Positions 1 to 44,935 of a DNA stretch of 44,935 nucleotides are shown piece by piece. The DNA comes from Bryobacteraceae bacterium (GTDB lineage Bacteria; Acidobacteriota; Terriglobia; Bryobacterales; Bryobacteraceae): positions 1-44,935 of the forward strand of contig JASIAM010000263.1 of assembly GCA_030041985.1 (NCBI GenBank), in the 5' to 3' direction. A program made the translations under genes and the position numbers. The first letter of the stretch is position 1; every line of letters starts with the position of its first letter. The notes beneath the pieces were generated by a model that saw only the letters and a program-made list of their open reading frames with translations, did not search any database and was not told where the DNA came from.

Positions 1-237
1 ATCGTTCGCAAGGTTGTAGAAGTATTCGGGCGCGCTTTCCCAGACTCCCGAAAGATCCGGTTTGCCATCCGCCGTTTTCGGTGTGGGGGCCGCAAGATTC
101 ACCTTCCCATCAGCGGTGCGCGGCACTCCGGGTGTGCGGTAATTCAACCATTGTGAGAACAGGGGGGACCCCGTACAGAGCATCGCGGCTGTCATGAGCA
201 GACTACTGCGCGGGAACCAGAGGCTTGGCGCGTGCAT
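1..237 (-). CDS. Secreted protein of unknown function, N-terminal fragment
   Basis: The gene reads leftwards off the window edge and only its first 79 residues are present. It starts with ATG at 237-235. Residues 1-30 look like a signal peptide with a short basic stretch (FPRSS) and a hydrophobic run ending at FSQ. After it comes WLNYRTPGVPRT, then two proline-rich repeats each containing TADGKxxL, and the motif DGKPDLSGVWE. From memory, this DGKPDLSGxW segment recurs at the mature N-terminus of many secreted acidobacterial proteins of unknown role. No catalytic domain is visible in the part available. It is transcribed in the same direction as the DinB-like gene upstream of it, with a gap of 42 bases, so the two may share a transcript. 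Confidence 0.7.
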   Translation of the reverse strand, partial: MHAPSLWFPRSSLLMTAAMLCTGSPLFSQWLNYRTPGVPRTADGKVNLAAPTPKTADGKPDLSGVWESAPEYFYNLAND

Positions 238-279
238 GACTCGTTCAGCCTATCACGCACGGGACCTTTAGCGCGCCCG

Positions 280-795
280 TTACTTTCCCGTACGCCGCGG
301 ACGCGATTCCGGCGGCACGAGTCCGTTCGCCCGGTAGTACGCCACGAGCAGGCCGTAATGTTCCGCCGAGTGTTCCAGCACCGCCACCCAGGGCTCCGCC
401 GTTTTGGCGAAGGCGGCGGACTGCAGGCTGATAAGGGTGGCGTCGGCATCCGCGATGGATTTCTCCAAAAGGGCAACCGCGGCGGCTTTGTTCGGGTAAT
501 CCTTGGCATTCAGTTCATCCCACTTCACCTGTTCACCTCTGCCGGCCTTGGCCGCATATACCACGCCGGAGGCAACGTGCACAACCACTTCGTCGAACGA
601 GCGCATCTCGGGCTTGAGGCGGTAGCCGTATTTGTCTGATGGAAAGTCCTTTGCCATTACGAGCAATTTACTATGTATATCGTTGAATTCGGCTTTGATC
701 TGTTCCGCCGTTGCTTTGGGGAATGGTTGTGCTTGCAGCACGAGGAGCGGCGAGCCGGCCGCCCAAAGACCGATGATTTGCCCCAGCCGTTTCAT
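280..795 (-). CDS. Secreted DinB-like four-helix protein
   Basis: The product of about 171 residues begins with a signal peptide (MKRLGQIIGLWAAGSPLLVL, cleavage near QAQ), so it should be exported. The rest fits the DinB/DUF664 four-helix-bundle family: a helix with FNDIHSKLLVMA, then SFDEVVVHVASGVVYAA, where the histidine sits where DinB proteins carry their first metal ligand, and a late EHSAEHYGLLVAYYR motif with two more histidines. These three histidines are the usual metal triad; this assignment is by motif. A longer start eight codons upstream (819) is open, but the ATG at 795 has an AAAGAGAG ribosome-binding site and gives a normal signal peptide. The enzymatic role is unknown; cytosolic relatives include thiol transferases. 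Confidence 0.75.
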   Translation of the reverse strand: MKRLGQIIGLWAAGSPLLVLQAQPFPKATAEQIKAEFNDIHSKLLVMAKDFPSDKYGYRLKPEMRSFDEVVVHVASGVVYAAKAGRGEQVKWDELNAKDYPNKAAAVALLEKSIADADATLISLQSAAFAKTAEPWVAVLEHSAEHYGLLVAYYRANGLVPPESRPRRTGK

Positions 796-875
796 GCGCA
801 CTCTCTTTCTATGCGCCATTCTACGTGGCGCTCAGCAGGATTGGGAGCCAGCTCGCGGTGGATTTCTCACTAATC

Positions 876-3800
876 TCAGAATACAAACTGCGCCACCAAC
901 TGTCCCGTCCTCGGCGCCGCGAGCGTGGTTGAAGTGCTGATCGAGCCGAAGCCGGAAACGACCTGCTCGCCCGCCGCGCAGGCCCCGTTAGCGCCCGTGG
1001 GCAGCTTGCATGTGGGAGGCGTCTCCGGGCTAATGCCCACGCCGGTCGTCGTCGGATTATTCAAATAGGTCCGGTTGAAGATGTTGTTGAACTCGGCGCG
1101 CACGGTAAGGCTCATCCGCTCGCGCAGGCGGAACTGGCGGCCGATTCCGAGATTCTCCACCGGCCGGCGCTCGCCGCGGAAATTGTTGTAAAAGGCCGCG
1201 CCGCCGTACTGTCCAGGCGCCGGATTGGTCCAAGCCGCCGGATTCAGCGCAACCGTGGTGTTCGGATCGAAGCAGTGGCAGTTGAGGTTGTGGGTGTACA
1301 AAGGCACTCCCGGCACCTCGAGTTGATATTGGCCCGGCTGGAACGTGAGATTGCTGATAGTAGCCAGAGAGAGACTGGTTGGGTAGCCTGCCGTCGTGGC
1401 AACCGGAGGCGCGAGTGGAATTCCGCTGGCGTAATAACCGAAGGCGTTCACCATCCAATCGCGGACCACATAGGAAAGCGCCTTTGGACCCCACTTCGGT
1501 AATGTATACGTGATGCCGATGCGGGTGACGAACGGCTGATCGAGGTAGTCAATCGACTTGGCTAGGCCGCGATTTTGCACATCCGGGCTTCCCGCGAAGT
1601 TATCCTCCGACTTCGACCAGGTAAACGCGAAATTGAACTGCAAGCCGTGAGAGACTCGTTTGTCGGCGGTCAACTGCATCGAGTTGTACCAGGTATCGCC
1701 CAAAGTAGCGTTGATTACAGGAATAGTGGTGAACTGCGGGAACGGCCGTAAAGATTGAGCCACGGTAGCGGTGAGCGGGAATCCCGCGAAGGGCAGCTTA
1801 TTCTGGAACGGCCCCGCTGCAGCCGAACCGATCGGCGCTTCCAGGATGGCCAGATCAGCGGGGTTATTGAGGCTGAGCCCGTTCTGGCTCAGGATGGCGT
1901 TGCTGAGGTAGTTGTAGTTCACCAAATCGCCAGTCGCGCCGGTTGGCTGAAGGTAAGTCGGCCACCAGATTCCGCGGTTGCCGATATAAGAGGCCTGTAC
2001 CACCAGATTGCCGGTAATTTCGCGCTGCACGCTAAAACTATATTGATATTGACGGGCCGGCCGCCCCGCGTTTTGATCGTAATATTGCGGGCCGGCGCTC
2101 GGGGTCACACCGGCGATAGGGTAAAAGCCGGTACTGAAGTTCGGCCACGCGACTTGGGCGGGAGTTAAGGGCGAACCGTTGATAGTGACTCCTTGGCCCA
2201 GGGTCATCAGCGCTCCACCCGGAACACTAGCGGGACCGAATTGATTATCGGCGACCGCGTTGCCGCTGGCCGAGCCGAAAACTTGGGCCACGCCCGTCGG
2301 CGTGTATTCCACGCCGAACCCGCCACGTAACACTGTTTTCGGCGCAGCCTGGTAGGCGAAGCCAAAGCGCGGTCCCAATCCGTACGGGTAATTCTGAGCG
2401 AACGCGCAATGACAAGTAGCCTGATAAATGACCGCTCCGGGATGTCCCCCAGCAGTGGGATTGGCGAGATCCGGGGCGAAATCCGGAGAGCGGCCGTATT
2501 GCTCGGTATAGTAGGTCGAATAATCGTAGCGCAAGCCGATATCCAGAGTGAGTTTATGAGTGACTTTCCAGCTATCCTGCGCATAGAAACCCCACTGCTG
2601 CTTTCCAAATCGCACGCGCGAAGGTGGATCAATCTGGGCCGTATCCGGAGTCCCCAACAAAAAACTAGCGTACGGGAAGCCAACGCTGCTGAGACCGATA
2701 TTTGAAGTGCTGGCAGTGCCGGTATTATTCACCAGGTAAGGCAGCGCCGTTTGCGCGCTGCTGAATCCGTAGGTGCCCTGCAGATCGGTGACATTGATGG
2801 TATAGCTTCCCTGGAACTCGCCAGTGCCGCCAAATTTGAAGGTGTGGTTTCCTTTTACCCATGTCAGACTGGCAACTGCGTCCACCATGGTGTATTCATT
2901 ATCGGAACGTCCGGGTGGGCCGATCTGTGGCTCCACCGCGCTGCCAAAACCTCCGCCAGTACTGTTGTAAAGGCCCGTGAAACTGGGAAATGTAGCTGGA
3001 GTGGTAAACGCCGCGCTGCACAGTCCGATGCCCGAGCAGGCATTATAATCCGGGGTTACGGAAGGCCGCCCCAAATAGTCTGTATCGAATCCCGATCCCA
3101 GGTGCAAAAGAACCGTCGGAGAGATGGTGTGGTCATAATTGAGCCGCTCCCTGTGCGAATAGATACCGCCTCCGAACGTGTACGAAACAGGTTGTGGCAG
3201 CCCGTCTTCACCGTAGCCTGACTGAGTGTAGGTTCCCGTGCGGCCCCAGAAGAAAGACAGCTTGTTACTGGGACCGATCAACTGATCCAACTTCAAAGAG
3301 GGCTCTTCAGTGGAACGCGAGACCGGTTCCGTGTTTTGGTAGTTATTCACCACGCCATTCGGGTTGCAGGGTGGGCCTGCCACGCAGAAAGGCAGCGGCA
3401 GCAGGCTCTGTACTTTGAGCGCGACCGGATCCATGCGGGAAAGCGGAATGGTATTGTTGGGGAACGGATTGGTCACGATCTGTCCGTTGGGCGCCACGGA
3501 TCGGGTGGTGGGATCGTAAATCTCGTTGGCGAGGATCGGCCGGCCCAGCGGGTCGGTTCCCAGATTCGTATTCCCAGCGGCCACGATAGCCTGGCTGAAA
3601 TCGCCATTGCGATAGGCTTGCGTCGGAATGGAAAATGCGGCCGGCAAATCATTCAGATGTTGCAAAAACTGCTCCCAACTGAAAAAGAAGAAGGTCTTAT
3701 CTTTGCCGTTATAGACTTTGGGAATAAAGATGGGGCCGCCCAGAGTGAGGCCGTAGTCATCCCGGCGCTGTTGCGGCCGCAGCAAGCCGCCATTGCCGTT

Positions 3801-4613
3801 ATTTGTGAAAGGCTGGCCTGCATTCAGAAACTCGTTCTGAAAATAGTCGTAGCCGCTGCCATGAAATTGGTTGGCGCCGGATTTCATGGTGATATTCATC
3901 ACCGCGCTGCCGGCTTGTCCGAATTCGGCCGAGTAGTTGCTAGTCTGCACGGTCCATTCCTGAATCGAATCCATGCCCGGTTGATTTTCCGCGTTCGCGC
4001 CTTGGCCCAAAATGTTGGTCCCATCCATACCATCGATCAATAGCGTTTCCGAACCGGCCGGGTTGCCATTGATATGAACGACCGGCCCGGTAAACGGAGG
4101 CGCCGGTTGATAATACGCTCCCGGCAGCAGGGCCACCATATTGAAGGGGTCGCGAATGCCCGATGAGTTAGAGCCAATAGTCAGCAAGGGCAGCGTATCC
4201 ATCGTTTGTGCCGAGACCGTGTTGCTCAATTCGCCGCTCTCTGTTTTGAGTAGAGGCGCTTCGGCATTGATGGTGACTGACTCAGTGGCGCTGCCGACCT
4301 CCAGCGTGGCATCTACGCGGATGGTTTGCGCCGCCTGCACAATTAAGCCCGGACGCACGAATCTTTTGAATCCCGCCACAGTGATGTCAAGTTCGTAAGG
4401 GCCGGCAGGTAATTCCGGGATGGTGTAATTGCCGGTGGAAGAACTCGCGGCTTGCGAAATCGCTCCCGTATCCGTATTGCGCGCTTGGATCATCGCATTG
4501 GCGACCACCGCGCCAGCCGGATCGGAAATGGTCCCGGTAATCGTACCGCGGTCGCTTTGGGCAAAAGCCGCGCACGCCACAAGCAGCGATAGAGCAGCTA
4601 TGTGCAGACGCAC
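876..4613 (-). CDS. Oar-like TonB-dependent receptor with carboxypeptidase-regulatory-like domain
   Basis: This is a 1245-residue outer-membrane protein. Residues 1-19 form a signal peptide ending at AFAQS. Residues about 22-100 are a carboxypeptidase-regulatory-like beta-sandwich (GTITGTISDPAGAVVANA, then GNYTIPELPAGPYEL). A plug domain follows at about 120-250, with IDGMDGTNILG and a TSNYSAEFGQAGSAVMNI stretch typical of Oar-type proteins. The remainder is a long beta-barrel rich in aromatic strands, ending in VAQFVF, a good C-terminal aromatic strand for BAM recognition. The start codon is GTG, five bases after a perfect AGGAGG. The ligand cannot be told from sequence; Solibacter-like genomes carry many paralogues, often assumed to import oligosaccharides or bind polymers. 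No partner SusD-like or TonB gene lies beside it. Confidence 0.9.
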   Translation of the reverse strand: MRLHIAALSLLVACAAFAQSDRGTITGTISDPAGAVVANAMIQARNTDTGAISQAASSSTGNYTIPELPAGPYELDITVAGFKRFVRPGLIVQAAQTIRVDATLEVGSATESVTINAEAPLLKTESGELSNTVSAQTMDTLPLLTIGSNSSGIRDPFNMVALLPGAYYQPAPPFTGPVVHINGNPAGSETLLIDGMDGTNILGQGANAENQPGMDSIQEWTVQTSNYSAEFGQAGSAVMNITMKSGANQFHGSGYDYFQNEFLNAGQPFTNNGNGGLLRPQQRRDDYGLTLGGPIFIPKVYNGKDKTFFFFSWEQFLQHLNDLPAAFSIPTQAYRNGDFSQAIVAAGNTNLGTDPLGRPILANEIYDPTTRSVAPNGQIVTNPFPNNTIPLSRMDPVALKVQSLLPLPFCVAGPPCNPNGVVNNYQNTEPVSRSTEEPSLKLDQLIGPSNKLSFFWGRTGTYTQSGYGEDGLPQPVSYTFGGGIYSHRERLNYDHTISPTVLLHLGSGFDTDYLGRPSVTPDYNACSGIGLCSAAFTTPATFPSFTGLYNSTGGGFGSAVEPQIGPPGRSDNEYTMVDAVASLTWVKGNHTFKFGGTGEFQGSYTINVTDLQGTYGFSSAQTALPYLVNNTGTASTSNIGLSSVGFPYASFLLGTPDTAQIDPPSRVRFGKQQWGFYAQDSWKVTHKLTLDIGLRYDYSTYYTEQYGRSPDFAPDLANPTAGGHPGAVIYQATCHCAFAQNYPYGLGPRFGFAYQAAPKTVLRGGFGVEYTPTGVAQVFGSASGNAVADNQFGPASVPGGALMTLGQGVTINGSPLTPAQVAWPNFSTGFYPIAGVTPSAGPQYYDQNAGRPARQYQYSFSVQREITGNLVVQASYIGNRGIWWPTYLQPTGATGDLVNYNYLSNAILSQNGLSLNNPADLAILEAPIGSAAAGPFQNKLPFAGFPLTATVAQSLRPFPQFTTIPVINATLGDTWYNSMQLTADKRVSHGLQFNFAFTWSKSEDNFAGSPDVQNRGLAKSIDYLDQPFVTRIGITYTLPKWGPKALSYVVRDWMVNAFGYYASGIPLAPPVATTAGYPTSLSLATISNLTFQPGQYQLEVPGVPLYTHNLNCHCFDPNTTVALNPAAWTNPAPGQYGGAAFYNNFRGERRPVENLGIGRQFRLRERMSLTVRAEFNNIFNRTYLNNPTTTGVGISPETPPTCKLPTGANGACAAGEQVVSGFGSISTSTTLAAPRTGQLVAQFVF

Positions 4614-4792
4614 TACAACCTCCTGGCCTTTTCAGGCGATTTTTTAATAAATTTTTTGTTCTTTGGAGATACTCTATCGCGGGTTGTCCGAGCAGTCAAT
4701 CCGTTCGCAATATATGCCGAAATCCGTTGTTGGCTGGCGAACGGAAACGCAGAGGCGCGGAGTTGCTCGGGGCCAACGGGAAACGTTGTGCC

Positions 4793-4825
4793 GCCACGCA
4801 GGGCGAGGGCGGGCCTCTGCGTGGC
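4793..4825. repeat. Inverted repeat, possible terminator of the kinase gene
   Basis: GCCACGCAG at 4793-4801 pairs perfectly with CTGCGTGGC at 4817-4825, leaving a 15-base GC-rich loop. It lies just past the 3' end of the hybrid kinase and upstream of the TonB receptor, so it could end kinase transcription. There is no T-run after it on either strand, so an intrinsic terminator is not established. Confidence 0.35.
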
Positions 4826-4872
4826 AAGCGAGAGGCGCTCACGGGCAATCGAGTGCGTAATTTACCGCCTCT

Positions 4873-6108
4873 TCAGGCCTGGAACTTTGGGCTAGCCATA
4901 CAGCGCTCCAAAGTGTTTTCCAGTGTAGTTAGCACGAGCGGCTTGCCCAAGTACTCATCCATGCCATGGGCCAGACATTTTTCGCGATCTTCGGCGCTCG
5001 AGTGGGCGGTGAAGGCGATGATGGGAATCCGTCCGCGGCCGTTCTCGTATCGGCGAATGGCCGCAGCCGTCTGGTATCCATCCATTTCGGGCATCTGGCA
5101 ATCCAGCAGAACCGCGTCGAACGAAGCTTCGGGTGGCGCCGCGCGCTGCAGAATGGCGAGGGCTTGTTGACCGCTCGAAGCGACAGCCGTGCTATATCCC
5201 AGACGTTCCAAAGCCCGTTGCGCGATCTGCCGGTTAACGGGATTATCGTCGACAATCAAAATGCGCCCGTGGTGTGGCTTGTCCGGAGCCACCGTGGGGC
5301 CGGCGGGTGCGCCTATATCGGCGGTTTCCAGCGGCAGCAGGAACCAGAAGACCGAACCCCGGCCCGGCTGGCTTTCGACTCCCACGGAACCCTGCATGAG
5401 CTGTACCAGCCTGCGAACGGTTGCCAGGCCGAGGCCCGTTCCTTCATAACGCCGTGTACTTGCCGTATCGCCTTGGGTGAAAGGCGTGAACAGCCCGGCG
5501 CGAGCTTCCGGGGAAATCCCAATGCCCGTATCCACCACGCGAAATAGCAGCGCCTGGGTTGCCGTGGCTCCGCGAACCACGGAAACCTCCAGCCGCACCT
5601 TGCCCGCTTCGGTAAACTTGACCGCATTGCCGAGCAAAGTGAATAAGATCTGTTGAAGCCGCAGAGGATCGCCCACAATCTTGATCGGCAAATCTTCGGC
5701 AACGGAGACTTCCAGTAGCAAGCCCTTGGCGTTTGTCTGTGGCCGGACGATGCCCAGCACACTCGACAGGCACATGCGGAGTGGAAAAGCTGTCCGTTCC
5801 AGGCAAACCTGCCCCGCTTCCAAAGCGGAAAAATCGAGCACGCCGTTAACCAGCGCCAGCAGAGATTCCGCGCTCCCGCGAACGATGTCCAACATACCGC
5901 GCTGGGCATCATCAAGACCTGTTTCCGCCAGCAATTCCGTCATGCCCAGTATGGCATTCAGAGGCGTGCGCAGCTCATGACTCATGTTGGCAACGAATTG
6001 ACTCTTGGCCGTATTGGCCGCCTGTGCAGACACACGGGCGCGATTGAGCCGGTGCAGACGCCAAAGCACCACCAGCAGACCGATCGCCAGGACTGCGCAC
6101 AAAACCAT
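4873..6108 (-). CDS. Short hybrid histidine kinase with receiver domain
   Basis: The 411-residue protein has one transmembrane helix at residues 1-18 and then goes straight into a HisKA domain with the phosphoacceptor in [11 protein letters not shown] (around residue 44). The HATPase domain follows with an N-box ([10 protein letters not shown]), a G1 box (DTGIGI) and a G2 box (GTGLGLA). A receiver domain from about residue 283 contains [10 protein letters not shown] and the acceptor aspartate in [12 protein letters not shown], with the conserved lysine in GKPL. There is no periplasmic or PAS sensor domain, and an in-frame TAG lies just three codons before the ATG, so the sensor is truly absent or encoded elsewhere. 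No Shine-Dalgarno sequence is visible before this ATG. No response-regulator gene is adjacent; the signal is unknown. Confidence 0.88.
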
Positions 6109-6318
6109 ACGCCGCTATAGAACTTTTCGGCTAAATGTAACGGAAGCTTTAGGCTTGGGCTGCCGATGAAATCATCAGCGCAGCGCCTGGAGTATTGGCA
6201 GGCGATTAGCTAAATCCCAGGTTGTAAAATTGAATTTGGCCCAAGACCGTGCATGAGTGCTTTCTCTGCAGGTAATCCTGTTTCTGCAAACCCCGCCGGG
6301 CGACAGGCTTAGGTGCTG

Positions 6319-7332
6319 ATGGAAAAGCGGCACATGGCGCGCCGGCTAAGGATGCCCCGCTGGCTTCCGCAGGCGCTTGGCTATTTGATCTCCGCCGTCT
6401 GCCTGTTCTGGGTCCTGCACAACTACCCCATCCGCGAGCTTCCGGCCGCGCTGCGCTCTCTTGACTGGAAATGGGTCGTTTTGGGTATGGCGGCGGATCT
6501 GGCCGTCTACATAACACACGGATCGCGGTGGAACATGCTGTTGAGTCCTGTGTCGCGGCTCAGCTTCTGGCGCACCGTCCAGGCAATCTATATCGGTCTG
6601 TTCGCTAACGAAGTGCTTCCGTTGCGGGTCGGTGAATTGATCCGCTGCTATCTGCTGGCGCACTGGAATGATCTGCGGATCTCGCTGATCTTTGCGTCGG
6701 CGGCAGTGGAGCGGCTGCTCGACGGCCTGTTCATGCTGAGCGCCTTTTTCTTGACCGCCAGTTTCGTGAAGGGCATTCCGCGCGATCTGACGGTGCTGGT
6801 GAATATTTTGGGCGTGTTAGTAATCACCGGCGTAGGGATCCTGATCTGGGTGATCCGGCGCCAGCAGCACGCTCACCTGGTGATCTCGGAAAGCCGTTGG
6901 GCCTCCACTTTGCGCCACATTGTGGAAGGGCTTCATCTCATGGGGAACCGTCACTCCCTGAGCCTCACCGCACTTCTCAGTCTGCTCTACCTGACCTTGC
7001 AGGTAGTTTCCTACTGGGCGCTGATGAAGGCATACGGCCTTGATCTTTCCTTCTGGGCCGCGGGGGGTGTGCTGGCGATTGTCCGTTTCGCCACGGTGGT
7101 GCCGAACGCCCCAGGAAACGTGGGGCTGTTCCAGGTAGCCTGCGTGCTGGCGATGCGCCTGTTTGATGTGGAGCAAAACGACGCCAAGACATTTTCGTTC
7201 GTTTTGTTTTTTGCGCTGGTTCTGCCACTGCTGATCGGCGGCGCGGTCGCCACCGCGCTGACCGGTCTGAATATCGCGGAGCTTCGCGACCGTGCCCAGC
7301 GCGGCGTCGAATCTTCACCGGATCAGGCGTGA
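6319..7332 (+). CDS. YbhN/UPF0104-family integral membrane protein (LPG synthase TM-like)
   Basis: The protein of about 337 residues has roughly eight hydrophobic helices and matches the transmembrane half of lysylphosphatidylglycerol synthases (the AglD/YbhN/UPF0104 group). Family-like signatures include the first-loop GSRWNMLLSPV, then LFANEVLPLRVGELIRCYLLA and, near the C-terminus, RFATVVPNAPGNVGLFQ. The soluble aminoacyl-transferase half of MprF is missing, so it is more likely a lipid flippase or a helper of glycan-lipid assembly; this is inference. A GTG at 6313 is in frame six bases upstream of the chosen ATG. The stop overlaps the start of the heme A synthase gene (GTGA), indicating translational coupling. 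Members of the family are broad in function, so the substrate is unknown. Confidence 0.8.
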   Translation: MEKRHMARRLRMPRWLPQALGYLISAVCLFWVLHNYPIRELPAALRSLDWKWVVLGMAADLAVYITHGSRWNMLLSPVSRLSFWRTVQAIYIGLFANEVLPLRVGELIRCYLLAHWNDLRISLIFASAAVERLLDGLFMLSAFFLTASFVKGIPRDLTVLVNILGVLVITGVGILIWVIRRQQHAHLVISESRWASTLRHIVEGLHLMGNRHSLSLTALLSLLYLTLQVVSYWALMKAYGLDLSFWAAGGVLAIVRFATVVPNAPGNVGLFQVACVLAMRLFDVEQNDAKTFSFVLFFALVLPLLIGGAVATALTGLNIAELRDRAQRGVESSPDQA

Positions 7333-8312
7333 CAGGCCGACCTTACAATATAACTATCATTCGAGTATCCAGCCGCGCCGCGCGTTTTGCCTGGCTTGTC
7401 TTGGCTTTCACCATCGCAGTGGTGTTGTGGGGCGCCTACGTGCGCGCCACCGGTGCGGGCGCGGGTTGCGGAAATCACTGGCCCCTTTGTAATGGAGAAG
7501 TGTTACCGCAATCGCCCGGCGCGAAAACGGTCATCGAGTTTACACACCGTTTGATGAGTGGAGCGGATGGCATCCTGATTCTCATCTTGTTCGTCTGGGC
7601 CAGGCGGGTTTTTCCCCGTGGGCATCTGGCACGCATGGGAGCGGGTCTTTCAATCACGTTCCTCGTCACGGAAGCGCTGATCGGAGCCGCACTGGTGAAA
7701 CTGGAGCAGGTAGCGCAAAATGCTTCCGTCGGCCGCGCCTGGTCGCTTTCCGGGCATTTGATCAATACGCTTGTGCTGCTCGCCTGTCTGACTTTGACGG
7801 CGTGGTGGGCCGATAGCCCGCCACTCGAGAGTGGGCGGCGGCGCGATTGGATGATCATGCCGGCTATCCTGCTGGTTGTTTTAACAGGCATCAGCGGGGC
7901 CATCGCCGCCTTGGGAGATACTTTGTTCCCGGCGACTTCCCTTGCCTCAGGTATTCATCAGGATTTCAGCCCGGTCGCCAGTGTTTTCCTTCGGCTCCGC
8001 CTTTTCCATCCATTACTGGCGATAACAACCGCCGTCTGGTTGGCAGTCTATGCAGCCCGTACAATTCGCGTTCCAGGGGCGAAGCGTTACGCTCGCGGCT
8101 TGTTGTTGCTCATCGGCCTGCAAGTCGCGGCGGGGGCGTTGAACTTGCTCCTTCTGGCGCCGGTGTGGATGCAAATAGTCCACTTGCTACTCGCCGATCT
8201 GGTTTGGATCGCACTGGTGTTGGCCGCAGCTTCCAGCGGGCGCCAACCCAGACCCCTGCCGCGAGAAGAATGGCAGGGCAAACCCCAATGGCACGCCGCG
8301 CTACACTCCTGA
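7329..8312 (+). CDS. ctaA: Heme A synthase (CtaA/COX15 family)
   Basis: Heme A synthase oxidises the C8 methyl of heme O to a formyl group, giving heme A for aa3-type cytochrome oxidase. The 327-residue protein has about eight membrane helices in two repeated halves. Heme-ligand histidines are visible in EFTHRLMSG and SGHLINT in the first half, and RLFHPLLAI and QIVHLLLADL in the second. The first loop carries a cysteine pair (GCGNHWPLC) seen in the bacterial CtaA subgroup, and the first helix has VRATGAGAGC. The start is GTG, overlapping the stop of the upstream membrane-protein gene by four bases. No ctaB or oxidase subunit genes lie in this window, so its partners must be elsewhere. Confidence 0.9.
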   Translation: MTGRPYNITIIRVSSRAARFAWLVLAFTIAVVLWGAYVRATGAGAGCGNHWPLCNGEVLPQSPGAKTVIEFTHRLMSGADGILILILFVWARRVFPRGHLARMGAGLSITFLVTEALIGAALVKLEQVAQNASVGRAWSLSGHLINTLVLLACLTLTAWWADSPPLESGRRRDWMIMPAILLVVLTGISGAIAALGDTLFPATSLASGIHQDFSPVASVFLRLRLFHPLLAITTAVWLAVYAARTIRVPGAKRYARGLLLLIGLQVAAGALNLLLLAPVWMQIVHLLLADLVWIALVLAAASSGRQPRPLPREEWQGKPQWHAALHS

Positions 8313-8325
8313 CCAGTCTCCCGCC

Positions 8326-10275
8326 TCAGCCGCGTGTGGGAAATATTTCACTGATCTCCACCGCAAGGCGCCCCAAGACTTGAGCTTGGGAACCAAATTG
8401 CGTGGCGCGCTTGGCGCCATCCCTGGCATTCTCGGCTGTCGACTGCATCGCCCGATGCATCCGGCTGGCTGAGCTACTGACATGAGCCATTCCTTGGCTT
8501 TGCTGCCCGGATGCCGCCGTCACCGATTGCGACAATTCGTCCAGTTGCCTGGTAACGGCGGTGATCGCTTCCAGTTTCTCCGCCAGCCGGCGCACAACGG
8601 AAACGCCTTCCTCGCCAGCGCTTATGGATTTGCGGATTTTTTCCGAAGTCTCTCGAGCGGCTTCGGCGCAACGGCGTGCCAGGTTGCGAACCTCATCGGC
8701 CACCACTGCAAATCCCAGCCCAGCCTCGCCGGCGCGGGCTGCTTCCACCGCAGCGTTCAACGCCAGAATATTGGTCTGGAACGCGATCTCATCTATGAGC
8801 TTATTGATCTTAACTACGTCGCAGCCAGCCGACTGGATCTGAGCTATAGTTTCGGTCATCTGGCGTACTTCGGTGGCTCCCTCTTCGGCCGAACCGCGCG
8901 CTTGCGCCGTAAGCCGCTTGAGTTCGCGGGAATGTTCGAGGCTCCGCTGGGTCATGCTCTCGATTTTCCCGAGCGAGGACGTGACCGTATCATGGGACGC
9001 GGCCTGATCCTGTGACTGCCGGGCCAATTCCTGGCCGGCCGAAGAGGCCTCGGTTGCAAAGGAGGAGACCGCGCGCGAGGTCTCAACAAGTTTGCGGATA
9101 ATTCTACCCATGCGCCGCGTCATTCCACTCCCCAGGAGGAACCAGCTACCGCAACTCACTATTGCTGCCGCCACTCCGATGGCGATCAGCCATGTGAGTC
9201 CTCTACGAGAGATCCGGCCGATGGCCGCTACTCCCTCGTAGAGTTCCTGCTCCGGCATGGTTACGCCGATCACCCAATCCCATTCCTTAAAATATTTCAG
9301 GCGGGCAACCCTCAGTTCGGGAGGCCCATCCGGATTTTGCTGCCAGTACCGGTGCGTCGCCGATTCGCCGGGGCCCAGCGTGACCGCTTGCCGGTACATG
9401 GCCTGAAGATTCCACATATCCTCGCCCTCCTGTTGCCCACCTTTCGATGCCACTTGGCTAGTCCCCGTCGAGTCGATCACGAAAACATAGCCGGTTTTTC
9501 CAACCTTGGTGTCCCTGATGGCGCGCCGCAAGGGCTCGGTAGCCGATTTTTCCGGCACGCCCGCATAGAGCATGCCAGTCACCTTCTGATCACTGTCGAA
9601 CAGGGGCGCGTATGCGGCCATGTACCACGCGTTTCCCACGGAGGCCCGGCCCGCGGATGTTTCTCCGCGCAAGACCGTGGAAACGGCCGGATCCGGCTTT
9701 CCGTTGGCTCCCACAGCGGGAATATAAGTGCCGATCGCACGCTTGCCGTCATCACCGATTACGTTAGTGGCCACGCGCAGCATATCTCCGGCCGGGTTCA
9801 TGCGCTCGAAGATCGCGCTGTCAGCATTCGTCAGCGCCTTCACGAAATCGACCACCGCTACCGGTGTTTGGGGGCCGCGGATTTGCCCAAGCCAATCCCT
9901 ACCGGCCAGAACACCTGGCAGCGAGATTGTGGAAACCGCTCCTGTCAATTGGTTGCGCGCTTCCCACACCAATGGCTCGTCGCTGTCCATGCGAATGCCG
10001 CCGGAGTTTTTCAAGACCTCTCTCGCGGAGCGAAGTTTTTCGCGTACATTACGTTCCAGCGCATCGTGGCTGATCTCGCAAAGACGATAGACGCCTTCGA
10101 CGATGTGATCCAAATCTGATTCGGTGGCGCGGAGGCACCCTTTATATGCGGCTTCTCGTAATTGCTGGTTCTGGTGCCAGACGATTGCGGTGAGCAGAAC
10201 CAAAGGGCAAACAGTCAGGGCGGTTCCAAGAGCCAGCAACTTGTGTTTGAAGCTGATGAACCTTCGCTTGCGCAC
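8326..10275 (-). CDS. Methyl-accepting chemotaxis protein with Cache-type sensor
   Basis: The 649-residue receptor begins with GTG and has a first membrane helix at about 13-32, a periplasmic region of around 300 residues and a second helix near 365-385. The periplasmic part fits a single-Cache-type fold: [20 protein letters not shown], then the [24 protein letters not shown] segment and a late [12 protein letters not shown] strand. Small organic acids are common ligands of this fold, but none can be named. The cytoplasmic tail holds the hairpin tip of MCPs, with [19 protein letters not shown] followed by [13 protein letters not shown]. There is no C-terminal CheR-tether pentapeptide. No che genes are nearby, so it must signal to an array encoded elsewhere. 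It faces a lytic transglycosylase gene across a palindromic intergenic region. Confidence 0.92.
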
Positions 10276-10315
10276 TGGTGTCCGTTCCTGCAGCGATTAT
10301 CGGCGCTCATTACAT

Positions 10316-10338
10316 AATTCTGTAGATACTACAGAATT
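10316..10338. promoter_or_regulatory. Perfect 23-bp palindrome between divergent genes, candidate operator
   Basis: AATTCTGTAG at 10316-10325 and CTACAGAATT at 10329-10338 are perfect inverted arms around ATA. The site lies 28 bp before the transglycosylase ATG and 41 bp before the chemoreceptor GTG, a position suited to a dimeric regulator controlling one or both genes. A -10-like TAGTAT sits just downstream of it on the plus strand. Arms this long and exact, in a GC-rich genome, are unlikely by chance. The binding protein is unknown. Confidence 0.6.
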
Positions 10339-10365
10339 GCTCGCCGCCTGCCGATAGTATGCTTG

Positions 10366-11028
10366 ATGGCTCCGAAACGCAGATCCCGATGCGTCCTGCT
10401 TTTGATCGCCCTGCCCGCGTTTGCCCAAAATGGCCCACCCCGGGACCAAGCGCCTCCGGCGGCGCAAGGGGATCCTGCTGCGGCTATGCGTGAGGCGATC
10501 GCTAAACAACGCGCGGCCATGGAAATCCAGCGCGAAGCGGCGCACAAGCAGGCGGACCTACTGCGCCTGGAACCGCTGGTTGTCCACGTCACCGGAGGTC
10601 CGGCTGCGGGTGAACCCGTGAACTTCGACTGTGATCCCATCCCGGATACGACGGTAAATCCTCTCATTGAGGGCGCAGCCAAATCCAATCATCTCGAAAC
10701 TGACCTGCTGCGCGCCGTCATCCGCCAGGAATCACAGTTTCACCCGTGCGCGGTTTCCGATAAGGGCGCTGAGGGCCTGATGCAATTGATGCCTTCTACA
10801 ATTGAACAATTCGGCGTAACCGACGCATTCGATGCCAAACAGAGCATCGATGCCGGGGCCAAGTATCTGAAGCAACTGTTCGACCGGTACAAAGGGAAGC
10901 TGGACCTGGTGCTAGGCGCATATAACGCGGGACCGGCTGCGGTGGACGATGCCAAGGGTGTTCCTGATATTCCCGAGACACGCGACTATGTGCAATCGAT
11001 TCTGGAAAGCCTGACGAAGCAACCATGA
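10366..11028 (+). CDS. Lytic transglycosylase, SLT family
   Basis: The enzyme cleaves the MurNAc-GlcNAc bond of peptidoglycan with formation of 1,6-anhydroMurNAc. The protein of 220 residues has an N-terminal basic and hydrophobic stretch (MAPKRRSRCVLLLIALPAFAQN) acting as a signal peptide, then a proline/alanine/glutamine-rich linker of about 45 residues. The SLT catalytic domain occupies about residues 95-215: the catalytic glutamate lies in IRQESQFHP, followed by GAEGLMQLMPST and LGAYNAGPAAV, the three classic motifs. An in-frame TTG directly precedes the chosen ATG. The leader is very short or absent after the -10-like TAGTAT, so translation may be leaderless. It converges with the aminomethyltransferase-like gene downstream. 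Confidence 0.92.
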   Translation: MAPKRRSRCVLLLIALPAFAQNGPPRDQAPPAAQGDPAAAMREAIAKQRAAMEIQREAAHKQADLLRLEPLVVHVTGGPAAGEPVNFDCDPIPDTTVNPLIEGAAKSNHLETDLLRAVIRQESQFHPCAVSDKGAEGLMQLMPSTIEQFGVTDAFDAKQSIDAGAKYLKQLFDRYKGKLDLVLGAYNAGPAAVDDAKGVPDIPETRDYVQSILESLTKQP

Positions 11029-11060
11029 TGACGCTGCGCCACGGATGGGTCCACAACGAT

Positions 11061-12434
11061 TTACGTCGTCCGATATGCTTCCCGTGCCACTTCGGAATAT
11101 GGCACTGCTGCAACCTTCGCGCGCATCTCTACAGGAACGTGCGGTTCCACGGTCAGTTTCGACCCCGTGCCCGGCTCCTCGCCCCAGACAAAGGTGACGT
11201 CATTGCCCGGCTGGGCGTGTTCCTTGTTCAGAATCGCCAGCGTCAACATCTTGCCTTCATTGGAGCTGTAGCCGATCCAGGTGGAAATGCCGATGGTCTT
11301 GCCGTTCTTCATGACTCTGTCGTAGGGCCAGGTGGAATACACCGCCGAAGGGAAATCAATGTACTTGGCGCGGTCCCCGTTTTGGAACATCGTTCGCATC
11401 GCTTTCAGTACATCCTCTTCATTGAGCACCAAAGTGACTTTGGTCCGCTTCACGTCCTGCGACATTTTCTCGAGTGCTTCCCTTCCCACAAAGTCATGAT
11501 CGAACTTGATGCTCGTTGCATAGCCGAGGTCGTAAGGACTCAAGTAATAGTCTTCGATATTCTCCGAATAAAAACTGCCGCCGAGCGAACATACGGCTTC
11601 GTAACTGTTGGCTGGCAGCCACTCCCGGTATTTTTTCATTTTAGGGCTGGTGTACACGGCGGGCAGAGGCGAAGGGATCCAGCCCGACTCCAGCGTATTC
11701 GAAGAATACGCTCGCGCACCCGACAATCGCAGGCCGAACTCCTTGCCGGCAGCGACGATCGCGTCCTTCACCGCATCTCCATCTGCCCAGGGGCCGAAAA
11801 GCTCAAAGCCGGGCTGACCGACCATGCCATGACGCAACGCGCTAACCGATTTCCCCGCGATCGTGAAAGTCGCCATGTGGAAGAATTTGACTGGCGGCAC
11901 CGGACCGCCCAACACCTTCTCCATCACCTGCATGGCATTCGGGCCCTGCACCTGGTAGCGGTAAGCCTTCCGCACGTAGGGACCCGTCGGGCCGGCCGAT
12001 CTCTCATCGCGCGTCAGCTTAACGTTGTAGCCGCCGGTTTCGGCATGATACTGCACCCAATTGTGTACCGAGGGACGGCCCACCAGATTGAACAGATTCT
12101 CGCCCAGGCAGAACAGAATGACGTCTCCAATCACATACCCTTCCGGATTACAGGGGGCGTACTGTTTGGCCTTGTTGGGACCGAAATTTTTGAACGAGTT
12201 GGTACCCAGATAGGAAAGCAGCTTGAGCGCGTCCGGCCCTTCCACGTACATGTCCGTCATGTGATAGGACTGATTAAACAGAATGCAGGTCTTCTGCCAG
12301 GCGTGCTGCTCATCCCGCCAGTTCGTGTATTCGCTCTGCACCACGGGGTAGACGTACGGGCCGATTGCCGAATTGCGCAATAGCTTTACGGGGGTGGCTT
12401 TTTGTAAGAGCGATTCCAAGCTCTGTTGACTCAT
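11061..12434 (-). CDS. GcvT-fold protein, LigM/DesA-like O-demethylase candidate
   Basis: The 457-residue protein belongs to the aminomethyltransferase (GcvT) fold. It resembles most closely, from memory, the tetrahydrofolate-dependent aryl O-demethylases LigM (vanillate/3-O-methylgallate) and DesA (syringate) of sphingomonads: similar length, the N-terminal YTNWRDEQHAWQKTCILFNQSYHM segment, DALKLLSYLGTNSFKNF, and LRHGMVGQPGFELFGPW. In that family the methyl group of a methoxy-aromatic is passed to THF. No other lignin-monomer gene is near (no ring dioxygenase, methylene-THF reductase or formyl-THF ligase), so the aromatic substrate is inferred only; dimethylsulfoniopropionate demethylase or a glycine-cleavage paralogue are alternatives. 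It is transcribed alone, convergent with the transglycosylase gene. Confidence 0.75.
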   Translation of the reverse strand: MSQQSLESLLQKATPVKLLRNSAIGPYVYPVVQSEYTNWRDEQHAWQKTCILFNQSYHMTDMYVEGPDALKLLSYLGTNSFKNFGPNKAKQYAPCNPEGYVIGDVILFCLGENLFNLVGRPSVHNWVQYHAETGGYNVKLTRDERSAGPTGPYVRKAYRYQVQGPNAMQVMEKVLGGPVPPVKFFHMATFTIAGKSVSALRHGMVGQPGFELFGPWADGDAVKDAIVAAGKEFGLRLSGARAYSSNTLESGWIPSPLPAVYTSPKMKKYREWLPANSYEAVCSLGGSFYSENIEDYYLSPYDLGYATSIKFDHDFVGREALEKMSQDVKRTKVTLVLNEEDVLKAMRTMFQNGDRAKYIDFPSAVYSTWPYDRVMKNGKTIGISTWIGYSSNEGKMLTLAILNKEHAQPGNDVTFVWGEEPGTGSKLTVEPHVPVEMRAKVAAVPYSEVAREAYRTT

Positions 12435-12842
12435 AGATTGTTTCAGATCTCTCTCAATAAATAATCGCCGTGGCGCCCTCTAATTGATCCCGGGCGCGCG
12501 GTTCGCGGAACGGATCAGTGTAGCACGGGCTGCGCGCAGCTTATGTTTTTCAGCCCGCAGTCAGAGCCGCCATAAGTTCTACGTATGCATCGTCATATTT
12601 GTTCAAAACTTCCGGTCCCGGAAATTCCGCCCGCCCCCGTGTCTATGCCGCGGCGTCGAGGGCGACGGCAAGAGAGCGATTGCCGCGAGGCGTCCGATTG
12701 GGGAATGCACCCATTGAATCTATCAGATTTGGGGACGGCTGGAAAGGCATTTTTGCATGCAGAGAAAGCCGGAGGGAAACGGATGCGCACAGGGCGAGTA
12801 CAGGAATGCGGAGCCAGAGCCGTCAATTCTCCACGGATTTGT
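12435..12842. other. Intergenic stretch without a convincing gene
   Basis: About 400 bases separate the divergent GcvT-fold gene and the cytochrome gene. The cytochrome frame is open back to 12585, but its extra 86 codons are rich in Arg/Pro/Cys and lack any recognised domain. The cytochrome's signal peptide begins later. Both genes' promoters should lie here; I could not pick convincing -35/-10 pairs. Confidence 0.5.
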
Positions 12843-14504
12843 ATGCAAACCATCGCGTTTCGCGATACCAACATTTTCGTACTCGGGAGTGATATACTCA
12901 CGCGGTTGTTTTCGAGACTCGCCATTCTTGTCGCAGTTGTCCGCTGCGCGGGCGCTGCCGATTCTGTGGGGAGCCAGGCGTGCGCGCGCTGTCACGCCGC
13001 GATTTACCGCAGTTTCATGGCAACGCCGATGGCGCATAGCAGCGGGCGGGTGGGAACGGGCGAGCCGAAGGAAAGTTTTGCGCACGCCGAATTTCGCGAT
13101 GCACGGGGCGCTTTCAGTTACCGCGTGGGGCAGCAAGCGGGGATGTATTATTTCGAGTTTGCCGAGCAGGACGCGAGGCAACCGGTGCGCGGACGGCGGC
13201 AGGTCGAGTACTTTGTGGGAAGCGGAGCGGCTGCCCGCAGTTATTTGATGAGCGCCGGCGGATTTCTGTATGAGGCGCCGGTCGCGTATTACCGCAACCT
13301 GGCGGCATGGAATGCGGCGCCCGGCTATGCAACGTTTGACTATCCTTATCTAACGCGACCCGTGCTTCCGGGGTGCCTGAACTGCCACGCGAGCGGGATC
13401 GAGCGGATTGCGGGCACGCAAAATGCTTACGCCTCTCCGCCGTTTCGGGAGGGTGGCGTAGGCTGCGAGCGGTGCCATGGGCCGGGAAGCGATCACATTG
13501 CGACGGGGCAGCCGATGATCAACCCGGCCAAGCTGGGCGCCGCCGAACGGGACAGTATCTGCGAGCAATGCCACCTTTCGGGCGAAATCCGCGTGCCCAA
13601 AGCGGGGAAAGACGACCTGAGTTTTCGTCCGGGCGGCCGCCTTGCGGACGTCCTGGCAGTATTCGTGCGCTCCGGCTCCTCATCAGAGATGAGAGTGACG
13701 AGCCACGTGGAGAACCTGGAACAGAGTGTTTGCAAGAGGGCGAGTGGCGATAAGCTATGGTGCGGTAGCTGTCACGATCCTCACTCCGTTCCGGCGGCCA
13801 ATGAGAAGGTTGCGTATTTTCGCGCCAAGTGTCTCGCCTGCCATCAGACCTCCGCATGCAGCGCCGCGGCATCATTGAGGAGAGCTAATGGTGACAACTG
13901 TACGGCGTGCCACATGCCGCGCAATCCGCCGAGCGACGTGGAGCACGTGGTTTTCACCGATCATGCCATCGCGCGGCATCCGCGGAGCGCCGCGAGCGAA
14001 CCGCCGATGGCTGCTGAGTTAGTGCCATATGGCGGCGGCGAGGGAAACGCGCGTGATTTAGGATTGGCCTATGCGATGGTGGGGCTGCGCGAGCAGAACG
14101 CCGTGTATCAGGATCGGGCATTCCAGCTTCTACAAAAGGCTGCGGAGAGCGGCGCGGCCGATACCGAGGCCCTGGCGTATTTGGCCGAGTTCTATCGCGA
14201 CCGCAAGGACGATGCGCACGCGCTGCCGCTCTATCAGGAAGTTTGGCGGAAGGACTCGGCGCAGGCTGCGGTAGCGGCAGCATTGGGGGCGTATCAGATG
14301 CAGTATGGCCATTTGGAAGAGGCCATCCGCTTCTGGAACCAGGCTCTCGCGATTAACCCGGCAATGGTCCTGGTGCGCACCAATCTCGCTACCGTACTGC
14401 TGCGGGCGGGGCGAGCGGAGGACGCGCGGGCAACTTTACGGGAGGCGTTGGAATTCAATCCCGCGTTTGCGGAGGCGAGGGAGCTTTTGGGGCGAATTAG
14501 ATAA
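12843..14504 (+). CDS. Secreted heptaheme c-type cytochrome with C-terminal TPRs
   Basis: Seven CXXCH heme-binding motifs are present in order: CARCH, CLNCH, CERCH, CEQCH, CGSCH, CLACH and CTACH. A hydrophobic segment, LFSRLAILVAVV, ending near CAGAADS is the export signal needed for periplasmic heme attachment. After the last heme motif and a short linker come at least three TPR-like units from about residue 400 (for example ALAYLAEFYRDRKDDAHALPLYQEVWR and the following helices), for protein contact. The layout resembles the cytochrome c-554/NrfA-related multiheme proteins with TPRs that are frequent in acidobacteria and planctomycetes. Electron partner unknown. The start is uncertain: ATG at 12843 gives an N-region of 22 residues, a TTG at 12906 would give a neater signal peptide, and the frame is open to 12585. 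Confidence 0.82.
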   Translation: MQTIAFRDTNIFVLGSDILTRLFSRLAILVAVVRCAGAADSVGSQACARCHAAIYRSFMATPMAHSSGRVGTGEPKESFAHAEFRDARGAFSYRVGQQAGMYYFEFAEQDARQPVRGRRQVEYFVGSGAAARSYLMSAGGFLYEAPVAYYRNLAAWNAAPGYATFDYPYLTRPVLPGCLNCHASGIERIAGTQNAYASPPFREGGVGCERCHGPGSDHIATGQPMINPAKLGAAERDSICEQCHLSGEIRVPKAGKDDLSFRPGGRLADVLAVFVRSGSSSEMRVTSHVENLEQSVCKRASGDKLWCGSCHDPHSVPAANEKVAYFRAKCLACHQTSACSAAASLRRANGDNCTACHMPRNPPSDVEHVVFTDHAIARHPRSAASEPPMAAELVPYGGGEGNARDLGLAYAMVGLREQNAVYQDRAFQLLQKAAESGAADTEALAYLAEFYRDRKDDAHALPLYQEVWRKDSAQAAVAAALGAYQMQYGHLEEAIRFWNQALAINPAMVLVRTNLATVLLRAGRAEDARATLREALEFNPAFAEARELLGRIR

Positions 14505-14540
14505 CTGTCACCTTTGAGCGATCGGCTCTCAGCCCATGGC

Positions 14541-16025
14541 TCACTTGCTGAGCTTGCCTTCGGGGGCGCCAAACTTTTTCAGTAGTGCTACAGTGCTGTC
14601 GTGGGGGACCGGTAGCTGAGTGACTACGTTTTTGCCCATGGCATAGTCGAGCGGGGTTAGGCCAAGCTTATTTTTGGCGGTGAGGCTTGCCCCTTGTTGG
14701 ACCAGGTACGCGACCAGGGTATCGGCGCCTCGCGCGGCCGCGCCATGGAGAGCTGTTTCGCCTCTGTCATTTGTCTGGTTGATATCCGGTTTCAGTTCCA
14801 TGGCCATTTTCAGAGCGGCGAGGGCATCGCTTTCCGAGCCGCGGGTGTTCTTGTCCCGGTAACCAACGCCGGCGGCAAACAGGAAGGCGGTGTTGCCGTC
14901 CTTGGTTTTGAGTTTCGGATCAGCGCCGTGATCGAGCAAAATTCGCATGGCGGCGGAATCGCCGGCTCTGGCAGCGCGCATCAGCGGAGTGGCGCCCGCA
15001 TCGAGAGTGATATCCCCGGAATCCATGCCGCTGCGGCCAGGAAGGTTCTTGGTCAACTGGGTGTTCGGGTTGGCGCCGCGCTCCAAAAGCGCCTGGATGA
15101 GATCGAGGCTTGGTAAGGGGTCGTCTTCTTTGCGGGAAGGCAAAGCAGAATAATCCTCATTGCGCAGGTCGAGCGCGGCATAGAGGGCGGCGCGTCCGCG
15201 CACATCGGCGATATTGGGATCGGCGCCGCGATCGAGGAGAAACTTGGCGAAGCTGTAGTGCTTGTTGAGAATCGAAATGACAAGCGCGCTGGTATTGTCG
15301 GCATCCACCTGGTTAACGTCAACTCCGCCATCCAGCATCACGCGGCCGGTATCGATGACGCCTTCGCGCGCGGCGAAGTTGAGAGCAGTGAGGCCTCCGC
15401 GGGCCATCGGCGTAACGGAAGATGCGGCGCTCAGCTTGGGCGTGGAGTTGTCGCGGGCGAGCGAGCGGACTTTCCAATCGGCGCCGCGCTCGAGCAGCAG
15501 TTTTACCACGGCGGGATGATGTTCGATGGCCGCCCACATGAGGGCCGTTTGCCCGCGGTAATTCTCTTTCGCGTTGACATCAGCGCCGTGATCGATGAGT
15601 AGCTTGACGGCATCGGCACTGCCGGAGCGGGCGGCCGACATGAGCACGGTTTCACCATCGGGAGTGACGGGAGTTTCGAGATCGGCCCCAGCCCGCAACA
15701 GCGTGTCGATCATGGCGGCGTTTCCCAGGTTCGCGGCTTCCGAGAGTGGGGTTACGCCATAGCGGTTGGCAAGCTTGGGATTAGCTCCGGCCTGGAGCAG
15801 CAGTTTAACCATCTCGATGTCATTCCAGTGGGCCGCCCATTGCAGCGCAGTGGTGCCATCTGGCTGGGGCGTATCGAGATTAGCGTGTTGGTGGATGAGG
15901 GCGAGCAGGGCGTCGCGGTTCTGATTCTGAGCGGCATCGGCGGGTGAAATGGAAGCGCCGTAAGCGGCGCCAAGGCTCCCAATGTAACCCAGGCCGAGGC
16001 CAATCGAAAAGATGACGGCTTTCAT
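14541..16025 (-). CDS. Secreted ankyrin-repeat protein
   Basis: The 494-residue protein has a signal peptide (residues 1-24, ISIGLGLGYIGSLGAAYGAS region) and then about ten or more ankyrin repeats. Consensus units are visible, such as DGTTALQWAAHWNDIEMVK, GVTPLSEAANLGNAAMIDTL, GQTALMWAAIEHHPAVVKLL and GETALHGAAARGADTLVAYL. Ankyrin arrays bind proteins and have no catalysis. It is the last gene of a three-gene set with DUF1592 and DUF1552 proteins; gaps are 13 and 23 bases, so co-transcription is very likely. The association suggests it scaffolds those proteins in the periplasm, which is inference. Overlong loops between some repeats (around residues 195-215 and 270-320) break the regular 33-residue period. 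Confidence 0.88.
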   Translation of the reverse strand: MKAVIFSIGLGLGYIGSLGAAYGASISPADAAQNQNRDALLALIHQHANLDTPQPDGTTALQWAAHWNDIEMVKLLLQAGANPKLANRYGVTPLSEAANLGNAAMIDTLLRAGADLETPVTPDGETVLMSAARSGSADAVKLLIDHGADVNAKENYRGQTALMWAAIEHHPAVVKLLLERGADWKVRSLARDNSTPKLSAASSVTPMARGGLTALNFAAREGVIDTGRVMLDGGVDVNQVDADNTSALVISILNKHYSFAKFLLDRGADPNIADVRGRAALYAALDLRNEDYSALPSRKEDDPLPSLDLIQALLERGANPNTQLTKNLPGRSGMDSGDITLDAGATPLMRAARAGDSAAMRILLDHGADPKLKTKDGNTAFLFAAGVGYRDKNTRGSESDALAALKMAMELKPDINQTNDRGETALHGAAARGADTLVAYLVQQGASLTAKNKLGLTPLDYAMGKNVVTQLPVPHDSTVALLKKFGAPEGKLSK

Positions 16026-16048
16026 GCGGCTCTCACCTCCAACAAGAC

Positions 16049-17401
16049 TTACACCTCCGAGAGAAGCCCGGTGCTATCGCCAACGCTGTCCTGGTGCACA
16101 CCAGCCTTATCCAGAATGGTGAGCAGCAGGTTCGACATGGGGGTGTTTTCCGGGTATTTGAGATGGCGGCCGCCTTTCATTTTTCCAGCCGCGCCGCCAG
16201 CGACAAATACGGGCAGGGGTGAGTGATTGTGGATGTTGCTGTTGCTCATGCCGCTGCCGTAGAGGACCAGAGTATGGTCGAGCAGGTTGCCATCGCCATC
16301 GCGCGTGGAGCGGAGTTTTTCGAGGAAATACGCCACCAGGCTCACATGATAGGTATTGATTCTGGTGAGATTTTCGAGGCGAGCCGGATTGTTTTGATGA
16401 TGAGAGGCCGGATGGAAGCCTTCCGAGATGTTGAGCATGGGGAAGGTGCGGTAGCTGACCTCGCGCGCCATCATGAAGGTGGAAATGCGCGTGATATCGG
16501 CCTGAAAGGCGACAGTCATGAGGTCGAACATGAGTTTGGTATGCGCCTGATGATCGTCAGGGATACCGGAGGGAGTGGCGGGGACGGCGATATTGGAATT
16601 GCTGTTCTGCTTTTCGGTGAGCTGAATGCGCCGCTCGATTTCGCGAACGGTATCGAGGTACTCGGCCACGCGGTTGCGGTCGTTGGCGCCGAGGCCGCGC
16701 TCGAGGTGGCGGATATCGCTGGTGACGGTATCGAGGATGCTGCGCTCCTGTTCGATCCGTTCCAGGCGCTCGGAGGCGGTGGCCCCATCGCCAAATAAGC
16801 GGTCGAAAACCACGCGCGGATTGATCTCCATGGGGAGCGGCGTGGTGGGGGTGCGCCACGAGATCGTATTCATGTAGGAGCAACTGAAACCTACGTCGCA
16901 GGACCCGACAAGACCGCTAAAATCCTCGGTAGCGAGTTCTAGTGAGGGCAAGGGAGTGTCCTGCCCGATTTTCTCCACAGCCATCTGATCGATGGTGGTG
17001 CCGGCCCGGATATCGGCTCCATCGGTGCGTTTCGGATGAACGCCGTTGAGATAGACGGCGGGAGAGCGCGTGTGATCGCCGCCATTATCGCCCGGTCCGG
17101 CGGGCGCAGCCATGCGGTGCGCCAGGTTGCTGACGACCACGAGCTGATTTTTATAGGGTTCGAGAGGCGCGAGGGTTCGGGAGAGATCGAAATCGGCGCC
17201 ATCGCCGATAGGTGTCCAGTTGTTGATGACCGCGCCATGGGGAATGAAACACAAACCGAGGCGGATTTGCGGCTGGGCGGCGGTGCGCGCCAGCGGGGTT
17301 TGCGCGGGAAGCATCGAATCCAGCAGGGGAAGCGCCAGGGTGACACCCATACCACGAAGAAACGTGCGGCGGGGAAGATGTTTTTTGGTAATCAGCCTCA
17401 T
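16049..17401 (-). CDS. DUF1552 protein with Tat-type signal
   Basis: The 450-residue protein starts with a twin-arginine signal, PRRTFLRGMGVTLALPLL, so it should cross the membrane folded. The body matches the DUF1552 family: GLCFIPHGAVINNWTP, then NGGDHTRSPAVYLNG, a central GFSCSYMNTISWRTPTTP with ENPRVVFDRLFG-like INPRVVFDRLFG, and near the end LDHTLVLYGSGMSNSNIHNHS followed by PVFVAGGAAG. From family knowledge the fold appears related to the alkaline phosphatase/DUF1501 group, but no activity is established. It is always met next to DUF1592-type cytochromes in planctomycetes and acidobacteria, as here. It ends 23 bases before the ankyrin gene. Confidence 0.9.
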   Translation of the reverse strand: MRLITKKHLPRRTFLRGMGVTLALPLLDSMLPAQTPLARTAAQPQIRLGLCFIPHGAVINNWTPIGDGADFDLSRTLAPLEPYKNQLVVVSNLAHRMAAPAGPGDNGGDHTRSPAVYLNGVHPKRTDGADIRAGTTIDQMAVEKIGQDTPLPSLELATEDFSGLVGSCDVGFSCSYMNTISWRTPTTPLPMEINPRVVFDRLFGDGATASERLERIEQERSILDTVTSDIRHLERGLGANDRNRVAEYLDTVREIERRIQLTEKQNSNSNIAVPATPSGIPDDHQAHTKLMFDLMTVAFQADITRISTFMMAREVSYRTFPMLNISEGFHPASHHQNNPARLENLTRINTYHVSLVAYFLEKLRSTRDGDGNLLDHTLVLYGSGMSNSNIHNHSPLPVFVAGGAAGKMKGGRHLKYPENTPMSNLLLTILDKAGVHQDSVGDSTGLLSEV

Positions 17402-17414
17402 ATCTTTGACCTCC

Positions 17415-19835
17415 TCAATTGGGGTGCGAATCGGCCAGCGCAGCCGTTTCGGCCGGAGGGTCCTTCCGGATTTTCATCTCGAAAGGAGGACTCGTGATCA
17501 CGCCGAGCACAAGCGACGAGAAGCGGTAATCATGCGCGGCGGCATCATGCACAATCTTGCGCACGGCGGGCATGTCGTAATACTCGAGACCGCGGCCAAG
17601 CGCGTAGGTGAGCAACTTTTCGGTCATGACGCCCACGAATACATTGGGGCGAGCGGCCAGCATCTGGCGGAGAGCCACGGGGCCATCGACGTGAACGCCA
17701 TTGAACAGGGTGCCCGAGGGATCGATGCGGCTGCCGTCATCCGTGGTGCGCCAGTGGCCGACGGCATCAAAATTCTCCAGCGCGAAACCGATGGGGTCCA
17801 TGACTTTATGGCAGCCCGCGCAGACCGCGTTGGCGCGATGGGCTTCCATGCGCTCGCGCAAGGAGAGCGGCTTGCCATTGCCGCTATTTTCTTTGAGCTC
17901 CGGCACGTTGGGCGGGGGAGGAGTGGGCGGCGTACCGAGTAGGTTGGTGAGAATCCACTTACCGCGCTGCACAGGGGAGGTGCGCGCGGCGTAGGAGGTG
18001 ACCGTCAGGATGCTCGCTTGGCCCAGGAGGCCGCGGCGATTCTCATCGGTAATGTGGACGCGGCGGAACTGGCTGCCGTAGACACCGGGGATGCCGTAGT
18101 GGCGCGCCAGGCGCTCGTTAACGAAGGTGTAATCCGCATTCAGCAGGTCGAGCACGTTGCGATCTTCGTTCACGATGCTGCCGAAGAACAGCTCGGTTTC
18201 CCGCTTCATGGACTGGCGGAGATTGTCGTCGAAATCGGGGAAGGTATCGAGATTGGGAGCGGCGCTCTTCAGATTGCGCAGGAACAGCCACTGTTCGGCG
18301 AAGTTGGTAATGAGTGCTTCGGAGCGCGGGTCGGCGAGCATGCGGCGGACCTGCTGCTCGAGGACGCCGGGCTCGTGCAACTTATTTTGAGCGGCGAGGC
18401 TGACGAGCTGCTCATCCGGAATGCTGCTCCACAAGAAAAAGGAGAGGCGGGAAGCAAGCGCGAGGTCGCTCAGGCGGTAGGCAGTATTGGGAGCCACATT
18501 GGCCGGATCGGGCTCGAAGCGGAAGATAAATTCCGGGCTGGCGAGAATGTACTGAAGGGCGGATTCGATGCCCGCTTCAAAACTGCCATTGGCGTTGCGG
18601 CGGCGCTGATAGAAGCTGAGCAGAGTTTCGAGATCATTATCGGAAGCCGGCCGGCGATAGGCGTGGTTGGCCAAAGCCGAGAGGATCTTGCGGGCGCAGG
18701 GCAATTCTTCCTGGGAATTGGCCGGGCGGCAAACGAAGATGCGTTCGCGGGAAGCGGTATCGCCCGACCCGGTTTCGCGGTACGGCCCTTCAATGGTGAT
18801 GCGGTCGACGGAAGGATCGCCCGTGATATCGAGGCCATCCACGGTGGTGCGGAGGAACGGCTTGATGAGATCGTCGCGGGAGGCGTGGCTGCGCAGCAAG
18901 GTGGTGGCGGCGACATTGTGTTCGCCGGCTTTGACGGGCACCTGGACGGTGAGGCGCTGATCGAGATCGGCTCCGAAAGTTCCGGGGTTTTGCGCCATCT
19001 TGACGAAATCATCACGGCCGCCCACTTCGACCAGGCCAAGGCGCACGCCATCCAAACTGATTTCGATTTGGTGGGCATCTTCCATGCCGCGCAGCAGATC
19101 GAAGGTATTGCGCCAGAGCCGGACCTTAATCGTATACTCGCCATCGAGCGGGAAGTTGTGGCGGACGAGCATGCCGCCGCGTGTTCCGAGCGGCAGCCCT
19201 TCGATGTGCTGGTCCTGCGACAGATCGGGCCGGGCGCGATAGGTGGTTGCGGCGGCGACGATGCGGCTATCGCCGACTGCGAGGCGGCTGATATTCCAGG
19301 AGGCGGAGAGGTAGCGCTCCATTAGAGAAGGCGAGACTTTGAGGACGTCGGCGATGTTATCGAAACCGCTGCTTTCGTCATCGGGAGGCAACAGGGAAGC
19401 GGCGTCGATATCGACCGCGAGCAAATCGTGGACGGCGTTTTGGTACTCGGCGCGATTCAGGCGATGCACGCTGGCCCTGCCCGGATTGGGAGCGGCGGCG
19501 TAGGCCCGATCGAGGGAGTCTTCGAGGAAACTGGCGAGACTATCGAGCGAGGTGGCATCGGGCCGCGGCATACCCTGAGGCGGCATGGCGCCGACGCGCA
19601 GTTTGCGAATTACCTTCTCCCAGGTTTCGGCCGACTTGGGAATGTCGATAAGGTTCGCGGCTTGGAGAGAGAGGCCGCCGGTGCGCAGTTTGTCGTTGTG
19701 ACAAGTGACACAGTATCTATCGAGGAGAGCTTTTTGTATCTGGGGTCCCGTTTGGGCTTTGGGAGTTTGGGCGCATGCCGCAACCATTGCCGTGGCTGCT
19801 ACCCAACGCGAAAGTGTGTATCGAAAGAAGCGCAT
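17415..19835 (-). CDS. Planctomycete-type cytochrome with DUF1587/1592/1588/1585 domains
   Basis: The 806-residue secreted protein has a signal peptide (to about residue 28) and a c-type heme site in DRYCVTCHNDKLRTGG (about residues 40-50). The domain order that can be recognised is DUF1587 (HRLNRAEYQNAVHDLLAVD), a sugar-binding-like module with WRNTFDLLRGMEDAH, DUF1595 (ALANHAYRRPASDNDL), DUF1592 (YRLSDLALASRLSFFLWSSIPD), DUF1588 (RRGLLGQASILTVTSYAARTSPV) and DUF1585 near the end (LGRGLEYYDMPAVRKIV). A second CXXCH (CAGCHKVMDPIGFALENFD) lies in the 1588 region. The family is abundant in planctomycetes and acidobacteria and has no known reaction. It is the first gene of the three-gene operon with DUF1552 and the ankyrin protein. 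Confidence 0.92.
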   Translation of the reverse strand: MRFFRYTLSRWVAATAMVAACAQTPKAQTGPQIQKALLDRYCVTCHNDKLRTGGLSLQAANLIDIPKSAETWEKVIRKLRVGAMPPQGMPRPDATSLDSLASFLEDSLDRAYAAAPNPGRASVHRLNRAEYQNAVHDLLAVDIDAASLLPPDDESSGFDNIADVLKVSPSLMERYLSASWNISRLAVGDSRIVAAATTYRARPDLSQDQHIEGLPLGTRGGMLVRHNFPLDGEYTIKVRLWRNTFDLLRGMEDAHQIEISLDGVRLGLVEVGGRDDFVKMAQNPGTFGADLDQRLTVQVPVKAGEHNVAATTLLRSHASRDDLIKPFLRTTVDGLDITGDPSVDRITIEGPYRETGSGDTASRERIFVCRPANSQEELPCARKILSALANHAYRRPASDNDLETLLSFYQRRRNANGSFEAGIESALQYILASPEFIFRFEPDPANVAPNTAYRLSDLALASRLSFFLWSSIPDEQLVSLAAQNKLHEPGVLEQQVRRMLADPRSEALITNFAEQWLFLRNLKSAAPNLDTFPDFDDNLRQSMKRETELFFGSIVNEDRNVLDLLNADYTFVNERLARHYGIPGVYGSQFRRVHITDENRRGLLGQASILTVTSYAARTSPVQRGKWILTNLLGTPPTPPPPNVPELKENSGNGKPLSLRERMEAHRANAVCAGCHKVMDPIGFALENFDAVGHWRTTDDGSRIDPSGTLFNGVHVDGPVALRQMLAARPNVFVGVMTEKLLTYALGRGLEYYDMPAVRKIVHDAAAHDYRFSSLVLGVITSPPFEMKIRKDPPAETAALADSHPN

Positions 19836-19939
19836 TCCCGTGTGCGTGCACTACAGCGGACGTGGGCTAGTATATGTCCGGGATTCAGCCGATGTCAATC
19901 GTGGACTGGGACTTAGGCGCTGTTCGGTGCGCCCTGAAA

Positions 19940-21622
19940 TTACCGTGCCGCCGAGGCGGTTTGCGCTCCGCTTTGATATACGATGCGGCCGCCGACCATG
20001 GTCATCACGGGCTTGATCTCCTTGATCTGGTCCGCGGGAATCGTCAGGTAATCGCGGTCGAGCACCACCAGGTCAGCCAGTTTACCGGGTTGGATGGAAC
20101 CGAGGTTGTCTTCCTGAAAGATGAGAGAGGCGTTCTGGCGGGTGTGGGCGATCAGCGCGTCCTCGCGGCTGATGGTTTGCTTCAGCACTTTGGCGCCGCC
20201 CACCATTTTTCCGGTTACCGCAAAATACAGGGTCAGAAAAGGCAAGGTCTGATTGGCTGCGGTGCCATCTGTTCCCAACCCCCACACAATGCCGCTCGCT
20301 TGAATAGTCGCCAGCGGCGGCATATCGTAAGCGCCGTCTCCAAAGCCCTCGTGCATGATTGCGCCATTGATGACGGCCCACGGGTTCACCGCCAGGTACA
20401 TCCCCAGTTTCTTTGCCCGCTCAATCTGCGCGGCATTGATCTGATTGACGTGAGCCAACACCCAGCGGCGGCCCTTGATGGGGTACTCCTTATTGATGGC
20501 CTCGATCTGATCGAGAAACGCATCGATGGTGTTGTGCAGTTCGGCGTGGACATGCAAGGGAAGCCCAGCCTTGGCGATCGCCATTGCCATGCGCCGCCAC
20601 TGCTCGAGTTGTTCCGGCTGGGGATCGGATTTCAGCGCGAACATGGGGTCATGCAGCGGCCCGTAGACGCTTTCCCCAAAGAATATGTTGTCGATGAAAC
20701 TGTCGCCTTGAAACAGCTTCATGGCGGCGATTTGTTGTATAGACCGCTCTACCTGCTCCGGTGTGGCGGCGGCCTGGCCATCGATGCAGAACACGCGCAC
20801 ATTGAGGCGACCCTGCATTTTCCAGCGCTGGAAAATATCGAGCACATTGGCATCGCAGCCGGGAACACCGAACGCAGTGAGGCCGGCACGGTTCATATCC
20901 CGAACCAAAGCGGCGCTGGCGGTTTCCAGTTGATCCGCGGCCACGCGGGGAAACTTGTTGGCCACGACCCGCGTGCCGGCAATATCGCCGCGAACGACAC
21001 CGGTAAGCTTTCCGGAAGCATCCCGCACGATCGATCCCTTGACGAAACCCGGCGGGTCGGGCGCGTTATCTTCGAGACGCAGAGACTGTAGGGCGCGGCT
21101 GTTCAAAAACACCTGGTAGTAAGACTCCTGAAGCGCGACCGGATTGAGCGGCGCAATCTGGTCCAGCTCCGCGCGGGTGAATGGCTGGGGATTATCGGCG
21201 AATTGCTGGTGAGTCCAGCCGCCGATGTTGTAGACCCACTCGCCCGGACCAACCGCTTTGAGGCGCGCGCGCAACATGGCGACGGCCTGCTGCCGCGATT
21301 CCACGCCATCGAAGCGCAGTTCCCGTGCCCACGTGTTGGCGGCGCGCAGCAAGTGCATGTGGTTGTCGATCAGGCCGGGGATTACGGCTTTGCCGTTGAG
21401 GTCCATGCGGCGGGTATTCGGTCCGGCAAGGCGGGTGATCTCCTGGTTCGTGCCGGTCGCCACGATGTGATCGCCGCGCACGGCTACCGCCTGCGCAATC
21501 GAAAAGCGCTGGTCCACGGTGATGATTTTCCCGTTGGAAAGAATGAGGTCGGGAGCCTGCTGAGCCCGCATTGCGCCGGCAAATAACAGCACCGCGAATA
21601 AGAAAGACAACCGCTGTGTCAT
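19940..21622 (-). CDS. Secreted YtcJ-like metal-dependent amidohydrolase
   Basis: The 560-residue protein has a signal peptide (MTQRLSFLFAVLLFAGAMRAQQ) and belongs to the amidohydrolase superfamily, Amidohydro_3/YtcJ group. The N-terminal beta-sandwich has LILSNGKIITVD, and the barrel begins with the HxH metal motif in VIPGLIDNHMHLLRA. Later ligand regions include LPLHVHAELHN, WVLAHVNQ and the final aspartate in GLGTDGTAAN; the C-terminal LGSIQPGKLADLVVLDRDYL is a typical closing motif. Substrates in this group are N-acyl or amide compounds but are seldom known. The start at 21622 was chosen for its GGAGGG ribosome-binding site and the signal peptide; the frame extends ten codons further. No operon partner is evident. 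Confidence 0.88.
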   Translation of the reverse strand: MTQRLSFLFAVLLFAGAMRAQQAPDLILSNGKIITVDQRFSIAQAVAVRGDHIVATGTNQEITRLAGPNTRRMDLNGKAVIPGLIDNHMHLLRAANTWARELRFDGVESRQQAVAMLRARLKAVGPGEWVYNIGGWTHQQFADNPQPFTRAELDQIAPLNPVALQESYYQVFLNSRALQSLRLEDNAPDPPGFVKGSIVRDASGKLTGVVRGDIAGTRVVANKFPRVAADQLETASAALVRDMNRAGLTAFGVPGCDANVLDIFQRWKMQGRLNVRVFCIDGQAAATPEQVERSIQQIAAMKLFQGDSFIDNIFFGESVYGPLHDPMFALKSDPQPEQLEQWRRMAMAIAKAGLPLHVHAELHNTIDAFLDQIEAINKEYPIKGRRWVLAHVNQINAAQIERAKKLGMYLAVNPWAVINGAIMHEGFGDGAYDMPPLATIQASGIVWGLGTDGTAANQTLPFLTLYFAVTGKMVGGAKVLKQTISREDALIAHTRQNASLIFQEDNLGSIQPGKLADLVVLDRDYLTIPADQIKEIKPVMTMVGGRIVYQSGAQTASAAR

Positions 21623-21810
21623 ACCGCCCTCCGGTTCCTTTCTGAACTCCAAGCCGCGGCCGGTAGGCTAACGGCGCCTATGATTGTGTCATATTCCGGG
21701 CTGGCTCTAGGGCGGGTGTGGCGTCGGAATCGAACTATGCGGCAGAATAGCGGCGTGGGCACTATGACGGTTCGCATCATCAGTTGTGTTTGGGACTCTG
21801 GATTGACGCG

Positions 21811-22395
21811 ATGCGCCTGAAAATCATTGAGGTAGGGGAAGCCATGCTGCGCTCGCGCGCACGGGTACTGACGCGGGACGAACTCCGTAGCGCGGAAATT
21901 CAGCAGCTTATCGAATGGATGCGCGAGACGATGCGCGACGCGCCCGGTGTGGGTCTGGCCGCGCCGCAAGTGGGCTTAGCGCTCGATCTGGCCGTGATTG
22001 AAGATCCGGAGGACGCGCAACGCACGATTGCGCCGCAGAAACTGGCGGAGCGCGGCCGGCGGCCCGTCCCTTTCCATGTGATCGTGAACCCGAAGCTACA
22101 ACTGGAGGGCGAGAAGGTGGAGTTCTTCGAAGGCTGTCTCAGTTTTCCCGGCTTCTCGGCATTGGTGCCGCGGGCCTTGCAAGCGCGGGTCGAGTGCCTG
22201 AACCATGAGGGAAATCCCATGACCATCCAGGCGGATGGCTGGTACGCGCGCATTCTGCAACACGAAATTGACCACCTGCACGGCACCTTGTATGTGGACC
22301 GGATGTACAGCCGCTCGCTGATGACGGTCGACCATCTCACGAAGCACTGGAACGACCTGCCGATTGCCGAAGTAAAGAAACGCTTGGGAATTTGA
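21811..22395 (+). CDS. def: Peptide deformylase
   Basis: Peptide deformylase removes the formyl group from the initiator methionine of nascent proteins, using a metal bound by Cys-His-His. All three signature motifs are present: GVGLAAPQVG, EGCLSFPG (metal cysteine) and QHEIDHLHG (two metal histidines and the catalytic glutamate). The length, about 194 residues, is normal. I chose ATG at 21811 because MRLKIIEVGEAMLRSRARVL matches the family N-terminus; a TTG nine codons upstream and an ATG at 21844 with a better ribosome-binding site (GAGGTAGGGGAAG) are also in frame. HEIDHL has isoleucine where many family members have phenylalanine. A broken DinB/YfiT gene follows 12 bases later. Confidence 0.95.
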   Translation: MRLKIIEVGEAMLRSRARVLTRDELRSAEIQQLIEWMRETMRDAPGVGLAAPQVGLALDLAVIEDPEDAQRTIAPQKLAERGRRPVPFHVIVNPKLQLEGEKVEFFEGCLSFPGFSALVPRALQARVECLNHEGNPMTIQADGWYARILQHEIDHLHGTLYVDRMYSRSLMTVDHLTKHWNDLPIAEVKKRLGI

Positions 22396-22407
22396 GTACA
22401 ATTAGCC

Positions 22408-22943
22408 ATGACATCCGCTTTCGACAGCATTCGCTATCCAGTCGGCCGATTCGAATTTAGCGATCCCTTCGATTCCGCAGACAGGCCGGTGTGGCTCGCG
22501 CAGCTTCGAGAGGCTCCGGCGAAGCTACACGCGGCGGTTGCCGGACTGACCGATGTTCAGCTCGACACGCCTTATCGCGAAGGCGGCGGACTGTGCGGCA
22601 GGTGGTGCATCATCTGGCGGACGCACACATGAACTGGTACATCCGTCCCAAGGTCGCGGTCACGGAAGATAACCCGATGACCAAAACATACGCGGAGCAG
22701 AGCTGGGCAGAGTTGCCGGACGCCCGGACAGCTCCGGTGGAAGCGTCGCTCAAGATCTTCGAAGGCGTCACGGAGCGGTGGTGCATTTTCTTTGTGTCGC
22801 TCGAACCTTCTGACTGGCCCCGCCGCTTCCAGCACGCAGAATGGGGAAGCCTGTCAGTCGAAGATGTTTTGCGCGTAATGGCCTGGCATACACGCCATCA
22901 CACCGCGCACATCACGGAATTGCGGCGGCGGAGCGGCTGGTAA
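22408..22943 (+). pseudogene. Frameshifted DinB/YfiT-family metal-dependent hydrolase-like gene
   Basis: The first frame (from ATG 22408) gives YPVGRFEFSDPF and VAGLTDVQLDTPYREGG, then goes out of register near 22590. The family continues in the +1-related frame with TVRQVVHHLADAHMN, EDNPMTKTYAEQSWAELPDA and a final AWHTRHHTAHITEL. Joined, the product is a full-length YfiT/BstA-like protein (about 178 residues) with the three histidine metal ligands (HHLADAH and HTRHHTAH). One missing base, most simply a T between GGCGGC and GGACTG that would restore a GGWTVRQ sequence, explains the break. The lesion is either a real null mutation or a sequencing error. YfiT relatives act as thiol transferases or putative hydrolases. 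Confidence 0.85.
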
Positions 22944-22958
22944 GTTCCGTTGAGAGAA

Positions 22959-24215
22959 TCAGGCCGTCTGGACGGCTTGGCCGGCGGAGACTCGATGCGG
23001 CAGCGTGGCCTCTACGACCGCAAGGAATTCGGTTTCCGTCAGTAATCGCTTGTTAGCGAGCGAGAACTCCTTCACCGCGGCAACCACCTGCATGGCTTCC
23101 TCGTCGGTAAAGGTTACGTTGATGCTTTTGAGCGCCGCTTTGATGGAATCGATGCCGCTCCCTTTGCCCAATACCACCTTCGCCGCCGGTTGACCGACCA
23201 CGTCCCAGTGATACGGGAACAGTTCAGTCGGTTGCTGGGCGCCACAGTTCTGAAACCAACTGGCGATGATGCCGGATTCTATCTGATAAAGCGCTTCACC
23301 AACCACGGGGCGGTTGCTGGGAACGGCATGGCCGGACAACTCCTGCACAAGGCGCGCCAGCCCGTAGAGCTTGTCATACTTCAAACCAATATCGACGCCG
23401 TACATAGTCAGCAGTGCCATAGCGGTCTCTTCCATGGGCGTGTTGCCGGCTCGCTCGCCCAATCCGAGCACTGTCGAATGGATTACTTCCACTCCTTCAG
23501 CCACGGCCATGATGGTGTTGGCTACTCCCATGCCGAAATCCATGTGAAAGTGAGCTTCCAGGCGCTTATCGACGCGCGCTCTCACCTGGCGAACCAGATA
23601 TTGCATGGCATGCGGTGAGACTACACCGAACGTGTCCACCAATGCCAGCGCATCCATGTGACCTTCATTGGCGACGCGCAAGATCAGGTCAAGTACCCAG
23701 GTCATGTCCGCGCGAGTGAAGTCGATAGGGAAGAACACGACTTCCAACCCTTGTTCGTGGGCATAGGCCGTGGATTCAATCGAAAGCTGGATGGCGCGCT
23801 CGAGCGGCCATTGATAGGCGTACCGAATGATGTGCTCGCTCGACGGCACTTCCATCACGATTCCGGAAACGCCGCAATCGACGGCACGCTTCACGTCATC
23901 CACCATACACCGCGAAAACGCGAAGACCTGCGGCCCAAGATTGCGCTTTACAATCTCTTTAATGGCAGCAGCATCGCTGGGCGAGACGACGGGCATGCCG
24001 GCTTCGATCCGGTGCACACCGGCTTCGGCGAGGCCCTCGGCGATGCGGATCTTGTCGTCTTTGGTGAAGATGACACCGGTTTGCTGCTCACCGTCGCGCA
24101 GGGTAATATCGTGGATTTTGATGGCCTTGGGAAAATGGAATTCGGCGCGCACAGCGTCATTGAAGTTCCAGGGACTGACAAACCATTTGTCATTCTTCCA
24201 GGGTTGTTGAGGCAT
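22959..24215 (-). CDS. HMGL-like / isopropylmalate-homocitrate synthase-like aldolase
   Basis: The 418-residue protein has the HMGL-like TIM barrel of Claisen condensing enzymes and lyases. IHDITLRDGEQQTGVIF (from about residue 33) holds the metal aspartate, the catalytic arginine and the glutamine of the LRDGEQ motif. IEAGMPVVSPSD and the glycine-rich VLGLGERAGNTPMEE agree with LeuA/NifV/HMG-CoA lyases, and a C-terminal KSINVTFTDEEAM segment is like the LeuA linker. The second metal motif reads HFHMDFGMG, with Met where most relatives have Asn (HxHND), which may change substrate handling. It is the last gene of a four-gene set with YbhB-like, M24 and PEP-utilizing genes. Substrates unknown; a 2-oxoacid plus acyl-CoA condensation or a retro-aldol step are both possible. 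Confidence 0.78.
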   Translation of the reverse strand: MPQQPWKNDKWFVSPWNFNDAVRAEFHFPKAIKIHDITLRDGEQQTGVIFTKDDKIRIAEGLAEAGVHRIEAGMPVVSPSDAAAIKEIVKRNLGPQVFAFSRCMVDDVKRAVDCGVSGIVMEVPSSEHIIRYAYQWPLERAIQLSIESTAYAHEQGLEVVFFPIDFTRADMTWVLDLILRVANEGHMDALALVDTFGVVSPHAMQYLVRQVRARVDKRLEAHFHMDFGMGVANTIMAVAEGVEVIHSTVLGLGERAGNTPMEETAMALLTMYGVDIGLKYDKLYGLARLVQELSGHAVPSNRPVVGEALYQIESGIIASWFQNCGAQQPTELFPYHWDVVGQPAAKVVLGKGSGIDSIKAALKSINVTFTDEEAMQVVAAVKEFSLANKRLLTETEFLAVVEATLPHRVSAGQAVQTA

Positions 24216-24231
24216 CGTGGACTCCTTTGGA

Positions 24232-25515
24232 CTAAGCCAACCAGCGTACCACGCCCGCTACGCCATCGACCGCTACGGTGGCTCGATCCGGGATACGTTG
24301 TGTGGCATCGAATACTCCCAACACCATGGGGATTCCGCGCTCGCGTGCGAGCGAGGCCAGGTGCGATGTGCTGCCGCCACGCTCGGCGACCACACCGGCG
24401 ACATAAGTGAGCAGATGACTCAGCGCCGGACCCGCCACTTTAGTGACCAGAATATCTCCCGGTGCGACGCGCGCAAGCTCGCATTCGCAGTGGATCACGC
24501 AGGCGCGCCCGGTGCTCCATCCGACACCTGCGGGGTGGCCGCTCAGGCGCGGACGCCCCTGCCACATCGCATCCGGCGCGGCTGCAGGCTCCATGCGTAA
24601 TGGGCGGGCCTGCAGCAACTGGAAACCACTGGAGTCAAGCGCCCATTCGATTTCGACTGGCATTCCCATCAGGTGTTCCACTCGCAGCAGCATTTGGCCG
24701 AGTTCCACCGCTTGCGCTTCGCTGAGGCAGGGTTGGGCGGCGAGAGCGCTCGGGACGGCTTGCGTAACCGGTTCCTGGCGGTGGATGCAGCCCACCTGGT
24801 GATCCTTGCGGCCGGTGGTGATGTTCGTGAGGTTGCCGTCGCGAGTCAGTTCGTAGCGATCGGGAGTGACTTCTCCCTGCGCGATAGAGGAACCGAGTCC
24901 CCAGGTGGCGCTCAGAATCATGCGGTCCGCACTATCCACTCCCGCGACTCTGCTCAATCCCCCGCCCGCGCATAGCGCGGACACGAGTGGCTGCACCAGC
25001 ACGGCCATTGCGGTATCGGCCGGATCGATCGCATGCGACGCCATGTAACGCAACGCGCGCGTGGTCCAAAGGGCGCCCCAACAGGAACGTACGCCAGTAA
25101 TAAAGTCGGCTTCGCTTTCGACGCCAAGAAAGCTCTCAAACTGACCAGCGAAGTTAGCGCCCAATTGGTCTTCCACCAGCGCGGAGGAGCGCACCACCGT
25201 GGGCGTGCCCGTATTGGCCTGGCGCCAGGCTGTTAATAAAGGGTCAAGCACTACTGGAACGATGGGCTGATCGAGCAGCCCCAGTTTCATAGAGAGGGCG
25301 TGGCGGCGGGCTTCGGCGCTGCTGGTTGCAGAGAAGACGCTACGCGCTTCGGCTTCGAGGCCGAGCGCGCGAACTTGCATCCGATACGCTTCGGCATCGA
25401 GACAGAAGCCATCCGGAATGGAGAGACCGGAGTGACCGAGGCGCGCCAGGTTGGCTGCCTTGGGACCGAAGCGCGAGGCGTCGGCGGCTTCAGGGACAGT
25501 AAGAGAAGTGATCAA
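24232..25515 (-). CDS. Two-domain PEP-utilizing protein (ATP-grasp plus phosphohistidine domain)
   Basis: The 427-residue protein has the N-terminal nucleotide-binding part of PEP synthase/pyruvate phosphate dikinase (FGPKAANLARLGHSGLSIPDGF, then VVRSSALVEDQLGANFAGQFES) and a C-terminal mobile swivelling domain. The swivelling domain contains the phosphohistidine motif GGSTSHLASLARERGIPMV near residue 380. The PEP/pyruvate-binding TIM barrel of the full-length enzymes is absent and so is the large substrate domain of rifampicin phosphotransferase (Rph). Either the product phosphorylates a compound itself from ATP through the histidine, or it needs a separate partner. Spacing of 8 bases to the M24 gene and 16 bases to the aldolase gene implies one operon. 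Confidence 0.82.
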   Translation of the reverse strand: MITSLTVPEAADASRFGPKAANLARLGHSGLSIPDGFCLDAEAYRMQVRALGLEAEARSVFSATSSAEARRHALSMKLGLLDQPIVPVVLDPLLTAWRQANTGTPTVVRSSALVEDQLGANFAGQFESFLGVESEADFITGVRSCWGALWTTRALRYMASHAIDPADTAMAVLVQPLVSALCAGGGLSRVAGVDSADRMILSATWGLGSSIAQGEVTPDRYELTRDGNLTNITTGRKDHQVGCIHRQEPVTQAVPSALAAQPCLSEAQAVELGQMLLRVEHLMGMPVEIEWALDSSGFQLLQARPLRMEPAAAPDAMWQGRPRLSGHPAGVGWSTGRACVIHCECELARVAPGDILVTKVAGPALSHLLTYVAGVVAERGGSTSHLASLARERGIPMVLGVFDATQRIPDRATVAVDGVAGVVRWLA

Positions 25516-25523
25516 GTGTTCTG

Positions 25524-26801
25524 CTATGTTCCCACTCTTTTGCCGTAATCCGAGTAACCCGGCATGGGGTCCACCACGGTGATTTGCTCTACCGGGAAGT
25601 TGGAGACGATCTCTACTCCGTCCTTATGAACGATGAGCATCTCTTCGATGCGCACGCCCCACTGGTATGGTTTGCCGTGCTGGGTTTCGAGTGCGAACAC
25701 CATGCCTTCTTTGATTTCGATGGGATGATCGAGCGACCAGATACGTGAGATAACCGGCTGGTCATATTGCGCAAGGCCCAAGCCGTGCCCCCATAGGTTA
25801 GCGGCCGCACGATCTTCCTCTTCGTAGCCCCACGCTTCTTTGGCGGAAGGCCATTGCGAAGCGATGTCACGAGTAGTGGCGCCCACCTTCACTGCTTTGA
25901 TCGAGTCATATAGCCACTTGAGCGCGGTAGCGTAGTAGTCTTTCTGCTCCTGGGTTGGTTCCTTACCGACAATGTAGGTGCGATAGTAACAAGACTTATA
26001 GCCATTCCAGGTGAGCGCCGCCAGGTCCATAAATACGATGTCCCCGGGCTTGATAATGCGGTCGGAAAAGTTACGCCAATTCGGCCAGGTATTCAATCCG
26101 GAGGAGACGATGACATCCTCGACATCCTCCATGCCGGGAATACTGTAGAGGAACTGCATAATGTGCGCGGTGAGCTGGTTTTCGGTGAGACCCGGCTTGA
26201 GAAATTTCATGAACTCCCAATGCGCCGCGTCGCCAATCGCGCCCACCATGCGCATGCATTCGTGCTCATCGGCATTCTTGACGGCGCGCGCTTCCATCAT
26301 GGGCGTCATGCCGTCAGTCCAATCGATTTTGGCGTCCTGGAAGATGCGGATCATATTGATGTCCACAAAATCCACGCCCAATTTCATGCCGTCCACGCCG
26401 CGCTTCTTCATTTCCTGCTGAATCGCGTTGGTGAACTTAGTGACTTGCATGGTGGAGGCTGGTCCGGCCGCGCCTTTAATCCAGGCATACGACCAGCGGA
26501 TGTTGTCCTGAGGGATCCAGGGCGAATGCTTGGCAATGTGCATGCCGATATCGCCTTGTTCGAACAGAACCGGAGGATCATCGCCGCAGAGTAAGGCATA
26601 GCGGAGGCCTGGCTTCAAGCGGTTCCAGCCCGGGGTAAGAGTGCTGGTCACATAGCGGACGTTCTCGTCATACATCAGCAGCAGGGCGCCCAATCCGTGG
26701 GCCTTCATGCGCTCGCGCGCACGCTCCAGCCGGTATTTGCGGAGCCTGTCCCAGTTGATGCGCTCCTGCCAGTCGAGTCCTACAGCGCCGACGTTTGCCA
26801 T
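25524..26801 (-). CDS. M24 (creatinase/prolidase-fold) protein with one altered metal ligand
   Basis: The 425-residue protein has the two-domain M24 layout: a creatinase N-terminal domain (YRLERARERMKAHGLGALLL) and a pita-bread C-terminal domain. Of the five metal ligands, the first aspartate is in VFMDLAAL, the histidine in LWGHGLGL, and the two glutamates in FALETQHG and VRIEEMLIV. The second aspartate, expected in a GYxxDxxRT motif, reads GYKSCYYRT, so Asp is replaced by Cys. Aminopeptidase P, prolidase and DMSP lyase DddP all keep that aspartate, so this may be a non-peptidase or a single-metal enzyme. It lies between YbhB-like and PEP-utilizing genes with gaps of 14 and 8 bases. Substrate unknown. 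Confidence 0.85.
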   Translation of the reverse strand: MANVGAVGLDWQERINWDRLRKYRLERARERMKAHGLGALLLMYDENVRYVTSTLTPGWNRLKPGLRYALLCGDDPPVLFEQGDIGMHIAKHSPWIPQDNIRWSYAWIKGAAGPASTMQVTKFTNAIQQEMKKRGVDGMKLGVDFVDINMIRIFQDAKIDWTDGMTPMMEARAVKNADEHECMRMVGAIGDAAHWEFMKFLKPGLTENQLTAHIMQFLYSIPGMEDVEDVIVSSGLNTWPNWRNFSDRIIKPGDIVFMDLAALTWNGYKSCYYRTYIVGKEPTQEQKDYYATALKWLYDSIKAVKVGATTRDIASQWPSAKEAWGYEEEDRAAANLWGHGLGLAQYDQPVISRIWSLDHPIEIKEGMVFALETQHGKPYQWGVRIEEMLIVHKDGVEIVSNFPVEQITVVDPMPGYSDYGKRVGT

Positions 26802-26815
26802 GGATAGTTGGTTGG

Positions 26816-27418
26816 CTACTTCTGCCCGAACATGCCGATGTACACGCCTTTGGCGATGACTTTACCGTTCATAGCGGAGAGCAGATCAGCGCGGGAAGCG
26901 GTGTCGGGGAGATCCAGTTTCGCACTCAAGGCATAGATTTCGAACGTGTAATGATGATCGCCGTGCCCTGCAGGCGGGCAAGGCCCCATATAACCTGCGC
27001 CGCCCCCCAGGTTCTTGATCTGCTTGGCGCCATCCGGCAGATCGCCCGGCTTGATGCCCTCCGGCAAGCTTGTCGCGCTACCCGGGATGTCGAAGATGGC
27101 CCAGTGGAGCACATCATTGGTTGCGGAGCCGCCCAGTACCGGATCGGGGTCGTGCAGAATCAGCACGAAGCTTTGCGTATTGGCAGGGGCGCCTGTCCAG
27201 CTTATAGCAGGCGAGGGGCTATTCTGGCCTGCGGCACAAGTGTATTTGGCGGGGATCTGGCCGCCATCGGAAAAACCGTTGATGGTGAGGTGAATCATAG
27301 GAGGTAGCGTGAAACCTCCCTTCTTACCGCCCTTCTTGCCGCCTTTTTCCTGAGCGCCCAAAAATGCCACAGAGGCAAGCAGGGCCGCACCAATCACGAA
27401 CGATGTCAGGTACCGCAT
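26816..27418 (-). CDS. Secreted YbhB/YbcL-like (PEBP family) protein
   Basis: The 200-residue protein has a signal peptide (MRYLTSFVIGAALLASVAFL, cleavage near GAQ) followed by a lysine/glycine-rich stretch (EKGGKKGGKKGG). The rest is a phosphatidylethanolamine-binding protein fold of the bacterial YbhB/YbcL type: IPAKYTCAAGQNSPSPAISWTGAP, FVLILHDPDPVLGG, HWAIFDIPGSA and the GYMGPCPPAGHGDHHYTFEIYAL ligand-binding motif. Function in bacteria is unclear; the pocket binds small anions or phospholipid headgroups in homologues. Start chosen at 27418 because AGGAGAGAAC sits just before it and it gives the signal peptide; the longer frame upstream is unsupported. It precedes the M24 gene by 14 bases and is divergent from fumarase. 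Confidence 0.88.
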   Translation of the reverse strand: MRYLTSFVIGAALLASVAFLGAQEKGGKKGGKKGGFTLPPMIHLTINGFSDGGQIPAKYTCAAGQNSPSPAISWTGAPANTQSFVLILHDPDPVLGGSATNDVLHWAIFDIPGSATSLPEGIKPGDLPDGAKQIKNLGGGAGYMGPCPPAGHGDHHYTFEIYALSAKLDLPDTASRADLLSAMNGKVIAKGVYIGMFGQK

Positions 27419-27545
27419 GTTCTCTCCTATGATGGATTGCTTCCTAGACAGAGTATCCGAGTGCCCGCCGGACTGCAAGCGGAGCCTGCAGCCGGCCCGT
27501 GCGGAGTAGAATAAAATTTCCGAAAGGGCATTTTTTCGAAAAGCT

Positions 27546-29081
27546 ATGGAATTCCTTCGCAACAGCCTGCTGGAACTAATTACGCAAACTTCCACGAACC
27601 TGCCGCCCGATGTAAGGGCTGCGATGTCGCTCGCCGCATCCGGGGAAACGCCGGGAACGCAGTCTTCCCAAGCACTGGACATTATTTTGTCGAACATCGA
27701 CATGGCGCACGAGGGAGAAGGCCCGATCTGCCAGGATACGGGCATGCCCACGTTCCTGATTCATACGCCGGTGGGGGTGAATCAAATCCGCATCAAGCAG
27801 GCGGTGCGGGAAGCGATTGCCGAAGCGACGCGACTGGGCAAGCTGCGCCCGAACTCGGTGGACTCGATTACGGGCAAGAACAGTGGCAATAACCTGGGTG
27901 AAGAGACGCCGGTGATTCACTTCGAACAGTGGGAGGAGGACGAAATCGAAGTACGCCTGATTCTGAAAGGCGGCGGCTGCGAGAACAAAAATATTCAATA
28001 CTCGCTGCCATGCGAACTGGACCATCTGGGCCGCGCGGACCGGAACTTCGAAGGTGTGCGCAAGTGCGTCCTGCACGCGGTGTGGCAAGCGCAGGGTCAG
28101 GGATGCGCGCCGGGAGCGGTGGGAGTGTGCGTCGGAAGCGACCGGGCCCACGGCTACGACTTGGCGAAGCGGCAACTGTTCCGGCCGCTGGATGATGTAA
28201 ATGCCCAACCGGCGCTGGCGCAACTCGAGTCCGAAATCATGGAGGAGGCGAACCGGCTGGGCGTAGGAGCCATGGGTTTCGGCGGCAAGTCATCGCTGAT
28301 CGGGTGCAAAATCGGGGTCGCGAACCGGCTGCCCGCCAGCTACTTTGTTTCGGTGGCTTATGAATGCTGGGCTTTTCGGAGGCTTGGCGTGCGGTTGGAC
28401 GCGGCCAGTGGAGCGATTACCAAGTGGCTGTATCGAGACCCATCACGCAACGTGGAGAAGATGGCGCGCGGCGAAGGGTTTCCGCTGACGGGGCGGGAGA
28501 TCGTACTGACGCCGCCTCTCACTGAGGCGCAGGTGCGCGCTTTGAAGGTGGGCGATGTGGTGCTGGTTCACGGCGAGATGTTCACCGGGCGCGACAACGT
28601 GCACGCGTACCTGATGAAGCACGCACCCCCGGTAGAGATGCGCGGCTCGGTGCTGTACCACTGCGGCCCGGTAATGTTGCAGGAAAAAAACCGGTGGCGA
28701 GTGAAGGCGGCAGGCCCCACGACGAGCAGCCGCGAGGAACCGTATCAGGCCGATGTGATTGGGCGGTACGGCGTGCGCGCGGTAATCGGCAAAGGGGGCA
28801 TGGGCGCAAAGACCCTGCGCGCGCTCTCAGATTTCGGTGCGGTGTACCTGAACGCCATTGGGGGAGCAGCCCAATATTATGCGCGGACGGTGGAGGAAGT
28901 GCTGGGCGTGCATCTGATGGAATTTGGCATTCCGGAAGCGATGTGGCATATTCGTGTAAGAAACTTCGCCGCCATCGTAACGATGGACGCTCACGGCAAC
29001 AGTTTGCACACGAAAGTAGAAGCAACGACGGGCGAAGCGTTAGCCGGCTTACAGGACCCCGCCGCATTGCAGAAGGTTTGA
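27546..29081 (+). CDS. Class I fumarate hydratase, fused alpha and beta domains
   Basis: This is the oxygen-sensitive, [4Fe-4S]-dependent fumarase that interconverts fumarate and malate in the TCA cycle. The 511-residue protein fuses the alpha part (residues about 1-290) and beta part (about 320-505) of FumA/FumB. Three cluster cysteines are visible at EGPICQDTGMP, GGGCENKNIQYS and IGCKIGVA. The beta domain shows VGDVVLVHGEMFTGRD, HCGPVMLQEKNRW, GPTTSSREEPYQ and the KGGMG loop. It is monocistronic, divergent from the YbhB-like operon, and a tRNA-Phe gene begins 25 bases beyond its stop. An AT-rich TAGAATAAAAT about 35 bases before the ATG is a candidate -10 region. Confidence 0.93.
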   Translation: MEFLRNSLLELITQTSTNLPPDVRAAMSLAASGETPGTQSSQALDIILSNIDMAHEGEGPICQDTGMPTFLIHTPVGVNQIRIKQAVREAIAEATRLGKLRPNSVDSITGKNSGNNLGEETPVIHFEQWEEDEIEVRLILKGGGCENKNIQYSLPCELDHLGRADRNFEGVRKCVLHAVWQAQGQGCAPGAVGVCVGSDRAHGYDLAKRQLFRPLDDVNAQPALAQLESEIMEEANRLGVGAMGFGGKSSLIGCKIGVANRLPASYFVSVAYECWAFRRLGVRLDAASGAITKWLYRDPSRNVEKMARGEGFPLTGREIVLTPPLTEAQVRALKVGDVVLVHGEMFTGRDNVHAYLMKHAPPVEMRGSVLYHCGPVMLQEKNRWRVKAAGPTTSSREEPYQADVIGRYGVRAVIGKGGMGAKTLRALSDFGAVYLNAIGGAAQYYARTVEEVLGVHLMEFGIPEAMWHIRVRNFAAIVTMDAHGNSLHTKVEATTGEALAGLQDPAALQKV

Positions 29082-29106
29082 TGCGGCTGATAGACTAAAA
29101 ATTCCC

Positions 29107-29182
29107 GGCCAGGTAGCTCAGTTGGTAGAGCGCAGCCCTGAAAAGGCTGGCGTCGGCGGTTCGATTCCGTCCCTGGCCACCA
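29107..29182 (+). tRNA. tRNA-Phe (GAA)
   Basis: A full cloverleaf can be drawn. The acceptor stem GGCCAGG pairs with CCTGGCC, the anticodon stem is CAGCC/GGCTG around CTGAAAA (anticodon GAA), and the T-arm is GGCGG-TTCGATT-CCGTC with one G-U pair. The 3' CCA is encoded. The gene borders a tyrosine recombinase and so probably marks the left end of an integrated element. Confidence 0.96.
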
Positions 29183-29270
29183 TTTTAATCTATTAAAAAT
29201 CAATGGTTTGCAGAAGTACAATATAAACTGTACTGATTTTGTACCGCCGCCCGTTTATAATTCCCTCAGA

Positions 29271-30500
29271 ATGCTTAACGTTTATACCCGTCACACCTCG
29301 GATTGCGAGCACGCCGGGGACATGCGCTGGCGCCGTTGCCGCTGCCCTAAGTGGATTCGCGGCGTGCTGCCCAACGGCGAAGCCGTTCGCGAATCCGCGA
29401 AGACCCGCAGTTGGGAACAGGCGGAACGCAAAGCGCGTGAAAAGGAGGCTGCCGCTGATCCGAACGTCGCCGCGACGGCGAAGCCCCAGCGAGTCACGGT
29501 CCGCGAGGCAGTGGAGCTGTTTCTCAAGGACGAGGAGGCTCGTGGGTTAGAGCCAGTTTCCCGCAAGAAATCCCGAACATTGCTTGATCGGCAGTTCCAC
29601 CCCTGGTGTGAGGCTCGAAAGCTCAACCACATCGATCAAGTTACGCCTTTGGATCTGACCGATTTCCGGGCAAGCTGGAACAACGGAGACGTCACGACGC
29701 ACCGCAAGCATGAACGCATGGTCGCGTTTTTCTCGTTCTGCGTTCGCAACGAGATCTTGCGGAAAAATCCGATGGAGGCGCTAAAGAAGCCAAAGACACC
29801 GGACCCCGTCCCCACGGATTACTTCCGCGCTGACGAGTTCAACTCGATCATTGCCGCAACGGAGAAGTATGACTTCGGCAGTGGCAATGACTGCCGCGAC
29901 CGCGGGACGCGCCTGAAAGCGATCACGCTTCTGATGCGGTGGTCCGGCCTATCGATCCTCGATGCCACAAAACTGGAGCGCGACTGGCTGTCCAAGAACG
30001 AACAGCGTGATGATCAGATCTTCCTGTATCGCGCCAAGACCGGGGTGCCCGTTTTTGTGGTGGTCCCGGTGGAAGTCGCCGATATCCTACGATCCCTACC
30101 CAATTCCAATCCGCGGTATTTCTTCTGGTCCGGGAACGGAGATCCGCGCAGTGCAGCGAAGGCCTTCCAGCGCTCTTTCTGGAAGCTTTTTAAACTGGCC
30201 GACATTAAGAAGGCCGACGGAATGCGCAAACGTTCTCATCCACACATGTTCCGCGATACTTTCGCAGTGGAGCTATTGCTGGCCGGCGTACCCTTGGACC
30301 AAGTGTCACTCTTGCTTGGCCACTCCAGCGTCAAAATCACGGAACGCCATTATGCACCCTTCTGCAAGGGGCGACAGCAGCAGTTGGCTGCGTCGGTGAA
30401 AATGGCGTGGGCAAAACCCCAGGACGAGTACAAACCCGGAGAGAGTCAGCCGAAGACCAAGCGAAACCGCCGGGGCAAGACGAAATCTGCTGCCGCTTAA
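29271..30500 (+). CDS. Tyrosine recombinase (phage/island integrase)
   Basis: The protein of 409 residues has an N-terminal cysteine cluster (DCEH, then RRCRCPKW) followed by a SAM-like core-binding domain (about 75-160) and the catalytic domain. Recognisable catalytic residues are the lysine in YRAKTGVPV, HxxR in HPHMFRDTF, histidine in LLGHSSV and tyrosine in ERHYAPF. The first catalytic arginine, normally in a GLRxxE-type turn, is replaced: the segment reads LLMRWSGLSILDATKLERDWL. The start at ATG 29271 removes 21 non-conserved residues read from an upstream TTG. It starts 89 bases after a tRNA-Phe gene and points away from it, as in elements integrated into tRNA 3' ends. The last bases overlap the small HTH gene on the other strand. 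Confidence 0.9.
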   Translation: MLNVYTRHTSDCEHAGDMRWRRCRCPKWIRGVLPNGEAVRESAKTRSWEQAERKAREKEAAADPNVAATAKPQRVTVREAVELFLKDEEARGLEPVSRKKSRTLLDRQFHPWCEARKLNHIDQVTPLDLTDFRASWNNGDVTTHRKHERMVAFFSFCVRNEILRKNPMEALKKPKTPDPVPTDYFRADEFNSIIAATEKYDFGSGNDCRDRGTRLKAITLLMRWSGLSILDATKLERDWLSKNEQRDDQIFLYRAKTGVPVFVVVPVEVADILRSLPNSNPRYFFWSGNGDPRSAAKAFQRSFWKLFKLADIKKADGMRKRSHPHMFRDTFAVELLLAGVPLDQVSLLLGHSSVKITERHYAPFCKGRQQQLAASVKMAWAKPQDEYKPGESQPKTKRNRRGKTKSAAA

Positions 30501-30769
30501 CCTGCTTTGCGAATTCGGCGGTGAACTCGCCGCAGCACGCTTTCCGGTATGCGGAGAGTCCGGTAGGCGCGCCTGAACCTCTGTTCTTCGTGCCCCCACG
30601 TGATCACATCGGGTTCTTCCGCGAAAATCCGGCGGACCGTTTTCTCGCTGAGGCCCCATAGCTGAACGATCTCAGAGATCGAATAATGGCGTTCAAACGC
30701 TATGTCGCGAGGCTGAGAACCATCAAGACTGCCGGCGTCTTCGGCGGGAGTCGTCTGTGACCAAGACAT
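30497..30769 (-). CDS. Small helix-turn-helix protein, possible excisionase/regulator
   Basis: About 90 residues from the ATG at 30769 (the frame is open for another 19 codons). The middle carries a helix-turn-helix typical of excisionase-like or MerR-related DNA-binding proteins: HYSISEIVQLWGLSEKTVRRIFAE, followed by a short strand (VITWGH) and an arginine-rich C-terminal helix (IPESVLRRVHRRIRKAG). It converges on the integrase gene with a four-base TTAA overlap, and pairs of this type often control integration/excision. Because this part of the island is decayed, the gene could be a remnant, though the frame is intact. No further domain is recognisable. Confidence 0.65.
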   Translation of the reverse strand: MSWSQTTPAEDAGSLDGSQPRDIAFERHYSISEIVQLWGLSEKTVRRIFAEEPDVITWGHEEQRFRRAYRTLRIPESVLRRVHRRIRKAG

Positions 30770-30924
30770 TTCCTTACCGAGGCGTACCACAAGAGCAGAA
30801 TACGTCGCAGCAGATCCACTGTCCAATGTTATTCCGGTACGGAACGATGCTCACGGCGGATAGAGATGGGCGGTACTCCTCCATAAAGTCTGTTGCACCT
30901 GATCCGAAGTGCTGGGCAGTAAGA

Positions 30925-31235
30925 CCGCTCTTCACGGTCCGTCTGCTGACTCAGCGCAAGGTAAACAAACGATTGCCTCGTACTCGCGACACCTTTCGTT
31001 CATTGTTGCTGTTTGCGCAGAAACGTCTGCGCAAAAGCGCCGTCCAGCCTGGGTTCATCGAATCATTCGTCGATCATCTTGAGAATCAGTGGCGTAATGG
31101 ATCCAAGAGCCGATCTACTTAGATGCCGACCTCGCTTTGAAACAAGGGGCTCTCGCCAAAATCAATCCGGTCAAAGGCAAGCTGCAGCGCTTTCAGCCCG
31201 ACAACGAACTGCTGGCGTTCCTGAGTCAGCTTTGA
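30925..31235 (+). pseudogene. Remnant of a second tyrosine recombinase (N-terminal arm joined to C-terminus)
   Basis: Reading forwards from about 30928, FTVRLLTQRK, then RDTFRSLLLFAQKRLRKSA and FVDHLENQWRNG match the core-binding domain of a phage-type recombinase. About 15 bases later, in a different frame (ending at 31235), IYLDADLALKQGALAKI and FQPDNELLAFLSQL match the extreme C-terminus of the same recombinase class. The catalytic domain between them is missing, so a large internal deletion with a frame change has destroyed the gene. It sits 425 bases past the live integrase and shows older integration activity. Identification is by pattern, not alignment. Confidence 0.6.
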
Positions 31236-32487
31236 TCTCGACCATGCCGCATGTCTCCAGTGGCGCAGGCCGGCGCACCGCAGTCACTTGAGCTACCACA
31301 GCGATCAATGCCCGCTCGCGGCATAGTCCCGGACGCGGCATAGTGACTGAGTTGGTGCGGTTTATTTCCGTCACCGACGATCAGTAGGGGGCGGTACGAA
31401 GCTACGTCCCTTCAAGCAAGACTGTCCAGACGGTTCGGCTACAGGAAACCGCGACCTCCGCCATGAACGGATTAAAGGTAACCTATCTATTTGAAAATCC
31501 GCATGGACAAGCCGAGTACCGCCAACAAAACGAGAAGGGCATAGAGGATCATAAGGAGCCAGTGCAGCCAAGGGCTTCGTCTAAACAGGAACGACCTGAT
31601 GCGCTCTTCAATAAGCAACACTTTTGGAGTCGTCACGTCATGACTTTTGCAGCACCAAGACATAATTGGAAGTCCATTATCCCACAGAGCACCAGTTGAT
31701 CACCTCCCTCGATAATGCTTTCTTTATGCATCGAGCCTGGTTTGTCAGGGCGCCGTCGATTAGAACAATGCATGGATCGTGCGACCGCACGTAGAAATGT
31801 TGGAACAGTATCATCAGCTCGCTATCGCCGACGGGGACAGCGGGTCGCCAGCGGTCGTGTTGATGCACCAGCAAGGGAATGGGTTTCACGATGACGAGGT
31901 TCGTGCTCGTGGCACACGACCGAATACATTGGATGTCATTGTGCGAAGATGCCAGTTGATAATCACGGGGCACGCGGACGGCGAGAGCCGTCGAGCCGAC
32001 CGATTTGCGGAAGCGGCATGGCACAGAAATGGGGGAGCCACATACGCCAGCTCTGATTACCAGAACGGATTTACGATCATTCAGGTTTCCCGATCTGATC
32101 GGGAGTGGCAGCAAACGATCGAGGCGACCGAGCTTCCCTTTTGGAACATCCGTCCAGTTCCTGCGCCCCGGCCAGACTTCCCGGAGTAATCTCACGAGCC
32201 CATTTGGTCGGCGTAAGGCGACAGCCATACACTCCGCATTCATAGTTCTGTGTCTGAGCCACAGAACGTCGGAGTCACAGATGTACGATGAACTGAATCG
32301 TAAGATTGCCGAGCTGCTCTAGTTTCGCGCAATGTGTAGTCTAAATCCTCGGTAGGCAGGAAGATGCTTTGCGCTAGGCGCGTACTCGAAGCGGCGTTTC
32401 GGCAGTTGCCCGCGAAGCTTACGAAATCGGCTTTAGCCGCAAGTTCCAAAAATCCGCTTCGAGCCGGATGAAGCAAGCCTCAGAAAG
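31236..32487. other. Decayed stretch with no confidently assignable gene
   Basis: No known domain was found in six frames. Two overlapping open frames stand out: 31677-32243 on the minus strand (188 codons) and 31779-32189 on the plus strand (136 codons). Neither shows a plausible start signal or recognised motif, and each is a mirror of the other, so at most one is real. A short direct repeat, CGCGGCATAGT, occurs twice near 31315-31345. Composition is less GC-rich than the flanking core genes. It may be dead cargo of the element. Confidence 0.45.
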
Positions 32488-32730
32488 CTACCTGGCTTTG
32501 GCTGCACCAATTTCGTCAGCAGCCTCAACGAGTGCGCGCTGCGTCTGCTCAATTCCCTCAAGCTGGTGAACCAAGGAGTCCAAAATGACGCGAACAAGGT
32601 GTGCTTGCGTGTCCGTCCAACCAGTCCTATTGATTATCTGCAAAAGCTGGTCCGCGTAGTTGCCGGATATTACTTTTTGTAATCGCTCTTGGATTTCGCG
32701 GATTTCTGGTTTCAATTGGGTATGGCTCAT
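32488..32730 (-). CDS. Small helical hypothetical protein
   Basis: Eighty residues from ATG 32730, preceded by a strong AAAGGAG ribosome-binding site seven bases away, which decides this start over one six codons upstream. The sequence looks all-helical with heptad-like spacing: KPEIREIQERLQKVISGNY, then AHLVRVILDSLVHQLEGIEQT and a C-terminal alanine-rich AADEIGAAKA. There is no signal peptide, metal motif or known domain. It may be a small coiled-coil or dimeric protein of the island. It shares orientation with the FrmR-like gene upstream (gap about 200 bases). Function unknown. Confidence 0.6.
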   Translation of the reverse strand: MSHTQLKPEIREIQERLQKVISGNYADQLLQIINRTGWTDTQAHLVRVILDSLVHQLEGIEQTQRALVEAADEIGAAKAR

Positions 32731-32928
32731 GTTCAACTCCTTTACCAAGGATAAACTGCAAAACGACGCAGCGTCGAAATACGATCCGATCTCATAGTGC
32801 TAAATCGCCCAGAAACGAAAAAAGACCGAGTAAGCAACGCATCATCAAGCAGGATATAACGTGCTCAAGGAGCTTAAGCCTCGCTGATATATTCCCAGAC
32901 AGAACCATGATCCCTCCTCCAACTGGGG

Positions 32929-33207
32929 TTATCGCAAATACGCTCGTATGGCATCAATCAGCTCCTGAGTGGCCCGGGATTTCTCAGAACCCGGGTTTTG
33001 ATCGGGATCGACGACTTTAAATCGAATGTGGCTACCAAGAACCTCTGCCATAAGGGCGTTGATCGCGCCGCGGCAAGCGGAAATGGTGTGCAGAATAACG
33101 AAGCTGTCATCGCCGCGTTCGATCGCGTGCTCAATTGAGTCAATCTGCCCGCGAATTCGTCGGACGCGATTGATCATTTTCTTTTCGTCTGGAATGATGT
33201 GGGGCAG
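32929..33207 (-). CDS. FrmR/RcnR-type (CsoR family) repressor with apparent CTG start
   Basis: The 92-residue product aligns along its length with E. coli FrmR: MPHIIPDEKKMINRVRRIRGQ at the start and NALMAEVLGSHIR in the middle. In FrmR numbering Pro2 and His60 are kept, but the sensing Cys35 is Ser, while a new Cys occurs at position 45. The matching N-terminus is reached only if translation begins at CTG 33207 (or ATT 33210); the first ATG, at 33177, would cut off ten conserved residues. A GAGGAGGAG ribosome-binding site lies 4-7 bases upstream of those codons. Family members are tetrameric or dimeric all-helical repressors of formaldehyde, nickel/cobalt or copper responses. It likely controls itself through the palindrome at 33236-33251. 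Ligand uncertain. Confidence 0.78.
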   Translation of the reverse strand: MPHIIPDEKKMINRVRRIRGQIDSIEHAIERGDDSFVILHTISACRGAINALMAEVLGSHIRFKVVDPDQNPGSEKSRATQELIDAIRAYLR

Positions 33208-33235
33208 AATGGTTCTCCTCCTCGCTACGAAATAA

Positions 33236-33251
33236 ATACCCTGCCGGGTAT
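33236..33251. promoter_or_regulatory. Palindromic operator candidate upstream of the FrmR-like gene
   Basis: ATACCC and GGGTAT are perfect inverted arms around TGCC (ATACCCTGCCGGGTAT), the layout expected for CsoR/RcnR/FrmR operators (AT-rich ends with a G/C core). It lies 29 bases before the CTG start of the FrmR-like gene, next to a -10-like TATACT on the minus strand, so repressor binding would block the promoter. Confidence 0.65.
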
Positions 33252-33573
33252 AGTATATTACGGGTAAACTCAGTGCTGCCTTCCTCGGCTGCTACGCCTA
33301 TGAGCACGAGGAGTTCGACACCGCCCGCTCACCGGTGATAAGCGAGCGAGCGGCGATTCCGCTTTGCGCCTCCTGCGTGTCAAAGGTGTGGAGCACGGTG
33401 CAATTGAAGGGTGTCTTTGCGTTCTCATTGCTCACCACTCGGAATCGCCGTTTTCCAAGAGGCGAACTGAAACCCGGAGCGGGAGCGGAACGCAAACGCC
33501 CGATCGCGTTGGAGCGTTTTTGGAGCGTTGGAGCGGATTGACGTCCTTTCGGCGCCTGTGGTAGCGTTGAAAG
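33252..33573. other. Intergenic stretch before the cobalamin riboswitch
   Basis: No gene is supported here. It should contain the promoter of the cobalamin operon, but I see no clear -35/-10 pair. A TTGGAGCG motif is repeated three times near 33510-33540. Short open frames exist on both strands without recognisable content. Confidence 0.4.
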
Positions 33574-33744
33574 CTCAGGTGCCCCGCAAGGGGATAAAAG
33601 GGAAGTCCGGTGTCAAACCGGCGCGGTCCCGCCACTGTGAACGAGGGATGCCGTTTCGATGGCCACTCGGCTGGTTCAGCCGGGGAAGGTGAAACGGTTG
33701 GGTAGATTCGATCACCTCCCTCCTAGCCAGGAGACCTACCTGAG
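33574..33744 (+). ncRNA. Cobalamin (adenosylcobalamin) riboswitch
   Basis: Hallmarks of the B12 element are all present. The outer P1 stem CTCAGGT (33574-33580) pairs with ACCTGAG (33738-33744). Inside are GGGATAAAAGGGAAGTCCGG, CGGTCCCGCCACTGTGA, GGGGAAGGTGAAAC and the B12 box AGCCAGGAGACCTACCT. The element lies upstream of btuF and should turn the operon off when coenzyme B12 is plentiful. Whether it works at transcription or translation cannot be told from the sequence; no strong terminator with a T-run follows it. Confidence 0.95.
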
Positions 33745-33781
33745 ATTCAGAACGGCTGACTTTCTGCGGAGGACGGAAAGA

Positions 33782-33901
33782 ATGCGACTGACCTTCGCCA
33801 CAACCCGATGTATCAGTTCAATGCTGAGCGTGTTGACGGGGGAAGCCTGCCGCCATCGTAAGGGAGGCAGACCGCGTGAAGACTCAATCTCAAGCGATTG
33901 A
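33782..33901 (+). other. Short open frame between the riboswitch and btuF
   Basis: ATG 33782 follows a GGAGG and opens 39 codons (MRLTFATTRCISS..., then an Arg/Lys-rich end), overlapping the start of btuF by 26 bases in another frame. It could be a leader peptide that couples translation to btuF, or the scrap of a lost outer-membrane BtuB gene, which often stands in this place. Nothing in the peptide proves either. Confidence 0.25.
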
Positions 33902-34808
33902 GCCGACCAGCCCGCGCCATCGTGCTCGAACCGGGCGATTTGACCGCCGCGGACTTACCTGGGAGCTACTCGCGCTCTTCTGCGTCTCATCTGTGGCGGC
34001 TCAGCCGCAACCGGCTCGCATCGTGTCGACGTTTCCCAGCATTACCGAAACGGTCTTCGCGTTGGGAGCCGGCGATCGATTGGTTGGCGTTTCGGATTAC
34101 TGCCGGTATCCGGAAGCAGCTCTGGCGTTGCCGAAGGTCGGCGGTTATTTGACCCCAAATCTGGAAAGGATCGCGCTATTGCGTCCCGATCTGGTGTTGA
34201 TTCGCGACACAGCGGCGACGGTCGCCACAGGGCTGAACGCTCTTGGAATCCGTTACGTCCAGATCAAGATTGGTTCGTTGGCGGACGTTTACTCGATGAT
34301 TCGTGACGTAGGCGCTGCGATCGGCGCTTCGGCCAATGCACAGGAGTTGAATGCGAAGATTCGCTCGCGCCTCGATGCGATGCGCACGGAAACAGCGAGC
34401 AAGCCGAGACCTACCGCCCTGATAATCGTCGGACACACACCTGGCTTGCTGACCAACCTGGTCACCGCCGGTCCATTGACTTACCTTAGTGAGTTACTCG
34501 AAATCGCTGGTGGACGCAATACGATGCCCGCGAGCGCTGTCGCCTATCCGCGCATTTCGCTGGAAACGATCGTGCGCTTGAACCCCGACGTCATTCTCGA
34601 TCTTGCGACGATGGGCGAACCGGCCAGCGCAGAAGCCCATGAGGCTCGCTGGCGCGATCCCTGGCTCTCGCTTCGTGAACTAAACGCCGTCCGCAGTGGC
34701 CGCGTGTTCGGATTGCCCTCTGACCCGCTCGCCACACCAGGCCCGCGTGTCGTCGAATCGGTGGAACTCATCCGCGCAAAACTTCGGCAAACTGCAGGTC
34801 CGCAATGA
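33876..34808 (+). CDS. btuF: BtuF-like periplasmic corrinoid-binding protein
   Basis: The 310-residue protein is a class III substrate-binding protein that delivers vitamin B12 or related corrinoids to an ABC importer. An extended N-terminus ends in a hydrophobic signal (LLALFCVSSVAAQ). The mature part has the BtuF/FhuD pattern: RIVSTFPSITETVFALGAGDRLVGVSDYC, PKVGGYLTPNLERIALLRPDLVL and a C-terminal GRVFGLPSDPLATPGPRVVES. The start is GTG with an AGGGAGG site nine bases before it. It is the first intact gene after the cobalamin riboswitch, and its stop overlaps the btuD start (ATGA). Its reading frame is undamaged, unlike the two transporter genes that follow. Confidence 0.88.
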   Translation: MKTQSQAIEPTSPRHRARTGRFDRRGLTWELLALFCVSSVAAQPQPARIVSTFPSITETVFALGAGDRLVGVSDYCRYPEAALALPKVGGYLTPNLERIALLRPDLVLIRDTAATVATGLNALGIRYVQIKIGSLADVYSMIRDVGAAIGASANAQELNAKIRSRLDAMRTETASKPRPTALIIVGHTPGLLTNLVTAGPLTYLSELLEIAGGRNTMPASAVAYPRISLETIVRLNPDVILDLATMGEPASAEAHEARWRDPWLSLRELNAVRSGRVFGLPSDPLATPGPRVVESVELIRAKLRQTAGPQ

Positions 34809-35567
34809 GCGCGCTGCTCTCCGTACAAGACGTCTCGTTCGCCTATCCCGCGCGCCCCGTGCGCGATTCGATTCAATTTACCGCAGAAGGTGGCAGTTCA
34901 TCGTGCTGATGGGAGTCAACGGTATGGGCAAGAGCACACTGCTCGATATCGTCGCCGGATTGCGCGCGCCTCACTCCGGCCATGTCCGGTTCCGTGGTCA
35001 GGATCTGCACCACATGCCCGGGCGGATGCGCGCGAGAGAGATCGGCCACCTTCCGCAAGGAACACGACAGGATCTCCCATTTCGTGTGGAAGAGGTCGTC
35101 CTCATGGGACGGTATGCCTTCGCCGACCGCTGGTTCGAATCGTTTGAAGACCACGCGTGCGCCGATGACGCCATGCGCCGAATGAATTGCATTCAATTCC
35201 GCGAGCGCCTCTACTCCACGCTCAGCGGCGAGCAGCAGCGCGTTCTGCTCGCGGCTTGCGTGGCCCAGTGCCCACGGCTGATGCTCTTCGACGAGCCTCC
35301 ACCTATCTCGACGTACATCAGCAGTTGCAGTGCTATTCAACGCTCGCCGGGTTGGCGCGGGAAGGCGCGCTCTGCATCGCAGTCGCGCACGATCACAATT
35401 TGGCGCTCGCGCACTGCACGCAGATTCTCGTTCTCCACGAAGGCAAGCTCGCCGCCGATTTATCGAGCTGTGAAGCCGGCACAAATTGCCAATGGCTGTC
35501 GTGGCTGTCACCCCGCCTGTGTATGGCGCAAATTCCGGAAGGAAAGCCGTGGGTGCTGTATCGATGA
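34805..35567 (+). pseudogene. btuD: btuD-like corrinoid importer ATPase, broken by two frameshifts
   Basis: Three frames must be joined to give a full ABC ATPase. Frame one starts at ATG 34805 (SVQDVSFAYPARPV) and stops after TAEGG. A single missing base near 34892, which would restore GGQFIVLMGVNG, moves it to a second frame holding Walker A (GVNGMGKST). The ABC signature there reads LSGEQQRV instead of LSGGEQQRV, one glycine short. Another missing base near 35300, inside the Walker B region (LMLFDEP), moves it to the third frame: TYLDVHQQLQCYSTLA, then VAHDHNLALAHC and a stop at 35565-35567. That stop overlaps the btuC ATG exactly, proving the third frame is the ancestral one. The importer motor is therefore not made unless these are sequencing errors. 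Confidence 0.88.
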
Positions 35568-36449
35568 CGTCGCGCACCTCATCGCCATACGGCTGGGTCT
35601 GGGGATCGGCGGCCGTATTCCTGCTTTCCGGGGTGCTGCTTCCGTGGGCCGGCAGCGGTCCGATCAGTATGGAGCGCGTCTTCGCGAAGCTCCCACCCGA
35701 TTATCCGATCTTCATCGAGTTGCGCCTCTCTCGCACTTTGCTGGGCCTGCTTACGAGAGGAGCGCTCTCGCTCACCGGAAGCCTGTTTCAAGCGATGCTG
35801 CGCGATTCGCTCGCGACGCCATACACGCGCGGGAGCGGCGGTTATGCTCGTGATCGTTGCAGGCGCTTCGTGGAAAAGGGGCCAGCTTTCCGGCGTTCGT
35901 CTCCTGTTATCAGGAATCGCGCCCAACAGCGTGTGCTTGGCGTTCATTATGCTGATCAATAGTCTCGTGCGCTACCGGCGATCGTTCTCGATCACGCAGT
36001 GGATGCTCGGCAGCGTGGACGCTGTCAATTATCCAGCGCTCTTTGCCTTAGGCGAGCTAGTGGTGGCCGCATCTATCGTAGTCATCAACGAGGCGCGCGG
36101 CTGGAACTTACTCGCCGTCGGAGAGACCTGGGCCACTGCACGCGGCGCGGACTTGCGGCGCCTGATGATAACGGGCTACTGCTGCGGTTCGACGGTTACC
36201 GCCGGCGCCATCGCTCTTACCGGACCCATCGGATTTGTGGGGCTTATCGTGCCCCATTTAGTCCGCTCGCGCGTCAGTGGTAACAATCGCGTCCTCATGC
36301 GGTGTTCGCTGTTCCTCGACGGCGTGTTGCTTCCGGGTTGCGACACGCTGGGGCGGGTCGTGCTCGCTCCTGCGGAACCGCCTGCCGGCGCAGTGATGGC
36401 GATTGTGGGAGGTCCCTATCCCGCGTGGCTCGTGCGGAGCAGATTCTGA
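35564..36449 (+). pseudogene. btuC: btuC-like corrinoid importer permease, broken by an internal deletion
   Basis: The gene starts at ATG 35564 (MTSRTSSPYGWVWGS), continues with LRLSRTLLGLLTRGALSLTGSLFQAMLRDSLATPYT and then leaves the family frame at about 35827. The family resumes in another frame at about 35835 (AAVMLVIVAGAS, then SGVRLLLSGIAPNSVCLAFI, FSITQWMLGSVDAVNYPALF, and LTGPIGFVGLIVPHLVRSR). The joint lacks the segment that normally follows PYTLG, roughly 50 residues including one to two membrane helices, and the lost length is not a multiple of three. The gene stops at 36447-36449, with TGATG overlapping the cobN start. Residual order shows it was a normal BtuC. Confidence 0.85.
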
Positions 36450-39400
36450 TGTCGTCCTATCGCCAAAGAGTGACGCGCGAGGACGGACGCGCGATCAACG
36501 TCGTCCAGCGGCGCGGACACCTTTCCTATTGCCACGGCGCTTGCTGCTGCGGCCGCACCGATCGAGGTTACGCCGCCGTTCCGTCCGAGATTTACAAGGA
36601 GGAGTGGCTGAAGCGCAAGCTGCGCAACACCGTCCACATGACGAAGGGCGGATGCCTCGGCCCATGCCCGCTCGCGAATGTCGCGAGCCTCGAATTCGAC
36701 GGACAGTCTGTTTTTTTTCAATCGGTGTCGCAGCCTTGGCAGGTGCGCCTGATCTTCGACTACATCGAATCTATGATTCGTGCCGATCGCTTCCTGCCTC
36801 CGCCTGCTGAACTCGCCGTTTTCACGTTCGATTTCTACGATTGGAAGGCCCGCCCACATCACTCCGAAGAGCTTGCGCCGCTCGCGCCGGTGGATCCGAA
36901 CCTCCTCGCGTTCCTCACGCATGCCGGCACCGATTTAATGACGCTCGATCGCGCGCGGGCCGATCTTCCGCAAGGGATCAAAGTGCTCGGACTCTCGCTG
37001 CTCTCGATCGCGAGCGACGAACAGATGCTCACAACGTTGAATGGCGAATTCGCCGAAGCCGCAGTCGTGTTATGCCGCGTTCATGGACGCCTCGAGTCGC
37101 TACCCGCGTTCGAATTGCTGCGGCAGCGCTGCCGCGAGCGCGGACAGCGTCTCTTGTTCATCAGTGGAACCGGCGAACTCGATCCGCGGATGGCGCAGGC
37201 AGGTGATGTGCCGCTCGACGTACTCGACTCCGTAACGCGCTATCTCCTCTGCGGCGGAACAGCCAACCTGATCGAGTGTGTGAAGTTTCTCTCCGATCGC
37301 TTACTGCTCACCGGTTACGGCTACAGCGAGCCACAAATCATGCCGGATCACGGCATCTACCTGCGTGATATCGGAGGCGCGGATGCGGAAGACTGGCGCA
37401 AACAGGCGGACGCCCACAAGCCCGTCGCGGCAATTCTCTTCTATCGCGCGCACCTGCTTAGCGGAAATACGGGTTTCGTCGATGCGCTGGCGGAATCGCT
37501 CGCCGCGCAAGACATCGAGCCGCTTTGTATCTTCACATCGAGCCTGAAGGCGCAGCGCGACGGCATACCCGCGGCGTTTCATTACTTCGCGGCGCGCCCC
37601 GCGGTGATCGTCTCGACCCTCTCTTTCGCGCAAGCCGAGGTGAATACGGGTGGCGTCACATCGCCGGGATCGAACGTAAGCACGCTGGAACAGTTGGGCG
37701 TGCCTGTGATTCAAACGATGGCGGCGAGCGTGCCGCGAGCCTCGTGGGAGATTTCCTCGCGCGGATTGAATCCGCTCGAAACCGCCATCAACGTCGCAGT
37801 CCCCGAATTCGACGGTCGCATCATCTCCGTTCCTATCTCTTTCAAGGAGCGGCAGGAAGTACATGACGGCGCACTTTACGTGCCGCACGCGGAACGCGCT
37901 GCTCGGGTGGCCGGAATCGCGGCGCGATTCGTCGCATTGCGGCAAAAGCCGAACGCGGAAAAGCGGATTGCGTTCGTGCTCACGAACTCGTCGACGAAAG
38001 CGGCGCAAGTCGGCAATGCGGTTGGCCTCGATGCCCCCGCGAGTCTGCTGAACCTGCTACGAGCCATGCGGCGGCGCGGATATGAGACCGGAACGCTACC
38101 CGCCGATAGCGATGCGTTGATGCACGAACTGCTTTCGCGCGGCAGTTATGACGAGAATCATCCGCTTAATCCTTCGGTGGCGCACCGGCTATCTGTAAGG
38201 CGATACTGCGAATGGTTCAACTCATTCCCTGAGAACGCGCGCAAACGCTTAATCCGCGTGTGGCAAGAGCCGGGACGCGATGCGAAGGAGCCGTGGCACG
38301 ATGCAGCCGATTTCCTCTTCGCGGCGCTCGAAATGCAGAACGCTCTCATTGCACTGCAGCCGCCGCGCGGCTACGGCGTGAATCCGGACGCGATCTACCA
38401 CACGCCCGATCTGCCCCCGACGCATCACTACACGGCGTTCTATCGCTGGCTGGCCGCGCCGCGCGCGCAGGGCGGATGGGAAGCCGACGCGATCGTACAC
38501 GTCGGCAAGCACGGCACGCTCGAATGGCTGCCAGGCAAGGGCATTGGTCTCTCCGCCGAGTGCTTCCCCGACCTGTTGCTGGGGGACATGCCGCTCATCT
38601 ATCCATTCATCATTAATGATCCGGGCGAAGGCAGCCAGGCCAAACGCCGCACGCACGCCGTCATCGTCGATCACTTGACTCCGCCCATGACGGCTGCGGA
38701 AACGTACGGGCCTCTTGCGGAGTTGAATCAACTGGTCAATGAATACTACTCGCTCGAAAAGCTAGATCCTTCGAAGCTCCCGATTCTGCAGCGGCAGATC
38801 TGGGATCTGATCGAAAAGGCCAATCTGCACGCTGACCTCAATCTCAAGACGATACTCTCGCGCGATCACGGAGACCACAAGCATGAGTGGGATGAACAGG
38901 TTACCGCTGAGGGTGTGCCGGTCACGCTGGCCGAAATGAGCGGCAACGAAGTTGCACATTTGATCGAAGACATCGATGGATACCTGTGCGAATTGGGCCT
39001 CGCGCAAATTCGCGACGGCTTGCATGTGTTGGGTCACATGCCGCCGCTCGCGGACATGCTTCGCTCGCTCACACGCCTGCCGAATGAGGGGGTGCCCGGC
39101 TTGCAGCAATCGCTCGCGGCCCATTTCGGATTCGCGCTGCCCGACTTGCTGGAGCGCCCCGGCGCGCGCCTCGAGCCGCCTGCATCCGTCTATGGTACGC
39201 TCTGCCATTCGCATGCCGACGTGCTTCGCGAACTCGACGCGCTTGCGCTCGCGCTGTTCACTGCCTTCGAAGAACGCGGGTTTCAGGCCTCGGCGATTGA
39301 GGAAGTTCAGTGTCTCGTATTTGGCAAAACCGCCGCAGGTGTTACCCGCGTACTTCATTACGTCAGCGACGCTTTGCTGCCTAACCTCGAACGTGTGGAT

Positions 39401-40720
39401 GAAGAGGTCGCTAACGTGCTAAACGCCCTCGAAGGCCGCTATGTCCCTGCAGGGCCGGCGGGTGCCCCGACACGCGGCATGGCGAGTATTCTGCCCACCG
39501 GCCGCAACTTCTACGCCGTGGACCCGCGCGCCCTTCCTTCTTCCGCTGCGTGGCAGGTCGGCGAGCAACTGGCCCGCGAAACGCTGGCGCGTTATCTCAA
39601 AGAGGAGGACACATATCCCGAAATGGTCGGACTGAGCATCTGGGGCACGTCGCAGATGCGCACGCAGGGCGACGATGTCGCTGAAGCGTTAGCGTTTTTC
39701 GGTGTGAAGCCGGTGTGGAATCCGCAATCGCGGCGTATTGACGGAGTGGAAGCGATTTCGCTCGCCGAACTCGCACGGCCGCGCGTCGATGTTACGCTGC
39801 GGATCAGCGGATTCTTCCGCGATGCTTTCCCGCACCTCATCACCCTACTCGACGATGCGGTGCGCCTGGTGGTCTCCCTCGATGAGCCGCTCGACCGCAA
39901 CTATCCGCGCAAACATTATCTGGCGGAATTGGAGAAGACATCCGACCTACCCGCTGAAGAGGCCGAGGAAAAAGCGCTCTTCCGCGTCTTCGGGACTAAG
40001 CCAGGTTCTTACGGGGCCGGACTCTCGCAACTCATCGAAACCGGCCACTGGCGGACAGCCGACGATCTGGCGAAAGTTTTTCTCGAGTGGGGCGGCTACG
40101 CCTACGGCCGCAACGCTTATGGAAGCGATGCGCGCCCCATCTTCGCCGAACGGCTCAAGACGGTGCAGGTGGCTCTTCACAACCAGGACAACCGAGAGCA
40201 CGACATCTTCGATTCCGACGACTACTACCAGTTCCACGGCGGGATGGTCGCGACCATCCGCGGCCTCAGGGGAGAGCGTCCGAAGGCCTATTTCGGTGAC
40301 TCGGCGCGGCCCGAATCGGCCCGCGTGCGCGATTTGAAAGAAGAGGCGCTTCGCGTTTATCGTAGCCGAGTGATCAATCCGAAGTGGATCGCGAGCATCC
40401 AGCGGCACGGCTACAAAGGCGGCCTAGAACTCGCCGCGACGGTCGATTACATTTTTGGATTCGACGCCGCCGCCGAGATCGCGCCCGACTTCGTCTATGA
40501 GGGGCTTGCCGAACACTACGCGTTTGACGAGACCATGCGCCAATTCCTCGAACAATCGAATCCGTGGGCGCTCGAAGCGATCTCGAACCGCCTGCTCGAA
40601 GCCGCCGAGCGCGGCCTGTGGGAACATCCGGCGGATGCAACCCTCGCGCGCCTCCGCCAGACGGCGTTCGATAGTGAAACCATGCTGGAGACGCGCGATG
40701 AGCGCGTAGAGGCGCGATGA
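36449..40720 (+). CDS. cobN: CobN-like cobaltochelatase large subunit with N-terminal iron-sulfur domain
   Basis: The 1423-residue protein is a CobN/BchH-type large subunit, the part of class I chelatases that binds the tetrapyrrole and inserts the metal. Residues about 1-130 form an extra domain with cysteines at YCHGACCCGR and GGCLGPCPLAN, like thioredoxin-fold [2Fe-2S] ferredoxins. The CobN body follows, with GYGYSEPQIMPDHGIYLRD, VNTGGVTSPGSN, IVHVGKHGTLEWLPGKGIG (around residue 685), GLSIWGTSQMRTQGDDVAEALAF, and YEGLAEHYAFDE near the end. The longer open frame back to 36302 is a shadow of btuC; ATG 36449 overlaps the btuC stop (TGATG). No other cobalamin-biosynthesis gene is in the window, so its corrin or precursor substrate is unknown. 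Stop overlaps the next gene (ATGA). Confidence 0.92.
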   Translation: MSSYRQRVTREDGRAINVVQRRGHLSYCHGACCCGRTDRGYAAVPSEIYKEEWLKRKLRNTVHMTKGGCLGPCPLANVASLEFDGQSVFFQSVSQPWQVRLIFDYIESMIRADRFLPPPAELAVFTFDFYDWKARPHHSEELAPLAPVDPNLLAFLTHAGTDLMTLDRARADLPQGIKVLGLSLLSIASDEQMLTTLNGEFAEAAVVLCRVHGRLESLPAFELLRQRCRERGQRLLFISGTGELDPRMAQAGDVPLDVLDSVTRYLLCGGTANLIECVKFLSDRLLLTGYGYSEPQIMPDHGIYLRDIGGADAEDWRKQADAHKPVAAILFYRAHLLSGNTGFVDALAESLAAQDIEPLCIFTSSLKAQRDGIPAAFHYFAARPAVIVSTLSFAQAEVNTGGVTSPGSNVSTLEQLGVPVIQTMAASVPRASWEISSRGLNPLETAINVAVPEFDGRIISVPISFKERQEVHDGALYVPHAERAARVAGIAARFVALRQKPNAEKRIAFVLTNSSTKAAQVGNAVGLDAPASLLNLLRAMRRRGYETGTLPADSDALMHELLSRGSYDENHPLNPSVAHRLSVRRYCEWFNSFPENARKRLIRVWQEPGRDAKEPWHDAADFLFAALEMQNALIALQPPRGYGVNPDAIYHTPDLPPTHHYTAFYRWLAAPRAQGGWEADAIVHVGKHGTLEWLPGKGIGLSAECFPDLLLGDMPLIYPFIINDPGEGSQAKRRTHAVIVDHLTPPMTAAETYGPLAELNQLVNEYYSLEKLDPSKLPILQRQIWDLIEKANLHADLNLKTILSRDHGDHKHEWDEQVTAEGVPVTLAEMSGNEVAHLIEDIDGYLCELGLAQIRDGLHVLGHMPPLADMLRSLTRLPNEGVPGLQQSLAAHFGFALPDLLERPGARLEPPASVYGTLCHSHADVLRELDALALALFTAFEERGFQASAIEEVQCLVFGKTAAGVTRVLHYVSDALLPNLERVDEEVANVLNALEGRYVPAGPAGAPTRGMASILPTGRNFYAVDPRALPSSAAWQVGEQLARETLARYLKEEDTYPEMVGLSIWGTSQMRTQGDDVAEALAFFGVKPVWNPQSRRIDGVEAISLAELARPRVDVTLRISGFFRDAFPHLITLLDDAVRLVVSLDEPLDRNYPRKHYLAELEKTSDLPAEEAEEKALFRVFGTKPGSYGAGLSQLIETGHWRTADDLAKVFLEWGGYAYGRNAYGSDARPIFAERLKTVQVALHNQDNREHDIFDSDDYYQFHGGMVATIRGLRGERPKAYFGDSARPESARVRDLKEEALRVYRSRVINPKWIASIQRHGYKGGLELAATVDYIFGFDAAAEIAPDFVYEGLAEHYAFDETMRQFLEQSNPWALEAISNRLLEAAERGLWEHPADATLARLRQTAFDSETMLETRDERVEAR

Positions 40721-42417
40721 CCCCCGCGGCGTATCCATTTACGGCGATCGTCGGACAGCCCGAGTTGAAATTGGCGCTGCTGCTCGCGAGCGTCGACTGG
40801 CGGCTCAGTGTGCTGCTGAAGGGCGACAGAGGGTCGGGCAAGAGCACCGCCGCACGCGCGTTGGCCGGAATCCTTCCGGCAAATGCGCCGTTTGTCAATC
40901 TGCCGATCGGCGCCACTGAAGATCGCCTGCTCGGCGGACTCGATATCACGCGCGCGCTGGCCGGTGAGGCCATTCTCAAGTGCGGCCTGATCGACGAGGC
41001 GCACGGAGGCGTGCTCTACATCGACGAAGTGAATCTTTTGGCGGACCCGCTAACCGATGCCCTCCTCGACGTTGCGTCTAGCGGCCGTCACTATATCGAG
41101 CGGGACGGGCTCAGCGCTGCCGCCGAAGCGCGTTTTGTCCTGCTCGGCAGCATGAATATCGAGGAAGGTGCTTTGCGCCCGCAACTGCTCGACCGCTTCG
41201 CGCTCGCGCTCGATGTGTCCGCTCCGCTTGCGGTCGAAGAGCGCGCGTCAATCGCCGCGGCCCGATTGCGATTCGATTCCGATCCCGTTGGTTTCTGCGC
41301 CGCTTTCGAAACCGAACAGCAGCAGTTGCGCGAAACCATTGTGATGGCACGCTCGCTAGCCGCGGACATTTCTGTGGATTCCGGAGCGCTGCGAGAGATC
41401 GCGTCCGCGGTGACGGACGCAGGCGTGCGATCATTGCGCGCCGATCTGGCCGCGCTACGCGCCGCTGTCGCACGCGCCGCGCTCAACGGGAGGAAGGAGA
41501 TTCTCACGGAGGATATCGAGTCCGTCATGCCCTTGGTGCTGCATCATCGCACTCGGCGCGATACGCCGCATCCTCTAGATCCCCAGGCCAGCAGGGAAAA
41601 GCCGCCGGACCGTTTGCAGTGCGAGAACGCGGAAGCATCGTCCGGTGCGCAAGATCGCATCTTTTTGCCTCAACCGCAGCAAGCCCCGGAACTGCGCGCG
41701 CGCATCGCTGAAGCGAAGCTTCGCGGCCGCAGTGCGCAACTGAGCGAGAAGGCTGCTGCCGTGTCTTTCCCACAGGGAAAATCCGCCGAAACTGGCGCGC
41801 TCGATGTGGTTGTAAGCCTGAAGCAGGCGTTTCGAAATACTGGCGCCGCCGCGCTGCACGCCGATCATCTCGCGTTTCGCGAGCCGCTCGCGACATCCGG
41901 CATTCGTTTCATATTCGTGGTCGATTCGAGCGGTTCCCATGCCGCTCAGCAACGCATGCGCGCGGTGAAGGGCGCCGCTGCTGCGCTCTTGGAATCTTCG
42001 CTTGACCGCAAAGACGAGGTCGCCGTCATTTCCTTCCGCGGTCCGAAAGCCGAGATCGTGCTTGAACCCTGTCGAGATGTAGAAGCTGCGCTACGCGCTC
42101 TCGAATTCCTGCCGACCGGGGGACGCACGCCGCTCGCACACGCCCTTGAACTCGCGCAATCACTGGTAACTTCCGCTGCGCTGTTAATCCTTCTCACCGA
42201 CGGCCGAGGTAATGTTCCTCTGTCGAATGGTGATCCCTGGAAAGACGCGCTCAATGCCGCGGAACGCCTACATTGCCCATCTGTTTTGATTGACTCATCG
42301 CTCGATTCCTCCACTACCAATGCGACGAACGCTTTGGCATCCGCCATGCAAGCACGGTGGATACGGCTCGATGAACTCAGTGGAGAGACTTTACTCAGCA
42401 TTGTCAGACCGCTATGA
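40717..42417 (+). CDS. Fused ChlI-ChlD chelatase motor (AAA+ plus VWA)
   Basis: The 566-residue protein combines the two small subunits of class I metal chelatases. The N-terminal AAA+ half resembles BchI/ChlI: Walker A GDRGSGKSTAARAL near residue 36, VLYIDEVNLLADPLTDALLD as Walker B, and the SMNIEEGALRPQLLDRFAL sensor segment. A proline/charged linker follows (about 285-345), then a VWA domain with the MIDAS motif DSSGS near residue 401, TGGRTPLAHAL and LLTDGRGN. ATP hydrolysis by this part drives metal insertion by the CobN-like subunit. The gene starts at ATG 40717 overlapping the cobN stop and ends the riboswitch operon. In genomes lacking cobS/cobT such ChlID proteins are thought to serve CobN, which fits here. 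Confidence 0.9.
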   Translation: MTPAAYPFTAIVGQPELKLALLLASVDWRLSVLLKGDRGSGKSTAARALAGILPANAPFVNLPIGATEDRLLGGLDITRALAGEAILKCGLIDEAHGGVLYIDEVNLLADPLTDALLDVASSGRHYIERDGLSAAAEARFVLLGSMNIEEGALRPQLLDRFALALDVSAPLAVEERASIAAARLRFDSDPVGFCAAFETEQQQLRETIVMARSLAADISVDSGALREIASAVTDAGVRSLRADLAALRAAVARAALNGRKEILTEDIESVMPLVLHHRTRRDTPHPLDPQASREKPPDRLQCENAEASSGAQDRIFLPQPQQAPELRARIAEAKLRGRSAQLSEKAAAVSFPQGKSAETGALDVVVSLKQAFRNTGAAALHADHLAFREPLATSGIRFIFVVDSSGSHAAQQRMRAVKGAAAALLESSLDRKDEVAVISFRGPKAEIVLEPCRDVEAALRALEFLPTGGRTPLAHALELAQSLVTSAALLILLTDGRGNVPLSNGDPWKDALNAAERLHCPSVLIDSSLDSSTTNATNALASAMQARWIRLDELSGETLLSIVRPL

Positions 42418-42459
42418 ATCACGCAATCGAATTCCGCCCCACCGCGGCGTAGAATCTTG

Positions 42460-42488
42460 TTGACTGTATCCCCTCCAGGGGGATAGGA
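42460..42488 (+). promoter_or_regulatory. Promoter and operator candidate of the DmeR-like gene
   Basis: TTGACT at 42460-42465 is followed after 17 bases by ATAGGA (42483-42488). Between them lie inverted arms TATCCCC (42467-42473) and GGGGATA (42479-42485) around TCCAG, the AT-ended G-rich palindrome expected of CsoR-family operators. Transcription would begin near 42495, so the leader would be nearly absent and translation might start at the second methionine codon (42497). Confidence 0.6.
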
Positions 42489-42775
42489 TGAAGTCGATGT
42501 CAGAAAAACGTCTACACGCCAATCATCCCGAGATATTGAAGCGGCTCAAGCGTGCGCACGGGCACCTTCGCAGCATCATTGAAATGATTGAGGCCGGACG
42601 TCCCTGCCTGAACATCGCCCAGCAGTTGCACGCCGTTGAGATGGCCGTTTGCCAAGCCAAAAAGGCGCTGATTCACGACCACATCGACAACTGCCTGGAA
42701 CAGGCAGTTGGACCCGTGCCACGCGCCCGGCGCAATTCGATAGACGAGTTCAAGACCATCACGAAATACCTCTGA
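42488..42775 (+). CDS. DmeR/InrS-like metal-responsive repressor (CsoR family)
   Basis: The 95-residue protein matches the DmeR group: HPEILKRLKRAHGHLRSIIEMIE, then RPCLNIAQQLHAV and KKALIHDHIDNCLEQ. The metal-binding residues are Cys40, His65 and Cys69 (spacing 25 and 4), the same C-H-C spacing as the copper sensor CsoR and the nickel sensor InrS; N-terminal His10 and His13 are extra candidate ligands. Together with a NicO-type transporter ten bases downstream, nickel or cobalt sensing is likeliest, but copper is not excluded. The start may be ATG 42488 or ATG 42497. Expected to bind the palindrome at 42467-42485 and let go when metal is bound. Confidence 0.85.
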   Translation: MKSMSEKRLHANHPEILKRLKRAHGHLRSIIEMIEAGRPCLNIAQQLHAVEMAVCQAKKALIHDHIDNCLEQAVGPVPRARRNSIDEFKTITKYL

Positions 42776-42785
42776 AGAGGAGCCT

Positions 42786-44000
42786 ATGAATACCGAAGCA
42801 CTCTTTCTTGTCGCGGCCGTGGCCGGTGTCGGGGTGCTCCACACGATCGTGCCGGACCACTGGGTTCCGATCACCTTGATCGCGCGTCAACGTGGCTGGT
42901 CCAGGAGTGAGACCGCGGCGGTCGCCTTGAAAGCTGGTATTGGACATGTTCTGTCGACCCTCGTATTAGGACTCGTCGTGTGGATCGCCGGCGTGGCCTT
43001 TGCCACTCGGTTCGGCCACCTTGTTGACACAGCCGCCAGCATTGCGCTGATCGGATTTGGTAGTTGGATCGCGATTTCGGCTTTGCGCGAGATCCGGGGC
43101 GTCGAACACAGTCACGGGCATGGGCACAGTCACAGCCACACCCATAGCCACAATTTCTCGCACCTCACTGGAGGCGGCGCTGCGATGTCATATGGTGTGC
43201 ATGGGCCAGAGTTGCAGCGCATCGTGACTGATCATGGCATTATCGAGTTGTCGATCTTCGAAGCCGGAATGCCTCCCCGGTTCCGCTTGACAGGAGCGGA
43301 AGCAGATATGATCCGGATTGAAACTATCGGGGAAGGGGGTGCGCGCCAAATGTTCCCCATGGTCGCTCGGGAAACCTATTGGGAGTCCCTTGAAGAAATT
43401 CCCGAACCCCATGGCTTCGCGGTTACGGTGACCGTGGCTCATGGCGGTCACGCGCACACTTATAGGACCGCATTTGCTGAGCACGAGCATAACCACGGGG
43501 AGCACGGCCACGCTCATGGAGAAGGACACGGCGCAGAAGCGGCCAGCGATGCGCTTTACGCGGCAATGCCGGGCGGCGTGGCGGTATTGACTCATGTCCA
43601 TGCGCACCGGCATGGGAGTGGCGCGGCCCACACACATCTACACGACCATGACTCCGCAAGCTGGCATCAGGTAGCGGCTGAAACGGATGCAGAGCCGCTG
43701 CACACGCATCAGCATAAAAATTCGTCGCGTACTGCACTCATGCTCATCTTGGGTTCGTCGCCCATGGTTGAAGGAATCCCAGCGTTCTTCGCGGCCGGAA
43801 GGTATGGTGCTGGTGTCATTCTACTGATGGCGACTATATTCGCGATCAGCACCGTTGTCACGTACGTGCTGTTATCGGTCTACTCAGCGGCGGGGCTGCA
43901 ACGCGTGCAAATTGGGGCATTCGAGCGTTATGGCGAGGTGCTGAGTGGCGCGTTGATTGCGCTCGTCGGCGTGGCATTCTGGATTTGGCCGGTACTCTGA
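42786..44000 (+). CDS. NicO/RcnA-like nickel-cobalt transporter with His-rich loops and an inserted domain
   Basis: The 404-residue membrane protein has three N-terminal helices with the family-like VLHTIVPDHWVP motif (about residues 18-30). Next is a histidine-rich loop (HSHGHGHSHSHTHSH near residue 107), a soluble insert at about 125-232 predicted mostly beta (GIIELSIFEAGMPPRFRL, then FAVTVTVAHGGHAHTYR), further His-rich stretches (HEHNHGEHGHAHGEGHG and HVHAHRHG) and three C-terminal helices (from about 316). Most NicO/RcnA proteins have only the His-rich loop. A GAGGAG site precedes the ATG, and the gene is ten bases after the DmeR-like gene. Control by a metal-released repressor suggests export of excess nickel or cobalt, although uptake cannot be ruled out. 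Confidence 0.85.
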   Translation: MNTEALFLVAAVAGVGVLHTIVPDHWVPITLIARQRGWSRSETAAVALKAGIGHVLSTLVLGLVVWIAGVAFATRFGHLVDTAASIALIGFGSWIAISALREIRGVEHSHGHGHSHSHTHSHNFSHLTGGGAAMSYGVHGPELQRIVTDHGIIELSIFEAGMPPRFRLTGAEADMIRIETIGEGGARQMFPMVARETYWESLEEIPEPHGFAVTVTVAHGGHAHTYRTAFAEHEHNHGEHGHAHGEGHGAEAASDALYAAMPGGVAVLTHVHAHRHGSGAAHTHLHDHDSASWHQVAAETDAEPLHTHQHKNSSRTALMLILGSSPMVEGIPAFFAAGRYGAGVILLMATIFAISTVVTYVLLSVYSAAGLQRVQIGAFERYGEVLSGALIALVGVAFWIWPVL

Positions 44001-44080
44001 GCCGAAATCGCGCATCTTGTTAGCCTGCGTATCGGGCTTGACCAGGTCTGTATCGTATTCCACGTCGCCCGAACGGGCAC

Positions 44081-44757
44081 CACAGGCTCGTCACTCTTAT
44101 GTCATCGCATTGGCTCTGTACATGCGCTGTTCCTATCGCGAGGTCCTGCGATGCCTATGGGAAGGCGTACAGTGGCTGCTGAACCCCTCCACCAAAGTGA
44201 AGGTCGCCGGTAAATCGGGCATTTCCCAAGCGCGTACTCGTCTGGGAGTGGAACCGGTACAGAAGCTCTATGAGGCGGTGGTGGTTCCCATAGCCGAGAA
44301 GCGTACTCAGGGAGCCTGGTATCGCCAATGGCGTTTGGTCAGTCTGGACGGCAGTACGTTGGACGTGGCCGACACGGCGGAAAACGACAAGGCCTTTGGC
44401 CGTCCGGGCGCCAGTCGCGGTTCCAGCGCCTTCCCCAAGATCCGTTTCGTAGGGTTGTTGGAGAACGGGACGCACGTGTTATGGGCTGCGCACATGGACC
44501 CATATGCTACCGACGAGATTACCCTGGCCGAAAGTGTAGTGCCTGCTTTAACGCCAGGCATGTTGTGCTTGGCCGATCGGTTTTTCCCCAGCTACCAACT
44601 CTGGCGGGCAGCCGCCAAAACGGGAGCGGATTTGCTGTGGCGCACGCGCCAGAATGCACGCCTGGAGGTGGAGAAACGCCTGCCAGACGGCTCCTACCTG
44701 AGCCGTATTTACGCCCAATGGCAATCACCGTATGTACGGCGCTCGCCGGATCGCTAG
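44081..44757 (+). pseudogene. Truncated IS4-family transposase
   Basis: The conserved part starts near 44081 (SYVIALALYMRCSYREVLRC) and includes the IS4 N-terminal domain (KVAGKSGISQARTRLG), then the first DDE motif region (WRLVSLDGSTLDVADT), the ENDKAFGRPGASRG segment, the second region (GMLCLADRFFPSYQLW) and LLWRTRQNARLEVEKRLPDGSYLSRIY. The family match ends at about 44705; the remaining residues to the stop at 44757 come from foreign sequence. The usual N-terminal leader is degenerate and the second half of the catalytic domain, including the last acidic residue, is lost. No terminal inverted repeats were found. It separates the NicO gene from an RND efflux gene fragment. Confidence 0.8.
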
Positions 44758-44935
44758 TACTTGCGCTAACGATGATACCTGTGTTGGCCTCGGTCAGCTT
44801 CCGCAAAGGATTCGCGCATCGACGCTCAGGCGAGCAACGGTGGATGGCCGCCCTCAATAGCGGTTACATATGGGTTTTAGACTGGGCGATTCATTACCGC
44901 ATCCTCACGGTTTCCGCCGCTTTACTGGTGTTGGC
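44703..44935 (+). pseudogene. Fragment of a heavy-metal RND efflux pump (CzcA/CusA-like)
   Basis: In a frame different from the transposase, 44715-44935 reads PMAITVCTALAGSLVLALTM, IPVLASVSFRKG, then WVLDWAIHYRILTVSAALLVL and on past the window edge. This is the PMAxT helix and the following inter-helix region in the middle of CzcA/CusA-type RND pumps. The 5' half of the gene is absent: the family match begins just where the IS4 match ends. The 3' part cannot be judged. CzcA-type pumps export Co, Zn, Cd, Ni or Cu/Ag; the subgroup is not decidable from this piece. Confidence 0.75.

Follow-up and report, generated by a model that had tools for sequence, protein, structure and literature searches.

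Do four genes lying almost end to end on one strand make a single pathway? The question is raised by a locus in a 44,935-nucleotide stretch of DNA from a Bryobacteraceae bacterium, here called the window, in which four co-directional open reading frames follow one another in this order:

26816..27418, minus strand: YbhB/PEBP-like protein with a signal-like N-terminus, 200 aa (Pfam PBP, 4.8e-36)
25524..26801, minus strand: M24-I protein of the pita-bread fold, 425 aa (Peptidase_M24, 2e-37; Creatinase_N, 1.7e-06)
24232..25515, minus strand: dikinase half consisting of ATP-grasp and phosphohistidine swivel, 427 aa, TTG start (PPDK_N, 2.9e-56; PEP-utilizers, 2.1e-18)
22959..24215, minus strand: HMGL-like protein, isopropylmalate/homocitrate-synthase-like, 418 aa (Pfam HMGL-like, 1.7e-63)

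Linkage of the four genes

The ORF coordinates bear out the gaps described in an earlier note on this DNA: 14 bases between the YbhB-like and M24 genes, 8 between M24 and the kinase half, and 16 between the kinase half and the HMGL-like gene. The note had also proposed a single short catabolic or modifying pathway, with scattering of the genes in relatives set beforehand as its refutation. As one four-gene pathway, the proposal finds no support. A tblastn search (1e-4) of 109 related loci detected YbhB in none of them, and of the 80 best M24 loci 3 have HMGL in the vicinity of M24, all three Acidobacteriota by title. Among these 80 loci, no M24-I pair from outside Acidobacteriota is linked to HMGL; in 6 of 20 other M24-I genomes, a 62-69% HMGL relative sits elsewhere, unlinked. 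Scattering is therefore what is seen for YbhB and, in part, for HMGL, but not for M24 and the kinase half. A single unit is rejected for YbhB and weakened for HMGL, whereas the pathway idea survives for M24 and the kinase half, on the strength of their neighbourhoods in relatives. The locus is thus a conserved pair of M24 and kinase-half genes, to which YbhB and HMGL look like local additions. The YbhB-like protein, whose N-terminus resembles a signal peptide by eye, is probably a mere neighbour of the pair.

The HMGL-like protein, judged from its sequence, looks like a separate condensing-type enzyme, a lineage addition outside the core pair. It has the HMGL-like fold and the ligand positions of the homocitrate and isopropylmalate synthases: Asp, His, His and Asn are present as D41, H222, H224 and N258, which we take to be the metal-ligand positions of that family. 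Because these positions are intact, a loss of metal ligands is ruled out, and the ‘changed metal motif’ that the earlier note saw in this aldolase comes down to the residue after HxH. There Asn gives way to Met (HxHN to HxHM), at a position that varies among relatives too, with Met, Gln or Glu (HxHM, HxHQ or HxHE). The protein falls short of the cut-off of each of the 25 models listed of 28, those for isopropylmalate/homocitrate synthases included, its best score being 312 bits against 485 for TIGR02090.

HMGL neighbourhoods were read across the close loci apart from L065 and part of L066. HMGL and an M24 share a locus in 7 of the 9, and this, together with the short gaps and the shared strand, speaks for an Acidobacteriota pathway in which YbhB and HMGL work with the pair. 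Such a pathway is nonetheless highly improbable. Besides the absence of YbhB from related loci and of linked HMGL from non-Acidobacteriota pairs, the M24 that accompanies HMGL at L061 and L063 belongs to a different subfamily, and ~50% relatives of HMGL sit beside a phosphate acetyl/butyryltransferase-family gene. Every close locus except the window (8 of 9) has a D-2-hydroxyacid dehydrogenase gene beside HMGL, and the best match to the linked dehydrogenase in the window genome reaches 42%, with no close relative. This could suggest a decaying catabolic remnant, that is, a horizontally acquired pair whose dehydrogenase has been lost in the window genome. Decay is hardly credible, however: none of the open frames is broken, and for M24, the kinase half and HMGL compared with relatives, dN is low (0.05-0.22) while dS is close to saturation (1.4-3.3). 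The low dN/dS of these three enzymes therefore marks them as maintained genes.

Pairing of M24 and the kinase half across genomes

The M24–kinase pairing is strong. The best 80 M24-I loci share 80-95% identity with the window, and no title among them names a cultured strain. All 66 that are testable, having at least 1.5 kb present downstream, carry the kinase half downstream on the same strand. The spacing is at most 300 bases in 42 of the 66 and 1.0-1.3 kb in the other 24, where a Zn-alcohol-dehydrogenase-cluster gene is called in between; no M24–kinase fusion was seen in the loci read. Bins of Proteobacteria, Acidobacteriota and SAR324 contain the pair in the M24 locus survey, and a Rokubacteria bin has M24 on a contig that ends too soon downstream to show the kinase half. 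Across 399 Burkholderiales genomes, M24-I and the kinase half occur in the same 10 (hypergeometric P 4e-20, a value that ignores relatedness), close together on one contig in nine and split over two contigs in the tenth (G800). Among 199 Acidobacteriota genomes the only close kinase-half match is the window's own; other matches are at most 36% identical and sit in open frames of at least 605 codons, except for six whose frames measure 278-597 codons. Two observations weigh against joint action of the pair: M24 and kinase-half distances show only a moderate matrix correlation (r 0.41, 64 loci), and in one genome (G231) there is another M24-I copy (L020) followed by an amidohydrolase gene, with no kinase called in 7.9 kb downstream.

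The neighbours of the pair in relatives include transporters (TctC, Liv-type ABC), Gfo/Idh/MocA, Zn-alcohol and D-2-hydroxyacid dehydrogenases, amidohydrolases and FAA hydrolases, in a survey of the M24 loci other than L147, where the gene caller missed M24. Among other genes none accompanies the pair with the constancy that the kinase half shows behind M24-I: D-2-hydroxyacid dehydrogenase (two query types) is present in 41 of the 53 loci that have 4 kb downstream. A search of the window genome for the Gfo/Idh partner, run without a positive control, gave no match. A substrate guess from these neighbours (inositol-like or rhamnonate-like dehydrogenases, hydrolases) was not adopted, their NCBIfam scores being below cut-off. 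Literature searches on M24 with hydroxyacid dehydrogenase, TctC, PEP-utilizing or inositol dehydrogenase returned nothing relevant; none of the matches listed was relevant, by title, for M24 with dikinase, nor was any of those listed for pAO1.

The two proteins of the pair

The kinase half corresponds to a dikinase stripped of its substrate domain, with ATP-grasp and swivel remaining. ATP-grasp occupies residues ~1-313 and the phosphohistidine swivel ~323-427, with His385 in a GGSTSH motif, and the acceptor domain is absent; the 427 aa end right after the swivel, in agreement with the earlier description of an ATP-grasp/phosphohistidine protein lacking its TIM barrel. Both marks of the dikinase superfamily, the ATP-grasp residues and the phospho-accepting His motif, are present, and R109, S110, S111, E288, E290, Q302, R304, T383, S384 and H385 are >97% conserved in 65 kinase-half sequences. 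In the structural model (pLDDT 84.6), 407 residues align with rifampin phosphotransferase 5hv3 (Z 33.4, rmsd 4.4), and the model amounts to that enzyme less its middle domain. While ATP-grasp, swivel and His motif are common to rifampin phosphotransferase, PEP synthase and the kinase half, the latter has neither a rifampin-binding domain, ATP-grasp being joined directly to the swivel, nor a C-terminal TIM barrel (PEP-utilizers_C), and it stays far from both NCBIfam cut-offs (207 bits against 999 and 233 against 598, respectively). Its scores with these two models exceed those with the listed PPDK models.

The M24-I protein has the pita-bread catalytic domain (PF00557, 2e-37), and its model (pLDDT 79.8) matches M24 structures with Z >30. 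Among solved folds, DddP (4b28, Z 35.7) ties with Xaa-Pro dipeptidase (5cde, Z 35.6) as the nearest, and ectoine hydrolase and creatinase are also near. The metal site is altered, as had been noted from the sequence: in the set D259-C271-H339-E372-E386, four ligands are kept and Cys271 takes the position of the second Asp in peptidases, a departure from the Asp, Asp, His, Glu, Glu of Xaa-Pro type M24 metallopeptidases. Cys fills this position in 64 of 68 sampled M24 sequences, the remaining four being Asp-type, and C271 is >97% conserved in 81 M24-I proteins. The same level of conservation extends to 258 of the 425 positions in these 81 sequences, which, with the low dN, rules out a degenerate M24 protein. 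DddP is also the source of the best NCBIfam model, but the window protein differs from it by the Cys, by an identity of 19-22% and by a score of 92 bits against the DMSP lyase cut-off of 600 (NF043017); for the ectoine hydrolase DoeA (TIGR02993) the score is 57.8 bits against 613.

In the M24 tree, where some long branches meet and the placement of L125's second M24, L159 and L016 is unsure, the window protein falls in a clade with one metal-ligand Asp changed to Cys and nests inside Betaproteobacteria, which makes its horizontal acquisition probable. No M24 relatives were found on viral contigs, 32 pattern matches being all that turned up. Plasmid matches amount to 49 records, all <60% identical; the eight examined closely are all Cys-type and include no M24-I.

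Possible roles of the pair

M24 and the kinase half probably serve one catabolic step. Tentatively, we favour a two-component dikinase or a coupled phosphotransfer pair in the catabolism of a carboxylate/polyol-type compound. Phosphotransfer to a small molecule, M24 as the acceptor partner and the substrate class are all elements that we infer. Like PEP synthase and rifampin phosphotransferase, the kinase half would convert ATP to AMP plus phosphate, moving the beta-phosphate to His385, and, lacking a substrate domain of its own, would hand the phosphate to a small molecule held or next handled by M24, a putative non-peptidase pita-bread protein with Cys in place of the second metal-ligand Asp. 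Together they would carry out one activation and cleavage step in the breakdown of a carboxylate or polyol-type compound taken up by the cell, and in relatives the redox steps would come from the D-2-hydroxyacid, Gfo/Idh and Zn-alcohol dehydrogenases. That the window genome has no close relative of the linked D-2-hydroxyacid dehydrogenase speaks against this scheme, as does the absence of fusions from the loci read. More specifically, M24 may itself supply the acceptor domain that the kinase half lacks, the two forming a new two-component dikinase: its pita-bread fold with the Asp to Cys site would hold a small-molecule substrate, which would receive phosphate from the partner's swivel His and might then be cleaved by M24; this version is doubtful.

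It is possible, on a somewhat lower estimate than the tentative reading above, that the two proteins act at separate steps of one pathway: M24 would work on an oxidised polyol or organic acid, as a lyase or C-C/C-N hydrolase, and the kinase half would phosphorylate another intermediate or use an unlinked acceptor protein. The fold neighbours of M24 (DddP, Xaa-Pro dipeptidases, ectoine hydrolase, creatinase) are consistent with this. So are the sister M24-III proteins, which have the same Cys site and are mostly paired with 2-oxoacid dehydrogenase genes instead of the kinase, so that the Cys site alone does not require phosphotransfer. Moreover, all 10 M24-I Burkholderiales genomes carry a second M24, 33-37% identical and in the M24-III identity range; its carriers number 32 of 399 (overlap P 2.6e-12, ignoring relatedness). 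Against separate steps stand the lack of an acceptor domain in the kinase half and the constancy of the pairing, which no other gene matches.

Dikinases divided over two proteins have been described. In HpeHI, CreHI and PpsAB, two-component small-molecule dikinases, ATP-grasp stands alone and the swivel is on the substrate-binding subunit (PMC12167813). By that account, the window pair resembles them in spreading dikinase domains over two proteins for small-organic-compound catabolism, and its ATP-grasp is like HpeI 9goj (Z 26.6, rmsd 5.0 over 301 residues). It differs from HpeHI and PpsAB, as described there, in having a constant neighbour of M24 fold and in carrying the swivel on the ATP-grasp protein, the latter point counting against the favoured reading.

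VadK, a truncated histidine kinase derived from PPDK, is described as having ATP-binding and His domains without a pyruvate domain and as acting as a kinase (PMC13400623). The Pfam architecture of the kinase half fits that description, with which it was compared in place of the Rv1127c sequence: ATP-binding and catalytic-His domains, no pyruvate/PEP domain, and metabolic genes adjacent. The kinase half could thus be a protein-histidine phosphotransferase that tunes neighbouring enzymes, M24 first, by ATP supply. Regulation of this kind is improbable here, since the pair spans several bacterial groups in varied catabolic surroundings and the kinase half scores higher with the PEP synthase and rifampin phosphotransferase models. 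It also differs from VadK as described in its constant M24 neighbour.

The analysis defines a Cys-site M24 subfamily, reaching from Haloferax to Roseobacters, whose members are annotated ‘Xaa-Pro peptidase’ or ‘M24 metallopeptidase’, and a pair of uncharacterised proteins conserved side by side in distant uncultured bacteria. We know of no M24 fold in kinases of the dikinase family. If M24 does act as the acceptor domain, swivelling dikinases would have a third type of acceptor besides the TIM barrel and the RPH-type domain. The truncated dikinase with its constant M24 neighbour offers a direct, testable case of a kinase family gaining new acceptors.

Proteins of the four-gene cluster

The four genes share the minus strand, and the gaps of 14, 8 and 16 bases claimed between them in an earlier note are borne out. 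Their Pfam domains and NCBIfam assignments are as follows:

26816-27418 (-): YbhB; PBP domain; reaches NCBIfam subfamily TIGR00481
25524-26801 (-): M24; Creatinase_N and Peptidase_M24; no NCBIfam cut-off reached (13/13 models)
24232-25515 (-): kinase half; PPDK_N and PEP-utilizers; no NCBIfam cut-off reached among 25 of 27 models listed
22959-24215 (-): HMGL; HMGL-like; no NCBIfam cut-off reached among 25 of 28 models listed

Beyond a fumarase gene, 1.9 kb from the YbhB gene start, lies a phage-integrase-family recombinase (29271-30500, +; PF00589, 7.5e-15), a possible mark of past mobility. Elsewhere in the window, a DUF1552 protein stands in tandem with a DUF1592/1588/1585/1587/1595 cytochrome-type protein (16049-19835, -), and genes for a PF01497 periplasmic binding protein (33876-34808, +) and a PF02514 CobN/Mg-chelatase-type protein (36449-40720, +) suggest a cobalamin-related cluster.

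Alignment of the window M24 to solved M24 structures showed that D259, H339, E372 and E386 are retained, while the second Asp ligand position is occupied by Cys271, a residue more than 97% conserved across 81 close relatives. Of 68 M24 sequences picked for their resemblance to the window protein, 64 have the ligands D-C-H-E-E and four have D-D-H-E-E. A single branch of the maximum-likelihood tree splits off all 64 Cys-type proteins (100/98), and the window group, M24-I, forms its own clade (100/99). The proteins of the window and of two relatives' genomes, G389 and G399, fall inside a 10-row clade (100/99) whose remaining members are from Betaproteobacteria or Burkholderiales; this nesting points to horizontal transfer. 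The M24 model adopts the pita-bread fold (mean pLDDT 79.8), its nearest solved folds being DddP (4b28; Z 35.7, rmsd 2.8, 394 residues) and, tied with it, Xaa-Pro dipeptidase (5cde; Z 35.6, rmsd 3.1, 374 residues).

The kinase half, 427 residues long, is made up of an ATP-grasp domain followed by a phosphohistidine swivel, at the end of which the protein stops. Conserved across 65 kinase halves are R109, S110, S111, E288, E290, Q302, R304, the T383-S384-H385 motif, Cys243, Cys263 and a Cys-Glu-Cys-Glu stretch near the swivel start (residues 343-346). Rifampin phosphotransferase (5hv3) matches the model over 407 residues (Z 33.4, rmsd 4.4), its middle substrate domain being skipped, and the HpeI ATP-grasp (9goj) over 301 (Z 26.6, rmsd 5.0). 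Some match to the kinase half occurs in 48 of 199 Acidobacteriota genomes, where the sole close one is the window's own; the rest are at most 36% identical and, except for six (278-597 codons), lie in open frames of at least 605 codons, the size of a complete enzyme.

Pairing of M24-I with the kinase half

A six-sequence M24 alignment scanned against an 84,980-species genome collection gave 435 stretches, 356 of them confirmed. The best 80 of the 356, at 80-95% identity with the window protein, come mostly from Betaproteobacteria/Burkholderiales bins and also from Alpha- and Gammaproteobacteria, Acidobacteriota, SAR324 and Rokubacteria; three (L079, L082, L089) match contigs of window-family genomes in length and are apparently identical with them. 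M24-I occurs in five MAG records titled Bordetella parapertussis (L098, L099, L108, L138, L140), which, judging by isolate names, look like misassigned environmental bins. Among these best 80, a same-strand kinase half follows M24-I in all 66 loci with at least 1.5 kb downstream, within 300 bases in 42 and at 1.0-1.3 kb in 24, where a Zn-alcohol-dehydrogenase-cluster gene is called in between. Four further loci also carry it despite less than 1.5 kb downstream, and in the last 10 the sequence ends within 1.31 kb of M24.

Of 399 evenly drawn Burkholderiales genomes, 10 have the kinase half (60-70% identical) and exactly those 10 have M24-I (83-89% identical), although the co-occurrence P values are overstated, since the genomes are related. 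In nine of these 10 genomes the two genes are near neighbours on one contig; G800 has them on separate contigs. A counterexample is found in G231 (L020 6794-8563, -), where a second, nearly identical M24-I copy is followed by a secreted-looking Amidohydro_2 protein, with no kinase half in the stretch examined; both G231 copies are cut by a contig edge at the identical residue. The distances of the two proteins show only a moderate correlation (r 0.41 over 64 loci), M24 evolving more slowly than the kinase half (mean distance 0.15 vs 0.35).

The kinase half should still move phosphate from ATP onto His385, and M24-I would be the partner that supplies the acceptor place. Because the kinase half is without such a place and M24-I is its one constant neighbour, the likeliest reading of the pair is a two-component dikinase, or else a step that tightly couples phosphotransfer to cleavage. 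Two-component dikinases have been described in the breakdown of aromatic compounds, with domains divided differently from those of the pair (PMC12167813), and VadK, a kinase truncated just as the kinase half, is a regulator of neighbour enzymes (PMC13400623). A search of open-licence PubMed Central papers found none on an M24-dikinase pair. The pair reading is weakened by the window genome's want of the usual dehydrogenase and by an M24-I sample limited to the best 80 matches.

Surroundings of M24-I and of HMGL

Neighbours within seven genes of M24 were counted in 79 of the 80 loci, L147 being left out as its M24 was missed by the gene caller. The counts are lower bounds because many loci are short, and cluster names rest on one or two representatives each.

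Neighbours of M24-I (loci of 79)
D-2-hydroxyacid dehydrogenase: at least 52
TctC-type binding protein: at least 34
Gfo/Idh/MocA: at least 30
Zn-alcohol dehydrogenase: at least 28
Amidohydro_2: at least 16
Further Gfo/Idh/MocA: at least 15
CocE-type hydrolase: at least 14
LysR regulator: at least 11
3-Hydroxyisobutyrate-dehydrogenase-like: at least 10
FAA hydrolase: at least 10

Such surroundings have the look of a catabolic island. Among the best 80 of 356, HMGL is close to M24 in three loci and YbhB in none.

In the window's family, HMGL matches at E 1e-100 or better number 27 loci in 26 of 237 genomes: nine loci (8 genomes) at 79% identity or more and 18 at 49-54%. Wide stretches were examined for all nine close loci and 13 of the 18 distant ones. 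The D-2-hydroxyacid dehydrogenase is present in eight of the nine close loci, the window being the one without, a type I or type II M24 in seven and the kinase half in five; L059 ends within the dehydrogenase gene, and no M24 occurs in the stretch of L060 examined. HMGL neighbours were compared for twelve of these 13 distant loci (L066-L077, ~50% identical; L065 is left out), and all twelve have an adjoining gene from one cluster, a phosphate acetyl/butyryltransferase by Pfam in one representative; L076 has an additional acetate/butyrate-kinase-like gene (by eye). In 20 other M24-I genomes, an HMGL unlinked to the pair is found in six (62-69% identical), a 38% copy in one more, and none at E 1e-60 in 13. 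TctA-cluster and isocitrate/isopropylmalate-dehydrogenase-like genes surround HMGL in L165 (Pfam), L166 and L168 (by eye), and two of these loci have an Amidohydro_2 gene nearby, called by Pfam for L165 and by eye for L166; the surroundings in L167, L169 and L170 are unlike these. Neighbourhoods in relatives thus mark HMGL as a module of its own. Its metal-ligand positions are all present; HxH is followed by Met in the nine close loci and by Gln or Glu in relatives where the pattern was found, the motif reading HxHED in those of L066-L077.

The sister group M24-III

M24-III proteins, mostly 33-39% identical, carry Cys at the same site as M24-I. In Acidobacteriota, Roseobacters and Haloferax, the 2-oxoacid dehydrogenase E1 gene, mostly with E2, adjoins M24-III; none of the three plasmid loci examined from actinobacteria has such genes beside it. 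Twenty Burkholderiales loci (flanks of at most 1.5 kb) show E1 in 14, a hydroxyisobutyrate-dehydrogenase-like gene in five and neither in one.

Several individual loci deserve mention. The window encodes a GcvT-family protein (11061-12434, -; PF01571), whose relative in G286 (L023 10024-11397) lies directly downstream of an M24-III gene. In G231, nitrile hydratase alpha and beta genes are directly upstream of M24-III (L029 8886-10165, -). On Paenarthrobacter sp. R1 plasmids (L212, L213), M24-III is near RidA, flavin reductase and 3-hydroxyisobutyrate-dehydrogenase-like genes, and a flavin reductase close to one copy bears the annotation SulR (sulfonamide class); these surroundings hint at N-compound catabolism.

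A second M24, 33-37% identical, is present in all 10 M24-I genomes among the 399 Burkholderiales, and the window genome also has one, 36% identical. We infer that the M24-I and M24-III systems may serve one metabolic network.
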